Source of the DNA: a virus
DNA length: 64,000 nucleotides
IMG/VR virus record: IMGVR_UViG_3300027754_000061
Location: 1 to 64,000 of that record
Reading direction: 5' to 3' (one strand)
Positions within the stretch are counted from its first letter, which is position 1. Every line of letters begins with the position of its first letter. This document shows positions 1 to 64,000 of the stretch, in pieces. The position numbers and the translations under genes are program-made. The notes under the pieces were generated by a model. That model was not told where the DNA came from. It made no database searches and worked only from the letters and a program-made list of their open reading frames with translations.

Positions 1-393
1 ATTGACTTCAACATAACTGGGAACAACATCTTCATCTCCTGTCGAATTTTTTATCTGTTCAAAATCCACGGCTGCCCACGGCTCACCTGATCTGTAGTGT
101 CGATCACTCAGCCGGCCTAGGTCTTCCATGTTCCAGCAATAACTACATTCTTTAGGACGTTCTTGCTGCAACATTATCTTTCGCTGAGATTTTTTATGAT
201 CAGTGTTATGCAGAGCCGCAGGATTAACTGCTATTGCCACTGGATCAATTGTGTGTAGTGGTGGATGATAACAACTGTTATTGAGTCCAGTGGGCAAATG
301 TAGGCTCACCTGTTTCCATTTGGCCAAGCACAATGCTGGCCCCAAATCGCGGTGCATCTGTTCAGCAGATGATAGAAAATTGCTTTTATTCAT
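1..393 (-). CDS. Radical SAM-type protein, N-terminal 131 residues (cut by window edge)
   Basis: An open frame begins with ATG at 393 and runs off the left edge of the window without a stop. The visible 131 residues carry a Cys-X2-Cys-Trp-Asn-X-Glu motif (C83, C86) followed by a Leu-Ser-Asp-Arg stretch. The radical SAM protein at 38912-40405 has the same kind of motif (C191, C194) ahead of its CX3CX2C core. I infer an N-terminal iron-sulfur (twitch/SPASM-like) segment of a second radical SAM enzyme whose catalytic core lies outside the window. The ATG overlaps the TAA stop of the upstream glycosyltransferase-like gene by one base (TAATG), which indicates translational coupling at the end of the accessory operon. 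Without the core, enzyme identity remains an inference. Confidence 0.6.
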   Translation of the reverse strand, partial: MNKSNFLSSAEQMHRDLGPALCLAKWKQVSLHLPTGLNNSCYHPPLHTIDPVAIAVNPAALHNTDHKKSQRKIMLQQERPKECSYCWNMEDLGRLSDRHYRSGEPWAAVDFEQIKNSTGDEDVVPSYVEVN

Positions 394-1340
394 TATATTT
401 TTGTTATATCTGTGTTGTAGTGCTGATTAATCAGTAGATTATAATTGTGATCTAATGTATATTGCATATCCCAATACATGGTTTCCAACCGATCGTGACT
501 ATGCCCTGCGATCCAATCTATTAGATCTAATATACGCAAATATCTCTCACGGCCTTCATACCCATCATATGTTTCGTCCCAAAAATCGCCGAATGTTCTG
601 AATCCCATTTGCCTTAGATAATTTAGGCAATCTTTTGCACCCATTAAAATCAATGGTTTTTTCAGCAGCATGGGACGTACTGTTTTTTCAGTTATGAAAA
701 AAGAATTACCGCTAGTGTAAGTTTCTGCCACTATGTCAATGAAGAAATTCTTGTATACTCTTTCCGTTTGTTTAACAAATCCGTCAGTTAGTGTTGCACC
801 AGGTGTGTATTGATCAACATCTTGATGGTAGCACGGAAACTGAGAAAACACATTAGAAAATTTAATTAAGCTATTAGGATCATATTTCCACAATTCTAGA
901 ATTTCAAATAGTTCTCGTTGGTCTGAATCTGCAGGATTAATCAAACAACCAATCTCACTGATAGACTTATGCGACGATAGTAGATGGGATGCAATACCTA
1001 TTCTATGCCATAGCGGGCGACCATATAACGTCCCAAATATCGATTGACGATTCCATATATGATGAGCCCGATCAATCGGTCTTGCTATGTCGAGAAATTT
1101 CCACGGGGCCGTATAGGAAACTTTGTATTGATTATGACTTTCCAATATGTTACCGGTTTCTATGGTAACATTACTAAATTTAAATTTATCCAACCACTTA
1201 TATAACCCAATGGTGGTCGAACAGCATCCTTCGGTGCCATTGATTATAACAATGTCTTGATTTTGATATTCTATTAAAAAATCAACCAACTCTGACAGAT
1301 TCCAGATAAAAGTATCAGCTGGAATAATTTTAAATCTCAT
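393..1340 (-). CDS. Putative glycosyltransferase (TEK-motif, GT10-like C-terminal half)
   Basis: A 315-residue protein. I chose the ATG at 1340 because it overlaps the TGA of the upstream gene as ATGA; a longer reading frame exists upstream but would run far into that gene. The C-terminal half has a Phe-Ile-Thr-Glu-Lys-Thr-X-Arg-Pro motif, then a hydrophobic stretch ending in Met-Gly and a Met-Gly-Phe-Arg-Thr-Phe block. This layout resembles the donor-binding half of fucosyltransferase-like (GT10-type) enzymes and of many uncharacterised marine phage proteins. The N-terminal half has no motif I can name. It sits in an operon with three GT-A-like genes, which supports a role in sugar transfer. 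Donor and acceptor are unknown. Confidence 0.5.
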   Translation of the reverse strand: MRFKIIPADTFIWNLSELVDFLIEYQNQDIVIINGTEGCCSTTIGLYKWLDKFKFSNVTIETGNILESHNQYKVSYTAPWKFLDIARPIDRAHHIWNRQSIFGTLYGRPLWHRIGIASHLLSSHKSISEIGCLINPADSDQRELFEILELWKYDPNSLIKFSNVFSQFPCYHQDVDQYTPGATLTDGFVKQTERVYKNFFIDIVAETYTSGNSFFITEKTVRPMLLKKPLILMGAKDCLNYLRQMGFRTFGDFWDETYDGYEGRERYLRILDLIDWIAGHSHDRLETMYWDMQYTLDHNYNLLINQHYNTDITKI

Positions 1341-1861
1341 TCTATTAGAAATCCCGATACTTGTAATGTGTACTTGTTTTGCATGCCTGCATTGGCTGAT
1401 AGATGCAAGTGGGAAGAGTCCCACAATAGTCCGTCGCCTGCATTCCATTTAACACTTATCTCATCATCGTATTGAAGAAAATGTCCTAGTTTCCAATCTT
1501 CAAGATAAATGTTGGCACGGACTTTGGGTTCTGTTCTATCCGGATATTGTTTGTTGATTTGATAAAAGGTATCTCGGTGTAGCGGTATCACACATCCCGG
1601 TGGCTGAGAAATACTGCTGACCGTAATTACTTCCATTCCTAATTGTCGCCCAATCTCTACAAAATCAACATCGTCTTTTTCCCACCATAGTTGATGTATT
1701 TTGGTATTTTCATAACAATAGGTAGTAGGAAATCCTCCATACCGATCATGGATATCTGTTAGTTCATAAACCTGGTGGCTGATACAGCTACCTTCATGTT
1801 GAGCATAGTCAGCAGACAAAATCTTTGAAAAATCATAATCTAAATTGATTATTTTAAGCAT
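1337..1861 (-). CDS. Putative Fe(II)/2-oxoglutarate-type dioxygenase (double-stranded beta-helix)
   Basis: A 174-residue protein. It has a His-X-Asp pair (H95, D97) in a Pro-Leu-His-Arg-Asp-Thr context and a distal His-Leu-His segment (H151, H153). A Lys-Tyr-Thr-Leu-Gln-Val strand follows, in the place where such enzymes bind 2-oxoglutarate. The spacing fits the HX(D/E)...H iron triad of the 2OG-Fe(II) oxygenase superfamily, and the size fits a minimal jelly-roll domain. These enzymes typically hydroxylate proteins, sugars or small molecules. Its stop overlaps the next gene as ATGA, and the upstream gene ends one base away, so it is part of the same transcript as the glycosyltransferases. The substrate is unknown. 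Confidence 0.5.
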   Translation of the reverse strand: MLKIINLDYDFSKILSADYAQHEGSCISHQVYELTDIHDRYGGFPTTYCYENTKIHQLWWEKDDVDFVEIGRQLGMEVITVSSISQPPGCVIPLHRDTFYQINKQYPDRTEPKVRANIYLEDWKLGHFLQYDDEISVKWNAGDGLLWDSSHLHLSANAGMQNKYTLQVSGFLIE

Positions 1862-1862
1862 A

Positions 1863-2786
1863 TCACCATCCTTCTTGCTGGCGTATTACATCTATCTCTC
1901 GAACCATGGCACCACGGTTATGCCAATTTGATCGATAGTGATATTTGAAAAACGCACTCTGTTCAGCCTCTAGGATGGCCATTGGCAAGTCCAATTGAGT
2001 ACCAATCTCAGGACCTAACTGGTTACTTAGTATGCGTGGTTGGACATCTTTCACGGTTTCCCAAATTTCAGCTAACGCATCAAAATCTTGAACCAACGTA
2101 TGATCCCAATTGGTCAGCATGGTCATGTAGGTACCTTGTCTGGAACCAGCCATGCACCACTCTCCATTTTCCACGTCCGAACCAATATTATGCCATATGG
2201 TCAAATGGTCGAGATTTCTCAACACTTGATTCTTGAATTCTTCAACAGTAGGCCGGGCACCTTTGTTCAAACACATCTTTACACCTTCGCGGAATCCAGC
2301 GCGCCATGCATGGAATGGCGATTGAGCCGGGTAGGTTGTGCTGTAGCAATCATGCATGGCCCAGTACAACGGATCAAAGCAAAACTCCACTTGTGTTTCT
2401 GTGCGGCCGTCGGTGGCTTCATGGGTACGCATGGCATTTGCAAATTCACGTGTCCATGAGCTGATGCCGCCGTTGCCGTACATGAGTCCATTCACATGAT
2501 TTCTGGCACGCCACCGGAACACTGCTCGTTCATAGTCAGCTGTGGGGAATTGCAATGTCTTGTTGAAGAAATCTGCGGATGGCAAGTTGTCACCATCTAC
2601 CAGGATGAAACGCTCGGTATCACTGGCTGCGGCAGCGGCTTTGTGTGCTGCGTCCGATCCTTTGATGCCATCCACACGCTTGGCCCACGGGATCATGTTT
2701 TTTATCTTTACCCAAAACTCTTCACGTTGTGGCTCGTCGTAGGTGAGATAGATACAATCTAAGTCTGCTATATCAATTTGATTCAT
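1863..2786 (-). CDS. Putative GT-A-fold glycosyltransferase-like protein
   Basis: A 307-residue protein. It begins with a Rossmann-like strand (Cys-Ile-Tyr-Leu-Thr-Tyr-Asp-Glu-Pro) and carries Phe-Ile-Leu-Val-Asp-Gly-Asp-Asn, with D64 and D66 in the position of the metal- and nucleotide-sugar-binding DXD motif of GT-A enzymes. The rest is rich in Trp and His and shows no named motif. Similar proteins occur in T4-like phages of aquatic bacteria, where they are usually annotated as hypothetical or glycosyltransferase-like. The gene overlaps its upstream neighbour by 14 bases. I am moderately sure of the fold and unsure of the reaction. Confidence 0.5.
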   Translation of the reverse strand: MNQIDIADLDCIYLTYDEPQREEFWVKIKNMIPWAKRVDGIKGSDAAHKAAAAASDTERFILVDGDNLPSADFFNKTLQFPTADYERAVFRWRARNHVNGLMYGNGGISSWTREFANAMRTHEATDGRTETQVEFCFDPLYWAMHDCYSTTYPAQSPFHAWRAGFREGVKMCLNKGARPTVEEFKNQVLRNLDHLTIWHNIGSDVENGEWCMAGSRQGTYMTMLTNWDHTLVQDFDALAEIWETVKDVQPRILSNQLGPEIGTQLDLPMAILEAEQSAFFKYHYRSNWHNRGAMVREIDVIRQQEGW

Positions 2787-3123
2787 ATGTTCTTTTGCTC
2801 CATTTGGTAGTGGGTTGTTGTTCTGACACCACTATGCTCACATCAGTAGGATCACAAGGTGTGCCAGTGTCTCCGGGAATGAGTTTTACACTGGTGGTCC
2901 GTGCTATTTCAATCAACTTTCCATCCTTCACTCTCATGTTGGTGTAGGACCGCGCAAAAGTCTCGGCATCAATCTCAATATATGTACCTGGAACATCTTC
3001 CATGCTGTAGAATAATATACGTCCTTGATCGTCGTGGTACAATCTAAAGAACACCGGTCGAGGCTCGGGCATTGCATACAATGCAGCCCAGAATTGTTCT
3101 TCAGTTAAGGGTTGGTTTGACAT
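2773..3123 (-). CDS. Hypothetical protein in glycosyltransferase operon
   Basis: A 116-residue protein I cannot place in a named family. The middle reads like a small beta-rich domain (Phe-Phe-Arg-Leu-Tyr-His-Asp..., Ile-Leu-Phe-Tyr-Ser-Met-Glu, Thr-Tyr-Ile-Glu-Ile), and the C-terminal tail is polar. There is no signal peptide or membrane segment. It overlaps the glycosyltransferase gene upstream by 23 bases and the one downstream by 14 bases, so it is almost certainly translated together with them. The short size and position suggest an accessory subunit, but that is inference only. Confidence 0.6.
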   Translation of the reverse strand: MSNQPLTEEQFWAALYAMPEPRPVFFRLYHDDQGRILFYSMEDVPGTYIEIDAETFARSYTNMRVKDGKLIEIARTTSVKLIPGDTGTPCDPTDVSIVVSEQQPTTKWSKRTYESN

Positions 3124-3874
3124 GATAGTGAAATGCTCCTGATTGTGCTAGGGTCTGAACACGCAGATTTCCTCGATCCCATTCCCAGATCAGCTCTTTG
3201 GTCCAGTTTTCTGTTTGGGTACCAGCATGATGCCGTTTCATATGCACTATCCGGGGATATGTAGCAAACGGCAAAGTCACTGATTCGGGTCCTATTATGT
3301 GTGCTGCCACAGCATACACAAGATCAGTTGATGGCACATCTTCTGGAAACTTCAGTAGTTTGCGGTACTCTGCCCAATGCTCGAATATGTTACGCACCAG
3401 CCCAAAGAACTCTTTTGCAGTTGGGCTCAGTCTCCAGTAAGTGATAGCGTTATACACATCGGGCAAGTTGTTTGCATCAAACACTCGGCGATAATTTCTT
3501 GCTGGGCTGGCCCGATCTTGCCAGGTTCTGCAACCTGTGCTGATCACCAGATCACGCTTGCGGAACAGGTTCCACCAGTGATCGATTGAACTGGTGATCC
3601 ACATGTCGGCTTCCAGTTTGATGGTTTCTCGGAATGGAGATTGATAGAACACTTGCCAATCATCTGCGTAGGCATTGTCAAGATTGACTCGTGTGATCAC
3701 ACGCACATGATCAAATACAGTATCTGTGACATCTTGATCCGTGACCAAGCACACCCTGGCATCAGGATGCCAGTGCTTGAGTGTTTGTGCCAGTGACTTC
3801 GCGCAGTTGAAGTAATCAACCGTGGGCGAGTTCCAGGCTGCTATGAGATAGCCTTGCTCTTCTATGACTTTCAA
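3101..3874 (-). CDS. Putative GT-A glycosyltransferase, second of a tandem paralogous pair
   Basis: A 257-residue protein. The reading frame has a TAG immediately before codon 1 and no in-frame ATG until well inside the domain, so the start is taken as TTG at 3874, preceded by an AGAGG ribosome-binding site. It begins with a GT-A-type first strand followed by Val-Cys-Leu-Val-Thr-Asp. Lys-Leu-Glu-Ala-Asp-Met-Trp (E88, D90) lies at the place of the DXD motif. The same landmarks appear in the same order in the neighbouring gene at 3816-4655, so the two look like tandem paralogues. The genes overlap by 59 bases. The glutamate in place of the first aspartate is a notable variation. Confidence 0.55.
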   Translation of the reverse strand: MKVIEEQGYLIAAWNSPTVDYFNCAKSLAQTLKHWHPDARVCLVTDQDVTDTVFDHVRVITRVNLDNAYADDWQVFYQSPFRETIKLEADMWITSSIDHWWNLFRKRDLVISTGCRTWQDRASPARNYRRVFDANNLPDVYNAITYWRLSPTAKEFFGLVRNIFEHWAEYRKLLKFPEDVPSTDLVYAVAAHIIGPESVTLPFATYPRIVHMKRHHAGTQTENWTKELIWEWDRGNLRVQTLAQSGAFHYHVKPTLN

Positions 3875-4655
3875 CTATGACCTCTAAATCTCTTTTGCCC
3901 ATGGCATGCAGATCCTGATTGGCTAGATCCACATGGTGTTTCTTTCCAGCTGAATCTGTCCATGTGATACGATAGCAATCTTCCTGCGTTTGTGTCAGTG
4001 TGTCACTGGGATACACATTGGTCAATGCACCCAAGATTGCATTGTGGGGTAGCACATGCCCATTCACGATGTTCATGGCCATGCTCAGTGAGTAATCATT
4101 GCGGTATGTGCTGCTGTGAATATGGTAGATATCTCTGTAATGCTGCCAGTGCTGTTTGATCATGTTCATGCAATCAAATATGTATTTGGCCTGTGGGCAT
4201 TTTTGAAATTGCACCACCGTGGCCCATGACATGGGCATCAACGGATTTCCAAACCAATCTAGGTCTTGCCTTCCATGCACATCCACAGACCTTGCGTAGG
4301 CCTGCAGATCTCTACCGTTGCTACAGATGCCACGTAAATTGTCGCTGGCCACTATGTAGTCAGCATCCAATAATAGAGTATTGTGCCAGGGTGTGAGATG
4401 GTATGCATCGGGTCTGCCGGCGTTGTGCCAGGTCACGGTTGCTTGGTAATCTTCAAAATTCCTTGAGCCACCTGAGCTGGACTCTGAAAAGATCACTTGA
4501 TCGAATACTGACAGATCTGCATGGTATTCATAGTCAGTGACCACTGCTACCGGAATCTCAAGATGTCTGTGTATGTTTCGTGCCGACCAAGCTGCCATGG
4601 CTATATAGTCAGTTTTTTCATTATTGAACGCAAATATCAATGCACCAGTGGTCAT
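3816..4655 (-). CDS. Putative GT-A glycosyltransferase (DXD), first of a tandem paralogous pair
   Basis: A 279-residue protein. It has an N-terminal GT-A-type strand (Gly-Ala-Leu-Ile-Phe-Ala-Phe-Asn-Asn), then Val-Ala-Val-Val-Thr-Asp near residue 40 and a classical Leu-Leu-Leu-Asp-Ala-Asp motif (D97, D99) that would bind metal and a nucleotide sugar. The pattern is that of GT8-like or other small-domain retaining transferases, but I cannot assign a family. It starts with ATG at 4655, overlapping the small upstream gene by four bases. Its last roughly 20 codons are read in another frame as the beginning of the paralogue downstream. The substrate is unknown. Confidence 0.55.
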   Translation of the reverse strand: MTTGALIFAFNNEKTDYIAMAAWSARNIHRHLEIPVAVVTDYEYHADLSVFDQVIFSESSSGGSRNFEDYQATVTWHNAGRPDAYHLTPWHNTLLLDADYIVASDNLRGICSNGRDLQAYARSVDVHGRQDLDWFGNPLMPMSWATVVQFQKCPQAKYIFDCMNMIKQHWQHYRDIYHIHSSTYRNDYSLSMAMNIVNGHVLPHNAILGALTNVYPSDTLTQTQEDCYRITWTDSAGKKHHVDLANQDLHAMGKRDLEVIVESHRRARLSHSSLELAHG

Positions 4656-4957
4656 CGTTTTTTGCTTAACTCATCATGTTCTACTAACCAGGCATTCATC
4701 TGTTCTTGCCAGTGTTGCATGGCCATGAGTCTCAGTTGTTCAGGATTGATTTTTACTGGTGTTTCGTACAAGTCTAATATTACTGCGTCACCAGGTGGCA
4801 CAGTGGCCAGTAATACCAAGAGTTCAGGACCAGCGCGCCACATACCACCGGCGTGGGCAAACAGCATCCGAGCCTCATATTTTTCTTTAAGCAAGCGTCT
4901 AGCAGATTCGTGATTGAATCTAGAGCGGGCATGTGAGATTAAACTTTCTGTGTCCAT
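4652..4957 (-). CDS. Small conserved phage protein (unknown function)
   Basis: A 101-residue protein, first gene of the minus-strand accessory operon. It is mostly helical in character (Ser-Ala-Arg-Arg-Leu-Leu-Lys-Glu-Lys-Tyr-Glu-Ala) with a central Gly-Gly-Met-Trp-Arg-Ala-Gly-Pro turn and a Glu-Thr-Pro-Val-Lys-Ile-Asn segment. Proteins with this arrangement are common in T4-like phages of aquatic bacteria, but I know no function for them. The preceding 30 bases contain no recognisable late-promoter octamer, so transcription may read through from the tail block or use an unrecognised promoter. Confidence 0.65.
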   Translation of the reverse strand: MDTESLISHARSRFNHESARRLLKEKYEARMLFAHAGGMWRAGPELLVLLATVPPGDAVILDLYETPVKINPEQLRLMAMQHWQEQMNAWLVEHDELSKKR

Positions 4958-4987
4958 ATGTGCATATTACACGATATGCAATCAAAA

Positions 4988-5011
4988 GTAAAGGGTTTTT
5001 GGACCCTTTAC
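4988..5011 (-). terminator. Rho-independent terminator after the tail block
   Basis: A perfect 8-bp inverted repeat (GTAAAGGG at 4988-4995, CCCTTTAC at 5004-5011) encloses an 8-base loop. Read on the minus strand it is followed by TTTTG. It lies two bases beyond the stop of the fibre-like gene at 5014, where the structural transcript should end. The U tract is short, so termination may be partial, allowing readthrough into the accessory operon. Confidence 0.7.
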
Positions 5012-5013
5012 GA

Positions 5014-5979
5014 TCAGACAGTGGTGGCAGTCACTGTTGGAGTTCCCCATGTATTAGAAAGATATGTTGTTTCTGGGGGAAAGTATGTGACAATGGTACA
5101 AGGTGCAGTTCCTGGAGTGGCGCCACTGGCAGCAGTTCCGCCTGATATTGGGTCAGGATCTCCGGGGCCAGAATCGTTGGCAGACCAAAGGGTTGTGATG
5201 GTGAGAACAGACCCAGTTGCATCTTTGGCCAAACTGTGTTGGATAAAGTCAGTGGTATATGGTGCAGTTGCAGAAAATTGTTTGTAAACGATTGTGGCAG
5301 CAGCACCAGATGCAAGTTGATTCCATCCAGTTCCAGTTGATAAAATTGCCGGGGTTCCTGTCCCGCCGATCTTGGTTGTACCTGTGTATGCTGTACCAGC
5401 GATGGTGGCTGATGCTGCACCAGCGGTAAGATAAATGGCACCGCATAGTGTGCTGGACAAGTCATTCCACGGTGGATCGCCGGTGAGCCCGGTACTAGAT
5501 TTGGCTACTTGAATTTTGATAGTGCCACCGGCGTTGAAAAAATATCCGGCAGCCGCAGCACTGGAGAATGTCACTGTGTTTGTAAATGTTATGGTCCATG
5601 CTGCACCCGATGTACCGCCTGTCTTAGAGTTGGTACCGGTCCACCCAGTGTATTGCGTGCCTTGTGAAACTGCATTGTATCTGTTGGTGGTAACATTGGT
5701 AAGATCGGTGTTGACTGCTGCTAGCACACTGATTGTACTACCAGCAGTGGGGGCCGACCTTGCGGTAAGAGTCGTATTGGTATGGCTTCCTAGACTGCTC
5801 AAAGTATTGACCAGACTGGCCCATTGGGTGGCAGATACTGTGCCGGCAGCAGCCACTGTGGCTAACGCAGTTTGCCCATACGCAGTATTCCAAACATCAT
5901 TGATATTAGCATTGGCCGTTGTGCTAACAAAACCATTATAGTCTGTTGCTTGAATTAATCCACCTGATGAATAAGTCAT
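5014..5979 (-). CDS. Putative tail fibre/adhesin-like structural protein
   Basis: A 321-residue protein very rich in Thr, Ser, Gly and Ala, with few charged residues, as is usual for trimeric fibre or beta-sandwich adhesin proteins. The N-terminal region is probably helical (Tyr-Gly-Gln-Thr-Ala-Leu-Ala, Trp-Ala-Ser-Leu-Val-Asn-Thr-Leu). The middle and C-terminal parts alternate short beta strands and turns. It is the last gene of the tail block, 14 bases downstream of the tail-fibre gene and just before a terminator. Exposure on the virion and receptor contact are inferred from composition and position; no enzymatic motif is visible. Confidence 0.55.
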   Translation of the reverse strand: MTYSSGGLIQATDYNGFVSTTANANINDVWNTAYGQTALATVAAAGTVSATQWASLVNTLSSLGSHTNTTLTARSAPTAGSTISVLAAVNTDLTNVTTNRYNAVSQGTQYTGWTGTNSKTGGTSGAAWTITFTNTVTFSSAAAAGYFFNAGGTIKIQVAKSSTGLTGDPPWNDLSSTLCGAIYLTAGAASATIAGTAYTGTTKIGGTGTPAILSTGTGWNQLASGAAATIVYKQFSATAPYTTDFIQHSLAKDATGSVLTITTLWSANDSGPGDPDPISGGTAASGATPGTAPCTIVTYFPPETTYLSNTWGTPTVTATTV

Positions 5980-5993
5980 TGGTCAGTTCCTGT

Positions 5994-8000
5994 TTAGTTC
6001 TTGATGGTTACTATGGCTTCAATTGTACCTGAATCCTGGGTGTGTTTGTCAACCAGACTTCTTCCAATTACATTGAATGCCGTAGCTTCCCCTGTTTTTG
6101 CTGCTCTTGCCAGGCCAGCGCCTGCAGAAACCAATCGATCGCCTTTGCGGATAACGCCAACAACCTTGACTGGAACACGTCCGGTCATGGCCACTTTGGG
6201 GTGAGTGGAATCTTCTCCTGCTCCGCCATTCATGGTGTATGCTGGGTTTGTGCTGATAACACCAAAAACATTTTCACTTAGATCCACAACAGATCTAGTG
6301 ATCTCTTGGGTTCCACCTAATTCGACCACTGTGCCCGGTTCTAATACATCATCGGCTGCAAAGCGTTCAGCAACGTCAGCATATAAAGCTGTGGTAGCTG
6401 TGGCAAACACTTGATTGAAGTAATTGCTAGAACTACCGATGTTGCCCACTGCATTGCTGCCAGTTTTGGCGATGCTAGACGTACTTATGTTGGCGCCGGT
6501 GATATTGCCAGTCACCGAAAGTGTGGTTCCTTGATAACCGCTAGCACTGACGTTCCCTGACAATACTGCCCCGGCAGCAGTTACGGTACCTGTTACACTG
6601 AGGATACTGCCATTGTAAATGTTACCAAACACAGTGTTGAAGAAGCTGGTGCTGGATCCAATATTACCAACGGCGTTGGATCCAGATTTGGTGATGCTCT
6701 GTGCGCTCAGTACATTGGCATACAAAGTGGTGGTATCAATCACTACCACATTGCTTACACCAGCCACGTTAAAGTTGATGTTGCCGTTGGTAGCACCCAC
6801 ATTACCTTCGCTGGTGCCATTAACAAACTTGGTAACACTAACACCCAGACTTAGACCGGTCAATTGACTACCGTTGCCCAGGAAGAAAGTGCCTGCCACA
6901 TTAGCTGCGGCAGTAATATTGCCTGCCGCTGAGATCAATCCGCTGGTGCGCAAGTTGCCGCTATCCACGTTGCCCGAAGATACCAGTGATACACCCGACA
7001 CCGCAGCAACAGAAATAATATTTCCACCAGTTACGTTACCAGTTGCACTAACCTGCGCAGCAGTTCGTAGATTACCACCTGTGATGTTGCCTGTAGCAGA
7101 AATTGTAGTGCCAGCAGTCATGGCATTTGACACAGCAAACGTACCATTGGCACCAACTGCTTGAGCTACGTTATAAGTTGTGCCGCCCACGTTGGCCTGG
7201 ATCACCAAGTTGCCGCCGGAGATTGCACTCTTGATATTGGCATCAGTGGTGGTGGTATTCACTGCAAATACGTTAGCAGCACCCACAGTAAGCCCAAAAT
7301 TGTTTAGCACAGCCAATGTGCCGGTAGTGGATGTGTTGGCCGTGGCGCGCATGAAGTCAGTACTGTCCAAGTTATCCAACAATGCTGCATTGGTCACTGT
7401 GCCTGCAAACACAGGAGAACCAGTGTTATACAGTGTAATACCATTGTATATGGTAGGGAATGTGGTAACGGTAGGCGAGGATGGGGTAAAACTGGAATCC
7501 TTGCTGACGATGGCCACTCTGGTATTGTTCACATACAAGCTGGTCACATAGTGAGGAGTAGCGCCCGAATCAGTGATCGTTTCTGGAATAGCACCTGCTG
7601 TTCCTTCAGCAGAAGTGTAGGCTGGGCCGACCACAGTCCAGGAAGCGCCGTTGTAAACTTTCAATTGCGAATTGGTTGTGTCCCACCATAGGTCGCCTGT
7701 GATAACATTGCTGGGTGCGCTGGATGCGCTGGTAGATCCGGTCATGACCTTGAAAGCTGTACCGTTGTACACTTTCATCAATGCGTTGGTGCTGTCCCAC
7801 CATAATTGCCCAGTGAGCGGTGCACCTGGTGCAGTGGTATTTGCAGCATTTTCCAGCAAGTGGATAAAGTTTTCGTCTAGAAATTCACCGTAGCCGGCGT
7901 AGTTTTTACCTACCAGTGTCATGCTACTAGCGGTATTAACGGTACCATCTGCGACAGTAGCAAAAATTGTACCGTTAGTTAGATTGATTGTGTATGCCAT
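5994..8000 (-). CDS. Tail fibre protein with repeats and C-terminal self-processing-like domain
   Basis: A 668-residue protein. Residues 1-140 contain two copies of a Gly-X-Leu-Trp-Trp-Asp-(S/T)-Thr-Asn motif, common at the N-terminus of fibres in T4-like aquatic phages. Residues of roughly 260-480 are imperfect repeats built on Ala-Thr-Gly-Asn-(I/V)-Thr-Gly-Gly-Asn. The last about 130 residues begin with Tyr-Ala-Asp-Val-Ala-Glu-Arg-Phe and contain Thr-Gly-Arg-Val-Pro-Val-Lys-Val-Val-Gly, as in C-terminal fibre domains I recall as peptidase G2/chaperone-like. A perfect late promoter octamer lies 26 bases before the ATG. Its repeats resemble those of the fibre gene at 62742. Confidence 0.8.
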   Translation of the reverse strand: MAYTINLTNGTIFATVADGTVNTASSMTLVGKNYAGYGEFLDENFIHLLENAANTTAPGAPLTGQLWWDSTNALMKVYNGTAFKVMTGSTSASSAPSNVITGDLWWDTTNSQLKVYNGASWTVVGPAYTSAEGTAGAIPETITDSGATPHYVTSLYVNNTRVAIVSKDSSFTPSSPTVTTFPTIYNGITLYNTGSPVFAGTVTNAALLDNLDSTDFMRATANTSTTGTLAVLNNFGLTVGAANVFAVNTTTTDANIKSAISGGNLVIQANVGGTTYNVAQAVGANGTFAVSNAMTAGTTISATGNITGGNLRTAAQVSATGNVTGGNIISVAAVSGVSLVSSGNVDSGNLRTSGLISAAGNITAAANVAGTFFLGNGSQLTGLSLGVSVTKFVNGTSEGNVGATNGNINFNVAGVSNVVVIDTTTLYANVLSAQSITKSGSNAVGNIGSSTSFFNTVFGNIYNGSILSVTGTVTAAGAVLSGNVSASGYQGTTLSVTGNITGANISTSSIAKTGSNAVGNIGSSSNYFNQVFATATTALYADVAERFAADDVLEPGTVVELGGTQEITRSVVDLSENVFGVISTNPAYTMNGGAGEDSTHPKVAMTGRVPVKVVGVIRKGDRLVSAGAGLARAAKTGEATAFNVIGRSLVDKHTQDSGTIEAIVTIKN

Positions 8001-8026
8001 TTTGAATTACCTGTTCCTGTTATCAA

Positions 8027-8034
8027 TATTTATA
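8027..8034 (-). promoter_or_regulatory. T4-type late promoter TATAAATA
   Basis: On the minus strand the octamer reads TATAAATA, exactly the T4 late-promoter consensus recognised by gp55-RNA polymerase. It lies 26 bases upstream of the tail-fibre ATG at 8000, with an AGGAA/CAGG ribosome-binding region between. It overlaps the last codons of the upstream gene, so the fibre can be transcribed separately from the baseplate operon. Confidence 0.75.
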
Positions 8035-8635
8035 CAGCATTGATGTTAGTCAATGTCTGGATCCGCAGCGTGTAGTCGATCTGTATTTGCCGATTTAAAC
8101 TCTTTTGCACTGGGTGGAAAATTACGTGCGTAATCAATCGAAGATTTTCCGACGATCCATTCCAGGATTTTAGACCTAGTTCGTCAAAAACATATTCACC
8201 ATTGAAATTGGTTGAATTATCAAAAGCCTGCTGTGTTGGAGGCTCGCCATAATCCAGCAAGCAACTTACCAAAATATCAGTGTAAAGATTACCCGATGTG
8301 TGTAACACAGTCATTTTGTTATTTTCAGGATCAGTGTCAGCTGCTGAATTATCATCCACTACTTTTTGATAGGTTTGATTGTATAAGTCTGCATTTTGCC
8401 CAGTGGTATTCGGGGGTAGATATGTGATTACACCGGTTGGATCCACCGAACTGCCACCATTGCCGAATGCCATTAGATAGATATATCCTAGATCTCTATT
8501 GCTCAGAGTTTGCGCCATAGCGATAGAGATGTTTTCATAGTGGATAGCATTCTTTTTATCCACTAATATTTCTCCGGAATTTGGATCATGTATCTTTACA
8601 AATCCTTCAATTTTGCACAGCCCTGGAGTGATCAT
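8030..8635 (-). CDS. Conserved tail/baseplate-associated structural protein
   Basis: A 201-residue protein between the giant baseplate gene and the tail fibre gene. It starts with a short beta-rich segment (Glu-Gly-Phe-Val-Lys-Ile-His-Asp-Pro) and ends in a hydrophobic strand-rich part (Leu-Ile-Thr-His-Val-Ile-Phe-His-Pro-Val). I recognise no T4 counterpart by sequence; gp8, gp9 or gp10 analogues would be expected at about this position. Its ATG overlaps the stop of a 49-residue gene upstream as ATGA. The end of that small protein resembles the beginning of this one. Confidence 0.6.
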   Translation of the reverse strand: MITPGLCKIEGFVKIHDPNSGEILVDKKNAIHYENISIAMAQTLSNRDLGYIYLMAFGNGGSSVDPTGVITYLPPNTTGQNADLYNQTYQKVVDDNSAADTDPENNKMTVLHTSGNLYTDILVSCLLDYGEPPTQQAFDNSTNFNGEYVFDELGLKSWNGSSENLRLITHVIFHPVQKSLNRQIQIDYTLRIQTLTNINAV

Positions 8636-8781
8636 GCTCGCCCCTCCACATAGGTTTTTTGTGTTTTTGGATCGTAGATCCTCATGTGAGCTTGCACCGA
8701 AATTGTCCCATTTTCATTGGGCTTTTTGGGCCGTGGTGCTGGCACAGGTATCACTGGCTTGGTTGGCGTTGTAGTTGGCAT
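8632..8781 (-). CDS. Small 49-residue tail-region protein
   Basis: A short gene with ATG at 8781 and TGA at 8632, overlapping the ATG of the next gene as ATGA. The protein starts with a Pro/Thr/Lys-rich tail (Met-Pro-Thr-Thr-Thr-Pro-Thr-Lys-Pro-Val) and ends with Met-Arg-Ile-Tyr-Asp-Pro-Lys-Thr-Gln-Lys. This C-terminal stretch parallels Val-Lys-Ile-His-Asp-Pro-Asn-Ser-Gly near the start of the following 201-residue protein. The perfect coupling to the next gene and its fit in the gap make it a likely real gene. It might be a connector peptide or a remnant of a duplication. Confidence 0.6.
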   Translation of the reverse strand: MPTTTPTKPVIPVPAPRPKKPNENGTISVQAHMRIYDPKTQKTYVEGRA

Positions 8782-8800
8782 GATATTTTATTTACCTTGT

Positions 8801-11800
8801 TTATAGACCACGTAAAAACCTTGCAGCAATAGTTTCAGTATCTTGCAGAGCAATACCATCACTTGGAGTGGTCGGCCCGCGTTGATACCAAGTCACTCCG
8901 TGGCGTACCAATATTGTGACTTCTACATTGGCCACAGGTGGTAGCAATGGTGGATATGCAGTGTCATCCACAACAAAATCCACAGCCAACGGATCAAAAT
9001 CTGTCACAAACCAACGGTATTGGCTGGTAGCAGTGGTGTCACTGTAGGCATACTGGCGGATGCCAGCAACATATACTTCGATAGCAGGTGCTTCGCTACT
9101 GCTGTCAACAAAATCATCAACATTTATGCTAGGTGCATAGAATACCGTGGTAGATCCATCACCTATGCTAGTGTCTGAAACTATGTAATCTTGATAACTG
9201 CTCTGTAACAGATTACCACGGCTAAGATCATATACTGCTGCGCCTGTGTCATGATCTGCTGCTGCTGTACCAGCAGTACCTCGCATGAGCCCGTTGATAC
9301 TGTTATCTACCAGATTAATGCCACGATACATGATACGTTCGCCATTTACGGTGCAAACACCAAACACACCAATATCTAAGTTAGGCTGTCCCAATGCGTT
9401 AGCATCTTCAACATACATGATATTACCGGTTGCAGTGAGTGGTTGCATCAATGCTGTGGTACTAGCAGGTGTGATACGATATGTGGCTTGTACTCCACGC
9501 ATGTCCTGGAATATGCGGAATGCCATTGCATCAGGCACTATGCTGCTGGTCACTTCGGTTATGGCCATTATCTGGCCGGGCTCGATGGCACCTGATCCCA
9601 GTATGAGATATTCACCTTCCACTGTGTAATCTATGCTATTGGTCAGAGCATATCCATCTAGTGTGACCCATAATCTAGCAGCATTGACATTGGCACGCTC
9701 TAACCAGAATTGATTGTCATACACCGCATCTCCTTTGCTGTATGAGTAACTCCATTGTGTATCATTCACTGTTGCATAATCAAAACTTCCCGGCTGGCTG
9801 TTATATGCCGGATCATTTGGCAATGGGTCAAATGGATCTACAATTTCCACACCAGTAACTATTGGACCGTTGAATACCAAGGTCAGCGGATATTGTTGTG
9901 AAGTATCATTGAAGGTTGTTACACTAAACAAGTCGTCGAGATTGACTGCTCCCACAATCTGCAAAGTGGTACCGGCCAATTGATATCCAGCTTGAGTGGT
10001 CACTGTGATCAATATACGAGCACCAGCAGGAGGTGGTACATTAAACACGACCTCACGATCGTTAGTTCCTGAATAAGGTGTCACACTATAAACACCAGGC
10101 ACACCACCAATACTTTGTTGTTGTAGTATGTTATCTACCCACACAATAACGTCTGTTGTGGCATTTATAATCGATTGACTGTACCCCCCACGGTTAGGCA
10201 ATGCAAATGCCAATGAACTACCGTCACTGGTCCATTCACGACCTTCCGGAGGTTGTAATCTCAACCCATTGCGATCAACTATCATGTTAGCAAGATTGCT
10301 ACCTTGTACTGAATTGGTCAATGTGGTACTCTTGAACGTGACAAAATTAGAATCTGCTACAATATATTGTGTTTGTGGCGCGCTCCAACTATACACTGTA
10401 GATGCTTTACCAGTGCCCGATCCAATTCCGCTAGCAGTGAATACTGTTCCTACAGTATTTGCTCCAGCACCGATGGCCACAAAATTAGTTGTACCCACTT
10501 CTGTGATGGTATATTGTCGGCCAATGATAAAGTACCCTGCATCTATGACAGATACCCCAAACGCAACTAGTGCTATACCATCGGTATCATCATATACTGC
10601 CCCTAGATCAACAATTGATTGCAAAGTAGGAACATATTCTAACCAATACAATGGATCAGCAATATCGATACCGGCAGGCACATCTTTTAATGCACGATAA
10701 TAAGTCTCTGCTGAACTGCCATCATTGGTATTGACCAGGTCTTGTTTGGCATAGCTGTTTAGTTGATTCCAATCTACACTAGGTGTGTATGGAGTCCACC
10801 CCACTACAGTAGTAGATACACCATTTACAAATACTGCGATACTGATTATTTGTGCAGAATTGACTGGAATAATTGTGGTCTGAGATCCTGTTCCCGTGAA
10901 ATTATCACGATACAATTGATTGCCGCCACCTAATTCATATGCCGTGACGCTAAGTATATCTCCGTTGGCCACAGTGAGTACTGTGATTGTTTGTAGAACC
11001 CAATCCACTGAATAATCAATATTCAGAGCCAATGGAAGATTAGTAGTGGTATTTGTTACGAAGATTCCCACTGGGTTCTCTACCAGGCCTGCCCAACTGA
11101 ATGTGTCTGTTACCGCAGCCTCGTAAAGATAACGAGTGTCCGCTAATTGGAATCCATGCCCATCTCTGTTCCAATCAGCACCTGGACGTGTATAAACACG
11201 CAGGTCAAGTGTGTCAAATTCTGCACCATTCACTAGTTCTTCGGGGGCATGCCCTTCGTACAATCCGATAAATTCACCGCCATCTACGTTGATGCTGGTA
11301 AATGTGTTACCAAGTGTTGTATCAGTGAATGTGCTGGCATATATAGCATCCTCGGGAGCTGTGTCCAGGAAGTAATTTCCATACACTTGCACTCCTGGAT
11401 AGTCCACACCGTCAATCAACAACGGCAAATCCAATCCGGGTTGATTTGGTCCGGCAACATATAGACCCATGGTACGATCGACACCAGTTAAATCTCTAGC
11501 TGGGATCAATGTCCAATCTTCAAGATTGAATGTGGGACCCACCACTGCTGTGGAATCTGCACTGGCAGCTTGCCACACACGATCATCGTAGCGTACTAAT
11601 TGCCCATCTTGATATGTTCCGCTCGGGCTCCAATCTCTTACATCGCTAAAGTATTGGAATCGATCATACTTGATCGTGGTCTTGAAGCTACGTGCCAATC
11701 CCGGAGTGATCCTTGCATATGCTATGGCTCCAGAGCCAACACCGCCACCGCCGCTGAACGATATGCTCGGAGTCGATCGATAAACTGCGTCAGAGTAAGT

Positions 11801-14800
11801 GACATTCACTGCCACTACTTGTCCTAAACTGTTAATTACAGCAGTTGCTTCAGCAGCCAGTCCAGCATATGCCAGAGTAGCAGTACCGTTGGTTTGTAAC
11901 CCACTGGTAGTGAAAGTAGGTGGCTCGATTCCAGTGATTCCATCCACGACCACTGTGTAGAGATTGGTTGTGTTGTTGTTTGCATAGAACAGTTGCTGAT
12001 TGATAGTCACAGAGGTATTACTGGTCCATGCATCACCCACAATCACTATTGGAGGTTCTGTGTATCCTGTACCATTATCAACAATTGTTACAGCAGTAAG
12101 GGTCAGCAGATAGTTGTTGTACCATTGATCGTACGGGAATGTGTTCCATACTGTGCTGTTAGCAGGCAAATCGCTTAAGAAGTTGGCCACATCTGACGAT
12201 CCGTGTTGATAAGGCAGCAATATAGGACTAGTATATTGAGGTGTGGTCAGTGTGGTATTGTAGTAGGCTGGTAAATCAAAGTCAGTGAGACTGCCCTGGA
12301 ATTGATCAAGCCCGTTATATCGTAGATTGAACTCACGTAATTGCACATGGTAAGGTTTGACTTCTTTTATGTAATCCAGCACAAATTCTTGATTGTCCCT
12401 ACGATAGTTTTGATAAGGTACTAGATTTCGAATTCTGTGATCCACATCGATCAAGCTGGTCTTGACTAACCATTCTGGTGCAGAGAATTCGCTCAATACA
12501 AAATTGAATACCAATGTCAATGCACGATTGCGTTCAATCGCCAATTCGTCAATCAACAATTCTTCATTAATCGCTTGTATGATTTTTCGTGTTTCTTTTA
12601 CAGGTTCTTGATCATAATATTGTGCATCAAATACTTCAATGTCAAATCCAAATCTGCCCAATTGATAATCCCACAATTCGGCCGAGAATGCAATAGTACC
12701 ATCCTGTAATCCCACACGTTCCCATCCCGCATCGGTCAATAGATATATTTCCCATTTACCTTGAGCATTGGCTGTGATTTTCACACTACTACCCACTGCC
12801 ACGGTTAATGTATCTAATCCAGCTTTATTAGGTATTGTGGCTATGACTTTACTGCTGGAATTGTATCCTGGAAGATACCAGTCGATATAACTCCAATAGT
12901 CGGCTGTGTTGTATCCTTGCACAAACGATAGTCGTAGAAGTCTTTTGCCTGCTGTTTGATCGCTGGCTGCCACTGTGTAAATGGTCCATAGACCTTTGTT
13001 GTCGCTGTCGGTCACTACCAAATAGCGATAGCCCAATGGTACAGTATAGATGTTTTGGAATCCCAATATCTCTAAATTCGCCACACGTAGATTCCATAAA
13101 CCAGTTGCTGCACTTGGTTCAGGTTCGGCGCTGTTGAGCAAATTAAAACTGCGACTTTCTGAGATTGAATACATGGACAACACATCATTGACCCTGGTGA
13201 GATAGTTTTTAAGTGCAGCAAATCTATCCACAAACATACTTTGTCGTGGGCGGAACTGCACACCATATCGCTCAGCCGGGCCGAGATTTGGATCTGGTAC
13301 GTTGTTGCCAAAGGTATCCACACCGCAGAAGCTGTCTTGTAACTTACGATAGAGATTGGTACTCAAGAAGGCGTCTGGTTTGCCTTCGGCTATTAGTTCA
13401 TATTCAGTATGTACGTTACTGTCTGTGGCTTCTCTGTCAAAAGATATGTTGATCACTGTATCAGATGCCACGATGTACTCAGCGGCATTGTACAGGGCAA
13501 TGGTGCTAGCATTTATAGGTGCCATGTAAGTGATACCACTGGATTTAGGGTCAGTGATATATCGTGCCACAGTGGCCACACTCAGTGTTTTACCTTGTTG
13601 AGTAGCTGTGGTTGTGATACCTCGCACCCAGAAATAATATTCAGTAGCAAATATGCCGTCTCTGGTAAGTCTGGTATTGATGCTGTAGCTGATTGTGCTG
13701 TATGGTGTTCCCGGTCCGGTATAGTTGATCGGAGGTACCGGACTCAGTATCCATTGATATACATCTACAGAACTGCCCGGGAATAGTTGTCCCCAACGAC
13801 GACTAGCATAAGTTATGTCGTCTTGATTAGGGTCAATGAATCGGACAGTACTGGTGTCCCACCATACTTCGCTTGTGTGTCCGTCCCACCAGGTGGCACC
13901 GTTGATGCTAGTAGGGCCAATATTATAATTGGCCGGATCTATACCGCCGATGTAGTCAATATTTTGTCTAGCTGCACCTAGAATCTTGCCTTGTAATGGA
14001 TCAAAGAAATCAAAGAACTGTGTAGTAGCACTGGTGACCCGATCATATGCAAACACTCCATTGATCAGTCTGATATCAACCACAGGTTGTTGTTGTCTGA
14101 TCACTGTCCAAGCTGGGTTACGATCGGGATTTTGGAATACAAACACACGACCGTAATCTGCTGTGCTGTCTCCTACATCATTCTTTGGTGCGCCTGCTAC
14201 TAGAATGCCATCTATATAGTTCACGGCTGTGCCAAATCCATCTAATGTGTTGATCTGGCTGTTGTTGATCTGTTGTCCAAATATAAATTGCCCTGGATTT
14301 GATATGCTGAGAGTCGAAGATGGCAAATAATCATATGCATACACAGCACCACTGTTATTCACTGTGGTGATGAAGGTGGTGCTATCTGCATCAAAATCTG
14401 TGGTGCCATCATCAAACACTGTGATCAGATACAGAGTACCGTTTGGTGCTCCCACGACCACAGTGGTGGCCTGATCCGAAACACTCACGCTGGATCCAAA
14501 CGCACCATATTTTACAGGATATGGACTGAGGATCGTTTGTGTAAATGCAAATGTCTTGAATGCCAATGTAGTGAATGCTGTGCCAACTGAGCCCGGCGCT
14601 ACTTGCAATTTATTAAATGCCGGTGCTGCATTGCTGTTCTTAACAGACACTGTAAGATATCCGGTTGAATCCACTATGGCAACAACATTTGGAACTGTAC
14701 TGTTTATGTGGGCGGCCAGCGCACGTACATAGATGCTGGCAGCCACAGTTGTTGTGGTCACTGATGACCAGTAGCTTGCATTGCTCAGTGCTGTGGCAGC

Positions 14801-17800
14801 AGGCACAGCCTGCAATGCCAGATAGATGGTGTATGTGGTACCTGACAAGTTATAGACCACATCATTTTTGTTGTATGTGGTCAAGCTGCTCCAGGCAGCA
14901 GGAACTGTTACATCCATGTTATTCACACGCAAGGTATTTCCTGAAGTCAGTGCAGCATTGGCCACTGTGGATGTGATAGTTCCGTAGATGCGGCTTTGAT
15001 TTACATCACGTTCGACCACGCCGCCTTTGTAGATCTGTACGCTGCTTTGCGGAACACCCGAATACAAACTGCAATCATATGAGCAGATATCCACAGTCTG
15101 CCCAAAATTCGAAAAGTTGGCTATGGTATTTTGAGTAAGCTCTTGCACCTGTGCAAATTGATTGGTTTCAATCTCAATCACGTCACCATATTGCAAGTCC
15201 GCATTGATGGTCACTGTGTTGGCACCATTCCAGTAGAAGGTGTTGTCTGCACCAACTACACTGTCAGTCTGGTTGGTCAAGAATACATTATTAACAATAA
15301 CGCCGATCGGTGCCACCGGGGTGCCTAACAATGTAAATGTTACGGTTGAGCCATCTTCACCATAGATAAATCTTTGTACGTTGCGATCAAACACATATAC
15401 AGATCCTGCTTCAACATTCCCACTTTCGGTACTGTAAGGTGTGCCAATTAATAGTTGGCGGCCATCTGTGGTACAGGATATTGAATGACCAAATCTGTCA
15501 GATGAACTTAATCCAATGGCTGTGATTGAATTAATATATGTGAAATAGCTTTTTGCCCTGGCCACAATAACTGCACCAGCAGCAGGACCTGTTCCGGTAA
15601 ATGTCAAATCCTGGGTGACTGTGCTGAATGTGTAATCGATGTTGGGGCGATACAACACATTATTGACTTCAATACTGAAGCTGTAGATGTTGGTAGCAGT
15701 GAAGAAATATTCGTTCAATGAAAATACCGTAGCCAACGTAGGTGCAGTATATGCGATATTGAAATTACCCAATGTACCGCCAGTGCCTATTGAAGTAATG
15801 GTAAGCACAATATTGTTGGTGCCACCAAAACTTGCGCCGGCAATGGTTATGGTATTACCCACGGCATAACCCGAACCAAATGATGTAGCACCTACGCCGC
15901 CCTGTGTTGAACCCGGTTGTCCAACTTCACCGCGCACACGGATTATGGTAAATTTAGCACCAAGGCCGCTGCCACTGGTAGATGTCTGTGGCACATCATA
16001 ATAGGTCTGTGCATCCAGCTGTTGACTGCTGATTCTTTGCATTTTTATCAACACACCCGAGGCAGGAGCTGTGGTAAATGTGACTTTGTTGAATGCTGCA
16101 TCCACTGAATAGCCTGACAATTGAATATTGCCATCCAATGTGACTTTGAGCTGGCTGCTGTTGTCGATTTGTATCACGTTGCCAATAAGGAATTGAGTAG
16201 TAACCCCGTCGCCTAGCACCGTGATAAATTGGTCTTCCCAGGTCACTCGCCCGTAAGCATAAACTGTGTTCAACCCTGGAGCACCAACGTACATCCAACG
16301 TTCATCTAAGCTCATGGCCACGGAATATCCAAACTCTCCGGCACCAGGAGTGGTTGATGTAGTGGTGCCTGGCAGGGTCAATAGCTGCCATTGTGCAAAT
16401 GGATTCACACCAGGTTGCCCTAATGCAGGATCTCGGTAGATCACCGCAGCATAACCATTGTTAGTTTCGCTACTGGGTCCGAGACTCTTGCTGGCACCGG
16501 CTACTGCCCAAGTTTGATTACCAAAATCTATAGCATTTCCGTAACCGCGAACACCGGTACGATCCAGAGTCAGGATGCCATCGGCGTCGGCTATTGGGCT
16601 GACCGGAGAGTATGTGTCCCCTGAATTTTTAACATATACATACACAGCACCTTTTTCGGTGACTGTACCAAATCCATATCGTGGGCTACCCACAAACAAT
16701 GCTGCTCTTGCGCTGGCCTGTGCCACAGCAGAACCATATTGTTCTCCCGCATCCAACAGTACTGGGCTGATCTGTGACGAACTAGTGAATACATCTTGTT
16801 TCTGTATCACCTCCCAAAGATCTTCACCATTGTTATCCACCCATACTATGGCACCTGGCAGGATGTCGTTGGCGTATGGCAGATTGATCACGTCCGACGC
16901 TTGTGCCACACGCATGGTCTTCAATGTGAATCCCAATCCGGTACCATCGGCCACTGTGCGTTGGTTGGTAAATTGGAACGCAATATTCACTGTGGTTATA
17001 TTGGGCACACTTAGTACATTATATACGCCATTGACTTCGGAATCAAAGAAGTTGATGATCAAGGTATCGCTGTATGATAAGCCGTGTGGCTGACTGAATA
17101 TCACTCTGCTGGTTCCGTCAAGATTGTCGCATACGTGCTGTATGGCTCCCGGAACAGCCTGCGCACGATAGATATTCCAGTCGTAGTCATTTACTTTTGC
17201 GACCCATATTGAAGTACCAACTGCAATAGCATCAAGGTTGGCCGAGATATTACCCAGATCGTTTATGTCAAATACTGTGATATCTGCATCATTAAGATTT
17301 ACATATCCAGCAGTTGGCAGTTGTATATCTGTAGGCGATACAGTAGTAGTCGGCATAAAATCTGGAGAAGTCAGTTTGTAACTTTGCTTCCATATGTCGC
17401 TAAACAATATCTGTTGATCTGCAGAGCTAGCTTGTTGTGGCAATACCACTTGTACTAGACTAGGGTTGCTGCTGAGATATGCACGATTCAATCTAAGTTC
17501 AACAAAACTACGGTTGGCATTGGCGCCATATGTTGCTCGTAACACCGCCCAGTTTTCATAGATACTGTAGTCAGCCGCTTCTTTTCCTAGATTGGCATTG
17601 GAGAACAGCTCTGCACTGATGATTGTGCCTTTAGAGCCCAAGAACTGTCGATACACATTCAACTGACTCACATCATCTAGATTTAATGCAGCCATGTACT
17701 GGCGAGGACGGAACCCAATCAGTCCATAGCTTAACAAATCATTATCGGTTTCAAGATTGGCAGAATTGATATTGTAACTGTTGGCCAATTGATCAGCTTT

Positions 17801-20800
17801 GTTGGCCAAGTTAGGCAACAATCCCAATTCAATTTGAGTGTAATCGCTCTGTGTCCAATCATTGAAGTTGAATTGCGCACTTGGTTGTACGATGTTTAGC
17901 GCACTCCAATACACATTCTTGTACTTGACTATCTGCCCTTTGGTATAGCGTTTTAACCCAGTCCATTCTTGCACATTGTCTAGATTGAGTATGAATCCAG
18001 GCGTATCAATTTGTCCGGTCCAATCAGCAGTATTGGATGCTATGAGTATCAACCGGTTTTGGCGAGCACCGGTGGTAGGTTGATACATAAGATCTCCAAA
18101 CACACTCTGATTGTCTAACACAATCATGTGCTCATAGGTAGTGTATTTTAGATCAATGTAGCTTAAAGTCTGAGTAGTCAATGGCTCACAAACAAATGTA
18201 TTGCCTATACGTACCACATTGAGATTACGTGTGGGCAATTCTCTATTGTTCTGATCCAGTAACACATTATCTATGGTTTGTACCGCGATGCTGTCTACCA
18301 CTGCTTGCTCACGAGTGACTGTGAGTTTTGCTGCTAGTGGGTTGAGATTCAATAACGCATTCTCCCCCCACCCTTGTTGGCTCCAGTACAAGAATTCATT
18401 GCACATCTGTCCCCAGTCCAATACATATCCATTGGCACGATCGGTAAAGGTTATTCCTTGTTGTTGTAGTAATTGCCCATAGCTTAACAAGAAATCACAA
18501 ACACTTGTTTCATTGGTGAATATGGTTCCATACGGAACTTGAACCACAGTGTTGGTATAGAAGGTAGGCACACGCACAGTTGCGCCGCCCGAAGTTATTG
18601 TACGCAGTTGCCCTGTGGACTTACTGGCCAACACATTGAAATACGGTTGTGCCGCACTGTATCCATACACAGCATATCCCCCGGTCACATTCTGTATGAC
18701 CACTGCCGAGTAGCTGGTGCGATCAAATGGTTGATTCTTGTACAACAACAGATTATAACTTTGATCAGGTATCATCAAAGTGGTGTTGGTAGAATTAGGG
18801 CTGGACTTTTCGGTGAATATTTTGATGTATTGTTTGTCTGAGAAACTGGCCATGCGATAGCACAATCTCACGTCAAGACTGGCCAGATCAGCTGTTAGCT
18901 CATCAGTAGAATTAATACCACTTTGGCGATTGTAATCAACTATCCAGTCAATGTAGCTGGCTTTGCTGACTCCATTACCATATACTTCGATGCCATTGGC
19001 ATCTAGACGATATCGATCATTCAATAGATACTGCCCAAATTCCACATTGTATCGATACAAGTCACGATCAGCAAACAATGCAAAAAACTTGGCTGTGCGA
19101 GTCACTGCCAGCACATGCATCACTGCAAATGGATAGCTAGAGCTGTTCCAGAACGAAGCTTCAACTGGGCCGCCATCTCCCGGTGCCCAACTCTTCTGGA
19201 ATTGAGCATTGGCATAAGTTCCCATGGTGCTGTTGAATGGGCTGAGTAATTGCCCTTCATCACCAGTGGGAATAACTGGTGCCATGGAAGGATACGGGCC
19301 CGGTCCCCAAATACCGCTACGTGGGGGTTCGTCAGCAGATCCTATACTGGCTGGACGTGCATATTCTGGGCGGAAATACGGCGCCACTGGGTCAGCAACA
19401 TAACCAGCGGCCAAATCATCCCACAACACCAAGTTGTCGCCGGTGTATGGTGCCGGACCATATTTGCCTTCCCACCACAGCGGCTGCTTGCTGAAGCCCA
19501 ACATTTCCCAAGGAGTATATTGTGGTTGTTCGGTGTCGTAGAAATAACGATTGATACCGCGCCAGGCTCCTAGAAGATTTTCTTTGCTGTTTAATTTGTT
19601 CTGTGCGGAACTGTAGTTCCAAGTAAATTTGTTGTCGGCACGGAAATTTTGTGTGCGGTAATCAAGTTTGTTAGCACCCACGTAGCTCAAGAAATCTTGA
19701 TTCAATATGTTAGTAATTTCAGAATAGCTGAATCCTGTGTCACGGAACTGGCCTGGTAAGACATTTTCGATAGTAAGTGGTACCGGATTTCCATCTAGCT
19801 TGAGATTGTTATAAATCCTGGTTTCAAATTCCAGCAGTACCTGGTCGCGAATATCGTTGAATAGCGGAGTGATAGATCCATCATGACCTTGTGTTACCTG
19901 CACCATACCACCGCTGGCTCGCTGAGTAATAACCTGTGGAACAAATGCTGGATACAATCCCAGTTTAGTCGGGGTGTTGGGAGCAAAACTTCCATAGGTG
20001 GCGCTGTATTCTTGAAGAACTAATTGGCTCCCCAACGGCAGATCAACTAGAACAGTTATACGAGGACCATCTGTGGCCACTACATAGTCACGGTCTCTTG
20101 TGAGCAATGCCTCACCTAGATATACATTCATTCCCAAATAATTAGCTGAACGATAATTATAAACTTGTACTGTATCAAAACTGCCAGTATCAGTATAGCC
20201 AATGGTATAGGTAGTGGTTGTATAAACTGCACCAGACGGTAACATATCAGACCAATAGAATGGCTGTGTTTCAACGCGACCCAGGGTAACATTTTGTATT
20301 GCGGTGTCTAATATTTGCGAGATAGTATCAAAACCAATAGTTTGTTGTGTCACTGCATCCAACAGCTGATACTTGTATTTGTTATATTCTCTAGCAGCAA
20401 AACTCAATGAAGCAAAGATATTGTAGTCCGGTGACCGTAAAAAATAGCCAGCCAATGTCATTGGCGCACTTTGTTGCAATATAGTCAATCCATACGGAAC
20501 TAGATTGCCCAGATCTCTGGTGTTGTTAGATCCATTCACTGGCCCTTGAACTGTCAACAGATTTTGACAGATACTTTCATAATGTGTTCTTATGGTGCCC
20601 AGTGTAAATTCCGGACTATTTCCATTCAACGGATTGTTCTGCAGATTGATAGGCACTTGATAAAATGCTGTGGCGCTGGTCTGATCACTCAACACCAACA
20701 CTTCAATGATATCACCGGGTATATAGGTGTTGTTTAATGTGATTGTTGTGCTAGTATCAGTAGTAAGATAGCTATAAACACCGGGTTCCTGGAATACTGA

Positions 20801-23800
20801 CCCTACATATATTTTAATTGGCGGGGTATTATTAACTGAACTGTTGGCTTTGACATCCAGCTTGAGTGTAGCACCGGTATAGGTAAATTTAAACTGCTGA
20901 TATGTTTGACTTTTTGTTGCAGCAGTCTGCCATCCTATTAGGCGTTGATAAGTTGCACGAGTGTCATACTCTCTCACGGATCCTGAGCTGATGTCAAGTG
21001 TCACGCTGGCATTATCAACTACATACAAGAAAGTATCTTTGTATAAGTTATTAACAAAAACAATATCACCCACGTTGTTGATATTGAGATATTGCAAAGG
21101 AAACTGCAATATAGGATCTATTATAGTAGTATCGCCCACTGCATAGCTGAACAACTTGCTGCCAGAAAATGTTGAGCTTTGATACACCGTCTGATCACCA
21201 AAGCTGTATCCAGAGGTGTTATATACATTGAACAACGGTGCCTGTTGTACTGCGGTTTTTTGTTGTGCTTCGATCCAGTTGGTGCCATCAAACCAAAAAG
21301 TCACACCAGCAGATGTTACGCCATTGAGACATACAGTACATTGATCGGCCAATACTTCACCATCTTCCGCCGGTGTGAGATTGATAATAGGCTGTGCGAT
21401 CAGCGGAGCAACAGTGTCTGGCACAATAAATGACACAACATATATCTTGTTTCTGACACTTTGATCTTCGTCTGCTGCAAATATCACTCGACTGCCGTCA
21501 ATCAATGTGTATCCATCAATGGTATATCCAGTGGATCCTTCTATATTGCTGAATGCGTCGGTCTGAGCAAAATCAATTATATCAACTGGGGTTTTACCTT
21601 CGGTACCCATGTTCCATAGTCTGATATCAGGACGGAACTGGATGATCGGACGTTTGGCTCTATAGTTGTTATCGAATGTTGCCACAGCATTATTGTATTT
21701 TGCTGTGGCATTAATCACATCAGTGTGGAACCAACGATTACTACGGCTCCATGCATTGCGATCCAAGCTAGCACGATTAATAGTAAGATAATCAGTTGTG
21801 TCGGGTTCTGTATAGATTGTGCTGTCGTTGGCATCAACCACATACAATTCAGGAGTCACAAAGTTTTCAACGGGTAACAGCTCAATTGCAGTTCCTACTC
21901 CACTTACATAATATTCCAAATCGCTGACCACTGTGGCAGTGACATTGCCACTGCCGATATCCAATGGATATGCCCCACCACCTTTTTGTGTGCTGATGCT
22001 AAATTGTATCCCATTAGCTGCTATGCTCTGTACATAGTATGTTCCGGGCAAGACGCCGCCAATGCTTTGACTGAATACTATCTTTTCTCCAACATACAGA
22101 TCCGCTGTGGATGCTGTTGTGAGATAATTGCTGCCTGGCTGAGCGGCAGTAATCACCAATGGAAAAGTTCCCGAGCCATAAGTGGCCGGTGACACATCAC
22201 CAACAAATTTTACTTTGAGTCCGTTTGTAAAGACCACACCATTTGGGCTAGTATAAGATGGCTGGCCCAAGATGGCATCAATAAACAAAGTGGTGCTGGC
22301 TGTTTGTTCTACCAAGCGGATACGGCCAAAGATCTCCGGATCTGTGCCGTCTTGATAATACAATATATCTTGTGCAGCGGTCAGCAAAGGAATGCGTTCA
22401 AATACACCAGCTGCGGTTTTATACCATTGGGTATTGCTGTATTGTATCCCATATCTTGCTGTGAATTTGTTCAGCACCGGAATATCCGAGATCTTAGACA
22501 AAGTCATGTAGGTGTAATGATCAACAGTCACATAGTTGATCTGCCACAGCTGATAACGATCTTCAGGAGGCACAGGTGATGACTGGCTGAAGAACGTGGT
22601 ATCATAGCTGCCTACTAATCCGTTGTTTGAACTGGTCTCGGTCAATGGATCAAAGAACGTATTCACTTGCCAGCCACCGGCTTCAGCATCAGTCACGGGT
22701 TCAGTGAATACCAATGTGCGGCCGTTGAGATTGGCTGTGCCATCGATGCCGCCGTATGTGGCCAAGAACTGCTCCACCGGTTGGTTATTGACCTGTTCAA
22801 ATTTGAGATCACAAATTATATCTACAGGAGTGATCACTAGTCCATTAGAATTTACTCCAAACGGGGTCAATGAATAATAAAAATTCTGTGCAGTTTTTTG
22901 TGGCACATTGAATACCACTGTACCAAGGTCTGTACCATTGTCGGATACTCCCAACACATCTCTTGAACTGATATTTGGATTGTTAGGATCTTTGCCATTC
23001 ACTCCAGGAAAGGCTTGTATCCAAAATCCTGGTCCTGTACCTGGCACGCCGTCCACGATGTTTAGCGTACCTTGCATGTTCATTTGTGTTTGGCTGGCAT
23101 AATACAGTGTGCTAGGTGCGTCTTGTGGCACAGTGAAGGTGACCAGGCCAGTTACCGCACCATTTCTTGTGACTCCAGTATCATACACATCGCCCACTCC
23201 TGTGACCGGTGCTGTCTTGATCCAGAATGGAAAGTCTCCGACAAATACCAAATTAAACACATAGGTGTTACCACGCACAAGTGTAAGAGTGGGATTGCGT
23301 AATCCATCCAATAGGTATGCAGACGTTCCTGAATTGCCCACACGATAATTCACAGTTTCTTTAGTGTTCTGTGCTATTTGGAATGTATAGCTGCCACCAC
23401 GCACAAGATCGATCACTGGATTGTCGCCAGTTACTCCTGAGAATGTGTAGACTCCATTTTCACGTGTGACTGCAAAGTTGTCAGTGGTGGGGATAGCGGC
23501 TGCTTGTACATCCACTGCATCGGGTCCGGCCGGCAGCCAGAAATACTGGCTGAAATTCACAAAGGTATCAAAATCTACAAACGGATCCCAGCTGTAGTAT
23601 TCACTCTCATACAGTCGGTCAGGTCGAGCACTATCGCCACCACTGAATCCCACTGCATCATTGATGCCCGGATAGGTGATGGCATTTTTAATAGTGTTTG
23701 TATCAGGAACCAAACTGACCACGCCGGGTTCAAGTTGGTAATCGGTTCTGATAGCATCTGGTTCTACCACATAATTGTCATTGGGATTCACACCGGGACC

Positions 23801-23941
23801 TACTGTTCGCCCGATGTATCCTTGTGTTTGCTTGAACTTTGGCTCTTGTGTGAGTTGATCCAATGTGGCAGCTAGAAACTGCTTGTTGGTATCAGTCTGA
23901 AAAATCTGTGGGAGTAAATCTACCGAACGTACAGTGGCCAT
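8801..23941 (-). CDS. Giant multidomain baseplate/adhesin protein (5046 residues)
   Basis: One uninterrupted frame of 5046 residues starts at an ATG that overlaps the gp6 stop (TAATG). Its N-terminus (Leu-Leu-Pro-Gln-Ile-Phe-Gln-Thr; Phe-Val-Asn-Phe-Ser-Gln-Tyr-Phe-Trp-Leu-Pro) resembles a large structural family of T4-like aquatic phages. The place after gp6 is that of gp7/gp8 in T4. Visible modules, with approximate residues: a cupredoxin-like beta domain (205-297); four Trp...Tyr...Gly-(D/Q)-X-Val CBM5/12-like stretches (1989-2034, 3014-3060, 4100-4149, 4390-4435); at least six FG-GAP-like blades between 2400 and 3280; and a Gly-Thr-Thr-X-Phe module (4465-4515). I infer a wedge component that also carries carbohydrate-binding domains. 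It is far longer than T4 gp7 (about 1030 residues). Confidence 0.75.
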   Translation of the reverse strand: MATVRSVDLLPQIFQTDTNKQFLAATLDQLTQEPKFKQTQGYIGRTVGPGVNPNDNYVVEPDAIRTDYQLEPGVVSLVPDTNTIKNAITYPGINDAVGFSGGDSARPDRLYESEYYSWDPFVDFDTFVNFSQYFWLPAGPDAVDVQAAAIPTTDNFAVTRENGVYTFSGVTGDNPVIDLVRGGSYTFQIAQNTKETVNYRVGNSGTSAYLLDGLRNPTLTLVRGNTYVFNLVFVGDFPFWIKTAPVTGVGDVYDTGVTRNGAVTGLVTFTVPQDAPSTLYYASQTQMNMQGTLNIVDGVPGTGPGFWIQAFPGVNGKDPNNPNISSRDVLGVSDNGTDLGTVVFNVPQKTAQNFYYSLTPFGVNSNGLVITPVDIICDLKFEQVNNQPVEQFLATYGGIDGTANLNGRTLVFTEPVTDAEAGGWQVNTFFDPLTETSSNNGLVGSYDTTFFSQSSPVPPEDRYQLWQINYVTVDHYTYMTLSKISDIPVLNKFTARYGIQYSNTQWYKTAAGVFERIPLLTAAQDILYYQDGTDPEIFGRIRLVEQTASTTLFIDAILGQPSYTSPNGVVFTNGLKVKFVGDVSPATYGSGTFPLVITAAQPGSNYLTTASTADLYVGEKIVFSQSIGGVLPGTYYVQSIAANGIQFSISTQKGGGAYPLDIGSGNVTATVVSDLEYYVSGVGTAIELLPVENFVTPELYVVDANDSTIYTEPDTTDYLTINRASLDRNAWSRSNRWFHTDVINATAKYNNAVATFDNNYRAKRPIIQFRPDIRLWNMGTEGKTPVDIIDFAQTDAFSNIEGSTGYTIDGYTLIDGSRVIFAADEDQSVRNKIYVVSFIVPDTVAPLIAQPIINLTPAEDGEVLADQCTVCLNGVTSAGVTFWFDGTNWIEAQQKTAVQQAPLFNVYNTSGYSFGDQTVYQSSTFSGSKLFSYAVGDTTIIDPILQFPLQYLNINNVGDIVFVNNLYKDTFLYVVDNASVTLDISSGSVREYDTRATYQRLIGWQTAATKSQTYQQFKFTYTGATLKLDVKANSSVNNTPPIKIYVGSVFQEPGVYSYLTTDTSTTITLNNTYIPGDIIEVLVLSDQTSATAFYQVPINLQNNPLNGNSPEFTLGTIRTHYESICQNLLTVQGPVNGSNNTRDLGNLVPYGLTILQQSAPMTLAGYFLRSPDYNIFASLSFAAREYNKYKYQLLDAVTQQTIGFDTISQILDTAIQNVTLGRVETQPFYWSDMLPSGAVYTTTTYTIGYTDTGSFDTVQVYNYRSANYLGMNVYLGEALLTRDRDYVVATDGPRITVLVDLPLGSQLVLQEYSATYGSFAPNTPTKLGLYPAFVPQVITQRASGGMVQVTQGHDGSITPLFNDIRDQVLLEFETRIYNNLKLDGNPVPLTIENVLPGQFRDTGFSYSEITNILNQDFLSYVGANKLDYRTQNFRADNKFTWNYSSAQNKLNSKENLLGAWRGINRYFYDTEQPQYTPWEMLGFSKQPLWWEGKYGPAPYTGDNLVLWDDLAAGYVADPVAPYFRPEYARPASIGSADEPPRSGIWGPGPYPSMAPVIPTGDEGQLLSPFNSTMGTYANAQFQKSWAPGDGGPVEASFWNSSSYPFAVMHVLAVTRTAKFFALFADRDLYRYNVEFGQYLLNDRYRLDANGIEVYGNGVSKASYIDWIVDYNRQSGINSTDELTADLASLDVRLCYRMASFSDKQYIKIFTEKSSPNSTNTTLMIPDQSYNLLLYKNQPFDRTSYSAVVIQNVTGGYAVYGYSAAQPYFNVLASKSTGQLRTITSGGATVRVPTFYTNTVVQVPYGTIFTNETSVCDFLLSYGQLLQQQGITFTDRANGYVLDWGQMCNEFLYWSQQGWGENALLNLNPLAAKLTVTREQAVVDSIAVQTIDNVLLDQNNRELPTRNLNVVRIGNTFVCEPLTTQTLSYIDLKYTTYEHMIVLDNQSVFGDLMYQPTTGARQNRLILIASNTADWTGQIDTPGFILNLDNVQEWTGLKRYTKGQIVKYKNVYWSALNIVQPSAQFNFNDWTQSDYTQIELGLLPNLANKADQLANSYNINSANLETDNDLLSYGLIGFRPRQYMAALNLDDVSQLNVYRQFLGSKGTIISAELFSNANLGKEAADYSIYENWAVLRATYGANANRSFVELRLNRAYLSSNPSLVQVVLPQQASSADQQILFSDIWKQSYKLTSPDFMPTTTVSPTDIQLPTAGYVNLNDADITVFDINDLGNISANLDAIAVGTSIWVAKVNDYDWNIYRAQAVPGAIQHVCDNLDGTSRVIFSQPHGLSYSDTLIINFFDSEVNGVYNVLSVPNITTVNIAFQFTNQRTVADGTGLGFTLKTMRVAQASDVINLPYANDILPGAIVWVDNNGEDLWEVIQKQDVFTSSSQISPVLLDAGEQYGSAVAQASARAALFVGSPRYGFGTVTEKGAVYVYVKNSGDTYSPVSPIADADGILTLDRTGVRGYGNAIDFGNQTWAVAGASKSLGPSSETNNGYAAVIYRDPALGQPGVNPFAQWQLLTLPGTTTSTTPGAGEFGYSVAMSLDERWMYVGAPGLNTVYAYGRVTWEDQFITVLGDGVTTQFLIGNVIQIDNSSQLKVTLDGNIQLSGYSVDAAFNKVTFTTAPASGVLIKMQRISSQQLDAQTYYDVPQTSTSGSGLGAKFTIIRVRGEVGQPGSTQGGVGATSFGSGYAVGNTITIAGASFGGTNNIVLTITSIGTGGTLGNFNIAYTAPTLATVFSLNEYFFTATNIYSFSIEVNNVLYRPNIDYTFSTVTQDLTFTGTGPAAGAVIVARAKSYFTYINSITAIGLSSSDRFGHSISCTTDGRQLLIGTPYSTESGNVEAGSVYVFDRNVQRFIYGEDGSTVTFTLLGTPVAPIGVIVNNVFLTNQTDSVVGADNTFYWNGANTVTINADLQYGDVIEIETNQFAQVQELTQNTIANFSNFGQTVDICSYDCSLYSGVPQSSVQIYKGGVVERDVNQSRIYGTITSTVANAALTSGNTLRVNNMDVTVPAAWSSLTTYNKNDVVYNLSGTTYTIYLALQAVPAATALSNASYWSSVTTTTVAASIYVRALAAHINSTVPNVVAIVDSTGYLTVSVKNSNAAPAFNKLQVAPGSVGTAFTTLAFKTFAFTQTILSPYPVKYGAFGSSVSVSDQATTVVVGAPNGTLYLITVFDDGTTDFDADSTTFITTVNNSGAVYAYDYLPSSTLSISNPGQFIFGQQINNSQINTLDGFGTAVNYIDGILVAGAPKNDVGDSTADYGRVFVFQNPDRNPAWTVIRQQQPVVDIRLINGVFAYDRVTSATTQFFDFFDPLQGKILGAARQNIDYIGGIDPANYNIGPTSINGATWWDGHTSEVWWDTSTVRFIDPNQDDITYASRRWGQLFPGSSVDVYQWILSPVPPINYTGPGTPYSTISYSINTRLTRDGIFATEYYFWVRGITTTATQQGKTLSVATVARYITDPKSSGITYMAPINASTIALYNAAEYIVASDTVINISFDREATDSNVHTEYELIAEGKPDAFLSTNLYRKLQDSFCGVDTFGNNVPDPNLGPAERYGVQFRPRQSMFVDRFAALKNYLTRVNDVLSMYSISESRSFNLLNSAEPEPSAATGLWNLRVANLEILGFQNIYTVPLGYRYLVVTDSDNKGLWTIYTVAASDQTAGKRLLRLSFVQGYNTADYWSYIDWYLPGYNSSSKVIATIPNKAGLDTLTVAVGSSVKITANAQGKWEIYLLTDAGWERVGLQDGTIAFSAELWDYQLGRFGFDIEVFDAQYYDQEPVKETRKIIQAINEELLIDELAIERNRALTLVFNFVLSEFSAPEWLVKTSLIDVDHRIRNLVPYQNYRRDNQEFVLDYIKEVKPYHVQLREFNLRYNGLDQFQGSLTDFDLPAYYNTTLTTPQYTSPILLPYQHGSSDVANFLSDLPANSTVWNTFPYDQWYNNYLLTLTAVTIVDNGTGYTEPPIVIVGDAWTSNTSVTINQQLFYANNNTTNLYTVVVDGITGIEPPTFTTSGLQTNGTATLAYAGLAAEATAVINSLGQVVAVNVTYSDAVYRSTPSISFSGGGGVGSGAIAYARITPGLARSFKTTIKYDRFQYFSDVRDWSPSGTYQDGQLVRYDDRVWQAASADSTAVVGPTFNLEDWTLIPARDLTGVDRTMGLYVAGPNQPGLDLPLLIDGVDYPGVQVYGNYFLDTAPEDAIYASTFTDTTLGNTFTSINVDGGEFIGLYEGHAPEELVNGAEFDTLDLRVYTRPGADWNRDGHGFQLADTRYLYEAAVTDTFSWAGLVENPVGIFVTNTTTNLPLALNIDYSVDWVLQTITVLTVANGDILSVTAYELGGGNQLYRDNFTGTGSQTTIIPVNSAQIISIAVFVNGVSTTVVGWTPYTPSVDWNQLNSYAKQDLVNTNDGSSAETYYRALKDVPAGIDIADPLYWLEYVPTLQSIVDLGAVYDDTDGIALVAFGVSVIDAGYFIIGRQYTITEVGTTNFVAIGAGANTVGTVFTASGIGSGTGKASTVYSWSAPQTQYIVADSNFVTFKSTTLTNSVQGSNLANMIVDRNGLRLQPPEGREWTSDGSSLAFALPNRGGYSQSIINATTDVIVWVDNILQQQSIGGVPGVYSVTPYSGTNDREVVFNVPPPAGARILITVTTQAGYQLAGTTLQIVGAVNLDDLFSVTTFNDTSQQYPLTLVFNGPIVTGVEIVDPFDPLPNDPAYNSQPGSFDYATVNDTQWSYSYSKGDAVYDNQFWLERANVNAARLWVTLDGYALTNSIDYTVEGEYLILGSGAIEPGQIMAITEVTSSIVPDAMAFRIFQDMRGVQATYRITPASTTALMQPLTATGNIMYVEDANALGQPNLDIGVFGVCTVNGERIMYRGINLVDNSINGLMRGTAGTAAADHDTGAAVYDLSRGNLLQSSYQDYIVSDTSIGDGSTTVFYAPSINVDDFVDSSSEAPAIEVYVAGIRQYAYSDTTATSQYRWFVTDFDPLAVDFVVDDTAYPPLLPPVANVEVTILVRHGVTWYQRGPTTPSDGIALQDTETIAARFLRGL

Positions 23942-26900
23942 TAAATTACTCCGCTGCCTGGTGCAGTACGCAGATTGGTACTGGTAAGTGCTTCAATCAC
24001 TTCAATATTGTCAATGGTTGCTGCATTAACGAACAACTCATTGGGGGCCGACCGTACCTCATATAAATCACCAAAATACTTCTGTGAGTTCAGTGGTACC
24101 AATACCACTGAACTGATGATGGTTCCTAACATACGGTGTAGATATGCTGCCAGCTCAGAGAAATAAAATGTGTCTCCAAAATTCCATTTGTCAATGCTGA
24201 AGTAAGTATTCATCTCGGCCACAACTGAACTCTTGATCTCACTGGTGCTGGCTGTGCTATTAGAAGCGCGAATAACTTTGATGGTAGCACGAAGTTCTGG
24301 TGCTGCTTTCATACCAAACATTGGTTTAAATATCACCGGGTTCAGGATAATGTTGTCGCTGATCATTTTGTAATTCTGCAGCCCTTGGTATGCTGTGTTC
24401 AGTTCGTCAATGGTGGGTAGATCAGGTTGTGCTACTGTACCAGTAGTATCTCTGATCCAATTTTGATAAGAGGTGTAATAGGCCTGGGGCACCACATACA
24501 GATCAATGATATTGGTAGTGCCTGGATCTATCCTGTTGGTTAATGGTGAGTTGTGACGATACTGATAGTAAAGGCTCTGGCGTCCTGTACGTGCTATCCA
24601 CCCTGATACTTCAACTAATGTGCGTACTCCAGTTACCGAAATGCTGAGTTCGTAGAATGTGTCTTGGCTGTAGGCATAAAATACCTGGCCCGGAGACCAT
24701 TCACTCTTGACCAATTCAATATCATCTATAGTGGCATAGTCTGAATTCACTCGTCCTTGTTCTACCAACAGATAGCGTTGCAAATTATCAAAATCCACAG
24801 TCTGCTGCAAGAAAACTAATTTTTCATTTGCATTTGTGGCAGGAGCCACTATTTCTGTAAAGAAGTCTGGATTGTCCGGCACACCATCACTGTCAGAATC
24901 TCGATAGCTGACCAGTACCTGGAAGTCATCCACGTATCCATCACTTTCAACTGGTTGGCCGATGATGGTCATTGGAATATCACCAGGTAAGTGTGCAGTA
25001 GAATCTGGTTGTGTATTGACTGCCAACACATTGACATAATCCTTGATCACTGTGCCAGTGCGGCTGTCATAAACTTGTTGGCCATCATAAAAGAAGAATC
25101 GGGTCTGTAATACAGATCCAAAATTGTATTGTAATCCACGGAAAGTAATTGTGTAGCTTTGATTCACTGTGACAAACTGTATCAACCAACTGGCATCTGT
25201 ATTGACCCCGTTGGTGTTACCAGCCAGGCCCGGTACTGTTTGGCTCCAGGCAGCATCTTGATCCAAGTTGGTGCTGGTGATCAGATACCACGAATACGGA
25301 GTTCCTGTGACAGATCCATCGTTGTCGTATCCCAATCCAAAATTGCGATACAACACGATCTGCTCACTGATGGCTGTTTCCAGAGACAATGGCAAGTCTG
25401 TCACAAACAACGGAATGATGCTGTCAACAATAGCGCCGGTAGGGACAAAATTGTTCAATGTGATTGGTCCTGTACCGGATGGAAGATTACCCAATCCACC
25501 ATTGTACCCATCCCCAAGCACCTGTAACGGGCTGGCCCAGATTTCTACTGTTTCATCTGAACGAGTGGGAGATCCTTGTACCAATCGATTGTTACGATCA
25601 AAATAGTATCCAGTGGGTGAAACGAATTTGATCAATGCTCCTGGTGTCACAAAGTAAAATGGGTTTGTTATGCTCACAACATTGCCCACTGGTATGGGTG
25701 TGCCGCTGGGCCAAGTGCTGCTGACCGTGCTGTTACGGAAGAACCCAGTGGTTTGATTGGCCAGAGTGGTACTTTGTTGCCAAGTGCTCAGTGCTGTGGT
25801 TCCTGTATTGACCGCTTGACGAGGAAAATTTGCATAGTAGAATTGCTTTACAATGGGCGCAAGCAGTTGTGGTTGCACTTGATTTGTTATGACATCTGCG
25901 ATTTCATTCCTGGTATTCCATGTGAATAGTATGGTAGGCAATACATTTTGTTCCCATAGACCGCCGTCGCTGCCAAAGGTATTGGTACTACTGTATTTGC
26001 CGGTGTTATCCACTAGATCAAGATAACGGCTGGTGCCGATGCTGGCACGATTTACTGCCTTGCTCTTGAGAATGGAGTTATACTGAGTGTATGGAAAGAG
26101 ATTGTAATCCTCGCCATTGACCATTCTGTTTTGTGTGTAATACTGTGCCGGGGCACGTTGTTTGATCTGAGCGATAGGTTCGCGCGATTGACTATTGCTC
26201 ACAGGTTGTGTGATACCACAAGTGAAAGTTACAGTTTCAAGATTGCCACTGCGACTGATATAACTGATAGGCAAGCTGACTGCTTGCATTTCTTCAGGAT
26301 TGATAATGTACTGTAATCCATTGGATGCACGGACATAGCAACGGAATGTACCAACTGGTATTTCACTGAATACGCCGTCGCCAAACACCAATGTGATCTG
26401 ATCATTGGCTCTGCTGGTCACGGCAAATATAGGACGTAGGCTAGTTCCAATCTGTTCTGCGGCAGCCGAGTAAATGTTTTCCTGATACTGCCATTCACGG
26501 TTGATGTTGCCCACATTATCCAATTGAAACAACCAACGATCTTCTTGATTGACACCGTCAATGTTGATATTTACAGTACGGTTAGAAATACGCTCGGGCA
26601 GGTTGAAGTCTTGATTCTGTAGCACGCCCTGCTTGAACATAAAAAAATAACCGGTGTTGTTGCTGTTGAATCCCAGCTGATCATTGCGGAACAATATGTT
26701 GAATGCCTGGCTGGGTTTAGGGCTTGGTTCGTATAGATAGTTTTCACCAATTGAAGTGCTGGTCATTGCTTCAAAGGGCATGTTGATTCCATCCACTGTG
26801 GCAGTATAAGGGATCACCGGCAAGAAACCCGGTACTAGATTGATGCCATATTCATCGGTGCGCACACCCAAGATAGTCTGTCGATTTCCTGGACGTCCCA

Positions 26901-27408
26901 CACGTTGGGTATCAACCAGTGCCGCATTGATGATAGTGGTGAATTGTTCTTGCCAGTCGGGGTTGGTAGGATCTGACCAATCCACTGTGACGTTGCTGAG
27001 ATTAACACCATTGTAATCTGTGACATTTTCTGTTGTGACAACAGAAAATACTTTGAGCAGACCTTGTGCTTCTGTGTTGCGTTTGGCTGTGTAGCTGACT
27101 AAATTTGCCAACTGCACCACTGAATCTCTACGCTCGGCCGTGTCTATATAGTTTTCTCGTGTGTTGAGATCGGTACGGAAAGCCAGTGCTTGGCCCATGA
27201 ATGCCATCACGTCCAGCAGAGCAATAAACTCGCTAGACTCAATGTAGTCGTTGAATGTTTCGGGATAGTACAGGCGCAGATAATCAACAAAACTTTTGCG
27301 CAGAGTTTCAAAATCGTAGCTTTGGAAGTCAGCTTCGCGATAGGTCTGGTAGATCTGTTTCCAGTCCTCTACTCCAAAGATTGCGGTTTGTCTAGTTGTT
27401 GTTGCCAT
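23941..27408 (-). CDS. 6: Baseplate wedge protein gp6
   Basis: A 1155-residue protein. The N-terminal segment Tyr-Tyr-Pro-Glu-Thr-Phe-Asn-Asp-Tyr-X-Glu-Ser-Ser followed by a helix-rich Leu-Asp-Val-Met-Ala-Phe-Met-Gly-Gln-Ala-Leu-Ala-Phe and Asn-Thr-Arg-Glu-Asn-Tyr-Ile-Asp-Thr-Ala is typical of gp6 of T4 and of baseplate J-like proteins. gp6 dimers form the continuous ring of the baseplate wedges around the hub. The protein is much longer than T4 gp6 (660 residues); the extra length lies in the middle and C-terminal parts. The gene follows gp25, as in many relatives, and its stop overlaps the start of the giant protein gene. A late-promoter-like octamer precedes it. Confidence 0.85.
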   Translation of the reverse strand: MATTTRQTAIFGVEDWKQIYQTYREADFQSYDFETLRKSFVDYLRLYYPETFNDYIESSEFIALLDVMAFMGQALAFRTDLNTRENYIDTAERRDSVVQLANLVSYTAKRNTEAQGLLKVFSVVTTENVTDYNGVNLSNVTVDWSDPTNPDWQEQFTTIINAALVDTQRVGRPGNRQTILGVRTDEYGINLVPGFLPVIPYTATVDGINMPFEAMTSTSIGENYLYEPSPKPSQAFNILFRNDQLGFNSNNTGYFFMFKQGVLQNQDFNLPERISNRTVNINIDGVNQEDRWLFQLDNVGNINREWQYQENIYSAAAEQIGTSLRPIFAVTSRANDQITLVFGDGVFSEIPVGTFRCYVRASNGLQYIINPEEMQAVSLPISYISRSGNLETVTFTCGITQPVSNSQSREPIAQIKQRAPAQYYTQNRMVNGEDYNLFPYTQYNSILKSKAVNRASIGTSRYLDLVDNTGKYSSTNTFGSDGGLWEQNVLPTILFTWNTRNEIADVITNQVQPQLLAPIVKQFYYANFPRQAVNTGTTALSTWQQSTTLANQTTGFFRNSTVSSTWPSGTPIPVGNVVSITNPFYFVTPGALIKFVSPTGYYFDRNNRLVQGSPTRSDETVEIWASPLQVLGDGYNGGLGNLPSGTGPITLNNFVPTGAIVDSIIPLFVTDLPLSLETAISEQIVLYRNFGLGYDNDGSVTGTPYSWYLITSTNLDQDAAWSQTVPGLAGNTNGVNTDASWLIQFVTVNQSYTITFRGLQYNFGSVLQTRFFFYDGQQVYDSRTGTVIKDYVNVLAVNTQPDSTAHLPGDIPMTIIGQPVESDGYVDDFQVLVSYRDSDSDGVPDNPDFFTEIVAPATNANEKLVFLQQTVDFDNLQRYLLVEQGRVNSDYATIDDIELVKSEWSPGQVFYAYSQDTFYELSISVTGVRTLVEVSGWIARTGRQSLYYQYRHNSPLTNRIDPGTTNIIDLYVVPQAYYTSYQNWIRDTTGTVAQPDLPTIDELNTAYQGLQNYKMISDNIILNPVIFKPMFGMKAAPELRATIKVIRASNSTASTSEIKSSVVAEMNTYFSIDKWNFGDTFYFSELAAYLHRMLGTIISSVVLVPLNSQKYFGDLYEVRSAPNELFVNAATIDNIEVIEALTSTNLRTAPGSGVI

Positions 27409-27436
27409 TGGTTTTGACCTTTTGTGCCTTGTTGTT

Positions 27437-27444
27437 TATTTATG
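27437..27444 (-). promoter_or_regulatory. Late-promoter-like CATAAATA upstream of gp6
   Basis: On the minus strand CATAAATA (one change from TATAAATA) stands 28 bases before the gp6 ATG at 27408, inside the 61-base gap between gp25 and gp6. An AAAGGT element closer to the ATG could serve as ribosome-binding site. Position and spacing match the other late promoters of the window. Confidence 0.6.
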
Positions 27445-27469
27445 GACACAAAAAACTGCGTAGTTTATC

Positions 27470-27847
27470 CTAAACAAAACTAGCTCGTCGGCTTATGATA
27501 TCAAAGAATATGCCCAGGCGAGTGGCATCAGTGGATGGCGTGACAGTGACTTCTATCTGTATCAAGATACCGTTTTCTTCAGGAAATATCTGTATGTCCG
27601 AAATAAACACTCTGGGGTCTCCTCCGGCCACACGTTGCACTTCGGCCACTATGCTATTCTGTAGTTCTTCAATTTGATTTTCAAACAAGAAGTTCCACAT
27701 TATGGTGCCATAGTCAGGACGCCCTGGCAGTTCACCTTGCCGGATATTGAATGCATTGGAAAGATCGCGTTTGATCAATTCAAAGTCAGTGAGAGTGAAT
27801 TTCTTATACTGGTTGATGGTATTGAAACCTATGAATGTCTGCGCCAT
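27470..27847 (-). CDS. 25: Baseplate wedge protein gp25 (GPW/gp25 family)
   Basis: A 125-residue protein, close to T4 gp25 (132). It shows Asp-Phe-Glu-Leu-Ile-Lys-Arg-Asp-Leu-Ser-Asn-Ala-Phe-Asn-Ile-Arg-Gln-Gly-Glu, then Tyr-Gly-Thr-Ile-Met-Trp and a C-terminal Leu-Ile-Gln-Ile-Glu-Val-Thr-Val strand, the standard plan of the GPW/gp25 fold. gp25 forms part of the wedge core bundle with gp6 and gp53 and contributes to sheath initiation. It is followed by gp6 and preceded by the structural gene at 27868 with a 20-base gap, in one minus-strand transcript. Confidence 0.9.
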   Translation of the reverse strand: MAQTFIGFNTINQYKKFTLTDFELIKRDLSNAFNIRQGELPGRPDYGTIMWNFLFENQIEELQNSIVAEVQRVAGGDPRVFISDIQIFPEENGILIQIEVTVTPSTDATRLGIFFDIISRRASFV

Positions 27848-27867
27848 ACCGTATTTACCAATAGAAA

Positions 27868-29535
27868 TCAGCTGACATTGGTAGAGATACGTGTCTTCAA
27901 TGCCTTGGCACGTTCTGCCAGGCTGGCAGTTAGTTTATACCGTTCTCGGACCAAGGCTTTGAGACTGAGTACAATTCTAAAGAATTCGCTTTGTACTCGA
28001 GTGATGTTGTTTGCTGCAAATACATCGCCGGTTTCTTCTATAACCTTGCCTGCTATACCATTGCCGCCGCCGGCTGACACAGCAGCATCATACTTGGCCA
28101 GTGCTGGGTCATATGTGAGGGCATATGTTTTTACCGCAAAGTCTATTGCCGCTTTGAGACTAAATCTCATGTCATCATATTGCTGCTGAGATATTACTTG
28201 TTGATTCTCTAACACTTTTAATTTTTCACCCTCGGCATTGAGTTGTTTTGTTGTGAGTTCTATGTCATTCTTGGCAGCTTCCAGTGCGGCCAATAGGTCG
28301 GCACGTTGCGTGGCTCCGCCCAACACTGGCGGATAGCTAACATAGCTGGGTTCAGGTATCTTGTCATTGCCCAGTACTCTTGTGGTAGCCGCAGTGAGTG
28401 TTTCTCGATTGGTGGTATTTTCGGCCGGAACAGGTGTTACTTGTGCCTTGAACACTTCGGGCACTTTTTGTTCAGTATATCTTACCGCATATGCAGTTGT
28501 ATTAGCCACATCTGTATTAGAAACTCCGGGTGCGATTGCAGCCGCTGCGGTTGCGGCCGACGCTGGCACCCCGGCCGCAGCTGGCGCTCCTTTGAGCCAA
28601 GCTACAGCATTGGAAACACTTTTAGCAGCTAAGACAACAACAGCACCCAATGCAGGAGCACTAAGAGCTCCGGTTGGAACACCAAGAGTTGATAAACCGG
28701 CCAGTCCTTTGACCATTAGATCTTGCTGTATTTTTGCCTGGGCAGGCGCACTGGCCAGCAAATCTGCTCCACTTTTGATCCCCAGTTTACCGGTGAATGA
28801 AGATGCACTCTTGAACAGATCATTTAATGATGCACCTTTTACGGCGGCTAACAAAGAAGTTCCGGGTTTAAACACACCAGCTTTTTCCAACTGAGATGCA
28901 TCGAACCCAAATGACCCTGCTCCTTTCAAGTTACTCAGTTTGTCTGTTGCTTGCCCCACTAGATTTTTCGCCGATGCCATGATTCCAGTCACATCCGGCA
29001 CACTGAGTTTACCAATTGCGCCCAATGCTGGAATCTGTTTGGCAAAATCAGCTGTATTGATAGTTGCACCGCCAGGTACACCACTAATGGCCTTATTGAG
29101 TGTGCCGATAGCAGTGGTAGCAAATGATCCAATGGTACCGGCTGCGCCGGACAATGACCCCTGGAGATTTGATACTGCCGGGCCTATCGCTCCTGTCAGT
29201 CCTGGAACACCTGCAGAAAGACTGCCACTCAATGCACCACCTATGCCGGCTAGACTTTTTGATGCACTGCCTACAAGGCCGGCTGCGCCGGGTATGCCTG
29301 CGCCTAAAGAACCTGTGACCCCACTCAATGCTTGCCCTATTTGAGCTTGAGCACTTTGTAATCCAGCCTGGGCTTGTGTGGATGCACTCAGCACATCTCC
29401 CGGCTTGAGACCGATCAATGATCCTGTGGCAGCTTGCTTGTCAAAGATGGCCTTGGCTTGATCAAAGTTAAGGCCCGGCGGCCCTTTGATTTCAAACGGC
29501 TGACCATTGGGTAAGGTAAATGTAAATCCGGCCAT
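27868..29535 (-). CDS. Ala/Gly-rich virion structural protein of unknown role
   Basis: A 555-residue protein. The first about 50 residues (Phe-Thr-Leu-Pro-Asn-Gly-Gln-Pro-Phe-Glu-Ile, then Gly-Pro-Pro-Gly-Leu, and Leu-Ile-Gly-Leu-Lys-Pro-Gly-Asp-Val-Leu) resemble a family I recall from T4-like aquatic phages. Residues of about 55-200 are Ala, Gly and Ser rich with repeated Gly-Ser-Leu-Gly/Gly-Ala-Leu-Ser elements. The last about 130 residues look like a helical or coiled-coil domain (Ala-Lys-Asn-Asp-Ile-Glu-Leu-Thr-Thr-Lys-Gln-Leu-Asn). It sits between gp5 and gp25, one base from gp5, so a baseplate hub role is likely. No enzymatic motif is visible. Confidence 0.55.
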   Translation of the reverse strand: MAGFTFTLPNGQPFEIKGPPGLNFDQAKAIFDKQAATGSLIGLKPGDVLSASTQAQAGLQSAQAQIGQALSGVTGSLGAGIPGAAGLVGSASKSLAGIGGALSGSLSAGVPGLTGAIGPAVSNLQGSLSGAAGTIGSFATTAIGTLNKAISGVPGGATINTADFAKQIPALGAIGKLSVPDVTGIMASAKNLVGQATDKLSNLKGAGSFGFDASQLEKAGVFKPGTSLLAAVKGASLNDLFKSASSFTGKLGIKSGADLLASAPAQAKIQQDLMVKGLAGLSTLGVPTGALSAPALGAVVVLAAKSVSNAVAWLKGAPAAAGVPASAATAAAAIAPGVSNTDVANTTAYAVRYTEQKVPEVFKAQVTPVPAENTTNRETLTAATTRVLGNDKIPEPSYVSYPPVLGGATQRADLLAALEAAKNDIELTTKQLNAEGEKLKVLENQQVISQQQYDDMRFSLKAAIDFAVKTYALTYDPALAKYDAAVSAGGGNGIAGKVIEETGDVFAANNITRVQSEFFRIVLSLKALVRERYKLTASLAERAKALKTRISTNVS

Positions 29536-29536
29536 G

Positions 29537-31084
29537 TTATTTCGCTATGATTTCTACGCCGGCGGGCACCGGCTCTGCACCCGGTGGCGGTGTGGGTTTT
29601 CCTTTTTCAAAGTTGAACGTAGGAACATCCACACCTTTGTTGTGATATGGATATGGTTCATGCGTGACTATCCTGCTGCAAATACTGTTCAAATCATCGG
29701 GTGCAGCCACCCAACCGTTGCTGGTGCTGAATTGTATGTCTGAAAAAAGAGTTTTGGTCACCGGGTTGGGTGTGGCAACACGGCCGGCAGCTGGTCCATT
29801 GATATCAACCTGCTCCGCAGTGACTATTAATTCACTGCCACTACCCCAGCTGCCGGACGCACTGTTGATAGTGAGGGCACCGTCAGCTTTGACTCCAATG
29901 GTGGCTTTGCTGTACATGGTTATGTCTTGTTGCGCATTGAGTACCATGTTGCCTGCACTTTCTAACTGCATGCGATTAGTACTTTTGATCTGTACGTTTC
30001 TACCGGCAAACATGTTGATGTCTCTGTCCGCGTGGAAATTTATATCCCCTGCGGTACGCATGTTGATAGAGTTGGTAGAATATATATCTACTGTGCCTTC
30101 TGCTCCAAACTCCAACCAGGTTTGCCCATTGGCATGAACAATATAGAAAAAGTTTCCGCTATCATTCATGGTAATCTGATGACCTTTGCTGGTTCTTAGT
30201 CGGAATAGTTGATTGTTATCTTCAAGGTCACCATCATCCATTACCAAAGTATGACCGCCCACCCGCCCTAACACCTCTGCCTGCCCTGGTTTAATAGTTC
30301 CGTCGTTTATTTGCTTTCGAATGTTTTTGGGTTTCATACCACCCTGATAGATAGGACCGCCCGGAGTACTCACTCCAAACACAGCACTGGGTGTTTCACG
30401 TTGACTGGAACTTCTGATGGGTCCGCGCTCAGGATCGTTTATAAGCCCTTGCTGGAACATGATGCCTGCCACATAACTATGTACAGGTTTAGGTTGATTG
30501 AAGAATGCCGGATTATTAAAAATTTCTGAGTTATTGGTATTGATTTCCGATACTGGCAATAACGGAACTGCATTAAAATATTGTTTTTGGTTTTCGTTAT
30601 TGTCATCAATGATATATTGTGAACTGGACCCAATGGCCGGCAACATGCCGCCTAGCCCTTGTTCAGGCACAGTACCAATGTAGTATCCTTGATCTCGTTG
30701 ACCGTTCACAAATACACACAGCACAGTCACACCCACATCCGGCGGAGTAAACCACATGCCATAGCTGTTTTGATTTCCTGGGTAGCTGCCGAGTGAGTCG
30801 GTAGACCCACCAGCAGGAGGTGGAGGGGTAGACCCACCAAATTGTTGCATGTAGCTGACCGTGGTCCAATTCTGAGGATCGTCCTCGGGCGAAGTTGCGG
30901 CAACCACATTGGTTCCGGGATTCCCGGAAACAAACGCGTCAATGTATACCTGCAGTCTACCAGATCTAGTAGGATCCACAGTAGATTTGATCACTCCAGT
31001 GAATGGACCAAATTCTGCCGGGTATCCACCACGATCAAATCTATAACTGGGGTCTTTTTTATTGCGCTGAATATTATTTGCCAT
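29537..31084 (-). CDS. 5: Baseplate hub/spike protein gp5-like (no obvious lysozyme domain)
   Basis: A 515-residue protein. An N-terminal OB-fold-like region (Phe-Gly-Pro-Phe-Thr-Gly-Val-Ile-Lys-Ser-Thr-Val; Gly-Arg-Leu-Gln-Val-Tyr-Ile; Pro-Asp-Val-Gly-Val-Thr-Val-Leu-Cys-Val-Phe-Val-Asn-Gly) matches the gp5/VgrG start. From about residue 300 the sequence forms repeated short strands (Asp-Ile-Asn-Phe-His-Ala-Asp-Arg-Asp-Ile-Asn-Met, Val-Gln-Ile-Lys-Ser-Thr), the spike beta-helix. T4 gp5 has a lysozyme domain between these parts; I do not see it here. A separate peptidase is fused to the tape-measure protein at 49927 instead. The gene lies between two hub-like genes. Confidence 0.8.
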   Translation of the reverse strand: MANNIQRNKKDPSYRFDRGGYPAEFGPFTGVIKSTVDPTRSGRLQVYIDAFVSGNPGTNVVAATSPEDDPQNWTTVSYMQQFGGSTPPPPAGGSTDSLGSYPGNQNSYGMWFTPPDVGVTVLCVFVNGQRDQGYYIGTVPEQGLGGMLPAIGSSSQYIIDDNNENQKQYFNAVPLLPVSEINTNNSEIFNNPAFFNQPKPVHSYVAGIMFQQGLINDPERGPIRSSSQRETPSAVFGVSTPGGPIYQGGMKPKNIRKQINDGTIKPGQAEVLGRVGGHTLVMDDGDLEDNNQLFRLRTSKGHQITMNDSGNFFYIVHANGQTWLEFGAEGTVDIYSTNSINMRTAGDINFHADRDINMFAGRNVQIKSTNRMQLESAGNMVLNAQQDITMYSKATIGVKADGALTINSASGSWGSGSELIVTAEQVDINGPAAGRVATPNPVTKTLFSDIQFSTSNGWVAAPDDLNSICSRIVTHEPYPYHNKGVDVPTFNFEKGKPTPPPGAEPVPAGVEIIAK

Positions 31085-33978
31085 TATGGATCTCTACGTG
31101 TTAGATAAGGTGGTATATTTACTGCGGAAGCCTGCAATGCATCAATTGATGTTCGGCCTGCACCGGGCACCAGTACCGGAGGTGAATTCAGTACTGCCCC
31201 AAATCCGTATCCGCCCACTGTTTGTCCATTGCTGGTCACTGCTGTGGGAGGCAATGACGGTACCACATTTTGCACTTCAGTTATTGGGCCCCGAGCGTTA
31301 TCTATCGCGGCATATTGTTCTGCTGTGGTAGCTGGTACATTTGAACCGGCAACTGCTGCCGGCTGGGCCGGGGCCGGTGTGGTGCCTGTGCTGAGTGCTG
31401 CTGCCGATACCACTGATGCTGCTGCTGTATTAGTATTGGTTGCAAATCTGTTTGACGCCGATGCTGTTGCAGGTTGAGTTCGCTCGCTTGGAGACTCACC
31501 AATGGCCACTCGACTACTATCTGCAGCTGAGTATTGGGCTGCTGTGGTGATCTGCTTTGGTTTGTTGAACAGGCATATCAATCCTTCAATGGTCTGTTCA
31601 AATTGTCCGTTACGGAATTCATGCACTACCTTTGTTGCCTGATAGATATTACTTTGCAATGGTTCTCGTTCGCCATATTTTTGGAATGTTTTGGCATACG
31701 GATCAGCCAGGCCGGTGGAGATATCATAGTCCTCGGGACGTTGCCATGCAATCTCGTATAATGCTTGTACGGTATCAAAAGAAATAGTGCCGTCGGGCAA
31801 AAATCCCAGATCAGCTTCTTGTTTGAATCCATTGATCCCGATAGGGCTAACCAAACTACCTTGCTGTATCCAGGCAGGATCGCCGATTATTCGGATCTTA
31901 GAGCTGCCTAGCATTTCGGGCGAGTAAAGATATTCGGCAGCATTCGCGCTGCCTTCGTTGACATTGTTGGACCCAAGGCCCACAGGTTGTGTGCTTCGAG
32001 GTGCATATCCTGTTTTTAAAAGGTAAACTTCATCTCGATAAAGATCATTTTTGCTGGCAGATAGTATCCTCGTCTGTGCATCCAAGGCCGATGTGTCGCC
32101 GGCACCATTGACTGTCATTTGGTACATGCTGTCAAATCTTGCCGAGAAATCAAGTATGGCTTTGTTTTCTCCGGTGAACCAATATTTGTATTCTTTGTGT
32201 AGCCCCGGAAATGTTTTCAATACAGGAAATCTAGTGCTATGTAAATTTGGTACTGCATACTTGGTTATGGTATATCGCATGTTGTAGGCATAATCGTTTC
32301 GGATGGGATCAATGGCGTCGCCAATGGGCCTGGCAGAAAATGTGATCAGATACCAGGTTGGTGGATCAGTGTTATTGCTGCTTGCACCTGTGCCGCCGTC
32401 GGAATCATTTTTTGTTATTTGCTTTTGTGTAATGTATCGGCTGTCACGTATGACAAGATCCAGCATTTTGATAATAGGCATTCCGGCAGTTATGGGAATC
32501 GTATATCTGGTAATGGAAGCAGGGGTCTTAGAGGAATCCAAACTGCCAGGTGACAGAAATGCAGGTCGACCCATTGGCACAATCTTCTTGTCTTTGAAAG
32601 TTTCCAAGGCTCCCAACGAAGCCGATTTAATTTCTTCAGCATTCACAAACACAATGTCGTATGTGTCGGGCTGTTGCCATCCAGATTGCTTTGCTACTCG
32701 TTTTGCATTTGCGTTTAGTGCTTCCACTAATCCCCCGGCAGAAGACGTAGGCGCTGCCACAGCAGGTTCGGGTGCGTTTGCTCCGCCGCCACCGGTGCTT
32801 TTGAATGGCGTGGTGCTCTGCCCAGGAGAATCTGCCGGAGCGTCAGCAGGTCCTGCTGAAGTGATAGATCTGCCGCCAAAAAATTCACCCACCGTGCCGG
32901 CAGTGATCTGAAAATCTGATGAGATAGTTCCACTTTTTGAACTGCCGCCAGTCAGCTGTCCCACTGGTGCACCAGTAAACTCATAGCTGACTAATTTGTT
33001 ACCCACTGACCAATTGACACCTTTTATCAAAAAAGGAATGTATTTTACCACAACCGCTTTTGAATTCTGAGCGCCGGCTGTGGTTGCAGTATTGCCAGGT
33101 GTGACTAGATTGCCGGTTTGATCGTAACCAAAAAAACTTATGACCATGAGATAGTGCGCTGCTGCCCAGTTGGATTTATCACCGGCTGGACGTTGAGCTT
33201 TCACAGCATTTTTTAGTCTGTCTAACAGTGTGATACCTGTGGGCTCGGTCACAGTGAATTTTATATCTGTGGCCATGTGCGCGCCTTGGGTCTGTTTGCC
33301 GGCCATGAGAGTTTCTATGGTTATGTTGTCTATGTAAAAATCATGATCAAAAAATTTATTACCAGTGCCCGGGGCTTTGCCTCCACTCTGGAACAAGAGT
33401 TGGCTGTTGGGAATAATCCTATTGCCATCTTGAAAATTACCATACTGTGCAGGAGTCAATAGATAGACCGACGCCTGATATGTGTAGCTGCTGAATTTGT
33501 CCAGTACATTGGGTGTTGGTAATATAATTTTTGGGCCAACACCGGTCACATTAACTCGAACAGCAGGTGTTGCTGCCGTTTCTTCTCTACTAACAGGCTT
33601 ATTGCCTACGCCATTGACTTCAGTTGTGTATACTGTATTAGGACCATAGACGGGAGCACCAGCCGTGGGTGGAGCAGCTTTGGCAACCACTGTTCCGGTA
33701 GTGCCCGGTCCCGGCTCAACAGGGGTCGGAGCCGAGGCGGCAGTAGAACTGGGAGTTGGTTGTGCAGCAGCCACAGCTGGAGCCTCTGCCACTGCGGTTT
33801 CTACACCTGCCAGCTGTTCTTTGCTGGCAGCAATCCGCGTTAGTAATTGTTTCTGATATCCCGGAAGAGCGTATTCGGGTTTGGTAAGATCAGCTTCTAA
33901 ACTGGCTATGTATTTGTTAAGAAACGCAATTTCATCCTGCTTGTTCCTGATAAGTCCATTACTATTAACAGTAGCCAT
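31084..33978 (-). CDS. Large baseplate hub-like structural protein (candidate gp27 analogue)
   Basis: A 964-residue protein directly upstream of gp5, with a one-base stop/start overlap (TAATG). Residues of about 60-130 are Ala/Pro/Thr-rich linker. The following part contains Ser-Ser-Tyr-Thr-Tyr-Gln-Ala-Ser-Val-Tyr-Leu-Leu-Thr-Pro and Tyr-Ile-Asp-Asn-Ile-Thr-Ile-Glu-Thr. The C-terminal third has Gly-Asp-Pro-Ala-Trp-Ile-Gln-Gln-Gly and Glu-Phe-Arg-Asn-Gly-Gln-Phe-Glu-Gln-Thr, reminiscent of tail hub proteins that bind the gp5 spike. Position and these features suggest that it replaces gp27, but I cannot show homology from sequence alone. The tail of about 130 residues is again low complexity. 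Confidence 0.5.
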   Translation of the reverse strand: MATVNSNGLIRNKQDEIAFLNKYIASLEADLTKPEYALPGYQKQLLTRIAASKEQLAGVETAVAEAPAVAAAQPTPSSTAASAPTPVEPGPGTTGTVVAKAAPPTAGAPVYGPNTVYTTEVNGVGNKPVSREETAATPAVRVNVTGVGPKIILPTPNVLDKFSSYTYQASVYLLTPAQYGNFQDGNRIIPNSQLLFQSGGKAPGTGNKFFDHDFYIDNITIETLMAGKQTQGAHMATDIKFTVTEPTGITLLDRLKNAVKAQRPAGDKSNWAAAHYLMVISFFGYDQTGNLVTPGNTATTAGAQNSKAVVVKYIPFLIKGVNWSVGNKLVSYEFTGAPVGQLTGGSSKSGTISSDFQITAGTVGEFFGGRSITSAGPADAPADSPGQSTTPFKSTGGGGANAPEPAVAAPTSSAGGLVEALNANAKRVAKQSGWQQPDTYDIVFVNAEEIKSASLGALETFKDKKIVPMGRPAFLSPGSLDSSKTPASITRYTIPITAGMPIIKMLDLVIRDSRYITQKQITKNDSDGGTGASSNNTDPPTWYLITFSARPIGDAIDPIRNDYAYNMRYTITKYAVPNLHSTRFPVLKTFPGLHKEYKYWFTGENKAILDFSARFDSMYQMTVNGAGDTSALDAQTRILSASKNDLYRDEVYLLKTGYAPRSTQPVGLGSNNVNEGSANAAEYLYSPEMLGSSKIRIIGDPAWIQQGSLVSPIGINGFKQEADLGFLPDGTISFDTVQALYEIAWQRPEDYDISTGLADPYAKTFQKYGEREPLQSNIYQATKVVHEFRNGQFEQTIEGLICLFNKPKQITTAAQYSAADSSRVAIGESPSERTQPATASASNRFATNTNTAAASVVSAAALSTGTTPAPAQPAAVAGSNVPATTAEQYAAIDNARGPITEVQNVVPSLPPTAVTSNGQTVGGYGFGAVLNSPPVLVPGAGRTSIDALQASAVNIPPYLTRRDP

Positions 33979-33981
33979 ATG

Positions 33982-34281
33982 TTAGAATCCCAGTGCTGTT
34001 TTCAATGTGCCGAGTTTGGGCAGATAGATAAAAGTGTTTGCTACAAAATCAAATGGTGGTTTGGTCAGGGTGTTAGGATTGCGTTGATAGAACACCCACC
34101 ACAGACTCGGAGTCCCATACAGATCATAGGCCAACAAGTCAGGACGATATTGATATGTGAGATTTATCGTAAATGTAAGATCATCATTCTCTACCGGGAT
34201 AGGTCGGTTGACCATCTTGTCAAGATAGAACTGAGTGAATGGTGTGTTGTAGTATGGACTGGTTGTGTCGTAGGTGGCCAT
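33982..34281 (-). CDS. 53: Baseplate wedge protein gp53
   Basis: A 99-residue protein. The run Ser-Pro-Tyr-Tyr-Asn-Thr-Pro, then Arg-Pro-Ile-Pro, Tyr-Gln-Tyr-Arg-Pro-Asp-Leu-Leu-Ala-Tyr-Asp-Leu-Tyr-Gly, Leu-Trp-Trp-Val-Phe and a final Ile-Tyr-Leu-Pro is the core of the gp53 family, including the LysM-like end. gp53 joins neighbouring wedges to each other in the assembled baseplate. T4 gp53 is about twice as long; this is the short form common in aquatic relatives. Its ATG overlaps the stop of the gene upstream (TAATG), and it lies three bases before the hub-like gene. Confidence 0.85.
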   Translation of the reverse strand: MATYDTTSPYYNTPFTQFYLDKMVNRPIPVENDDLTFTINLTYQYRPDLLAYDLYGTPSLWWVFYQRNPNTLTKPPFDFVANTFIYLPKLGTLKTALGF

Positions 34282-36011
34282 TACCAGAATCCTCCGCGTA
34301 TTAGGTTACCATTGGCGAAATCAGCCAGGCTGAATAGTTTGCTGACTTGTTCTCTGGTTTGCATAGGCATGAGAGTCAGACTTATCTCTATCTTGGTGGG
34401 AACGTATGTGGCTGCTGCTGTGTTGTTTACTGAATTAGTTACAGGCTGTGGACTGGGTTTGTTTGGGGTAGCGCCCGGAAACAATCCGGACAATCCCAAT
34501 CTACTGGCTATTCCCACCAGCGGGTTGGATGGTGGCGCTGCATAAGATGGCCGGCGGCTCAACAAATCAGTGCCAAAATTGTTGGGATTGTTGGCTCGTA
34601 TGTAATCTACATCTGCAGGCAACGAATAGTCGAATGATGTGACCACCGCAGGATGATTGTTGAATTGATATTCGCCTAATCCATTGAGATACACCAATGG
34701 AGGTGGTGCGCCGCGTTGTTTGTCTTGGCCATAGAACATCTTGGTAACTGATCTGAAAAAATGTATCACAGCCAACATGTATGCTGCTTCACTGGTATCT
34801 TGTGCAGTGAATGTACCACGTATGCTGATGTCATCCACGCTGCTGTTCTGATAGAATGCGCCTCGATAATTTGAATGCACCAGTTCATAGCTGTTGTATT
34901 TGGCTCTATAACTCATCTGCACCTGAGGAGTGTAGGGAAATATCACTCCGTTGGTTCCTCTTAGAGGTTCTAGTATGCCGGCACCCGGAGAACCAACCCC
35001 GCCGGCACCGCCAACTTTGTTAGAGTTATTAGGAGATTTAGGAGGAACCTTGTAAAGATAATCGGCGCCTTCTGCAAGACTGATACGGAATCGCCACTCA
35101 ATATTGCCCGGTTGCTTGTACGTGGATTGTATTGCAGCCTGCTGATTGGCATTGTTCAGACGAGCTGTTTCGGCGTTGCTCTGATTCTCTGCATTGCGTG
35201 CTGTGTTTGCAGCCACCTGCTGGTCTATACCTGCAAATTCATCTGCTGGGCGTGGCGCAAAAGTTTCAACATAATTGTTGGGATCTGCATTTCCGGCTGC
35301 GGCCAATCTGGCAGTTTCTGCGGCACTTTCATTGGGCGGAGTAGGCGCTGTTGCCAATGCTTGTTGGGCAGTGGCAGGATCAAGTGTCTGGGTGGGTACC
35401 AGTTGTGGTGCAGGAGCGGTGTTGGCTGGTCCCACATCCTGTGGTCGTATGCCCCCTGGTATGTTTGTGTCAGTCACCGGCGGTGCTTGGTCGTACCCAG
35501 GTCGTGATGCACTGATTGCCGCATCACGTGCAGCATCAGAAGTGGTCACTATCACTGGATTAGGGATAGACGAAGATACCCTTGGGTCTGTAGGAGAAAA
35601 TTGAGTAGGACTGGGTGCTGCCTCGGCGGCCAGTGTGGGGCGAGGCACTGCTTGTACTTGCTCAAATGGAGCAAATGGACTGGTAGCAGTAAGGTCCAGT
35701 CCAGTTACCGGTCTTGGTGCAATCTCTACAGTTGGCAGTGCAGACAGTGGCGGCAATGCACTAGTGGCTAATGCTGCCATCTGTGTGGGTAGTCCGGATA
35801 CTGTTTGTGCAAAATCCACAGCCTGGAATGTGGCCTGTGCAGTTGCTGGCACAGCATTGGCTCCGGGTATCAATGAACCAAGATTGCCGTTGTTGCCCAG
35901 TGCAAAATCTTTTGTGGCAGCTATGCCGGATTGTACGGCTGCATTGGCCGTGTTTAGGCCAGTTTGTATCAGCTTGTTAAATAGTCCTGCTTGATTGGGA
36001 TCGTATGCCAT
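34281..36011 (-). CDS. Baseplate tail-tube initiator/cap-like protein (gp48/gp54-type)
   Basis: A 576-residue protein. The N-terminal about 300 residues are Ala/Pro/Thr-rich linker without motif. The C-terminal part holds Gly-Val-Ile-Phe-Pro-Tyr-Thr-Pro-Gln-Val, then a helix of the type Ala-Val-Ile-His-Phe-Phe-Arg-Ser-Val-Thr-Lys-Met-Phe-Tyr-Gly and Phe-Asp-Tyr-Ser-Leu-Pro-Ala-Asp-Val-Asp-Tyr-Ile. I associate these with the tail-tube-fold proteins gp48 and gp54 that cap the hub and start tube polymerisation. It is the first gene of the minus-strand tail block, next to gp53 as in relatives. The choice between gp48 and gp54 is not possible from sequence alone. Confidence 0.55.
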   Translation of the reverse strand: MAYDPNQAGLFNKLIQTGLNTANAAVQSGIAATKDFALGNNGNLGSLIPGANAVPATAQATFQAVDFAQTVSGLPTQMAALATSALPPLSALPTVEIAPRPVTGLDLTATSPFAPFEQVQAVPRPTLAAEAAPSPTQFSPTDPRVSSSIPNPVIVTTSDAARDAAISASRPGYDQAPPVTDTNIPGGIRPQDVGPANTAPAPQLVPTQTLDPATAQQALATAPTPPNESAAETARLAAAGNADPNNYVETFAPRPADEFAGIDQQVAANTARNAENQSNAETARLNNANQQAAIQSTYKQPGNIEWRFRISLAEGADYLYKVPPKSPNNSNKVGGAGGVGSPGAGILEPLRGTNGVIFPYTPQVQMSYRAKYNSYELVHSNYRGAFYQNSSVDDISIRGTFTAQDTSEAAYMLAVIHFFRSVTKMFYGQDKQRGAPPPLVYLNGLGEYQFNNHPAVVTSFDYSLPADVDYIRANNPNNFGTDLLSRRPSYAAPPSNPLVGIASRLGLSGLFPGATPNKPSPQPVTNSVNNTAAATYVPTKIEISLTLMPMQTREQVSKLFSLADFANGNLIRGGFW

Positions 36012-36027
36012 TTTTGTTCCTGTATCT

Positions 36028-36035
36028 TATTTAGC
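36028..36035 (-). promoter_or_regulatory. Possible late promoter GCTAAATA for the tail block
   Basis: On the minus strand GCTAAATA keeps the TAAATA core of the late promoter and lies 16 bases before the ATG at 36011, with an AGGAAC ribosome-binding region in between. Two of eight bases differ from consensus, so support is weak, but a promoter is needed here because the block starts at a divergent junction. Confidence 0.35.
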
Positions 36036-36066
36036 AGGTGGAAAAACGGCATAGTTTATATAAAGG

Positions 36067-36099
36067 TTGACAACATCACACAGTGTGTTACAATAAATA
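36067..36099 (+). promoter_or_regulatory. Sigma70-type promoter upstream of gp55, overlapping a late-like octamer
   Basis: TTGACA (36067-36072), a 16-base spacer and TACAAT (36089-36094) form a good host-type promoter. AATAAATA (36092-36099), one base from the T4 late octamer, overlaps its -10. An AGGAG ribosome-binding site at 36106-36110 stands five bases before the ATG at 36116. The arrangement would let host polymerase start gp55 synthesis and gp55 sustain it. Confidence 0.65.
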
Positions 36100-36115
36100 T
36101 ATATCAGGAGAATTC

Positions 36116-37024
36116 ATGTCTTTATTACCAAAGTCAGCCCCCCGTGTGAACTATCTCAACAACAGAGATATCTTAAAAGAAATACATCTAAGCAAAAACA
36201 ACTACTGCTGGTATCAAGACCGTGGGGCGGATCATCAATTTGATATCATCTTGCCCAGTCTTGACAAAATAAATCAACGCACCATTGCCGAAGCACGCCG
36301 AAACCGTGCAGATCGCATCAAAAGAGAAACTGGTGAGATTGTTGATCCCAAGAAAATCCCCAACACAGATATTGTTTTTCGTATCACCGTGTGGGACCAT
36401 GTGCCTATGGCTCCGAAGAAAATAACCAAAGCAGAAGCCAAAGCTAAACGCAAACGCCTGGAAGACATACTAGATCTAGACGATGCTGTGGAAGAAGATG
36501 ATCCTTTGGCCGAGTTGTTAGATGTACCAGTGTTGAGTTTGAATCACGTGAGATTGAATTTTCCACCGTTTGAACACTACCGTATAGATGAAGAAAAAGC
36601 ACCGTTTATCGTAGGACGCAGTCATTGGAAGGGCAGTCTCGATGATGGCGAATTTTCAAAGGATCATGGAGAGATGACACGCAAGTTGGCCACCATGTTC
36701 ATGAAGTTGTGCGAACGCTATGCCACTAGATCAAACTGGCGTGGATACACCTACAATGAAGAGATGCGTGGGCAAGCCTTGTTACAGTTGAGCCAGATTG
36801 GATTGCAGTTTGACGAGTCAAAATCGCAGAATCCGTTTGCGTATTACACTGCTGCTATCACCAACAGTTTTACCCGTATCTTGAACATTGAGAAGAAGAT
36901 GCAAAACATCCGTGATGACATCCTTGAGATGAACGGACTCAATCCGTCATGGACTCGACAGAATTCAGGCAAGGCAGGTATGGCTGCCATGAGCGGTCCG
37001 GTTGTAAGCACCTTGGACGAATGA
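36116..37024 (+). CDS. 55: Late-transcription sigma factor gp55
   Basis: A 302-residue protein. The ATG at 36116 is chosen over an upstream in-frame ATG because AGGAG lies at the right distance. The start (Val-Asn-Tyr-Leu-Asn-Asn-Arg-Asp-Ile-Leu-Lys-Glu-Ile) parallels T4 gp55 (Tyr-Asn-Tyr-Val-Asn-Asn-Lys-Glu-Leu-Leu). Residues of about 205-270 hold the sigma region 2 core: Trp-Arg-Gly-Tyr-Thr, Gly-Leu-Gln-Phe-Asp-Glu-Ser-Lys-Ser-Gln-Asn-Pro-Phe-Ala-Tyr, then a basic helix. Between them is an insertion of more than 100 residues, mostly charged, absent from T4 gp55 (185 residues). The C-terminus lacks an obvious hydrophobic clamp-binding peptide. It would direct RNA polymerase to TATAAATA promoters. 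Confidence 0.85.
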   Translation: MSLLPKSAPRVNYLNNRDILKEIHLSKNNYCWYQDRGADHQFDIILPSLDKINQRTIAEARRNRADRIKRETGEIVDPKKIPNTDIVFRITVWDHVPMAPKKITKAEAKAKRKRLEDILDLDDAVEEDDPLAELLDVPVLSLNHVRLNFPPFEHYRIDEEKAPFIVGRSHWKGSLDDGEFSKDHGEMTRKLATMFMKLCERYATRSNWRGYTYNEEMRGQALLQLSQIGLQFDESKSQNPFAYYTAAITNSFTRILNIEKKMQNIRDDILEMNGLNPSWTRQNSGKAGMAAMSGPVVSTLDE

Positions 37025-37902
37025 CCGTTCCAATATTGTTCAATGGCGGAGCATATGGCACTTATGTAGAATGGTGTTTGACCAGTCTATCAACATCTGA
37101 CCAATTATCATCTCCATTTAGAGCCAATGGTGCTAGTCATAATTTCGATGGTAACCATCTGCTGAATATGCAAGGTTGGCGACAATATCTAAGTGGCTCC
37201 GATCATAGTAAATTTGTAAGATTGCATCCCAAGACCGATAAGAATCATTCACTAAAAAATCATCTCGACGAGATTTTACAATCAGTTGACCAGGTAATTT
37301 TTCTATACCCTGATACTGATTCGGTGTTGCTTAATTTAAACAATTGGATAGATAAGGTGTGGTACAACCGGTGGATTGATTTTATTGGTAGTGAGGTGGA
37401 TTATAAAAAAATATACAAGAATTGGCCAATTGCTCCCGATACCGCAATAAAGGACATTGATGTGTGGATATATCGAGAATTCTTAAGCATGTATCTTGTT
37501 CCATCATGGCAATCTCAAGTAGAATGGTATTTTCCTGATAAATGGCAATCTCCAAGATGTAGGTATATTTTTGTCAAGGATTTACTACATGATTTTGAGA
37601 ATACCATCACGGCTATTGCAGATTTTTTGAAATTAGATGTTCAACGACCTATCAGTGCATTGTTGCCATATCATGAACAAAATATCAAATTACAAAAACA
37701 CATCGATCAGGATAAAATTTGCAATTATATCATTGACTCAATACTAAATGGTGACTTTATAACCTGGAATGCTTTACCTATTGTTAGCGAAGCATGGATA
37801 CAATGGAGACTAAGAGAATTAGGATATGAAATCCGATGTCATGGGCTTGACACATTCCCTACAACTAGTGTACAATTGAAAGAACTACTTTATACACCAT
37901 GA
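37021..37902 (+). CDS. Putative sulfotransferase-like/P-loop-type protein (paralogue of 46492 gene)
   Basis: A 293-residue protein. Its ATG overlaps the gp55 stop as ATGA; its own stop overlaps gp47 in the same way. Features are an N-terminal strand and turn (Ile-Leu-Phe-Asn-Gly-Gly-Ala-Tyr-Gly-Thr-Tyr-Val-Glu-Trp), a second strand (Gln-Val-Ile-Phe-Leu-Tyr-Pro), Trp-Ile-Tyr-Arg-Glu-Phe-Leu, and a C-terminal Arg-Tyr-Ile-Phe-Val-Lys-Asp-Leu-Leu. The order recalls sulfotransferase folds, but the nucleotide-binding residues are not clear. The protein at 46492-47544 has the same plan and a similar C-terminal end. Base composition is more AT-rich by eye than gp55 and gp47, which fits an inserted gene. 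Confidence 0.45.
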   Translation: MTVPILFNGGAYGTYVEWCLTSLSTSDQLSSPFRANGASHNFDGNHLLNMQGWRQYLSGSDHSKFVRLHPKTDKNHSLKNHLDEILQSVDQVIFLYPDTDSVLLNLNNWIDKVWYNRWIDFIGSEVDYKKIYKNWPIAPDTAIKDIDVWIYREFLSMYLVPSWQSQVEWYFPDKWQSPRCRYIFVKDLLHDFENTITAIADFLKLDVQRPISALLPYHEQNIKLQKHIDQDKICNYIIDSILNGDFITWNALPIVSEAWIQWRLRELGYEIRCHGLDTFPTTSVQLKELLYTP

Positions 37903-38915
37903 CCAATCTATTCCGCAAAGCCGCAATCTTCACGGACATCCACTTTGGACTTAAATCCAACAGCACCACTCACAATGAAGACTGCTTAAACTTTGTGAAG
38001 TGGGCCACTGCCAAGGCACGAGAGGAAGGTTGTGAAACCTGCATGTTCCTAGGCGACTGGCACAACAACAGAGCCAGTCTCAACATTGTCACCTTGAACT
38101 ACAGCCTCAGGGCTCTAGAGCACATGAATGCAAATTTTGAACATGTTTACTTTATTCCAGGCAATCACGACCTATACTATCGTGACAAGCGTGATATCCA
38201 AAGTGTAGAGTGGGCACGACATTTGCCCAATGTGGAGATCTGTAACGATTGGTTCAGCAGTGGCGATGTTGTGATTGCTCCTTGGCTGTGTGGTGATGAT
38301 CACAAACGCATACCCAAGCTAAAAGGCAAGTATATGTTTGGGCATTTTGAACTGCCCGGTTATTTGATGAATGCTATGGTAGAGATGCCGGATCACGGTG
38401 AGGTTCGCAGAGAAGACTTCAACAATTTTGAACATGTGTTTACTGGTCACTTCCACAAACGACAAACCAAAAAGAACATTACATACATTGGCAACGCATT
38501 TCCCCACAACTACGCAGATGCCGGCGACGATGCTCGCGGTCTTACCATCTTGGAGTGGGGGCAGGATCCTGTGTATCATGCGTGGCCCGATCAACCCAGA
38601 TATCGTGTGTTAGGTCTTGCCAACATCATCGACAATGCAGCCGCATTACTTGCACCTCGCATGCATGTTCGTGTGAACTTGGACATCGAGATTTCATACG
38701 AAGAAGCCAACTTCATCAAAGAAACCTACATCAAAGACTACAGTCTCAGAGAGATGGCCCTGATACCCAACAAGAATAGTTCTGTGGACACAGACATGGC
38801 GCCTGGTGAGATCAAGTTTGAATCAGTAGATCAAATTGTGACAGATCAGATCACCAATATTGAATCGGAGTTTTACGATAACCGACTACTGTTGAAAATT
38901 TACCAGAATCTATGA
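37899..38915 (+). CDS. 47: Recombination endonuclease subunit gp47 (Mre11/SbcD-like)
   Basis: A 338-residue metallophosphoesterase, the size of T4 gp47 (339). All phosphoesterase motifs are present: Asp-Ile-His (13-15), Gly-Asp-Trp-His-Asn (52-56), Gly-Asn-His-Asp (88-91), Gly-His-Phe-Glu and Thr-Gly-His-Phe-His (about 182-186). With gp46 it makes the complex that resects DNA ends for recombination-dependent replication and degrades host DNA. In T4 gp47 and gp46 are close neighbours; here a radical SAM gene of 1.5 kb stands between them. The start overlaps the preceding stop (ATGA), and the stop overlaps the radical SAM start in the same way. Confidence 0.95.
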   Translation: MTNLFRKAAIFTDIHFGLKSNSTTHNEDCLNFVKWATAKAREEGCETCMFLGDWHNNRASLNIVTLNYSLRALEHMNANFEHVYFIPGNHDLYYRDKRDIQSVEWARHLPNVEICNDWFSSGDVVIAPWLCGDDHKRIPKLKGKYMFGHFELPGYLMNAMVEMPDHGEVRREDFNNFEHVFTGHFHKRQTKKNITYIGNAFPHNYADAGDDARGLTILEWGQDPVYHAWPDQPRYRVLGLANIIDNAAALLAPRMHVRVNLDIEISYEEANFIKETYIKDYSLREMALIPNKNSSVDTDMAPGEIKFESVDQIVTDQITNIESEFYDNRLLLKIYQNL

Positions 38916-40405
38916 GCACTCTCACAGTTGATCAGTTGAAACATGACCTATCTAAAAAATATTTAATAAAATGTTTTGTTGATCTGGCAGATCTCACCAA
39001 AGGCCCATCACAGGCCTATAAAATTTTACAACAGCATCATCAGCAAGAATTTTCTCTCAACGATCGATTGGTATTTTATACCAAACACGATGTATCTGAT
39101 CAATTGCTGGAACATTTATATCAAGCCGCAACATTGATAGATGTATCCAATTTTTTCGTATTGTTATGCGTTCCAGTTGATCTCACATTCAAACTTGATG
39201 CCATTGCTTTTGAAAATTCTGGAGATAATGTTTCATTCCAATCGATACAAGTGAATATAACCGATACCAAACCCATGTCTAGCGGTTTTGTATTGCCGGC
39301 AACTTTATGCCCCATGCCTTGGTCTCATATGATGATCGATCAGTCCGGAGACGCCAAGCCATGTTGTGTTTACCAAGATCCAGTTGGCAATGCTGTTGGG
39401 AACTCAATAGATCAATTGTTTCATAATCAGGGGTACAACCAACTTAGACAAAATTTGTTATCTGGAAAAAAAGTATCAGGATGTGATCATTGTTGGAATC
39501 TCGAGGAACACGGACTAACCAGCAACCGTACAATGCACATGCGATTGTTGAAGAAAGATCTGTTGACCAAGTATCTGGATGATCCCAAAATTACCAGTTT
39601 AGATATTGCTCCGGGCAACACATGCAATTTTAAATGTCGTATATGCACTCCAAAGGCCAGTTCATTGTTTGCACAAGAAGTACAATCAATCAGTGGAATT
39701 TTACCCATAAGATCGTTTAACTGGGCCGAGTCAGACAACAAAATCATGCAAGAGATATCTGATCTGCTGCCTTCATTGACTAATATTGATATGTATGGCG
39801 GAGAACCGTTTTTAATCAAACCTCTACACCAACTGGTGTCACAGGCAGTGGAACAAGAACATGCAAAACATATAAGATTACATTACAATAGCAATGGCTC
39901 CGTCTATCCTGATCATCTCATCAAACATTGGCAACATTTTGCTCATGTAGATATACATTTTAGCATCGACAACGTAGGAGCACGGTTTGATCTCGAACGC
40001 GGGGGTTCATGGCAGCAGGTAACATCAAACATTCGTAAATTGGTAGATCTCTCTTTATCAAATCTAAAAATTAGTATAATGCCAACTATCAGTATCATGA
40101 ATATTTTTTATCTTGATGAACTATTAATCTGGGCAGACAAATTAGGATTACCTGTTAATGTTAACTATCTTGATTCGCCTAAAGAATTCAGTATCAAGAA
40201 TCTCACTCCACTTGCTAAAAAATTGATACTTGAAAAATTTCAAGATCATCCTTGGCCCGAGATGAGCAGCATTTTAACTACTATAAAGTCATTTCCTGGT
40301 TCAGATGGAGTTGGGTTTGTGTCTCTCAGTAGACACTTTGATCGCATACGAGGACAAAATTTTTCAAGCACTCATGCCGAAATAGCACATGCCATGGGTA
40401 TGTAG
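38912..40405 (+). CDS. Radical SAM protein with N-terminal twitch/SPASM-like cluster motif
   Basis: A 497-residue protein. The SAM-cleaving [4Fe-4S] motif CX3CX2C is C238, C242, C245, followed by a Met-Tyr-Gly-Gly-Glu-Pro segment typical of radical SAM barrels. Ahead of the core lies a second cysteine set: Cys-Pro-Met-Pro-Trp (C133), Pro-Cys-Cys (C151, C152) and Cys-X2-Cys-Trp (C191, C194). This resembles the auxiliary-cluster region that most SPASM enzymes carry after the core, so the order is permuted. The gene is wedged between gp47 and gp46 with ATGA coupling to gp47. Family enzymes modify peptides, proteins or sugars; the substrate here is unknown. Confidence 0.8.
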   Translation: MSTLTVDQLKHDLSKKYLIKCFVDLADLTKGPSQAYKILQQHHQQEFSLNDRLVFYTKHDVSDQLLEHLYQAATLIDVSNFFVLLCVPVDLTFKLDAIAFENSGDNVSFQSIQVNITDTKPMSSGFVLPATLCPMPWSHMMIDQSGDAKPCCVYQDPVGNAVGNSIDQLFHNQGYNQLRQNLLSGKKVSGCDHCWNLEEHGLTSNRTMHMRLLKKDLLTKYLDDPKITSLDIAPGNTCNFKCRICTPKASSLFAQEVQSISGILPIRSFNWAESDNKIMQEISDLLPSLTNIDMYGGEPFLIKPLHQLVSQAVEQEHAKHIRLHYNSNGSVYPDHLIKHWQHFAHVDIHFSIDNVGARFDLERGGSWQQVTSNIRKLVDLSLSNLKISIMPTISIMNIFYLDELLIWADKLGLPVNVNYLDSPKEFSIKNLTPLAKKLILEKFQDHPWPEMSSILTTIKSFPGSDGVGFVSLSRHFDRIRGQNFSSTHAEIAHAMGM

Positions 40406-40406
40406 G

Positions 40407-40435
40407 TTTACATCTACAGGTAATATTGTTATAAT
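40407..40435 (+). promoter_or_regulatory. Sigma70-type promoter directly before gp46
   Basis: TTTACA (40407-40412, one change from TTGACA), a 17-base spacer and a perfect TATAAT (40430-40435). The expected start of transcription would be near 40442, only about five bases before the gp46 ATG at 40447, so the mRNA would have almost no leader. No Shine-Dalgarno sequence is visible before that ATG. Confidence 0.6.
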
Positions 40436-40446
40436 GTCAAACACTT

Positions 40447-42210
40447 ATGATACATCTTCGTGACCTCACAGTAAAAAACTTCATGAGCGTAGGCAATACC
40501 ACGCAGGCCATTGACTTTGATCGATCGGACCTTACCTTGGTGCTGGGCGAAAACTTGGACATGGGAGGCGATGGATCTCGCAATGGCACAGGCAAGACCA
40601 CAATCATCAATGCACTAAGCTATGCATTGTATGGCCAAGCATTATCAAACATTCGTAAAGACAATCTAGTAAACAAGACCAATGCCAAGCACATGCTTGT
40701 GAGCCTGGACTTCTCTGTGGGCGGGCAGAACTATCGAATTGAGCGCGGTCGCAAACCCAATGTTCTCAAGTTCTATGTAAACGACGAGCATCAAGCAGCA
40801 CAGGACGAAGCACAAGGTGATTCAAGAGAAACACAAGAAGCTATCGAGCGTGTGTTGGGCATGAGCCATGACATGTTCCAGCATATTGTAGCACTGAACA
40901 CTTACACACCGCCTTTCTTGAGTCTCAAGGCCAATGAACAGCGCACAATCATTGAACAACTGCTGGGTATCACGCTGCTGAGTGAGCGTGCCGATCGTAT
41001 CAAAGAACTCAACAGACAAACCAAAGATTCTATCCAAGCAGAAGAACTGCGTATCCGTGCGGTGCAAGAAGCCAACAAACGCATCGAAGAACAGATTGTC
41101 AGTTTAGAGAAACGCAGAACCTTGTGGCTACGCAAACAAACAGAAGATACTGAAGGTCTAGCACAAGGTATTGCTGACCTTGAACACATCGATATTGCAG
41201 CGGAGGTACAAGCACACAGAGATCTCGACGCATACCATGCTCGTAAAAAATCCATAGACGAAGCCAATCGTTGGATACGGCAGATTGATGCCGACGATAC
41301 CAAACTGCTGAAGCAAATGGCTCAGATTGAAAAAGATCTCACGCAGATTGCCAGCCACAAGTGTTTTGCCTGCGGCACAGACATACACGACAACAGTCTT
41401 GACACTGTGAAAGCACAGCGTGAAAAGACTCTGCTAGAAATCTCATTGCAAGTGCTGACCAACGACACGCAACGATCCGAACATCAAGATCGATTGCGAG
41501 AACTTGGCGAACTAGGGCAAGCACCCCGGGTGTTCTATGACAGCCTCGAACAGGCACTGAATCACAAGAACACTGTGGATACCCTAAACAAGGATCTTGT
41601 CACACGATCCGCAGAGACTGATCCTTACAGCGAACAGATCGCAGACATGCAGAATCAAGCCCTGCAAGTAGTTTCGTATGACACGCTAAACGAATACACT
41701 AGATTACAAGAGCATCAAGAGTTTTTGCTCAAACTGCTCACCAGCAAAGACAGTTTTGTGCGTAAGAAGATCATTGATCAAAACTTGAGTTATCTCAACA
41801 GCAGACTCACACACTATCTTGATCGTATCGGATTACCACATACTGTGAAGTTCCAGAACGATCTTACAGTGAGCATTGAAGAACTAGGTCGTGAATTGGA
41901 CTTTGACAACTTGAGCCGAGGTGAGCGTAACCGATTGATCCTCAGCATGAGTTGGGCGTTCCGCGATGTGTGGGAGAGTTTGTATGAACCCATCAACATC
42001 TTGTTCATTGACGAGATGATTGACTCCGGCTTGGACACCCAAGGCGTAGAGAATGCCCTGGCCCTGTTAAAGAAGATGAGTCGCGAACGACACAAGAGCA
42101 TTTGGCTTGTGAGTCATAGAGACGAACTGACCAGCAGGGTAGAGAACATTCTCAAGGTGATAAAAGAGAATGGCTTCACTTCATATTCAACGGATGCAGA
42201 AATTGCTTGA
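40447..42210 (+). CDS. 46: Recombination endonuclease subunit gp46 (Rad50/SbcC-like ATPase)
   Basis: A 587-residue SMC-type ATPase, close to T4 gp46 (560). The Walker A motif Gly-Thr-Gly-Lys-Thr-Thr lies at 47-52. The coiled-coil centre carries the zinc hook Cys-Phe-Ala-Cys (C306, C309). The ABC signature Leu-Ser-Arg-Gly-Glu-Arg and the Walker B Ile-Leu-Phe-Ile-Asp-Glu (near 518-523) are close to the C-terminus. It drives gp47 nuclease action on DNA ends. A good sigma70 promoter stands immediately upstream, giving it expression independent of the inserted radical SAM gene. Its last 41 bases overlap the next gene. Confidence 0.95.
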   Translation: MIHLRDLTVKNFMSVGNTTQAIDFDRSDLTLVLGENLDMGGDGSRNGTGKTTIINALSYALYGQALSNIRKDNLVNKTNAKHMLVSLDFSVGGQNYRIERGRKPNVLKFYVNDEHQAAQDEAQGDSRETQEAIERVLGMSHDMFQHIVALNTYTPPFLSLKANEQRTIIEQLLGITLLSERADRIKELNRQTKDSIQAEELRIRAVQEANKRIEEQIVSLEKRRTLWLRKQTEDTEGLAQGIADLEHIDIAAEVQAHRDLDAYHARKKSIDEANRWIRQIDADDTKLLKQMAQIEKDLTQIASHKCFACGTDIHDNSLDTVKAQREKTLLEISLQVLTNDTQRSEHQDRLRELGELGQAPRVFYDSLEQALNHKNTVDTLNKDLVTRSAETDPYSEQIADMQNQALQVVSYDTLNEYTRLQEHQEFLLKLLTSKDSFVRKKIIDQNLSYLNSRLTHYLDRIGLPHTVKFQNDLTVSIEELGRELDFDNLSRGERNRLILSMSWAFRDVWESLYEPINILFIDEMIDSGLDTQGVENALALLKKMSRERHKSIWLVSHRDELTSRVENILKVIKENGFTSYSTDAEIA

Positions 42211-43225
42211 TCGAGCAACACAGTTAAGTTGGGCAATTGCTGCCTGTGAACAAACAGATTTTTTTTCCACTAGAAATCAAGTCAGATTTGTGTTGCAAGG
42301 GTCACGAGCTGTAGAACCACCAGAATTTTGTGATTACATTAGAGAGATATTTTCCCAGGATCTACTACAAGACGGATTGAATCGTCCGCAAAATCTCAAT
42401 GATTTTGTTCACAGCATGCCCAAATGGATCTCTCAAAATTCTGTGAACAAAATCACTGGATTAGATCAATATCAGGCTGATTTCAGCAGCGGCACTACTC
42501 AGAGTTTTGATAGTTTTTATTATCGATATAGATCAAGACGCATGCGATGCTTCGTGGGCGAATACTTTTATCATCTAAAAACTTGGATCAGTAATAATAC
42601 CCCATGGAGTATGATATCCGAGGCTGACCCGTTAACAGCCGGGGACGCACTGGTAGTGAGTTTACCTTTTTGTGATACCGGTACGCAATTAGAAAATTTT
42701 GATCAGGTATTAGAGAAATGCAATCAACTGGGCATACCGGTGTTGGTTGATTGTTGCTACTATTTTATCAGTCGCGGCGTCAGCGCAGATCTCAGTGCAG
42801 ACTGCATTGACACAGTGACTTTCAGTCTTAGCAAAGCGTTTACTGTGGCAAGACTGCGTATCGGTGTGAGATTTACTAAACCAAATATTTTTGATGGGCA
42901 AAAGCTGCATCACTCTACTCACTACAATAACAGCCTAAGTGCCTGGGTGGGGTTAAAAATCATACAAAAATTTTCCAGTGACTACATTGCAAAACTATAT
43001 CAGGAAAAACAACAGCAAGTATGCGGATATCTTGGTCTGACTCCCAGTCAATCTGTTATATTTGCCATTGGCGATGCAGACTGGAGCCAGTACAATCGCA
43101 GTGGTCTATTGCATACGTACCAGCTGGATCTTGATGCTGGTCAATTCCAAAACAGAATTTGTTTGTCTGCAATATATAATCACTGGGACTTGTTCAGTCA
43201 CTTACAAAATGAAACTACATCTTGA
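42170..43225 (+). CDS. PLP-dependent aminotransferase-like protein (fold type I)
   Basis: A 351-residue protein. Val-Leu-Val-Asp-Cys-Cys-Tyr-Tyr supplies the aspartate (D194) and tyrosine (Y197) that would hold the pyridine ring. Ser-Leu-Ser-Lys (K222) is the Schiff-base lysine motif, and Arg-Ile-Gly (R230-G232) follows at the K+8 spacing of aspartate aminotransferase-type enzymes. A Phe-Ser-Ser-Gly-Thr-Thr-Gln-Ser phosphate-loop-like turn lies upstream. Length is somewhat below the usual 380-400 residues. The start at 42170 has AAGGTGA upstream and overlaps gp46; an ATG at 42194 is the alternative. A related protein lies 430 bases further on, which suggests a dimeric or two-step function. 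The substrate is not predictable. Confidence 0.7.
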   Translation: MASLHIQRMQKLLDRATQLSWAIAACEQTDFFSTRNQVRFVLQGSRAVEPPEFCDYIREIFSQDLLQDGLNRPQNLNDFVHSMPKWISQNSVNKITGLDQYQADFSSGTTQSFDSFYYRYRSRRMRCFVGEYFYHLKTWISNNTPWSMISEADPLTAGDALVVSLPFCDTGTQLENFDQVLEKCNQLGIPVLVDCCYYFISRGVSADLSADCIDTVTFSLSKAFTVARLRIGVRFTKPNIFDGQKLHHSTHYNNSLSAWVGLKIIQKFSSDYIAKLYQEKQQQVCGYLGLTPSQSVIFAIGDADWSQYNRSGLLHTYQLDLDAGQFQNRICLSAIYNHWDLFSHLQNETTS

Positions 43226-43688
43226 ATTTATCAACATCATAGATCAGCCACGATGCAAAATTTCTATCAATCATGAAGAATTGTATTCCGGCACGGTGCT
43301 CGAAGTATATGATTTTGATGTTCCGTCCACCCAGGGTGCAGTATCCATAGTGATCACACATTGGGATAAGCAACCACATGACACAGTGGTTGAAAATAAT
43401 CAAATTGTACGTGATAGAAGTTTTGAACTTGCCCGACTGACAGTAGATGGATATGATCTTGAAGAACTAATATGGCATAGCGAGTTTCGTGCAGTTGATG
43501 GTGCTGTGTATCCTAGCTGTTTGTTTTTTGGCCCCAATGGGGATTTTGTGTTGGATCTTACTATGCCAGTGTTGACATGGATATTGCACACTCGCCATAC
43601 CAAAAACAACAATGACCCACACTGGCAAGAAGATTATAATTATTACATCACAGCATGTCAACTACTACAGCAGATATCAATCAAATAA
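43209..43688 (+). CDS. Small beta-rich protein between the two PLP-type genes
   Basis: A 159-residue protein. The ATG at 43209 was chosen because upstream codons of the same frame lie entirely inside the preceding gene. Alternating strands (Leu-His-Leu-Glu-Phe-Ile-Asn-Ile-Ile, Lys-Ile-Ser-Ile, Ser-Ile-Val-Ile-Thr-His-Trp) point to a beta-sandwich. Conserved-looking elements are Asp-Thr-Val-Val-Glu-Asn, Asp-Arg-Ser-Phe-Glu-Leu, Cys-Leu-Phe-Phe-Gly-Pro-Asn-Gly and Asn-Asn-Asn-Asp-Pro-X-Trp. I recall similar unassigned proteins from aquatic phages. It overlaps both flanking PLP-type genes, by 17 and 34 bases, so all three are made together; a binding or scaffold role is only a guess. Confidence 0.55.
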   Translation: MKLHLEFINIIDQPRCKISINHEELYSGTVLEVYDFDVPSTQGAVSIVITHWDKQPHDTVVENNQIVRDRSFELARLTVDGYDLEELIWHSEFRAVDGAVYPSCLFFGPNGDFVLDLTMPVLTWILHTRHTKNNNDPHWQEDYNYYITACQLLQQISIK

Positions 43689-44716
43689 AACAGATAGCCT
43701 GGGTACTGTCTTTGGCCGGTGCTACCAATCAGCTGGATGTGCCTGGTGAGTATATTTGGGCATACCCCCTCAGCAGTGGTTTTGAACATGTGAGGCTGCG
43801 AACTCACGGCATATTCAGCAGCGGCAACAGCATTAAAGATCCTGAGGTGATGGAGTTTGTGCAGAATCAGAACATTAACCGGCATCTTGTAAATCCCTGG
43901 GTAGTGCAAGAGTTTGAACAACAATTTAAATCTTGGATCTCCAGAGGCACACGATATCGCTTACACAATTTTGATTTGTTTCGATACACGGGATTCAGTG
44001 CCGGGTCACAAGAAAGTTTTATCAACTTCTATCTTGTGAACAAAGACCGCAGGTTTCGTATTTTCAAAGGCGACTACTGGTGGCATATCGACATCTGGAA
44101 CAGTGTGGGCATATCATGGGCGTTTATCGAAGATGACGACTTAAAACCCAACGATATATGTATTTGTAGTTACCCGTTTGCACTTACCGGAGACAAACAT
44201 CAAAATTTTGATTGGTTGGTTGATGAGTGCAATCGCATAGGAATCAAGCTGTTGGTAGATTTTATCTATCTGCCTAACAGCAATAATGCTGTGGATATTG
44301 ATCTCAGTGCCGAGTGCATAGAGCAAATTACTTTTAGTTTAAGCAAGACTTTTCCTGTTCAATGCGCTAAAATAGCTGTGCGTATGTGCAAGAACAAACC
44401 TAGTGATCCATTGCAAATCAGCAACGATGAGAATATATGCAATCGCCTAGGAGCCGGCTTGGCACTAGATATTATCAATACATTTCCTGTTGATTATAAT
44501 GTGACCAAGTATCAGGATCAACAACAATATTGGTGCAACAAGTTAGGTCTCATTGCCACCAAGGTTGTGCATTTTGGGCGCGGAGATGATTACACCAGCA
44601 TTGGCCGTGCTGATAACCATACCTGGATCAGTGCATACAATCAGCAGAAAAATAGATATAATTTAGGCATGCTATTTGAAAATCAAGATCTACTAAAAAA
44701 ATTACAACTATATTAG
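43655..44716 (+). CDS. Second PLP-type aminotransferase-like protein, with altered active-site residues
   Basis: A 353-residue paralogue of the protein at 42170. It keeps the aspartate of Leu-Leu-Val-Asp-Phe-Ile-Tyr (D202, Y205) and the lysine of Ser-Leu-Ser-Lys (K231), and the upstream Phe-Ser-Ala-Gly-Ser-Gln-Glu-Ser turn. At the K+8 position an Arg-X-Gly is replaced by Lys239-Ile-Ala. It may therefore bind the PLP phosphate differently, use another cofactor or act as the non-catalytic partner of its neighbour. The gene overlaps the small protein upstream by 34 bases and lies five bases before a radical SAM gene. Confidence 0.65.
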   Translation: MSTTTADINQIKQIAWVLSLAGATNQLDVPGEYIWAYPLSSGFEHVRLRTHGIFSSGNSIKDPEVMEFVQNQNINRHLVNPWVVQEFEQQFKSWISRGTRYRLHNFDLFRYTGFSAGSQESFINFYLVNKDRRFRIFKGDYWWHIDIWNSVGISWAFIEDDDLKPNDICICSYPFALTGDKHQNFDWLVDECNRIGIKLLVDFIYLPNSNNAVDIDLSAECIEQITFSLSKTFPVQCAKIAVRMCKNKPSDPLQISNDENICNRLGAGLALDIINTFPVDYNVTKYQDQQQYWCNKLGLIATKVVHFGRGDDYTSIGRADNHTWISAYNQQKNRYNLGMLFENQDLLKKLQLY

Positions 44717-44720
44717 CAAC

Positions 44721-45623
44721 ATGAATATAACTATACCAGTGCTGCAACGTCGTGACATCAAAGAATTACATCTAGAACCCACAGATGTGTGTCAGGCTGC
44801 ATGTGCGTTGTGTTCTCGAGAACTAGATCCCAACTTTGATAAAAATTTTCAACATCATCTGACCATTGACCAAATAATTCAACATTTTGATAACACACAT
44901 ATTGCCAAGCTACACAAGATGTACATGTGCGGCTTGTATGGAGACCCGGCGGCCGGCAAACATACTCTGGACATATATCAATACTTTCGATCTATCAACC
45001 CAGAAATCACGCTGGGTATGAATACAAACGGAGCATTACAATCTGCTAGATGGTGGAATACTCTGGGAACGATACTGAACAGGCAACGGGATTATGTGGT
45101 ATTCAGTATTGATGGCTTAGAAAATACCAATGCAATATATCGAAAAAATGTAAATTGGACCAAACTCATGACCAATGCTGAAACTTATATCAATGCAGGC
45201 GGACGAGCACACTGGGATATGTTAGTATATCAACACAATGAACACCAGGTGCATCAGTGTGAACAACTAGCCCGTGACATGGGATTTTTTTGGTTTCGTG
45301 CCAAAATCAGCAATAGGCCATTGATCGATAATTTAAAACGTGCAACAACCTGGACCATACCTGAACCAAAAACAGGACCAATTGATTGTTTTGCATTGTC
45401 TGAACAAAGCGCATATATCGATGCGCAAGGCAGATTGAGTCCTTGCTGTATTCTTGGAGATAGACAAAAAGATTTTATAGGATTTGACAATGATTTTGAG
45501 GACATTCAAAAATCATGGAATACATCAGAATGTAACACAATATGCAAGAGCAGTTGCTCTAGCGACAATATTACTACTACCTCAAAAAATCAATGGCAAT
45601 ATATAGCAGAACTTAAACAATAA
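44721..45623 (+). CDS. Radical SAM protein with C-terminal SPASM-like motif
   Basis: A 300-residue protein. The CX3CX2C motif is C24, C28, C31 near the N-terminus, followed by Met-Cys-Gly-Leu-Tyr-Gly-Asp-Pro in the position of the radical SAM Gly-Gly-Glu strand. A C-terminal set, C223, Pro-Cys-Cys (C242, C243) and several further cysteines in the last 35 residues, has the spacing of a SPASM auxiliary cluster. This is the usual order of domains, unlike the radical SAM protein at 38912. SPASM enzymes often modify peptides or activate partner enzymes. It lies five bases after the second PLP-type gene and closes the cassette. Confidence 0.8.
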   Translation: MNITIPVLQRRDIKELHLEPTDVCQAACALCSRELDPNFDKNFQHHLTIDQIIQHFDNTHIAKLHKMYMCGLYGDPAAGKHTLDIYQYFRSINPEITLGMNTNGALQSARWWNTLGTILNRQRDYVVFSIDGLENTNAIYRKNVNWTKLMTNAETYINAGGRAHWDMLVYQHNEHQVHQCEQLARDMGFFWFRAKISNRPLIDNLKRATTWTIPEPKTGPIDCFALSEQSAYIDAQGRLSPCCILGDRQKDFIGFDNDFEDIQKSWNTSECNTICKSSCSSDNITTTSKNQWQYIAELKQ

Positions 45624-45680
45624 AATCATTACGCAACACAATTAGGCATAACTACATGACTCAAGTAACAAAACTGCAAT

Positions 45681-46109
45681 ATGACATGGCTATATCAAAA
45701 CACCCCTGTGGAGACTTTGCCCGACTCATGTGTGGGATTTGTTTACTTGATCACAAATAATCTCACTGGACGCAAATACATAGGCAAAAAACTGGCAAAG
45801 TTTTCAAAAACCACATACAAAACGGTCAAACAAAAGAACGGCATCAAAAAGAAAAAACGCATACGAAGCAAAATTGATTCAGATTGGCAACAATATTATG
45901 GATCCAGCGCAGAACTATCCGCAGACATTGAAAAACTAGGCACCGACAATTTCACCAGAGAAATACTTTACTACTGTGCAAGCAAGAGTGAATGCTCATA
46001 CATTGAGGCACGCGAGCAGTTCAGTAGACAGGTATTGGAATCAGCAGATTATTACAATGGCCATATACAGGTAAGGGTACATGGCCGCCAAATCCTAAAC
46101 AAAATTTAA
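45681..46109 (+). CDS. GIY-YIG nuclease (homing endonuclease-like)
   Basis: A 142-residue protein. The GIY half is Gly-Phe-Val-Tyr-Leu-Ile (19-24) and the YIG half is Lys-Tyr-Ile-Gly-Lys-Lys (32-37), followed by a Lys/Arg-rich segment and a Tyr-Ile-Glu-Ala helix that would hold the catalytic glutamate. Phages of the T4 group carry free-standing (Seg) and intron-borne nucleases of this type. This copy consists of little more than the catalytic domain. It lies directly before a stretch of probable structured RNA, which raises the possibility of an intron or intergenic homing element. I could not recognise a group I core there. Confidence 0.8.
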   Translation: MTWLYQNTPVETLPDSCVGFVYLITNNLTGRKYIGKKLAKFSKTTYKTVKQKNGIKKKKRIRSKIDSDWQQYYGSSAELSADIEKLGTDNFTREILYYCASKSECSYIEAREQFSRQVLESADYYNGHIQVRVHGRQILNKI

Positions 46110-46122
46110 TCACGACTCTGTG

Positions 46123-46436
46123 TTGAGTGATATGACTCAACCCCATTGAGGAACGGTGCGATACCCGGTCCGGACTTGGGCGTCAAAGGCAATTGCTAAC
46201 TTAAGGCAACAAATGGTTTGGGCTCTGTGAAGAAGATACACCCCATGCTTGTAGGACTTGGATCTTGATCGGGTCACTAGGGTTCCGTTGATATGTGAAG
46301 CTTGAGTAGGGGGTACCGGTCAACCGCCTCCGCGTGGGAAACCACAATCTCATTAACCAAGATGACTGCTGTCACTCAGATGATGCTTATTCACCGTGCA
46401 TACGGTGAATTATGACCACAGTATCTAGATGATACT
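46123..46436 (+). ncRNA. Candidate structured RNA in the 380-base gap 46110-46491
   Basis: No reading frame of note covers 46110-46491. The segment is dense in perfect hairpins: TTGAGT/ACTCAA (46123-46140), a stem of GGGGG with CCTCC enclosing CGG-TCAA-CCG (46309-46331), GTGG-GAAA-CCAC with a GNRA tetraloop (46334-46345), a 9-bp stem with GCAT loop (46389-46410) and AGTATC/GATACT (46420-46436). The GNRA loop reads correctly only on the plus strand, which favours plus transcription from the upstream gene. I do not recognise tRNA, tmRNA, RNase P or a group I/II intron core. Boundaries are approximate. Confidence 0.45.
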
Positions 46437-46482
46437 AAGTCAAGAAACAAAAAACACATTGATGAGCGATAGCGATATCAAT

Positions 46483-46504
46483 AGAACTTCGCTAGCGAAG
46501 TTCT
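46483..46504. terminator. Perfect 22-bp palindrome at a convergent gene junction
   Basis: AGAACTTCGCTAGCGAAGTT plus CT reads identically on both strands and can form a hairpin in either transcript. It covers the stop codon of the minus-strand gene at 46492 and lies after the candidate RNA on the plus strand. Neither side is followed by a strong T run, so a bidirectional terminator or 3' end stabiliser is inferred; a protein-binding site is also possible. Confidence 0.5.
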
Positions 46505-47544
46505 TCATATGTATGCACAAGCGTATGAATGTTTGGCTCAAGCAATCGATGTAGATCTATTGTGTTCCTTGGAAACTTTTCTAGTTGCCACGTTCTTAGA
46601 TTGAGATTATGTTTGTAGATCAGAGCATGTTGTATTATGACTTCTTGATCAAATGACAGTTCTGGTAGTTCTTTATACCATCCATTTACTATACATTTTA
46701 TTGTATCATCAAACCCGTCTCCAAATTTCATCAATGCCAATGGCTTCTGCGCCCATTCGTGATATATAGGAATCCATTGACCCAATCTATCCGGAACAAT
46801 GGGCATATCTAAGTACATCATGATCTGATGAAATAATTCTATCCCACGATGCCATAGGTCGCTGACGCTGGCTCTGAAGTGTGGTTTTGAAAAATTACAT
46901 TTATCTGCGACTTCATTAGTATGCATATCAAGTAATCTTACATCCAGTGCTTGCCGTTCTCTAACATCCCAAATATTTTCTAATCCAAGATTTTTCCATT
47001 TATCTATTGAGTTTTTATGAAAACTTTTTTTTCTATAGTCTATTTCAGCTTGTTCGTCTTCAGGTACATTGTATTTTATCCGTTGATGGCCAAATAATTT
47101 ATACCAGTTGACAGATTTGTTATCATGTATAAAAATTATCTTGGCATTGTTATTGATACAACAATCAAATATCCTAGCGTAGTTTTCCGTATGCCATTTT
47201 TGCTCTATTTCTGAAAAATCTTTCTCATCGGCTTGTTCAAAATTGATTTTTAGTTTCTTACGAACATGTGATGTTTCTGCAGAAAATGGGTACATGCTAT
47301 ACAACCCATCATCGGGCATGTTTTTTGCCTGTTGCAACATCGTAGTTACATTTTCTATTCCGCCAGGGTGATTTCTATCATGGCCGTGTGCATTGCAATC
47401 TGTGAGAGGATTCAATACCAACGGAATCCATTGTTGTTGTGCAAACGAGTAATACTGTTTTTTTCCTGCTAGAAAATGTATGCTCCAATCAATAAAAGTA
47501 CAACCTACACTATCTGCGCTGAGAGAACATACAATTTTTTTCAT
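46492..47544 (-). CDS. Putative sulfotransferase-like protein (paralogue of 37021 gene)
   Basis: A 350-residue protein. It shares the plan of the protein at 37021: an initial strand and turn (Val-Gly-Cys-Thr-Phe-Ile-Asp-Trp), Lys-Ile-Ile-Phe-Ile-His-Asp, Trp-Asp-Val-Arg-Glu-Arg-Gln, and a C-terminal stretch ending in Phe-Pro-X-Asn-Thr-Ile-Asp-Leu-His-Arg-Leu-Leu. The Arg-Glu element in the middle recalls sulfotransferases, but no clear PAPS-binding loop is visible, so the assignment is weak. It is the last gene of a minus-strand set headed by the hub genes, with a four-base overlap to the gene upstream, and it appears AT-rich by eye. Confidence 0.45.
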   Translation of the reverse strand: MKKIVCSLSADSVGCTFIDWSIHFLAGKKQYYSFAQQQWIPLVLNPLTDCNAHGHDRNHPGGIENVTTMLQQAKNMPDDGLYSMYPFSAETSHVRKKLKINFEQADEKDFSEIEQKWHTENYARIFDCCINNNAKIIFIHDNKSVNWYKLFGHQRIKYNVPEDEQAEIDYRKKSFHKNSIDKWKNLGLENIWDVRERQALDVRLLDMHTNEVADKCNFSKPHFRASVSDLWHRGIELFHQIMMYLDMPIVPDRLGQWIPIYHEWAQKPLALMKFGDGFDDTIKCIVNGWYKELPELSFDQEVIIQHALIYKHNLNLRTWQLEKFPRNTIDLHRLLEPNIHTLVHTYEELR

Positions 47545-47885
47545 AGATCATCCAAGTCATTATCTGGCCAATCTCTGAACAGCGCATGCTGGATATTGCC
47601 CGACACAAACTGATTGAAGCTGCGATGTTTATCTTCAAGTTCGCCTTTGAGTGGTGCCACTCGCTTGAATGCACGATCTATCTGAGCCATGTTACGAAAC
47701 TCCATGATTATCATCCACTCTGGCATGTCCGGTATGCTGCGAAAGCCCATCTTGCACCTGGTGATACGATAGGTGACCATGCGGTCTTCACTGATCAGAT
47801 GATCAAAAAAACTTTTCATTCCATTCACCCAGTCAAGGTCTGAAATGTCACCTTGTTTGTCTGCCCAAATTGTGTATAAATCCAT
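47541..47885 (-). CDS. DUF6614-like small protein
   Basis: A 114-residue protein with the outline of a bacterial conserved family that I remember as DUF6614: Asp-Leu-Asp-Trp-Val-Asn-Gly-Met, Val-Thr-Tyr-Arg-Ile-Thr-Arg-Cys-Lys-Met-Gly-Phe, Trp-Met-Ile-Ile-Met-Glu-Phe, Ala-Gln-Ile-Asp-Arg-Ala-Phe and a final Ala-Leu-Phe-Arg-Asp-Trp-Pro-Asp. The alternating strands and helices suggest a dimeric alpha/beta-barrel (ferredoxin-like) fold. Function is unknown. Its presence hints at acquisition from a proteobacterial host. The stop overlaps the next gene as ATGA. Confidence 0.5.
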   Translation of the reverse strand: MDLYTIWADKQGDISDLDWVNGMKSFFDHLISEDRMVTYRITRCKMGFRSIPDMPEWMIIMEFRNMAQIDRAFKRVAPLKGELEDKHRSFNQFVSGNIQHALFRDWPDNDLDDL

Positions 47886-47888
47886 GTG

Positions 47889-48332
47889 TTACTCCAGTGG
47901 TCCTAGTATTTCAAATCCGTCAATTTCTGACTTGTATAAGTGTGCTTGTTCTAGGTACAAGTATTCAAATCCGCGAGCTTTGTAGATAGCACACTCTGTT
48001 TTCATGGTTTCTATGCCCATGCGTAGTTTTGGTTTATGATAGGTCCAGGCAAACTGGTCGCATTGTGCATTGTGCTGATCAAATCTGCGTATCAGACTCC
48101 ATGCTACTAATTTTCCAGAATCGTAGTATCCAATCAAGTCAGCCATGGGATCAAGATATCTGCTATGGAACACAGGCATCACACTTGCAAAATGTTTGTA
48201 GATGCAATAAGTTCTGTAGATGTTATCAAGCCTGGCCAACATATCTGGCTCTCGACTGGTTATAAACTGCCACTCAACTGTGGGTTTGTAGTCGGTCCGG
48301 GCAAGATCAATCCTGGCAAATTGATATGTCAT
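47889..48332 (-). CDS. Hypothetical protein, possibly GNAT-like
   Basis: A 147-residue protein. The middle and end (Leu-Ile-Gly-Tyr-Tyr-Asp-Ser-Gly-Lys-Leu-Val-Ala-Trp-Ser-Leu-Ile, then a long helix and Ala-Arg-Gly-Phe-Glu-Tyr-Leu-Tyr-Leu) follow the strand-helix-strand order of the GNAT acetyltransferase fold, but the acetyl-CoA-binding Arg/Gln-X-X-Gly-X-(G/A) loop is not obvious. It overlaps the gene upstream by four bases and is spaced three bases from the one downstream. I treat acetyltransferase activity as a guess. Confidence 0.4.
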   Translation of the reverse strand: MTYQFARIDLARTDYKPTVEWQFITSREPDMLARLDNIYRTYCIYKHFASVMPVFHSRYLDPMADLIGYYDSGKLVAWSLIRRFDQHNAQCDQFAWTYHKPKLRMGIETMKTECAIYKARGFEYLYLEQAHLYKSEIDGFEILGPLE

Positions 48333-48829
48333 CTTGGATCTTGCCTGTGTTCAAACAAACCTGTGAGATAGTCTTCAGGCCAAGCATGATAGAATCCTTT
48401 GTGGGCCAGTTGTAGTGCTCGTTGATCCAGCTCACTGAGGCTCTGTACCAGACTCAATGCATACCGGCCCTGATTCATGATCACACCATTCACATCTTCT
48501 ACTGCATCAGGGTGATCTTCTAACACGATTAAGTCTGCCGCAAGCAAAAAATCTCGATTGGCTGATTTCAATCTAGGTGAGAAATACTCAAGAGTCCATT
48601 CTCCTGGATCGTATGCATAGATGATAACTTGATATTGCTGCATACCCAGTGCAGCACGTGATTCAAGATCAAAGTATGGTTCTTTACCTACAAATATGCC
48701 CACTGTGCCAGCCAGCCGTGCTTGCCGTGCAAATGGACAGGGTGCCCAGTTGCCCAGGGCCGGGTGCGGAACTTCTACAAAAGTTTGCGACCATGCAAGT
48801 ATGTCGCGAGTGACAGTTATGATATCCAT
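48329..48829 (-). CDS. Hypothetical protein downstream of baseplate hub genes
   Basis: A 166-residue protein without a named motif. It contains a cysteine in Asn-Trp-Ala-Pro-Cys-Pro-Phe-Ala-Arg, a hydrophobic strand (Gln-Val-Ile-Ile-Tyr-Ala-Tyr-Asp) and an acidic segment (Val-Leu-Glu-Asp-His-Pro-Asp-Ala-Val-Glu-Asp). The ATG overlaps the stop of the small hub gene by one base and its own stop overlaps the next ATG by four bases, so it belongs to the same transcript. No membrane segment or signal peptide is seen. Confidence 0.55.
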   Translation of the reverse strand: MDIITVTRDILAWSQTFVEVPHPALGNWAPCPFARQARLAGTVGIFVGKEPYFDLESRAALGMQQYQVIIYAYDPGEWTLEYFSPRLKSANRDFLLAADLIVLEDHPDAVEDVNGVIMNQGRYALSLVQSLSELDQRALQLAHKGFYHAWPEDYLTGLFEHRQDPR

Positions 48830-49005
48830 TAGAAGAAAGGTAATCGGCTGGTTTTGGTTGTTTCAAGATTGTCTTTGATGATGCCACTGACCATTGTGCG
48901 TTCTCGGTGGCTGAGACTCAGTACATCATCGTAGGACAATCCGCCGCGCATGTACCAACTCATTTTTAAACTCTGCCGACGTAACTCATCAGCCTCCTGT
49001 TCCAT
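48829..49005 (-). CDS. Small baseplate hub assembly protein (gp51/gp28-like)
   Basis: A 58-residue protein from the ATG at 49005. The same frame stays open upstream to an ATG at 49110 and a TTG at 49119, but that would overlap the conserved end of the gp26-like gene by about 70 bases, so the shorter form is preferred. The core Trp-Tyr-Met-Arg-Gly-Gly-Leu-Ser-Tyr-Asp-Asp, then Leu-Ser-His-Arg-Glu-Arg and a final Glu-Thr-Thr-Lys-X-Ser-X-Leu-Pro-Phe-Phe, matches a small protein that accompanies gp26 in T4-like phages and is usually annotated as hub subunit or assembly catalyst. Which T4 number applies I cannot tell. Confidence 0.55.
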   Translation of the reverse strand: MEQEADELRRQSLKMSWYMRGGLSYDDVLSLSHRERTMVSGIIKDNLETTKTSRLPFF

Positions 49006-49043
49006 ATCGTCTACCAGTGTTGAGATTTCTTCGGCGTTGGAAT

Positions 49044-49886
49044 TCAGGAGGCGGGTCCGAAAAAACTTGTCATGTCCAAGGTAACCGATTGTCGATATTC
49101 GTGATGGCATTTTCCACAAACAATATCCAATGGTTTTAGTTCGCTGGTCTGTCGTAGATTGATCACATGATCACGTATGATATTGAACAACTTGCGATCG
49201 CAATTGCGCAGGAATTCTTGTATGTGCTCAGTTTCGCTCACGATAGCGCCGGGTGTTCGGATGCCGGTAATGCTCCATTTGAGTGCATCTATTGTGAGTT
49301 CGGTAATCCTGCGCATGGCATCATTCAATCGTTGGAGTTTTTCATTTTCCGGCAGGTCTGAATCGGTCACACTCCTTATCATACGCTGCTCATCAAATTG
49401 TTCTTGATTGCTTTTGTTTTGATTTTGGTAGCTGATGGGTCCAAATGCAATTTCTAGATCACCATAAGTCAATGTGCTTTCAAAATCTGGTGATTTCAAC
49501 TGATCCAGTATGTTACGCAGATCCAATGCATAATCTTCACTGGTTTCGCAGCCGGGGCAGGTGCTGCTGATTTCTAGTTCATGTCCGTAACTGGCCAAAC
49601 GAATAGCCACCAGCATGCTGTTGATATCTGTAGTGGGTGCTTGCCACGCATCTTTGATGTTGGGAATACAGCTCTGTATCACAGTGATCACTGCTTGTCC
49701 GTTGAACAGGGCATCCGGAGTTCGATAAGTTATTTCGTCGATGGCAGTCATTGGATAAACTGGAAATTCACCGTTGTGGGTCAGTTCAATAGAGCCCGGT
49801 GGCCAGTATTTGCCTCCTGTGGGCAATCTGAGATAGATCGCAGGTTGGCGGAAATATTGTTTCAACGGGTTAGCAGATTGGGTCAT
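49044..49886 (-). CDS. 26: Baseplate hub protein gp26-like (T4_baseplate family)
   Basis: A 280-residue protein. Features of the T4 gp26-type family are the Leu-Pro-Thr-Gly-Gly-Lys-Tyr-Trp start, Phe-Pro-Val-Tyr-Pro-Met-Thr-Ala-Ile-Asp-Glu-Ile-Thr near 41-53 and the C-terminal Ser-Phe-Phe-Gly-Pro. Two Cys-X2-Cys pairs (C110/C113 and C257/C260) could hold a zinc ion. gp26 is part of hub assembly. It begins 22 bases downstream of a late-promoter-like octamer shared with the divergent tape-measure gene and heads the five-gene minus-strand operon that follows. Confidence 0.8.
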   Translation of the reverse strand: MTQSANPLKQYFRQPAIYLRLPTGGKYWPPGSIELTHNGEFPVYPMTAIDEITYRTPDALFNGQAVITVIQSCIPNIKDAWQAPTTDINSMLVAIRLASYGHELEISSTCPGCETSEDYALDLRNILDQLKSPDFESTLTYGDLEIAFGPISYQNQNKSNQEQFDEQRMIRSVTDSDLPENEKLQRLNDAMRRITELTIDALKWSITGIRTPGAIVSETEHIQEFLRNCDRKLFNIIRDHVINLRQTSELKPLDIVCGKCHHEYRQSVTLDMTSFFGPAS

Positions 49887-49890
49887 AAAT

Positions 49891-49919
49891 CACCTATAAA
49901 TATACACTACTTATAGGTG
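49891..49919. promoter_or_regulatory. Divergent late promoters inside a 9-bp inverted repeat
   Basis: CACCTATAA (49891-49899) and TTATAGGTG (49911-49919) are a perfect inverted repeat. On the plus strand TATAAATA (49895-49902) is a consensus late promoter 24 bases before the ATG at 49927. On the minus strand TATAAGTA (49908-49915), one change from consensus, lies 22 bases before the gp26 ATG at 49886. The two -10 elements are only a few bases apart, so initiation in the two directions is probably mutually exclusive. Confidence 0.75.
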
Positions 49920-49926
49920 AAAATTC

Positions 49927-52698
49927 ATGTCTGACATAAATGACGAAGTAAACGCAGTTGCCGAACACCTGCGCCGGCTCAATGTAGAGTTTGATCGTTA
50001 CGGCAATCTCACTGCTCAGTCAGCAGATGCCATACGCAGAAGAACTGCTGCTGAAGTATACAGAGATCAACAACTAACACAATCGGGCATGAATGCAGCC
50101 CAGTCATTGCAGAGCCTGGGCAAAGCTGTGGGATCAGTGGCATCTGCCATGTACGAAGGTCGCCAGGGTGCATCAGCATTCAATCAATCCATTGAAAATA
50201 TGAACACGGCTGTCAAGCAGGCCGCAATAGCATTGACTCTGTTGACTCCGGGCGGTATCGCTGTAAAAGCAGTGGTTGGTGCGTTGGCTGCTATAGGCCT
50301 GGCAGCATTTGATACTGTGCAAAAGCTGAATGAAATGGGAAGAGAGATGCTGGATACATCTTATGCTTCCTATAAAAAATTATCCGACGCAGGTGCCACC
50401 ACTTCTGAAGGATTGCAACAAGTTGCAGATAGTGCTCGTAAAACCGGCACCAACATGTTGAAAATGGATGAGTATCTGAATCTCATAGCTAGCAACAGCA
50501 AAAATTTAGCAGTGTTTGGTAACACAGTAGCTAACGGACGCAAAAAGTTTGATGATCTTGGCGCAGCAATGGAAGGTGAAAGAGCAAATTTCTTCAAGTT
50601 GGGCTTTACACAAGAAACCATGAACGAAGCCATGATGGATTTTGTAAGACTACAAACCATCAGTGGTACAGCGCAGAACAAAAATATCACTCAGTTGGCT
50701 GCCAGTACTAAAAACTATCTCTACGAACAAGATGCTTTGACCAAATTAACTGGGCTTACTCGCAAGGAACAAACTGCCGTACGAGAAGCAGCAATGAACG
50801 AACAACGATTCCGTGCCACGATAGATAAGATGAACGAAAGCGGAGACCCTGAACAGATCAAAGCAGTCGAGGAAATTCATAGAACCAATGCAATTTTGTC
50901 TAAACTCAGTCCAGAATTACAACAGGCTTTTAAAGATACGCTATCGGGCGCAATCACCAGCGAAGCAGGACAAAAAGGTGTGACAAGTACCCAGGGAGTG
51001 ATACTGCAAGTCACTCAAGATTTGAAGGCTGGACTATTAACCGCAGAAGAGGCCACTGAAAAACTGTCCCGAGCGGCTGCGAATTATGGCGATGCAATGA
51101 ATACATCTGCGCAGTTGGGTATACAAGATAACAGCGGAATTAAATATGTTGAAACGCAGGCTCTTAAACAATATGCAAACAGCAACCCGGTAGCAAGGAA
51201 GAAACAGTTAGAACAAGGTCAAAAAGACACGGTGGGCGGTCCAGGTGCTACACCTGGTTCAGGAGATGAGAATTTACAAAAATATGCAGAATTGTTACGT
51301 CAGCAACAACAGGGCATGACAAATTTGCAGCAGGCCATATTCAAAGGATTTGATGTTGGACCAATACAAATAGGACTTGGTGCTGCTCTGAAAGATTTTG
51401 AAAAAAATGTGCAGAAAGCAGTTCTTGATGCTATCAATGATTATTTTGCAGCATTTGGAAAAAATCCAGCTGCGCCCAAGCCCCCGATTGGTGCTAAAGA
51501 GCAACAGGTCAGTGAAACAGATCCTGCTGTAGAGAAAGCACGAGCGGAATCTAGTAAAGCAACGGAAGAGCTTAGACTTATTAAAGCTCAAATAGCCACG
51601 GCCCAAGCAGAACTTAACAAAATGACCAATGGGTCGGAAGAACAGCGCGCCGCAGCGCAAAAGATTCATGAAGCCAACAAACTTCAAAAAGCAGCAGAAG
51701 AAAAAAGCAAAGCCGCTGACGAAGCTGTTCACGCTGCCGAAGCTAAAAGTAAAGCAGACGCTAAAAGTAAACCCGTAGTAGTTACACCACCACCAGTGGT
51801 AGTTACACCACCACCACCTGTAGGCGAAACCGATGCAGAAAAACAAGCTAGAATAAAGAATGAATCGGAGGCTAAAGCTGCTGAAGCAGCCGCAAAAAAA
51901 GCGGCCGACGAAGCAGCCGCCAGGAAAACAGCGGACGAAGCAGCAGCCAAAGACAAATCCAAGGCAAAAGAAACAGCAAATATCACAGTATTAGATAACG
52001 GTGCTCGAGTGCTGGACGATGTGCTTGAACTGGTCAAACAAGGTGTTCCAGTGATCAGCAATGTGCGAACCCAGAAAGAGCAAGAAGCACTGGTAGATCA
52101 CACAGACGAAAAAGGCAACAGGTTTACTAAAGAGAATCTTCCTGTTGCTGAAAACAGCAAACATCTAACTGGCGACGCTCTTGATGTCAGAGTAAAGGAC
52201 ATGACCAAGGATCTCGAAAAGATTCTTAAAGATAACGGGTGGATGCGGCCATTGCCAAAATCTGATCCTGGACACTGGCAACGTGTGCCCAAGGCCAAAG
52301 AAAAGAAAGCCAGCGAAGTTGTGCCCAACGATGTTGATCTTGCCTCAGCATTGTCCCAAGCATTTGATATGTCAGATGCCACAGCAGGCTTGACCATCAA
52401 TTCAGATGTGGCCACACTCAACAGCAAAGGCATGAATGTTAGTCTTGACAACTCTGCTGATGTGGCCAAGATGCTGGCAACTATGTCTCCGGACCTGGCA
52501 GAAGGATTACGTACATTGTCTCAGACCGATCAATCAGCTGCCAAAGCAAGTTTTGAAAGCAGCATGGGCGATGTTAAATCTGCCTTGGCCGAGCAAAAAG
52601 CTACCAATGTGGCCTTGCTGGATGCCATGCAAGAGTTGATACGCATACAGAAAAACAGCGTGGACGTGCAGCAAAAGATATACAACGTAACCGCATAA
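49927..52698 (+). CDS. Tail tape-measure-like protein with C-terminal M15 peptidase domain
   Basis: A 923-residue protein. The long helical N-terminal part, with a hydrophobic segment at about 98-130, is as expected of a tape measure (gp29 position, next to hub genes). Residues of about 590-690 are Ala/Lys/Glu-rich low complexity with two Val-Val-Val-Thr-Pro-Pro-Pro repeats. After this linker comes a zinc D,D-peptidase (M15) signature: Ser744-X-His746-X2-Gly749-X-Ala751-X-Asp753, then Asp780-Pro-Gly-His783-Trp. Such a domain cuts peptidoglycan cross-links or stems and would let the tail tip pass the cell wall, filling the role that lysozyme has in T4 gp5. A consensus late promoter precedes the gene. 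Confidence 0.75.
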   Translation: MSDINDEVNAVAEHLRRLNVEFDRYGNLTAQSADAIRRRTAAEVYRDQQLTQSGMNAAQSLQSLGKAVGSVASAMYEGRQGASAFNQSIENMNTAVKQAAIALTLLTPGGIAVKAVVGALAAIGLAAFDTVQKLNEMGREMLDTSYASYKKLSDAGATTSEGLQQVADSARKTGTNMLKMDEYLNLIASNSKNLAVFGNTVANGRKKFDDLGAAMEGERANFFKLGFTQETMNEAMMDFVRLQTISGTAQNKNITQLAASTKNYLYEQDALTKLTGLTRKEQTAVREAAMNEQRFRATIDKMNESGDPEQIKAVEEIHRTNAILSKLSPELQQAFKDTLSGAITSEAGQKGVTSTQGVILQVTQDLKAGLLTAEEATEKLSRAAANYGDAMNTSAQLGIQDNSGIKYVETQALKQYANSNPVARKKQLEQGQKDTVGGPGATPGSGDENLQKYAELLRQQQQGMTNLQQAIFKGFDVGPIQIGLGAALKDFEKNVQKAVLDAINDYFAAFGKNPAAPKPPIGAKEQQVSETDPAVEKARAESSKATEELRLIKAQIATAQAELNKMTNGSEEQRAAAQKIHEANKLQKAAEEKSKAADEAVHAAEAKSKADAKSKPVVVTPPPVVVTPPPPVGETDAEKQARIKNESEAKAAEAAAKKAADEAAARKTADEAAAKDKSKAKETANITVLDNGARVLDDVLELVKQGVPVISNVRTQKEQEALVDHTDEKGNRFTKENLPVAENSKHLTGDALDVRVKDMTKDLEKILKDNGWMRPLPKSDPGHWQRVPKAKEKKASEVVPNDVDLASALSQAFDMSDATAGLTINSDVATLNSKGMNVSLDNSADVAKMLATMSPDLAEGLRTLSQTDQSAAKASFESSMGDVKSALAEQKATNVALLDAMQELIRIQKNSVDVQQKIYNVTA

Positions 52699-52716
52699 CA
52701 CGGTAAATAACTGATC

Positions 52717-54507
52717 ATGGCAGAAAAAACACCACAAGGCTCTTGGAAAAAGTATTTCAAAGTGGCCGACACTTCCGGACAACTCAGCCCTATATCGGGT
52801 CGCAATCAATTTGGTCTAGACAACTACGGCAAAAACGACGGCACCGGTGCTCAAGCAGACTTTGTGTTTCGTAACTATGCCAGTCGTTTGCCCGAAGTGT
52901 ATAGTGGCCATCCCAATCGAATTGAACGCTACAATCAGTACGAAAACATGGACATGGACTCAGAAGTCAATGCCTGTTTGGACATTATTGCAGAGTTCAG
53001 CACACAGCCTAACAAGCAGAACGGCACACCGTTTGAAGTGGATTTCAAGGAAAAACCCACTGATCACGAGATCAGCATCATCAAGAAGCAGCTACAGCAA
53101 TGGGTCAAGCTGAACAAGCTGGATCAACGCATCTTCAAACTGTTCCGCAACACCATCAAGTACGGTGATCAAGTGTTTGTGCGTGATCCAGAAACATTTG
53201 AGATGATGTGGGTGGACATGAGCAAACTGGCTCGTGTGATCGTGAATGAAAGCGAAGGCAAGCGTCCGGAACAGTATGTGATCCGTGACATCAACCCCAA
53301 CTTCCAGAACATGAGCGTGGCAGCCAAGACCACCACAGACTACATGACCAATCCTGTGACCGGCAGTGTGGCCGGAGCATCCAACTACACCATGCCCAAT
53401 GGCGGCACCGGCGGTGGAGTGGGCAACAGCAGATTCATGCAGGCCATGAACGAAGTTTGTATTGATGCCAAGCATGTGGTGCATATGAGTTTGAATGAAG
53501 GCCTGGATGTGTTTTGGCCTTTTGGACGCAGCATCTTGGAACAGATCTACATGGTGTTCAAGCAAAAACAACTGCTGGAAGATTCCATACTGATTTACCG
53601 TGTGCAACGAGCTCCAGAACGACGAATCTTCAAGATCGACGTGGGCAACATGCCCAGCCACCTGGCCATGGCGTTTGTGGAACGGGTCAAAAACGAAATG
53701 CATCAGCGACGTATTCCTACCATAACAGGTGGCGGAACCAACATGATGGATGCCAGCTACAACCCACTGAGTGTGGGCGAAGATTACTTTTTCCCAGTCA
53801 CAGCAGACGGCCGTGGCAGCAGTATTGACACTTTAGCCGGTGGTCAGAACCTGGGCGAAATTGACGATTTGAAGTATTTCAACAACAAAATGGCCCGCGG
53901 TCTGCGTGTGCCCAGCAGCTATTTGCCCACTGGACCAGACGACAGCGGCGCCACAATGAACGACGGAAAAGTGGGCACAGCTCTAATACAAGAGTACAGA
54001 TTCAATCAGTATTGCGAACGACTGCAAGCACTTATTGTGCAGAAATTGGATGATGAATTCAAGATGTTCATGAAATGGCGCGGATTCAACATAGACTCCA
54101 GCCTGTTCAGTCTCAGATTTAATCCGCCGCAGAACTTTGCCAGCTACCGTCAGAGTGAACTGGACAACACACGTATCACATCATTCCAAAGCCTAGAGCC
54201 GTTGCCTTACATGAGCAAGAGATTCTTGCTGGAGCGTTTCTTGGGCTTGACCGAAGAAGAGATCCAGGAAAACGAAGAGATGTGGCGCGAAGAAAACGAT
54301 ACCATAGAAGAAAAAGCAGCCAGCGGGCAAGACTTGCGTAGTGTGGGTATCAATCCAGCAGGAATGGAAGCAGACATTGAAACAGGACAAGACATTGCAG
54401 GAATGGCACCGGCCGCACCTGGCACCCCTGGTGCAACTCCTGGAGCACCAATGCCGGCCAATCCGGCCGGTGCAGCACCGGGCAGCGCACCTGCTGCTCC
54501 TGCATAA
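52717..54507 (+). CDS. 20: Portal vertex protein gp20
   Basis: A 596-residue protein, longer than T4 gp20 (524). Typical parts include an N-terminal Arg-Xaa-Glu-Arg-Tyr-Asn-Gln-Tyr-Glu-Asn-Met-Asp-Met-Asp-Ser-Glu region with Ala-Cys-Leu-Asp-Ile, the Asp-Asp-Leu-Lys-Tyr-Phe segment and Arg-Val-Pro-Ser-Ser-Tyr-Leu in the core. The dodecamer forms the head vertex through which DNA is packaged and to which the tail binds. The last about 50 residues are Pro/Ala/Gly repeats. Upstream, where T4 has tail tube gp19, stands the tape-measure gene; downstream the T4 order 67-21-22-23 is kept. Confidence 0.93.
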   Translation: MAEKTPQGSWKKYFKVADTSGQLSPISGRNQFGLDNYGKNDGTGAQADFVFRNYASRLPEVYSGHPNRIERYNQYENMDMDSEVNACLDIIAEFSTQPNKQNGTPFEVDFKEKPTDHEISIIKKQLQQWVKLNKLDQRIFKLFRNTIKYGDQVFVRDPETFEMMWVDMSKLARVIVNESEGKRPEQYVIRDINPNFQNMSVAAKTTTDYMTNPVTGSVAGASNYTMPNGGTGGGVGNSRFMQAMNEVCIDAKHVVHMSLNEGLDVFWPFGRSILEQIYMVFKQKQLLEDSILIYRVQRAPERRIFKIDVGNMPSHLAMAFVERVKNEMHQRRIPTITGGGTNMMDASYNPLSVGEDYFFPVTADGRGSSIDTLAGGQNLGEIDDLKYFNNKMARGLRVPSSYLPTGPDDSGATMNDGKVGTALIQEYRFNQYCERLQALIVQKLDDEFKMFMKWRGFNIDSSLFSLRFNPPQNFASYRQSELDNTRITSFQSLEPLPYMSKRFLLERFLGLTEEEIQENEEMWREENDTIEEKAASGQDLRSVGINPAGMEADIETGQDIAGMAPAAPGTPGATPGAPMPANPAGAAPGSAPAAPA

Positions 54508-54515
54508 ATACCAGT

Positions 54516-54740
54516 ATGATACTACACGAGTTTTTTCAAAAAAATCCTGAGGCATATCAGGATCTCAAGCAGGACAACAGCCAGCCTGAACTGGGCGACC
54601 TGCGAAAGACTCATTTGACCCTGAGACAGTTGAACAAACTACGCCGCATGAATGACGTGCGTACAGTTGAGTACAAAGACAAATTGAAATTGGTGCGTCA
54701 GCAGTATGCACCAGCACCCGCAGCCCCACCGGGCTTGTGA
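54516..54740 (+). CDS. Small conserved protein between portal and prohead core genes
   Basis: A 74-residue protein. It is helical and charged: His-Glu-Phe-Phe-Gln-Lys, Asp-Leu-Arg-Lys-Thr-His-Leu-Thr-Leu-Arg-Gln-Leu-Asn-Lys-Leu-Arg and Arg-Thr-Val-Glu-Tyr-Lys-Asp-Lys, with a Pro/Ala tail. Small proteins of this pattern stand at the same place in many T4-like phages of aquatic bacteria. Position suggests a head-assembly role. The ATG lies eight bases after the portal stop without a good ribosome-binding site, so coupling to portal translation is likely. Confidence 0.65.
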   Translation: MILHEFFQKNPEAYQDLKQDNSQPELGDLRKTHLTLRQLNKLRRMNDVRTVEYKDKLKLVRQQYAPAPAAPPGL

Positions 54741-54812
54741 TAGCCAGACGATTGCAGTTCCTGCAATTTATCGTCATTTTCTGCCCTTAAACACTATAGA
54801 TTTCTCTTGCTG

Positions 54813-54820
54813 TGTAAATA
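54813..54820 (+). promoter_or_regulatory. Late-promoter-like TGTAAATA before the prohead core gene
   Basis: TGTAAATA differs in one base from the TATAAATA consensus and lies 30 bases before the ATG at 54851, in the 110-base gap after the small portal-linked gene. A TAGGAG ribosome-binding site stands between it and the ATG. It would allow the scaffold, protease and capsid genes to be transcribed independently of the portal. Confidence 0.5.
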
Positions 54821-54850
54821 ACAGCACACTTTACCTATAGGAGTTTTCTT

Positions 54851-55657
54851 ATGAACAGATTTGAACAATTGATTGAATATGTGATCAATGACGAAGAGCA
54901 CAAGGCTCAAGAACTTTTTCATGACATCATCGTGGAAAAAAGCCGCCAGATTTATGAAAGCATGATGGAGGCCGATGAAGAGGAAATCGAAGAAAGTCTA
55001 ATGGACGAAGTCGATTCCGAAGAAGAGTCCGACATGAACATGGAAGCTGAAGGCGACGACGAAGACGACGGTGACAAAATGGGCGGCGATGCTGCTAATA
55101 AATTCATTGGCGATGTTGAAGCTGGTGACGGTGACATGGGCGGAATGGATGACATGGGCGACGGCGATGAACCAGCTACCAAAGACGACATCATGAATCT
55201 TGAAGACAAGCTGGACCAATTGATGGCTGAATTTGAAGACATCATGGATGGTATGGGCGGTATGGGCGACGGCGATGGTTTTGGTCCTGAAGAAGGCGGC
55301 GACGCTATTGAAATGGACGACACCGGCGAAATGCCACCGGGCATGATGGAAGCTGTCACACTCAAAGCAGCCCCAAAACCAGTGACTTCTGAAGAAGGCA
55401 GCGTGAACAAGCGGTCTACTGTGGCAGCAAATGCAGGCGCAAAAGGTCCAATTGGCAACAGTGTAAAACCTGTGCATGCCGGTGGCGAAATGGGCGGAAA
55501 TCACGATACCGCTGCTTACAGAAACACAACCAAAGACATGATCGGCCGTGTGGGTAATACACCAGCACAAGGCACACAAAACCTCAAGCCAGCTAACAAG
55601 CCGCACTTGGGTCAAGCCTCAGGTGTCAACACCCGAAGCCCAGTTGCACGTGGATAA
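54851..55657 (+). CDS. 67: Prohead core protein gp67-like, acidic
   Basis: A 268-residue protein. The first about 50 residues (Leu-Ile-Glu-Tyr-Val-Ile-Asn-Asp-Glu, Ala-Gln-Glu-Leu-Phe, Glu-Lys-Ser-Arg-Gln-Ile-Tyr-Glu-Ser) resemble the start of T4 gp67 in pattern, and a very acidic Asp/Glu/Gly/Met region follows to about residue 170. T4 gp67 is only about 80 residues; the extra length is acidic repeat and a Gly/Asn/Thr-rich tail. Internal core proteins of this kind fill the prohead and are cut by gp21 before packaging. It has TAGGAG before the ATG and immediately precedes gp21. Confidence 0.7.
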   Translation: MNRFEQLIEYVINDEEHKAQELFHDIIVEKSRQIYESMMEADEEEIEESLMDEVDSEEESDMNMEAEGDDEDDGDKMGGDAANKFIGDVEAGDGDMGGMDDMGDGDEPATKDDIMNLEDKLDQLMAEFEDIMDGMGGMGDGDGFGPEEGGDAIEMDDTGEMPPGMMEAVTLKAAPKPVTSEEGSVNKRSTVAANAGAKGPIGNSVKPVHAGGEMGGNHDTAAYRNTTKDMIGRVGNTPAQGTQNLKPANKPHLGQASGVNTRSPVARG

Positions 55658-55660
55658 TTG

Positions 55661-56296
55661 ATGAAATACCTAAGAGAACAATTGACTTTTACACAGGCCA
55701 ACATCCAGGTTCTTGAAGAATCTGGACCAGATGGCACTGGTAAGCATCTGTACCTCAAAGGTATTTGTATCGAAGGCGACAAACGCAACGCCAACGACAG
55801 AATATATCCATTGCATGAAATCAACAAAGCAGTTACTACCATCAACACTCAAATACGTGAAGGCAATTCAGTATTAGGTGAAGTGGATCATCCAGAAGAT
55901 CTCAAGATCAATCTGGACCGAGTTTGCCACAGCGTTGAAGGCATGTGGATGGACGGAACTGCTGGTTGTGGAAAATTAAAAATCCTTCCAACACCAATGG
56001 GAGAATTGATCAAGACATTACTAACATCCGGAGTGAAACTGGGAGTTTCCAGCCGTGGTAGTGGCAATGTTGATGACAGAACAGGACATGTAAGTGACTT
56101 TGAAATAGTCACTATAGATGTGGTTGCCCAACCCAGTGCTCCAAATGCATATCCCAAAGCTATCTATGAAAGTCTCATGAACATGAAGTACGGACATAGA
56201 TTGCTAGAGGTAGCACGTGAAGCTGGGCAAGACAACAAAGTGCAGAGGTATTTGAAAAGCGAAGTTGTAAAGCTGATCAAAGAACTCAAAATCTAA
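55661..56296 (+). CDS. 21: Prohead core protease gp21
   Basis: A 211-residue protein, the size of T4 gp21 (212). The start is the ATG at 55661 rather than the TTG just before it. Motifs of the gp21/herpesvirus-like protease fold are Leu-Gly-Glu-Val-Asp-His-Pro (catalytic His), Leu-Asp-Arg-Val-Cys-His-Ser-Val and Leu-Gly-Val-Ser-Ser-Arg-Gly (catalytic Ser). The enzyme matures the prohead by cleaving scaffold and capsid proteins. It follows the gp67-like gene with a three-base gap and precedes gp22, as in T4. Confidence 0.92.
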   Translation: MKYLREQLTFTQANIQVLEESGPDGTGKHLYLKGICIEGDKRNANDRIYPLHEINKAVTTINTQIREGNSVLGEVDHPEDLKINLDRVCHSVEGMWMDGTAGCGKLKILPTPMGELIKTLLTSGVKLGVSSRGSGNVDDRTGHVSDFEIVTIDVVAQPSAPNAYPKAIYESLMNMKYGHRLLEVAREAGQDNKVQRYLKSEVVKLIKELKI

Positions 56297-56309
56297 GGAG
56301 AATCTACTA

Positions 56310-57398
56310 ATGTTAGATGCAATCAAACCATTGCTAGATAGCAACTTGATCACCGAGGAAACTCGTCAAGAGATTAATGAAGCCTGGGAAACCAAGCTGA
56401 ATGAAGCTCGTGAGCAAGCTCGTGCAGAACTACGTGAAGAGTTCGCACAACGCTATGAGCACGATAAGTCAGTAATGGTGGAAGCCCTAGATCGTATGGT
56501 TACAGAAGGTCTCACCACAGAAGTCAAGGCAATTGCTGCTGAAAAGCAAGCTATCGCTGAAGACCGCGTGAAGTTTCACGGCAAGATGAAAGAGTCGGCC
56601 ACAAAGTTCAACAACTTTATGGTCACAAAACTTGCTGAGGAAATTGGCGAACTGCGTCGAGACCGCAAGCAGCACAATGAAGGCCTAGAAAAACTAGAAA
56701 ACTTCGTGGTGCATGCATTGGCCCGTGAAATTCAAGAATTCGCACAAGACAAGCGTGATGTCGTTGAGACAAAAGTACGTCTGGTGCGCGAAGCACGTGG
56801 AAAACTTGAGCAATTGAAAGCACGTTTCATCAAAGAAAGTGCTGAAAAAATGTCTCAATCTGTAAGCCGTCATCTCAAGGCTGAACTTACACAACTACAC
56901 GAAGACATCAAGGTTGCTCGCGAGAACAATTTTGGACGTCGTATCTTTGAAGCATACGCTGCTGAATTTGGTGCAACTCATCTCAATGAGAAAGCCGAAG
57001 TCCGCAAGCTGTACGACCTAGTAAGTCGCAAAGATCGTCAGTTGGCGGAAGCCATCAAGCTCGGTACCAAGGCAAAAGTCTTGATCGAGCACAAGGAACG
57101 CGAAGTGCGTATGTTAAAAGAATCCAATGAGCGTGACAGCACATTGGAGATGCTGTTGGCTCCTCTCAACCGGGAAAAAGCAGAAACCATGCGTAATTTG
57201 CTCGAAAGCGTACAAACAGCCCGTCTGAAAAATGCTTTTGAAAAATATCTACCAGCAGTGTTGGAAGACAGATCCGTGAGAACCTCTAAAGTTATCACAG
57301 AACAAGTCACCGCAGTAACTGGTAATAAAACTGTACAAAATGTTCCACAAGAAGAACGCAGCAATGTGATCGACTTGAAGCGTTTGGCAGGATTATAA
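56310..57398 (+). CDS. 22: Prohead scaffold protein gp22
   Basis: A 362-residue protein, almost entirely charged helix and heptad-like coiled coil (Ala-Arg-Ala-Glu-Leu-Arg-Glu-Glu-Phe, Glu-Glu-Ile-Gly-Glu-Leu-Arg-Arg-Asp-Arg), as expected of the main T4 scaffold protein, which is somewhat shorter (269). It forms the inner core on which gp23 assembles and is then degraded by gp21. AAGGAG stands at a good distance before the ATG. It lies between gp21 and gp23, as in T4. Confidence 0.88.
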   Translation: MLDAIKPLLDSNLITEETRQEINEAWETKLNEAREQARAELREEFAQRYEHDKSVMVEALDRMVTEGLTTEVKAIAAEKQAIAEDRVKFHGKMKESATKFNNFMVTKLAEEIGELRRDRKQHNEGLEKLENFVVHALAREIQEFAQDKRDVVETKVRLVREARGKLEQLKARFIKESAEKMSQSVSRHLKAELTQLHEDIKVARENNFGRRIFEAYAAEFGATHLNEKAEVRKLYDLVSRKDRQLAEAIKLGTKAKVLIEHKEREVRMLKESNERDSTLEMLLAPLNREKAETMRNLLESVQTARLKNAFEKYLPAVLEDRSVRTSKVITEQVTAVTGNKTVQNVPQEERSNVIDLKRLAGL

Positions 57399-57420
57399 TC
57401 ATTTAATAAAGGAGACTTAA

Positions 57421-58617
57421 ATGTCACAAGAACTATTAGAGAGCCGCTGGGGCGAAACCAAAGAAGCCCTGCTCGAAGGTCTTAACGGATCTAAGCGCAA
57501 TAGCATGGGTGTTATCCTTGAAAACACTCGCAAGTACCTGAAAGAGAATGCAACAGCAGGCTCCACAGGTTCTGGCAACATCGCCACACTGAACCGTGTG
57601 ATTCTGCCAGTTATCCGTCGTGTGATGCCAACCGTTATCGCTAACGAATTGGTTGGCGTCCAGCCCATGACTGGTCCTGTTGGTCAGATCCACACCCTGC
57701 GTGTGCGTTATGCCCAGAGTTTGACTGACACAAGTGCTGCTGCAACCAGTGTCACAGCTGGCCAAGAAGCATTGAGTCCATTCACAATCGCTACTGCGTA
57801 TTCCACAGTACCACAAAATACTGCTACAGCTACCAACTACACCGGTGGCGCCACAGCTACCATGGAAGGTACTGGCGGCAAGCAGATTTCTGTTCAGATC
57901 CTGAAGCAGGCCGTCGAAGCTCGCACACGCAAGTTGCAAGCTCGTTGGACTTTTGAATCTGCACAAGACGCACAAGCCATGCATGGTATTGACGTTGAAG
58001 CAGAAATCATGGCTGCTCTGGCACAAGAAATTACAGCTGAAATTGACCAAGAGATCTTGTTGTCTCTGCGTTCGTTGGCAGCTACTGAGTTCACATACAA
58101 CCAAGCTACCGTTTCTGGTACTGCTACATTCGTTGGTGACGAACACGCTGCTCTGGCTGTGTTGATCAACCGTGTTGCTAACCTGATCGCCCAACGCACA
58201 CGTCGTGGCGCTGGTAACTACGCTGTTGTTAGCTCTGCTGCATTGACCGTACTGCAAAGTGCGACCACAAGCGCATTTGCTCGTACCACAGAAGGTACTT
58301 TTGAAGCACCCACCAACACCAAGTTTGTTGGCACACTGAACGGCGCTATGCGTGTGTTCGTTGACAGCTATGCCAGCGATACCACACCTGTGCTGGTTGG
58401 TTACAAAGGTTCTTCAGAAGCTGACGCTCCTGCATTCTACTGCCCATACATTCCATTGATGAGCAGCGGTGTTGTTCTGGATCCAAGCACCTTCGAACCA
58501 GTCGTGTCGTTCATGACACGTTATGGTTACATAGAGCTCACTAATACTGCATCGTCTTTTGGCAATGCGGGCGACTATGTTGGAGAAATCGCAGTTTCGA
58601 ACCTCTCGTTCAGCTGA
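57421..58617 (+). CDS. 23: Major capsid protein gp23
   Basis: A 398-residue protein. Family features include Asn-Arg-Val-Ile-Leu-Pro-Val-Ile-Arg-Arg-Val-Met-Pro-Thr near the start, Leu-Val-Gly-Val-Gln-Pro-Met-Thr-Gly-Pro, Arg-Thr-Arg-Lys-Leu-Gln-Ala-Arg-Trp, and a C-terminal Val-Ser-Phe-Met-Thr-Arg-Tyr-Gly. It is shorter than T4 gp23 (521), most simply by lack of the insertion domain and a shorter N-terminal peptide. Codons are strongly biased towards common ones, and a strong AAGGAG site and an intrinsic terminator flank the gene, as expected for the most abundant virion protein. Confidence 0.95.
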   Translation: MSQELLESRWGETKEALLEGLNGSKRNSMGVILENTRKYLKENATAGSTGSGNIATLNRVILPVIRRVMPTVIANELVGVQPMTGPVGQIHTLRVRYAQSLTDTSAAATSVTAGQEALSPFTIATAYSTVPQNTATATNYTGGATATMEGTGGKQISVQILKQAVEARTRKLQARWTFESAQDAQAMHGIDVEAEIMAALAQEITAEIDQEILLSLRSLAATEFTYNQATVSGTATFVGDEHAALAVLINRVANLIAQRTRRGAGNYAVVSSAALTVLQSATTSAFARTTEGTFEAPTNTKFVGTLNGAMRVFVDSYASDTTPVLVGYKGSSEADAPAFYCPYIPLMSSGVVLDPSTFEPVVSFMTRYGYIELTNTASSFGNAGDYVGEIAVSNLSFS

Positions 58618-58642
58618 TCCACAATCCATTTATTTGGAAAAC

Positions 58643-58667
58643 AAAAACGCCCTTCGGGGCGTTTTTT
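58643..58667 (+). terminator. Rho-independent terminator after gp23
   Basis: CGCCC-TTCG-GGGCG (58648-58661) with a stable UUCG tetraloop, flanked by A and T runs that extend the stem and end in TTTTTT. It lies 26 bases after the gp23 stop. Confidence 0.95.
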
Positions 58668-58703
58668 GTTGGCTGTGGTTTTGGTATGTTATGCACAAGA
58701 TAA

Positions 58704-58711
58704 AATAAATA
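58704..58711 (+). promoter_or_regulatory. Late-promoter-like AATAAATA
   Basis: One base from the TATAAATA consensus, between the gp23 terminator and the ATG at 58735 with 23 bases to the start codon. It gives the next gene its own start after the strong terminator. The surrounding TAAATAAATAAAT repeat makes the exact register uncertain. Confidence 0.45.
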
Positions 58712-58734
58712 AATCATACCAATTGGACACCACC

Positions 58735-59991
58735 ATGAAAATAAACGAAATTGCACCTAGACGTCTTGACGAAGTTACACTTCCACCTTGGATAACAAAA
58801 GGAATCCAACCAGTTGTTAAGTATGTCGAACCATACCTTAACAAAACCGTGCAAGCAGCATCGTCGGCAATGAAACCCAGGATTGTTATGAAACCTGGCG
58901 AAACAATGGATCAAGCGATCGCTAGAACACAAGCAGCAACAAATACAGAATTAGGTGGTATTAAAGCCTCAGGTGATCGATTGTCAGACGCAGAAAAAGC
59001 AGCACTTGGAATAGTTCCACCACAAAGATCAGAATTGCCATCACTCTTTAGGCGTCGTGGAGATCAAGGATTTGATCCTAACCTCAGCAAGACACAGGCC
59101 TTACCGGACTATTTGCAGAATCTACCACCTGCTAGAATAGGTTCGCTTCCAAAACCAAAACCCAAAGCAGACACATCTGCAGCCGACCAGGAAGTTCGTG
59201 CCAGACATGATATGAATCCAGGTATGCCTAATAAAGGCAAACCCAGCGCAGAAGCTGAGGCATATGCAGCTGAAAAAGCAGCACAAGCTGAAAGAACAGC
59301 CGCCGAAAGAACAGCGGCTGCTGAAAAAGCAGCAGCAGCGGAGAGACAAGAACCTGGATTGCCTTCTGACTTTGAGCCGCCGATGTCTGCCAATGCACCA
59401 GCGCCAGCACCTGCGGCCACAGGCGGTAGACAAGTTAGACCACGCCGCCCTGGACAAGGTTCCGGTCAGCGAGCTGCTCCGGAACCCCAAGCAGACACTG
59501 TGACTTTACCACGAGACATGGCAGATCGATTGTTGGACCTGGCCACCCAAAATCCGGCAGCAGCCCAGGAACAAGCCAAGCAATGGGGATGGTGGGGTAA
59601 AAAAGGACTAACCGCTGCTGGGGTTGCCGCATTAGGCGCTGCTGCACCATCAGCAATCAATGCAATCAGACCCGGCACAGTTCCGGACTACTACAATCCA
59701 GTTTCTATTGTCACGCAAGGACCTGAAAAAGTTTTGGCTCCTAAGCCGTTGCCACCAGAACGTGCAGGTCCAACAGTAAAAGAAATACCAACTGACTGGT
59801 CTCCTCCCTCACCGGCTGCTTCTACCGAGACACCGGCTCCAGCAGCTGAAAAAACACCTGCTGCTCCTGCCAGTGATTCAGCAGTCGCTACTGACGCCGA
59901 AATACAGGATATTATACAACAAGCGAGAAAAAACAAAGTAGACGAATCAACCGCGGCACTGAACCGCCTGGTATATCTGGCTAGACTTTGA
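58735..59991 (+). CDS. Ala/Pro-rich protein of unknown function, possibly virion-internal
   Basis: A 418-residue protein. The ATG at 58735 lies after the terminator and promoter; a longer in-frame start inside the terminator is rejected. It begins Met-Lys-Ile-Asn-Glu-Ile. Residues of about 175-300 are Ala/Glu/Lys/Arg and Pro/Ala low complexity, a charged helix followed by a disordered linker. A short hydrophobic Gly/Ala segment (Gly-Leu-Thr-Ala-Ala-Gly-Val-Ala-Ala-Leu-Gly-Ala) near residues 290-305 could be a weak membrane segment. The final about 40 residues form a helix. It follows gp23 but matches none of the usual gp24-type proteins. The stop overlaps that of the convergent gene by 11 bases. 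Confidence 0.5.
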   Translation: MKINEIAPRRLDEVTLPPWITKGIQPVVKYVEPYLNKTVQAASSAMKPRIVMKPGETMDQAIARTQAATNTELGGIKASGDRLSDAEKAALGIVPPQRSELPSLFRRRGDQGFDPNLSKTQALPDYLQNLPPARIGSLPKPKPKADTSAADQEVRARHDMNPGMPNKGKPSAEAEAYAAEKAAQAERTAAERTAAAEKAAAAERQEPGLPSDFEPPMSANAPAPAPAATGGRQVRPRRPGQGSGQRAAPEPQADTVTLPRDMADRLLDLATQNPAAAQEQAKQWGWWGKKGLTAAGVAALGAAAPSAINAIRPGTVPDYYNPVSIVTQGPEKVLAPKPLPPERAGPTVKEIPTDWSPPSPAASTETPAPAAEKTPAAPASDSAVATDAEIQDIIQQARKNKVDESTAALNRLVYLARL

Positions 59992-61129
59992 ACCAAGAGA
60001 GATACTGGGATACTTTTTTAGTAACGCTGTCCCAATCGCCCATTACAGGCTGTCGGAACAATCTGGCTGTGGCGTACCAAGGACTGGAATCTCGGTCCAA
60101 CAACCAACGCCAATCTGTGGCATAAGCATTCAGCATAATCCATGCTGGTCGGCCCAGTGCACCGGCTAGATGTGACACCGCAGTATCAACACCTATGACC
60201 ACGTCCATGTGCATGATCAACGCCGCAGTCTCTGCAAAGCTCACGATGCTGCCGGGATATCTGGTCACACCAGCATCGGCCAGTGCTTGTTCTTCATCCG
60301 GTGTGGCATCTATCTGCAGATTGATCCACTCGTACTCAGGATTGGCACGTATCATGTCCAGGATAACAGGAAACGGCACGCCTTTGTGACGATTGAGCCA
60401 GGCGTCTCTGCGCCCACTCCAACTGATGCCCACACGCATGCGTGTTTTTGGTCCCAGTCTATCCAGCCAGTCTTTTACCAATGCAGGTTGTGCATGGAGG
60501 TAGCTTTGTATCTTGGGTATGGTATCCACAGTGATGCCCAGTATGCCCGGCAGGCTCATGATGGGAATCCAATAATCAAACTCACCCATGTCAGTGGTAT
60601 AACTGCTGACCTGTTGTAGTATACTGCTGCTGCTCATCACAGGAATCAATCCGTCAGTCACTTGCAGTTTGATCCGGGCACCCATCATGTGCAGGTTGTA
60701 CAAGAATCGAACAAACTGTATGCAATCACCATGTCCTTGCTCGCCTACCACCAAGATGGTCTTGTCTCTAAGGTCTTCGCCGCGCCAGCGAGGTTGAGAA
60801 TACTTGGGTTCTGTGCCGGCCAGATGTTCGTAGTTCCATCTTGATTCGTAAGCTGGCCATCCTTGCGCATAGTTGCCCATCAACAGATAACTCACGGCCA
60901 AGTTGAACTGTGCTGTGACATTGTTGGGTTCCAACACCAATGAGTGCTGCAAGAACGGAATGGCTCTGGCCGGGTGTCCCATCTCACGTTGCACGTTGCC
61001 ATAGTTGTTGAATGCTGCCGCTGATTCTGGATCTTGTACAAATGCCATAGCATAGCATTGTAATGCTTGGGCAGGATTATCTTCGGCACGATGTTGATTG
61101 CCTGCTTCGATGAGTTCGTTTGATGTCAT
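59981..61129 (-). CDS. TPR-domain glycosyltransferase (GT9-like)
   Basis: A 382-residue protein. Three tetratricopeptide-like helices pairs occupy about residues 5-105 (Ala-Leu-Gln-Cys-Tyr-Ala-Met-Ala, Asn-Asn-Tyr-Gly-Asn-Val, Ala-Ile-Pro-Phe-Leu-Gln). The second part has Ile-Leu-Val-Val-Gly-Glu-Gln-Gly-His-Gly-Asp, Arg-Val-Gly-Ile-Ser-Trp-Ser-Gly and Val-Ile-Gly-Val-Asp-Thr-Ala-Val-Ser-His-Leu-Ala-Gly-Ala, the landmarks of heptosyltransferase-like GT9/GT-B enzymes. Such TPR fusions are common in Proteobacteria. It is a lone minus-strand gene among plus-strand structural genes. Modification of host lipopolysaccharide or of a virion protein is possible. Confidence 0.75.
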   Translation of the reverse strand: MTSNELIEAGNQHRAEDNPAQALQCYAMAFVQDPESAAAFNNYGNVQREMGHPARAIPFLQHSLVLEPNNVTAQFNLAVSYLLMGNYAQGWPAYESRWNYEHLAGTEPKYSQPRWRGEDLRDKTILVVGEQGHGDCIQFVRFLYNLHMMGARIKLQVTDGLIPVMSSSSILQQVSSYTTDMGEFDYWIPIMSLPGILGITVDTIPKIQSYLHAQPALVKDWLDRLGPKTRMRVGISWSGRRDAWLNRHKGVPFPVILDMIRANPEYEWINLQIDATPDEEQALADAGVTRYPGSIVSFAETAALIMHMDVVIGVDTAVSHLAGALGRPAWIMLNAYATDWRWLLDRDSSPWYATARLFRQPVMGDWDSVTKKVSQYLSWFKV

Positions 61130-61176
61130 GAGATATTTAATAAAATCCGCTGTGCGGTATCAAATTTTAACATGCA

Positions 61177-61274
61177 GCTAAATATAAGTCAACTATGTAC
61201 GCGATAATGCGTCTTATGCAGCAACCACTGCGTAGTGGCTAGAACCCACATTGGGCTTCTTTAAGGAGAAAAAA
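61177..61274 (+). promoter_or_regulatory. Leader of the 61275 gene with late-like octamer, hairpin and strong RBS
   Basis: GCTAAATA (61177-61184) keeps the TAAATA core of the late promoter. The following roughly 90-base leader contains CCACT-GCGT-AGTGG (61225-61238) and CCCA-CAT-TGGG, and ends in AAGGAG (61263-61268) seven bases before the ATG. Several other late genes here have leaders under 35 bases, so this one is unusually long and folded. Confidence 0.4.
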
Positions 61275-62105
61275 ATGGGAAGAGCTCTTAAAATTCAAAA
61301 AACAAACACTGGTTCAGGCACAAGTGTTTCCGGTTCAACAACCAGCTACAATCAAAACATTCTAACTGACGCAGGTTTTCCACCGTTTAGTGCATTGACA
61401 AATCCTGCTTATAACACCCCAGTTCAAACTCTAAATGACACTGAATATCTGGGTGTGGTTGGCGGTTCGCCGGTGACCAGCACAGCCAGTGCTACCTATC
61501 CAGAAGTTGCTGCATTGGTCAATATTCTATTGGCAGATGGGTCAAACACTTTTTCATTGGCCAGCAGCTATACCGGACGTATCATACGCCAAAAAGGTGC
61601 GCACAAGTTCCTGGTAGCCTATACCGGCGGAACTTATGCACTCAGCAGCGGTCTTATTGTTGGTCAAAGTTATCAAATCGTATCCTTGGGCACAAGTGAT
61701 TGGTCCACAATCTTGAGTGGTACAGCAGCAGTAGGTAGAATATTCACAGCATTGGCTGTAGGTGCCGGTAATGGTACAGTATATCCTGTAGGTCAATGTG
61801 TGTTGTCAAACACAGCAACTCCGTCTGCAGGCAACATGAGTATTAGTTATTCAGTAGGCGATAGTGCTGCTGTGTATGCCAGTTATATCACCAACAAGTG
61901 GGTACGTGACTGGAATGGCATGACCGTTGGCAACTATAGCAACAGCAATTTGGGTGTCAATGTCCAAAGTGCAGAAAACTTCTATCCTACCAACTTCTTC
62001 ACTGATGAAGGTTCGGTTACATGGTCTGGTGCTGAAGTTATTGGCGGCGCTCAGTCGCAAAATGGTACTCTGCAATTGGCTCAAATCGCCAGCGTCACAT
62101 CCTAA
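61275..62105 (+). CDS. Virion structural protein with a tail-type Gly-Thr module
   Basis: A 276-residue protein. ATG at 61275 is chosen because AAGGAG precedes it; an upstream in-frame ATG has no such site. The composition (Ser, Thr, Gly, Ala, Tyr) and short strands fit a capsid decoration or tail protein. Residues of about 121-170 (Gly-Gln-Ser-Tyr-Gln-Ile-Val-Ser-Leu-Gly-Thr-Ser-Asp-Trp) share a module with the 5046-residue baseplate protein near residue 4465. The strong ribosome-binding site and terminator suggest high expression. I know no T4 counterpart. Confidence 0.55.
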   Translation: MGRALKIQKTNTGSGTSVSGSTTSYNQNILTDAGFPPFSALTNPAYNTPVQTLNDTEYLGVVGGSPVTSTASATYPEVAALVNILLADGSNTFSLASSYTGRIIRQKGAHKFLVAYTGGTYALSSGLIVGQSYQIVSLGTSDWSTILSGTAAVGRIFTALAVGAGNGTVYPVGQCVLSNTATPSAGNMSISYSVGDSAAVYASYITNKWVRDWNGMTVGNYSNSNLGVNVQSAENFYPTNFFTDEGSVTWSGAEVIGGAQSQNGTLQLAQIASVTS

Positions 62106-62121
62106 TTTGTTAGGTGTCCGG

Positions 62122-62153
62122 ATCCTCCCAGCTACATACTGGGAGGATTTTTT
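62122..62153 (+). terminator. Rho-independent terminator whose 3' arm carries the next ribosome-binding site
   Basis: ATCCTCCCAG (62122-62131) and CTGGGAGGAT (62139-62148) make a perfect 10-bp stem with a 7-base loop, followed by TTTTT ending one base before the ATG at 62154. The GGGAGG of the 3' arm is also the only ribosome-binding site of the next gene, so folding would both terminate and hide that site. Confidence 0.85.
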
Positions 62154-62741
62154 ATGAGCAGAGCATTCGTGTTGGGTAATGGCGTGAGCCGTCAAGGGAT
62201 TGACTTAGATCTCTTGCTGTCGCTTGGGCCAGTATATGGATGCAACGCGATCTATCGTGAATTCACTCCTACAGTGTTGATCAGTACTGATGTGCCTATC
62301 AGTGAAGCCATACAACGAACAGGTTATGCACAAAAAAACAGAATGTACACCCGCCGTCCTTTGCCAGATTCTGGAGCAGTACGTATCGATCAAGAATATT
62401 TTGGCTACAGTTCAGGGCCAGTAGCTGTGAGTATAGCAGCAGCAGATGCCAACCGAGCAGTTTATATGATTGGGTTTGATATGGGGCCAACCCGAACTGG
62501 TCGGTTCAACAACTGTTATGCGGATACAGAATTCTATAAAAAGAGTTCTGCAAACCCCACTTACACTGGCAATTGGGCCAAACAGATTGCAAAGCTCTGT
62601 AAGGATTTTCGCAAAGTCAGTTTTTATCGAGTTGTTGGTCCGACCACTGCTGACATAGCAGATTTCAAAAATGTTGGCAATCTACATCACATGCCCATGG
62701 CGGACTTTTTGAATCGTATAAATAACACAAAGGAACTTTGA
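62154..62741 (+). CDS. GNGxSR protein, possibly GT42/DUF115-like transferase
   Basis: A 195-residue protein. It starts with a Rossmann-like Val-Leu-Gly-Asn-Gly-Val-Ser-Arg and continues with Gly-Cys-Asn-Ala-Ile-Tyr. Near residues 82-105 a Ser-Gly-Pro-Val-Ala-Val-Ser-Ile segment leads to Val-Tyr-Met-Ile-Gly-Phe-Asp. This order (GNGxS, CN, SG...A, Y.IGxD) recalls bacterial sialyltransferases of GT42 and DUF115-type proteins, but the protein is shorter and the match is by pattern only. Its stop abuts the ATG of a tail-fibre gene (TGAATG), so it may glycosylate or otherwise serve that fibre. The ribosome-binding site lies in the terminator stem upstream. Confidence 0.45.
   Translation: MSRAFVLGNGVSRQGIDLDLLLSLGPVYGCNAIYREFTPTVLISTDVPISEAIQRTGYAQKNRMYTRRPLPDSGAVRIDQEYFGYSSGPVAVSIAAADANRAVYMIGFDMGPTRTGRFNNCYADTEFYKKSSANPTYTGNWAKQIAKLCKDFRKVSFYRVVGPTTADIADFKNVGNLHHMPMADFLNRINNTKEL
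62717..62724 (+). promoter_or_regulatory. T4-type late promoter TATAAATA
   Basis: Exact consensus, located inside the last codons of the upstream gene and 17 bases before the fibre ATG at 62742, with an AAAGGAA ribosome-binding site between. Confidence 0.75.
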
Positions 62742-64000
62742 ATGTCTACTTTCAAGCGTGTGCTCGGTAATCTTACCATACAAACTGTTACAGCATCGGA
62801 TGTTATTACCCTGCAAGGTGGTACAGTGACCGTAACCGGAAATCTTACGGTATCGGGTACCACCACGCTGACCGGTAATCTTTCTGCCACTGCATTGAAC
62901 AGCGGTACTACTAACCTTGGTATTCCTTCTCCCAGCGGCAATGCAAATATCAGTGTAGGTGGTACTGCAAACGTAGCAGTATTCACTTCAACCGGGGCTA
63001 ATATCACAGGTACTGCCAACATCACTGGTGCAGTGAGTACGGCCAGCACAGTGAGTGCTACTGGTAACATTCAAGGTGGAAATCTAAGAACAGCAGGATT
63101 GATTTCGGCTACTGGCAATATCACCGGAGGTAATGTATTAGGCGGTGCTAATGTAAATGCTACTACCCTTACAGGTACCACAGTCTCGGTAAGTGCAAAC
63201 GTAACTGGTGGCAATTTAGTCACTGGTGGATTAATTTCTGCAACAGCTAATGTCACCGGTGGCAATCTGGTTACTGGTGGTATCGCCACTGTGACCGGCA
63301 ACATCCAAGGTGGTAACATACGTACTGGTGGTATAATCTCAGCAACTGGCAATATTACTGGTGCTAATTTAGCAGTAGGAACAAACACGCCAGATTGCGA
63401 ATTGACCATACTGGCAACTCCACAGACTGTGGTATATTCTATAACAGGCAACAGCACAACATTGGGAACCGATTTGCATATTTCAGGTGCAGATACGGCC
63501 AACACCAGGATCGTTCAAGATGCATTTGGTACAGGATCGTATAGTGCATTTACCGGACGATCAGCTGGCGGTACAGGCGCCACTCCTACTGGAACACAAT
63601 CAGGTGACACACTGGCTCAATTTACAGCACGTGGATTTAGCAGTGGTACTTTGCAGTTTGGTAATGCATCAACTGGGAGATTAGATGTCACGGCCGCAGA
63701 GGCATTTACCGATACCAGTCGTGCTACCAATGTACAAATATTCACCACAGCCTCAGGTGCTATAACTCCCACAGCAGTGGCTACCTTTTCCAGTGCTAGT
63801 GGATTGAGTGTAGTTGGTAACGTCACAACTGGAAATTTACTTTCTACTGTATCAATAAATTCAGTAGGCAACATCACCGGTGCTTACCTCATAGCCAACT
63901 CAGATGTGCAAGCAGGTAACTTAAGAACAACCGGCTCAGTCAGTGCCACAGGCAACATCACAGCAGGCAATGTGTTAGGCGGTGCCAATGTTAATGCTAC
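62742..64000 (+). CDS. Repetitive tail fibre protein, N-terminal part (cut by window edge)
   Basis: The frame opens with ATG at 62742 and is still open at the right edge, over about 419 codons. From about residue 85 it is built of imperfect repeats on Ser-Ala-Thr-Gly-Asn-Ile-Thr-Gly-Gly-Asn with alternating Asn-Leu-(R/V)-Thr-(A/G)-Gly, interrupted by a non-repetitive block at about residues 210-370. Such repeats form triple beta-helical fibre shafts. Similar motifs occur in the fibre at 5994-8000. A perfect late promoter precedes it. The receptor-binding end lies outside the window. Confidence 0.75.
   Translation, partial: MSTFKRVLGNLTIQTVTASDVITLQGGTVTVTGNLTVSGTTTLTGNLSATALNSGTTNLGIPSPSGNANISVGGTANVAVFTSTGANITGTANITGAVSTASTVSATGNIQGGNLRTAGLISATGNITGGNVLGGANVNATTLTGTTVSVSANVTGGNLVTGGLISATANVTGGNLVTGGIATVTGNIQGGNIRTGGIISATGNITGANLAVGTNTPDCELTILATPQTVVYSITGNSTTLGTDLHISGADTANTRIVQDAFGTGSYSAFTGRSAGGTGATPTGTQSGDTLAQFTARGFSSGTLQFGNASTGRLDVTAAEAFTDTSRATNVQIFTTASGAITPTAVATFSSASGLSVVGNVTTGNLLSTVSINSVGNITGAYLIANSDVQAGNLRTTGSVSATGNITAGNVLGGANVNA
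63046..63370 (+). repeat. In-frame fibre-shaft repeats
   Basis: Five or more imperfect units of about 60-70 bases encode Gly-Asn-(I/V)-(T/Q)-Gly-Gly-Asn-Leu/Ile variants. Part of the block (around 63074-63164) recurs with synonymous changes at 63916-64000. Divergence lies mostly at third positions, so the repeats are kept for the protein rather than the DNA. Confidence 0.7.

Follow-up and report, generated by a model that had tools for sequence, protein, structure and literature searches.

A mobile PLP-enzyme cassette with a predicted carbohydrate-binding-like partner beside gp46 of an uncultured T4-like phage

The window analysed was a 64,000-nucleotide stretch of viral DNA (IMG/VR record IMGVR_UViG_3300027754_000061, positions 1-64,000), and all coordinates refer to this stretch. 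Two radical SAM genes (rSAM1 and rSAM2), two PLP-enzyme genes (PLP1 and PLP2) and a gene for a small protein (small) lie around the recombination gene gp46 and split it from gp47 (Table 1). Neighbouring ORFs overlap by 4 nt (gp47/rSAM1), 41 nt (gp46/PLP1), 17 nt (PLP1/small) and 34 nt (small/PLP2), with gaps of 41 nt at rSAM1/gp46 and 4 nt at PLP2/rSAM2. The ORFs, CX3CX2C motifs, PLP lysines (K222 and K231) and overlaps or short gaps were all as given in a preliminary description of this DNA. Values of dN/dS were 0.08-0.14 where computable, and pN/pS was well below 1 for genes with saturated dS; the ORFs are therefore not chance, and each of the five is a genuine gene kept by purifying selection.

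Table 1. Features of the gp47 to segE region.
Feature	Position	Strand	Assignment	Basis
gp47	37899..38915	+	SbcD-like recombination nuclease subunit, left border of slot A	PHROG 100, 9.2e-61
rSAM1	38912..40405	+	Twitch-domain radical SAM, variable slot A cargo (gp47 to gp46)	NCBIfam NF033640, Pfam
gp46	40447..42210	+	SbcC-like recombination ATPase, between both cargo slots	PHROG 77, 3.1e-97
PLP1	42170..43225	+	Probable compact HisC-like fold-type-I PLP enzyme	Conserved residues, alignment
small	43209..43688	+	159 aa, ATG start, CBM60/CBM36-like predicted fold, PLP2 partner	AF2, Foldseek
PLP2	43655..44716	+	Probable PLP enzyme	Alignment, fold match
rSAM2	44721..45623	+	Radical SAM with C-terminal Cys cluster, slot B (gp46 to segE), after the triad	Pfam Radical_SAM, 1.8e-7
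segE	45681..46109	+	SegE-like GIY-YIG endonuclease, right border of slot B	Pfam PF19835, 4.1e-33

rSAM1 (497 aa) carries C238-X3-C242-X2-C245 and a second, N-terminal cysteine set (C133, C151/152, C191, C194), with a Pfam SPASM match at 133-195 (3.2e-8). rSAM2 (300 aa) carries C24/C28/C31, and its second set is C-terminal (C223, C242/243, C271-279). Both scored above the Pfam Radical_SAM cutoff of 29.5 bits (42.0 bits, 1.4e-10, and 31.9 bits, respectively). rSAM1 is a member, with no difference, of the NCBIfam twitch-domain radical SAM family NF033640 (N_Twi_rSAM; 288.9 bits, cutoff 170), and rSAM2 fell below the same cutoff (41.9 bits). The two proteins, first described as radical SAM proteins with second cysteine clusters placed oppositely, were upheld as SPASM/twitch radical SAM proteins. 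A role for rSAM1 as a viperin (pVip) in defence was rejected, the matches being at superfamily level only (curated viperin family, 24.3 against 180 bits; PADLOC, a weak match at 5.6e-9).

PLP1 and PLP2 (33% identity) were compared with E. coli HisC and AspC, which were reached through intermediate bacterial sequences. The Schiff-base lysines, K222 and K231, lie in an S-x-S-K-type motif, align with the HisC/AspC lysine and are invariant in the family alignments. The aspartate for the pyridine nitrogen and the tyrosine three residues on are kept (D194/Y197 in PLP1, D202/Y205 in PLP2), as are R230 of PLP1 and K239 of PLP2. The C-terminal arginines R329 (PLP1) and R334 (PLP2) align, at low identity, with the α-carboxylate arginine of HisC/AspC. 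Lysine, aspartate, tyrosine, phosphate-binding motif, carboxylate arginine and fold are common to both proteins and the HisC/CobD/aspartate aminotransferase family (PF00155). Unlike that family, PLP1 and PLP2 are compact, with a segment of the large domain gone, PLP2 has lysine for the phosphate arginine, and neither gave a real PDB profile match. The asparagine of PNNPTG, which contacts O3' of PLP, is absent from both (PFCDTG in PLP1, with Cys-Asp; PFALTG in PLP2, with Ala-Leu), a loss that could alter the chemistry at the PLP site. The predicted model of PLP2 was weak (pLDDT 64) and matched PLP fold type I. The catalytic residues aligned to HisC/AspC and the fold match bear out the original fold-type-I assignment, and PLP1 and PLP2 probably form a compact HisC-like branch of these enzymes.

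A triad PLP enzyme scored 17.3 bits against the NCBIfam HisC equivalog cutoff of 276.55, and PLP1 matched HisC, CobD and the γ-hydroxyarginine cyclodehydratase GntC weakly and non-specifically. Decarboxylases, lyases and oxidases have the same fold as aminotransferases. Among PDB sequences PLP2 had no match and PLP1 a chance match only; no close homologue of either was present in 50,697 cultured-phage records, and none of PLP2 in the bacterial genomes searched. One bacterial homologue (L163, 35% identity) is on an alphaproteobacterial SAG contig that also encodes a glycosyltransferase, an acyltransferase and an SDR. HisC-like homologues that are weaker adjoin a CMP-sugar-type cytidylyltransferase gene and a B12-radical-SAM gene.

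The AF2 model of small was confident (pLDDT 87.8), and its two best PDB matches in Foldseek were 2xhh and 2xfd (CBM60/CBM36; probability 1.00, target TM 0.62-0.63), with E-values of 1.4e-3 and 2.9e-3 that are near significance only. Small is accordingly described here as a predicted CBM60/CBM36-like β-sandwich, a carbohydrate-binding-like partner of PLP2. The fold of its model is common to the calcium-dependent CBM60/CBM36 modules (2xfd, 2xhh), from which small differs as a stand-alone phage protein with an extra C-terminal helical tail, about 11% identity and no Pfam match. No CBM family in Pfam matched any of 16 small-family members at E up to 10, and neither Pfam nor PHROG has a model for the family. 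Small had no match in PDB sequences, and searches of cultured phages with small (50,697 records) and two small paralogues returned nothing.

Small paralogues adjoin radical SAM genes of both the SPASM and B12 types, and small-type genes beside PLP2, SPASM and B12 radical SAM genes are expected whether the protein is a substrate or a partner. As a substrate, small would have its side chains modified by PLP and radical SAM enzymes and would then serve as a virion or host-surface lectin, in a RiPP-like manner. RiPP C-methyltransferases are among the best NCBIfam matches of the B12 radical SAM genes, but these scores lay far under the cutoffs, and lipid and P-methyltransferase families scored about as well. 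HisC-like PLP enzymes that act on folded proteins are rare, each enzyme has a diverged paralogue of its own rather than all having one common substrate, and the small gene of the triad lies outside the virion genes; we regard this explanation as unlikely. It is possible, if somewhat doubtful, that the CBM60-like family is a dedicated substrate presenter for unrelated catalysts (a new PLP branch, SPASM and B12 radical SAM enzymes), a new two-part enzyme design that would make up swappable glycan-decorating modules.

The five genes had initially been read as one pathway cassette. Synteny in relatives ruled out a single five-gene pathway, the radical SAM genes being unlinked from the triad: rSAM2 follows PLP2 in only two PLP2 clusters (L004, L005), and rSAM2-type genes follow gp46 where PLP genes are missing (L171, L174, L209, L234). 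The arrangement around gp46 stands for this genome and not as a fixed set in relatives. The unit is the triad PLP1-small-PLP2 (42170-44716), one movable block. In every one of the 30 PLP2 clusters that could be assessed, small was directly upstream of PLP2 with overlapping ORFs, and the order PLP1-small-PLP2 was intact in 24 of 31. All 36 PLP1/small junctions and all 49 small/PLP2 junctions in relatives overlap. The triad genes diverged in step with one another (r 0.89-0.93), with r only 0.37-0.48 against flanking gp46 or segE; PLP2 was the best conserved of the three. Six marine clusters contain PLP2 and small without a recognisable PLP1, and PLP1-type enzymes adjoin amidinotransferases, without PLP2, in other loci. 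An obligate PLP1/PLP2 heterodimer is unlikely because each type occurs without the other.

The gp47-gp46-segE region is a two-slot cargo hotspot in uncultured T4-like phages. Slot A was filled in 48 of 71 clusters with varied genes, among them metabolic cargo (Rieske dioxygenase-, TctC- and TauD-like, judged by eye). Slot B was surveyed in 61 gp46 clusters collected independently of PLP genes: it was empty in 16, while about 33 had radical SAM genes there and about 5 the triad. Since slot B often holds radical SAM genes and seldom the triad, these genes are independent cargo; rSAM1 and rSAM2 are independent, interchangeable neighbours of the triad, and rSAM2 is an independent cassette stacked behind it in slot B. 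Hotspot behaviour, incongruence with the flanks and the SegE-like endonuclease at the border would suit neutral genes carried along by homing-like exchange with no role of their own, but strong purifying selection and retained catalytic residues make this extremely improbable.

DNA had been named at the outset as one possible target. PLP and radical SAM enzymes are part of known phage thymidine hypermodification pathways, and with the triad adjoining gp46/gp47, amino groups might be added to phage bases (DNA or tRNA) near the recombination genes. However, many unrelated cargo genes occupy the gp46 position, which is therefore uninformative on a DNA target. No PF00303 gene (thymidylate synthase/hydroxymethylase type) was found in G000 or in its 151.6-kb sister genome G001, both of which may be incomplete. 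The DNA target was left without support, and hypermodification is very unlikely.

A GT8-type glycosyltransferase gene is directly 5' of (PLP1-)small-PLP2 in most marine clusters. Most clusters of a third PLP clade place it next to an amidinotransferase, and upstream lie a radical SAM gene and one that is 2OG-oxygenase-like; an amidinotransferase also occupies slot A beside one triad (L039). Slot B of some relatives contains radical SAM and short-chain dehydrogenase pairs. A tail-side island of the sister genome has five radical SAM genes, a carbamoyltransferase (PF16861, 2e-47) and an amidinotransferase. Amidinotransferases use arginine. Together with the substrate-carboxylate arginine kept in PLP1 and PLP2, the matches of PLP1 to HisC, CobD and GntC, and the frank metabolic cargo in slot A of relatives, this would fit cytosolic metabolism, in which a free amino acid, perhaps one derived from arginine, would be transaminated, decarboxylated or cyclised by the PLP enzymes so that a host pathway is boosted or blocked, small being no more than a subunit. 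Against it, the PLP1 family matches are weak and non-specific, and the CBM60-like partner and GT8 neighbours indicate glycans; we consider it improbable.

We tentatively favour, at a little short of an even chance, the triad as an exchangeable gp46-side cassette for PLP-dependent conversion of a sugar-bearing substrate presented by small, with a surface or virion glycan altered. Of the amino-modified products first proposed, a glycan is compatible with the CBM60-like partner and the GT8, amidinotransferase, SDR, 2OG-oxygenase-like and carbamoyltransferase genes found in relatives. The case for a glycan is mainly one of guilt by association, and the region holds unrelated metabolic cargo as well. 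What follows on activity, binding of sugar, substrate and benefit is inferred. PLP1 and PLP2 would be active, PLP-binding HisC-like enzymes using an amino acid as amino donor or substrate, and would place an amino group on the substrate or convert it otherwise. Small, as the partner of PLP2, would recruit or present either a glycan of the host surface or virion or an intermediate derived from a sugar nucleotide; access of the triad to a surface glycan is assumed. Radical SAM enzymes of the same slots (twitch, C-terminal-SPASM and B12-dependent) may be interchangeable further tailoring enzymes, some using a small-type partner of their own. The likely benefit would be superinfection exclusion, receptor masking or evasion through the glycan change.

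The analysis defines a three-gene phage cassette that is both conserved and mobile, with two new protein families (a CBM60-like partner family lacking Pfam or PHROG models and, probably, a compact PLP branch), and places a cargo landing site at the gp47/gp46 recombination genes of uncultured T4-like phages. A partner common to PLP and radical SAM enzymes offers a handle on the targets of many phage radical SAM enzymes. If the CBM60-like family does present substrates to unrelated catalysts, catalyst-partner pairs plugged in at gp46/gp47 and elsewhere would give phages combinatorial glycan chemistry.

No phage PLP plus radical SAM gene set was found in the literature searched, and the earlier statement that no phage system with this gene set was known holds, within our searches, for the triad and the CBM60-like partner in it, but not for radical SAM plus amidinotransferase clusters, which are already published (PMC2853527). 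A related PLP protein matched only Mosig among cultured phages. The tail-fibre-side island of this Pelagibacter phage (Mosig EXVC030M) encodes a distant PLP homologue (26%) beside carbamoyltransferase, MoaA-like, ArnB-like and Asp/Arg hydroxylase genes; the annotated neighbours of this homologue include neither a recognised small partner nor a PLP2, and it lies near tail fibres rather than gp46. Radical SAM cassettes in hypervariable regions differ between close pelagimyophage genomes, and glycosyltransferases of related pelagimyophages have been read as modifying the host O-chain (PMC7029224). Campylobacter phages CP220 and CPt10 likewise have interchangeable radical SAM and glycine amidinotransferase modules with glycosyltransferase-like neighbours (PMC2853527), at another genome position and in other hosts; unlike the triad, the CP220 region examined has no annotated aminotransferase. 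Each also has many radical SAM genes, and the records searched here besides the window's own gave 3-21 Pfam radical SAM matches apiece.

IMG/VR was scanned with the HisC-like fold-type-I PLP enzymes PLP1 and PLP2 and with the small protein encoded between them, yielding 48 PLP clusters at 90% identity. The small gene lay directly 5' of PLP2 in all 30 clusters in which that sequence was present. The order PLP1-small-PLP2 was retained in 24 of 31 PLP2 clusters on locus maps, with overlapping ORFs every time (8-38 nt for PLP1/small, 7-55 nt for small/PLP2; starts inferred from profile alignments). Pairwise gene distances were then correlated over the 26 loci with all genes. Correlations reached 0.89-0.93 among the triad genes, but only 0.37-0.48 for PLP1 and PLP2 and 0.34-0.38 for small against gp46 or segE; gp46 and segE correlated at 0.67. 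The bootstrap interval for r(PLP1,PLP2) - r(gp46,PLP2) was 0.24-0.68. Since the triad genes diverge in step with one another but not with gp46 or segE, the triad moves as one block with respect to its flanks. dN/dS was 0.08-0.14 where computable, and the proposal that the genes are neutral cargo is scarcely credible.

The virus record containing the window comprises 92,637 bases, and the window has a T4-like gene order of sigma-like gene, gp47, rSAM1, gp46, PLP1, small, PLP2, rSAM2 and segE. The residues named in the preliminary description were all verified. NF033640 identifies rSAM1 as a radical SAM protein of the twitch type (288.9 bits; cutoff 170). The reported opposite placement of the second Cys clusters was likewise recovered, because that of rSAM1 is N-terminal and that of rSAM2 C-terminal. 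For the 317-aa and 350-aa proteins flanking the region, neither Pfam nor PHROG gave a family with a useful score. Two lengths of gp46 were seen, 587 aa in the window and ~691-693 aa (~105 aa extra) in close relatives (loci L005, L006, L009 and L015).

Features of the window
Feature	Position	Strand	Remark
Edge of tail-side island	1-4957		island seen in sister genome G001
5,046-aa single ORF	8801-23941	-	amid baseplate/tail-type genes
Sigma-like gene	36083-37024		putative label, by reading
317-aa protein	36949-37902		absent or variable in relatives
gp47	37899-38915		
rSAM1	38912-40405		
gp46	40447-42210		
PLP1	42170-43225		
small	43209-43688		159 aa; ATG start at 43209, within PLP1
PLP2	43655-44716		
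rSAM2	44721-45623		
segE	45681-46109		
350-aa protein	46492-47544		absent or variable in relatives

Loci were also selected on gp46 alone, using the best 80 gp46 matches (61 clusters at 95% gp46 identity), and revealed two cargo slots, gp47|gp46 and gp46|segE. Among these near relatives, the gp46|segE slot held radical SAM genes in 33 clusters (plus one mixed), the triad in five (one of them mixed) and other genes in six, and was empty in 16. Genes of rSAM2 type ('LHLEPTDVCQAAC') followed gp46 without PLP genes in L171, L174, L209 and L234, where a short-chain dehydrogenase gene and a further radical SAM gene often adjoin them. Thus, of the five-gene radical SAM/PLP cassette proposed around gp46, PLP1-small-PLP2 holds together, whereas the radical SAM genes are separate cargo; in the window lineage one rSAM2-type cassette is stacked behind the triad. 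Pairs of a radical SAM gene and a small short-chain dehydrogenase gene, in either order, were noted right after gp46 in L171, L174, L176, L195, L209, L220 and L236. The gp47|gp46 slot contains rSAM1 in the window, other radical SAM genes in relatives, an amidinotransferase in L039 and, by eye, Rieske dioxygenase-, TctC- and TauD-like genes. The SegE-like GIY-YIG gene at the border of the gp46|segE slot suggests homing-type exchange. Judged by eye, the gp47|gp46 slot carries ligase, TctC-type receptor and Rieske dioxygenase subunit genes at L006:3544-7788, while at L019:1118-6174 a large radical SAM gene accompanies two TauD-like dioxygenase genes and a desaturase gene; such cargo may hint at betaproteobacterial hosts.

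PLP1 matched Pfam weakly and PLP2 had no Pfam match. The low-confidence PLP2 model (pLDDT 64) retrieved fold-type-I enzymes with Foldseek (HisC, CobD, C-S lyases), and PLP2 formed a single, fully supported clade. Alignment to E. coli HisC and AspC was made via bacterial intermediates. Both enzymes retain the Schiff-base Lys, the cofactor Asp and Tyr and the substrate-carboxylate Arg, but the PNNPTG Asn is lost from both, as is a segment of their large domain, and PLP2 has Lys in place of the phosphate Arg. In most clusters of a third PLP set (~300 aa) an amidinotransferase adjoins the PLP gene; upstream lie a radical SAM gene and a gene for a 204-aa protein labelled 2OG-oxygenase-like. This label was given by look and from the Asp/Arg-hydroxylase annotation of neighbours in Pelagibacter phage Mosig EXVC030M, and the protein had no Pfam or PHROG match. 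The closest bacterial homologue, L163, comes from a single-cell alphaproteobacterial contig that also carries glycosyltransferase, acyltransferase and dehydrogenase genes. Free small-molecule metabolism by the PLP enzymes is considered rather improbable.

The AF2 model of small was confident (pLDDT 87.8). Its top two PDB matches were CBM60/CBM36 modules (2xhh, E 1.4e-3; 2xfd, E 2.9e-3; probability 1.00), followed by generic C2 and lipase sandwiches; BFVD returned uncharacterised phage proteins only, and no Pfam CBM or PHROG match was found. B12 radical SAM genes adjoin small paralogues in 6/6 arrays of the 470-540 aa type, and of the ten small genes outside the triad in whole phage records, seven adjoin a radical SAM gene (exceptions L258, L259, L262). 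B12 radical SAM genes lacked a recognised small partner in L242, where a 135-aa protein outside the small profile accompanies them, and any small partner in L019 (slot gp47|gp46) and L100. That small is itself the protein being modified is considered rather improbable. At L258:2783-3627 a CBM60-like small gene follows a similar-looking 127-aa protein in a non-radical-SAM context, and the family may have uses beyond enzyme pairs.

The window record starts within a radical SAM gene of the tail-side island. In the 151.6-kb sister G001 this island (L251, 108000-127000), by the tail genes, holds five radical SAM genes, a NodU-like carbamoyltransferase (PF16861, 2e-47), an amidinotransferase-like gene, glycosyltransferase-like genes and an OX-type gene. 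No PF00303 enzyme was found in the sister genome, and nucleic-acid modification is very improbable. Tailoring of a glycan or sugar derivative is tentatively favoured; its substrate, activity and benefit are what we infer. PLP enzymes would perform amination, with guanidination and carbamoylation as further tailoring, B12 radical SAM enzymes methylation, and radical SAM with SDR enzymes dehydrogenation or epimerisation; the carbohydrate-binding-like partner would belong to the set. These reactions with a sugar-binding-like partner resemble aminosugar/aminocyclitol decoration.

The following are new within the reach of the searches: the triad, the compact branch of PLP enzymes, the CBM60-like family of partners common to enzymes of the PLP and radical SAM kinds, and, at gp47/gp46/segE, the hotspot with its two slots. 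Radical SAM cassettes have been described in pelagimyophages (PMC7029224), and islands of radical SAM and amidinotransferase genes in Campylobacter phages (PMC2853527). A loose search of 12 records of the present phages gave 1-21 radical SAM Pfam matches per record, with rSAM1 alone in the window record and nine in the sister. The 21 matches fell in one 170-kb record (G007, which includes L095), more than the 11-12 reported for Campylobacter phages (PMC2853527).
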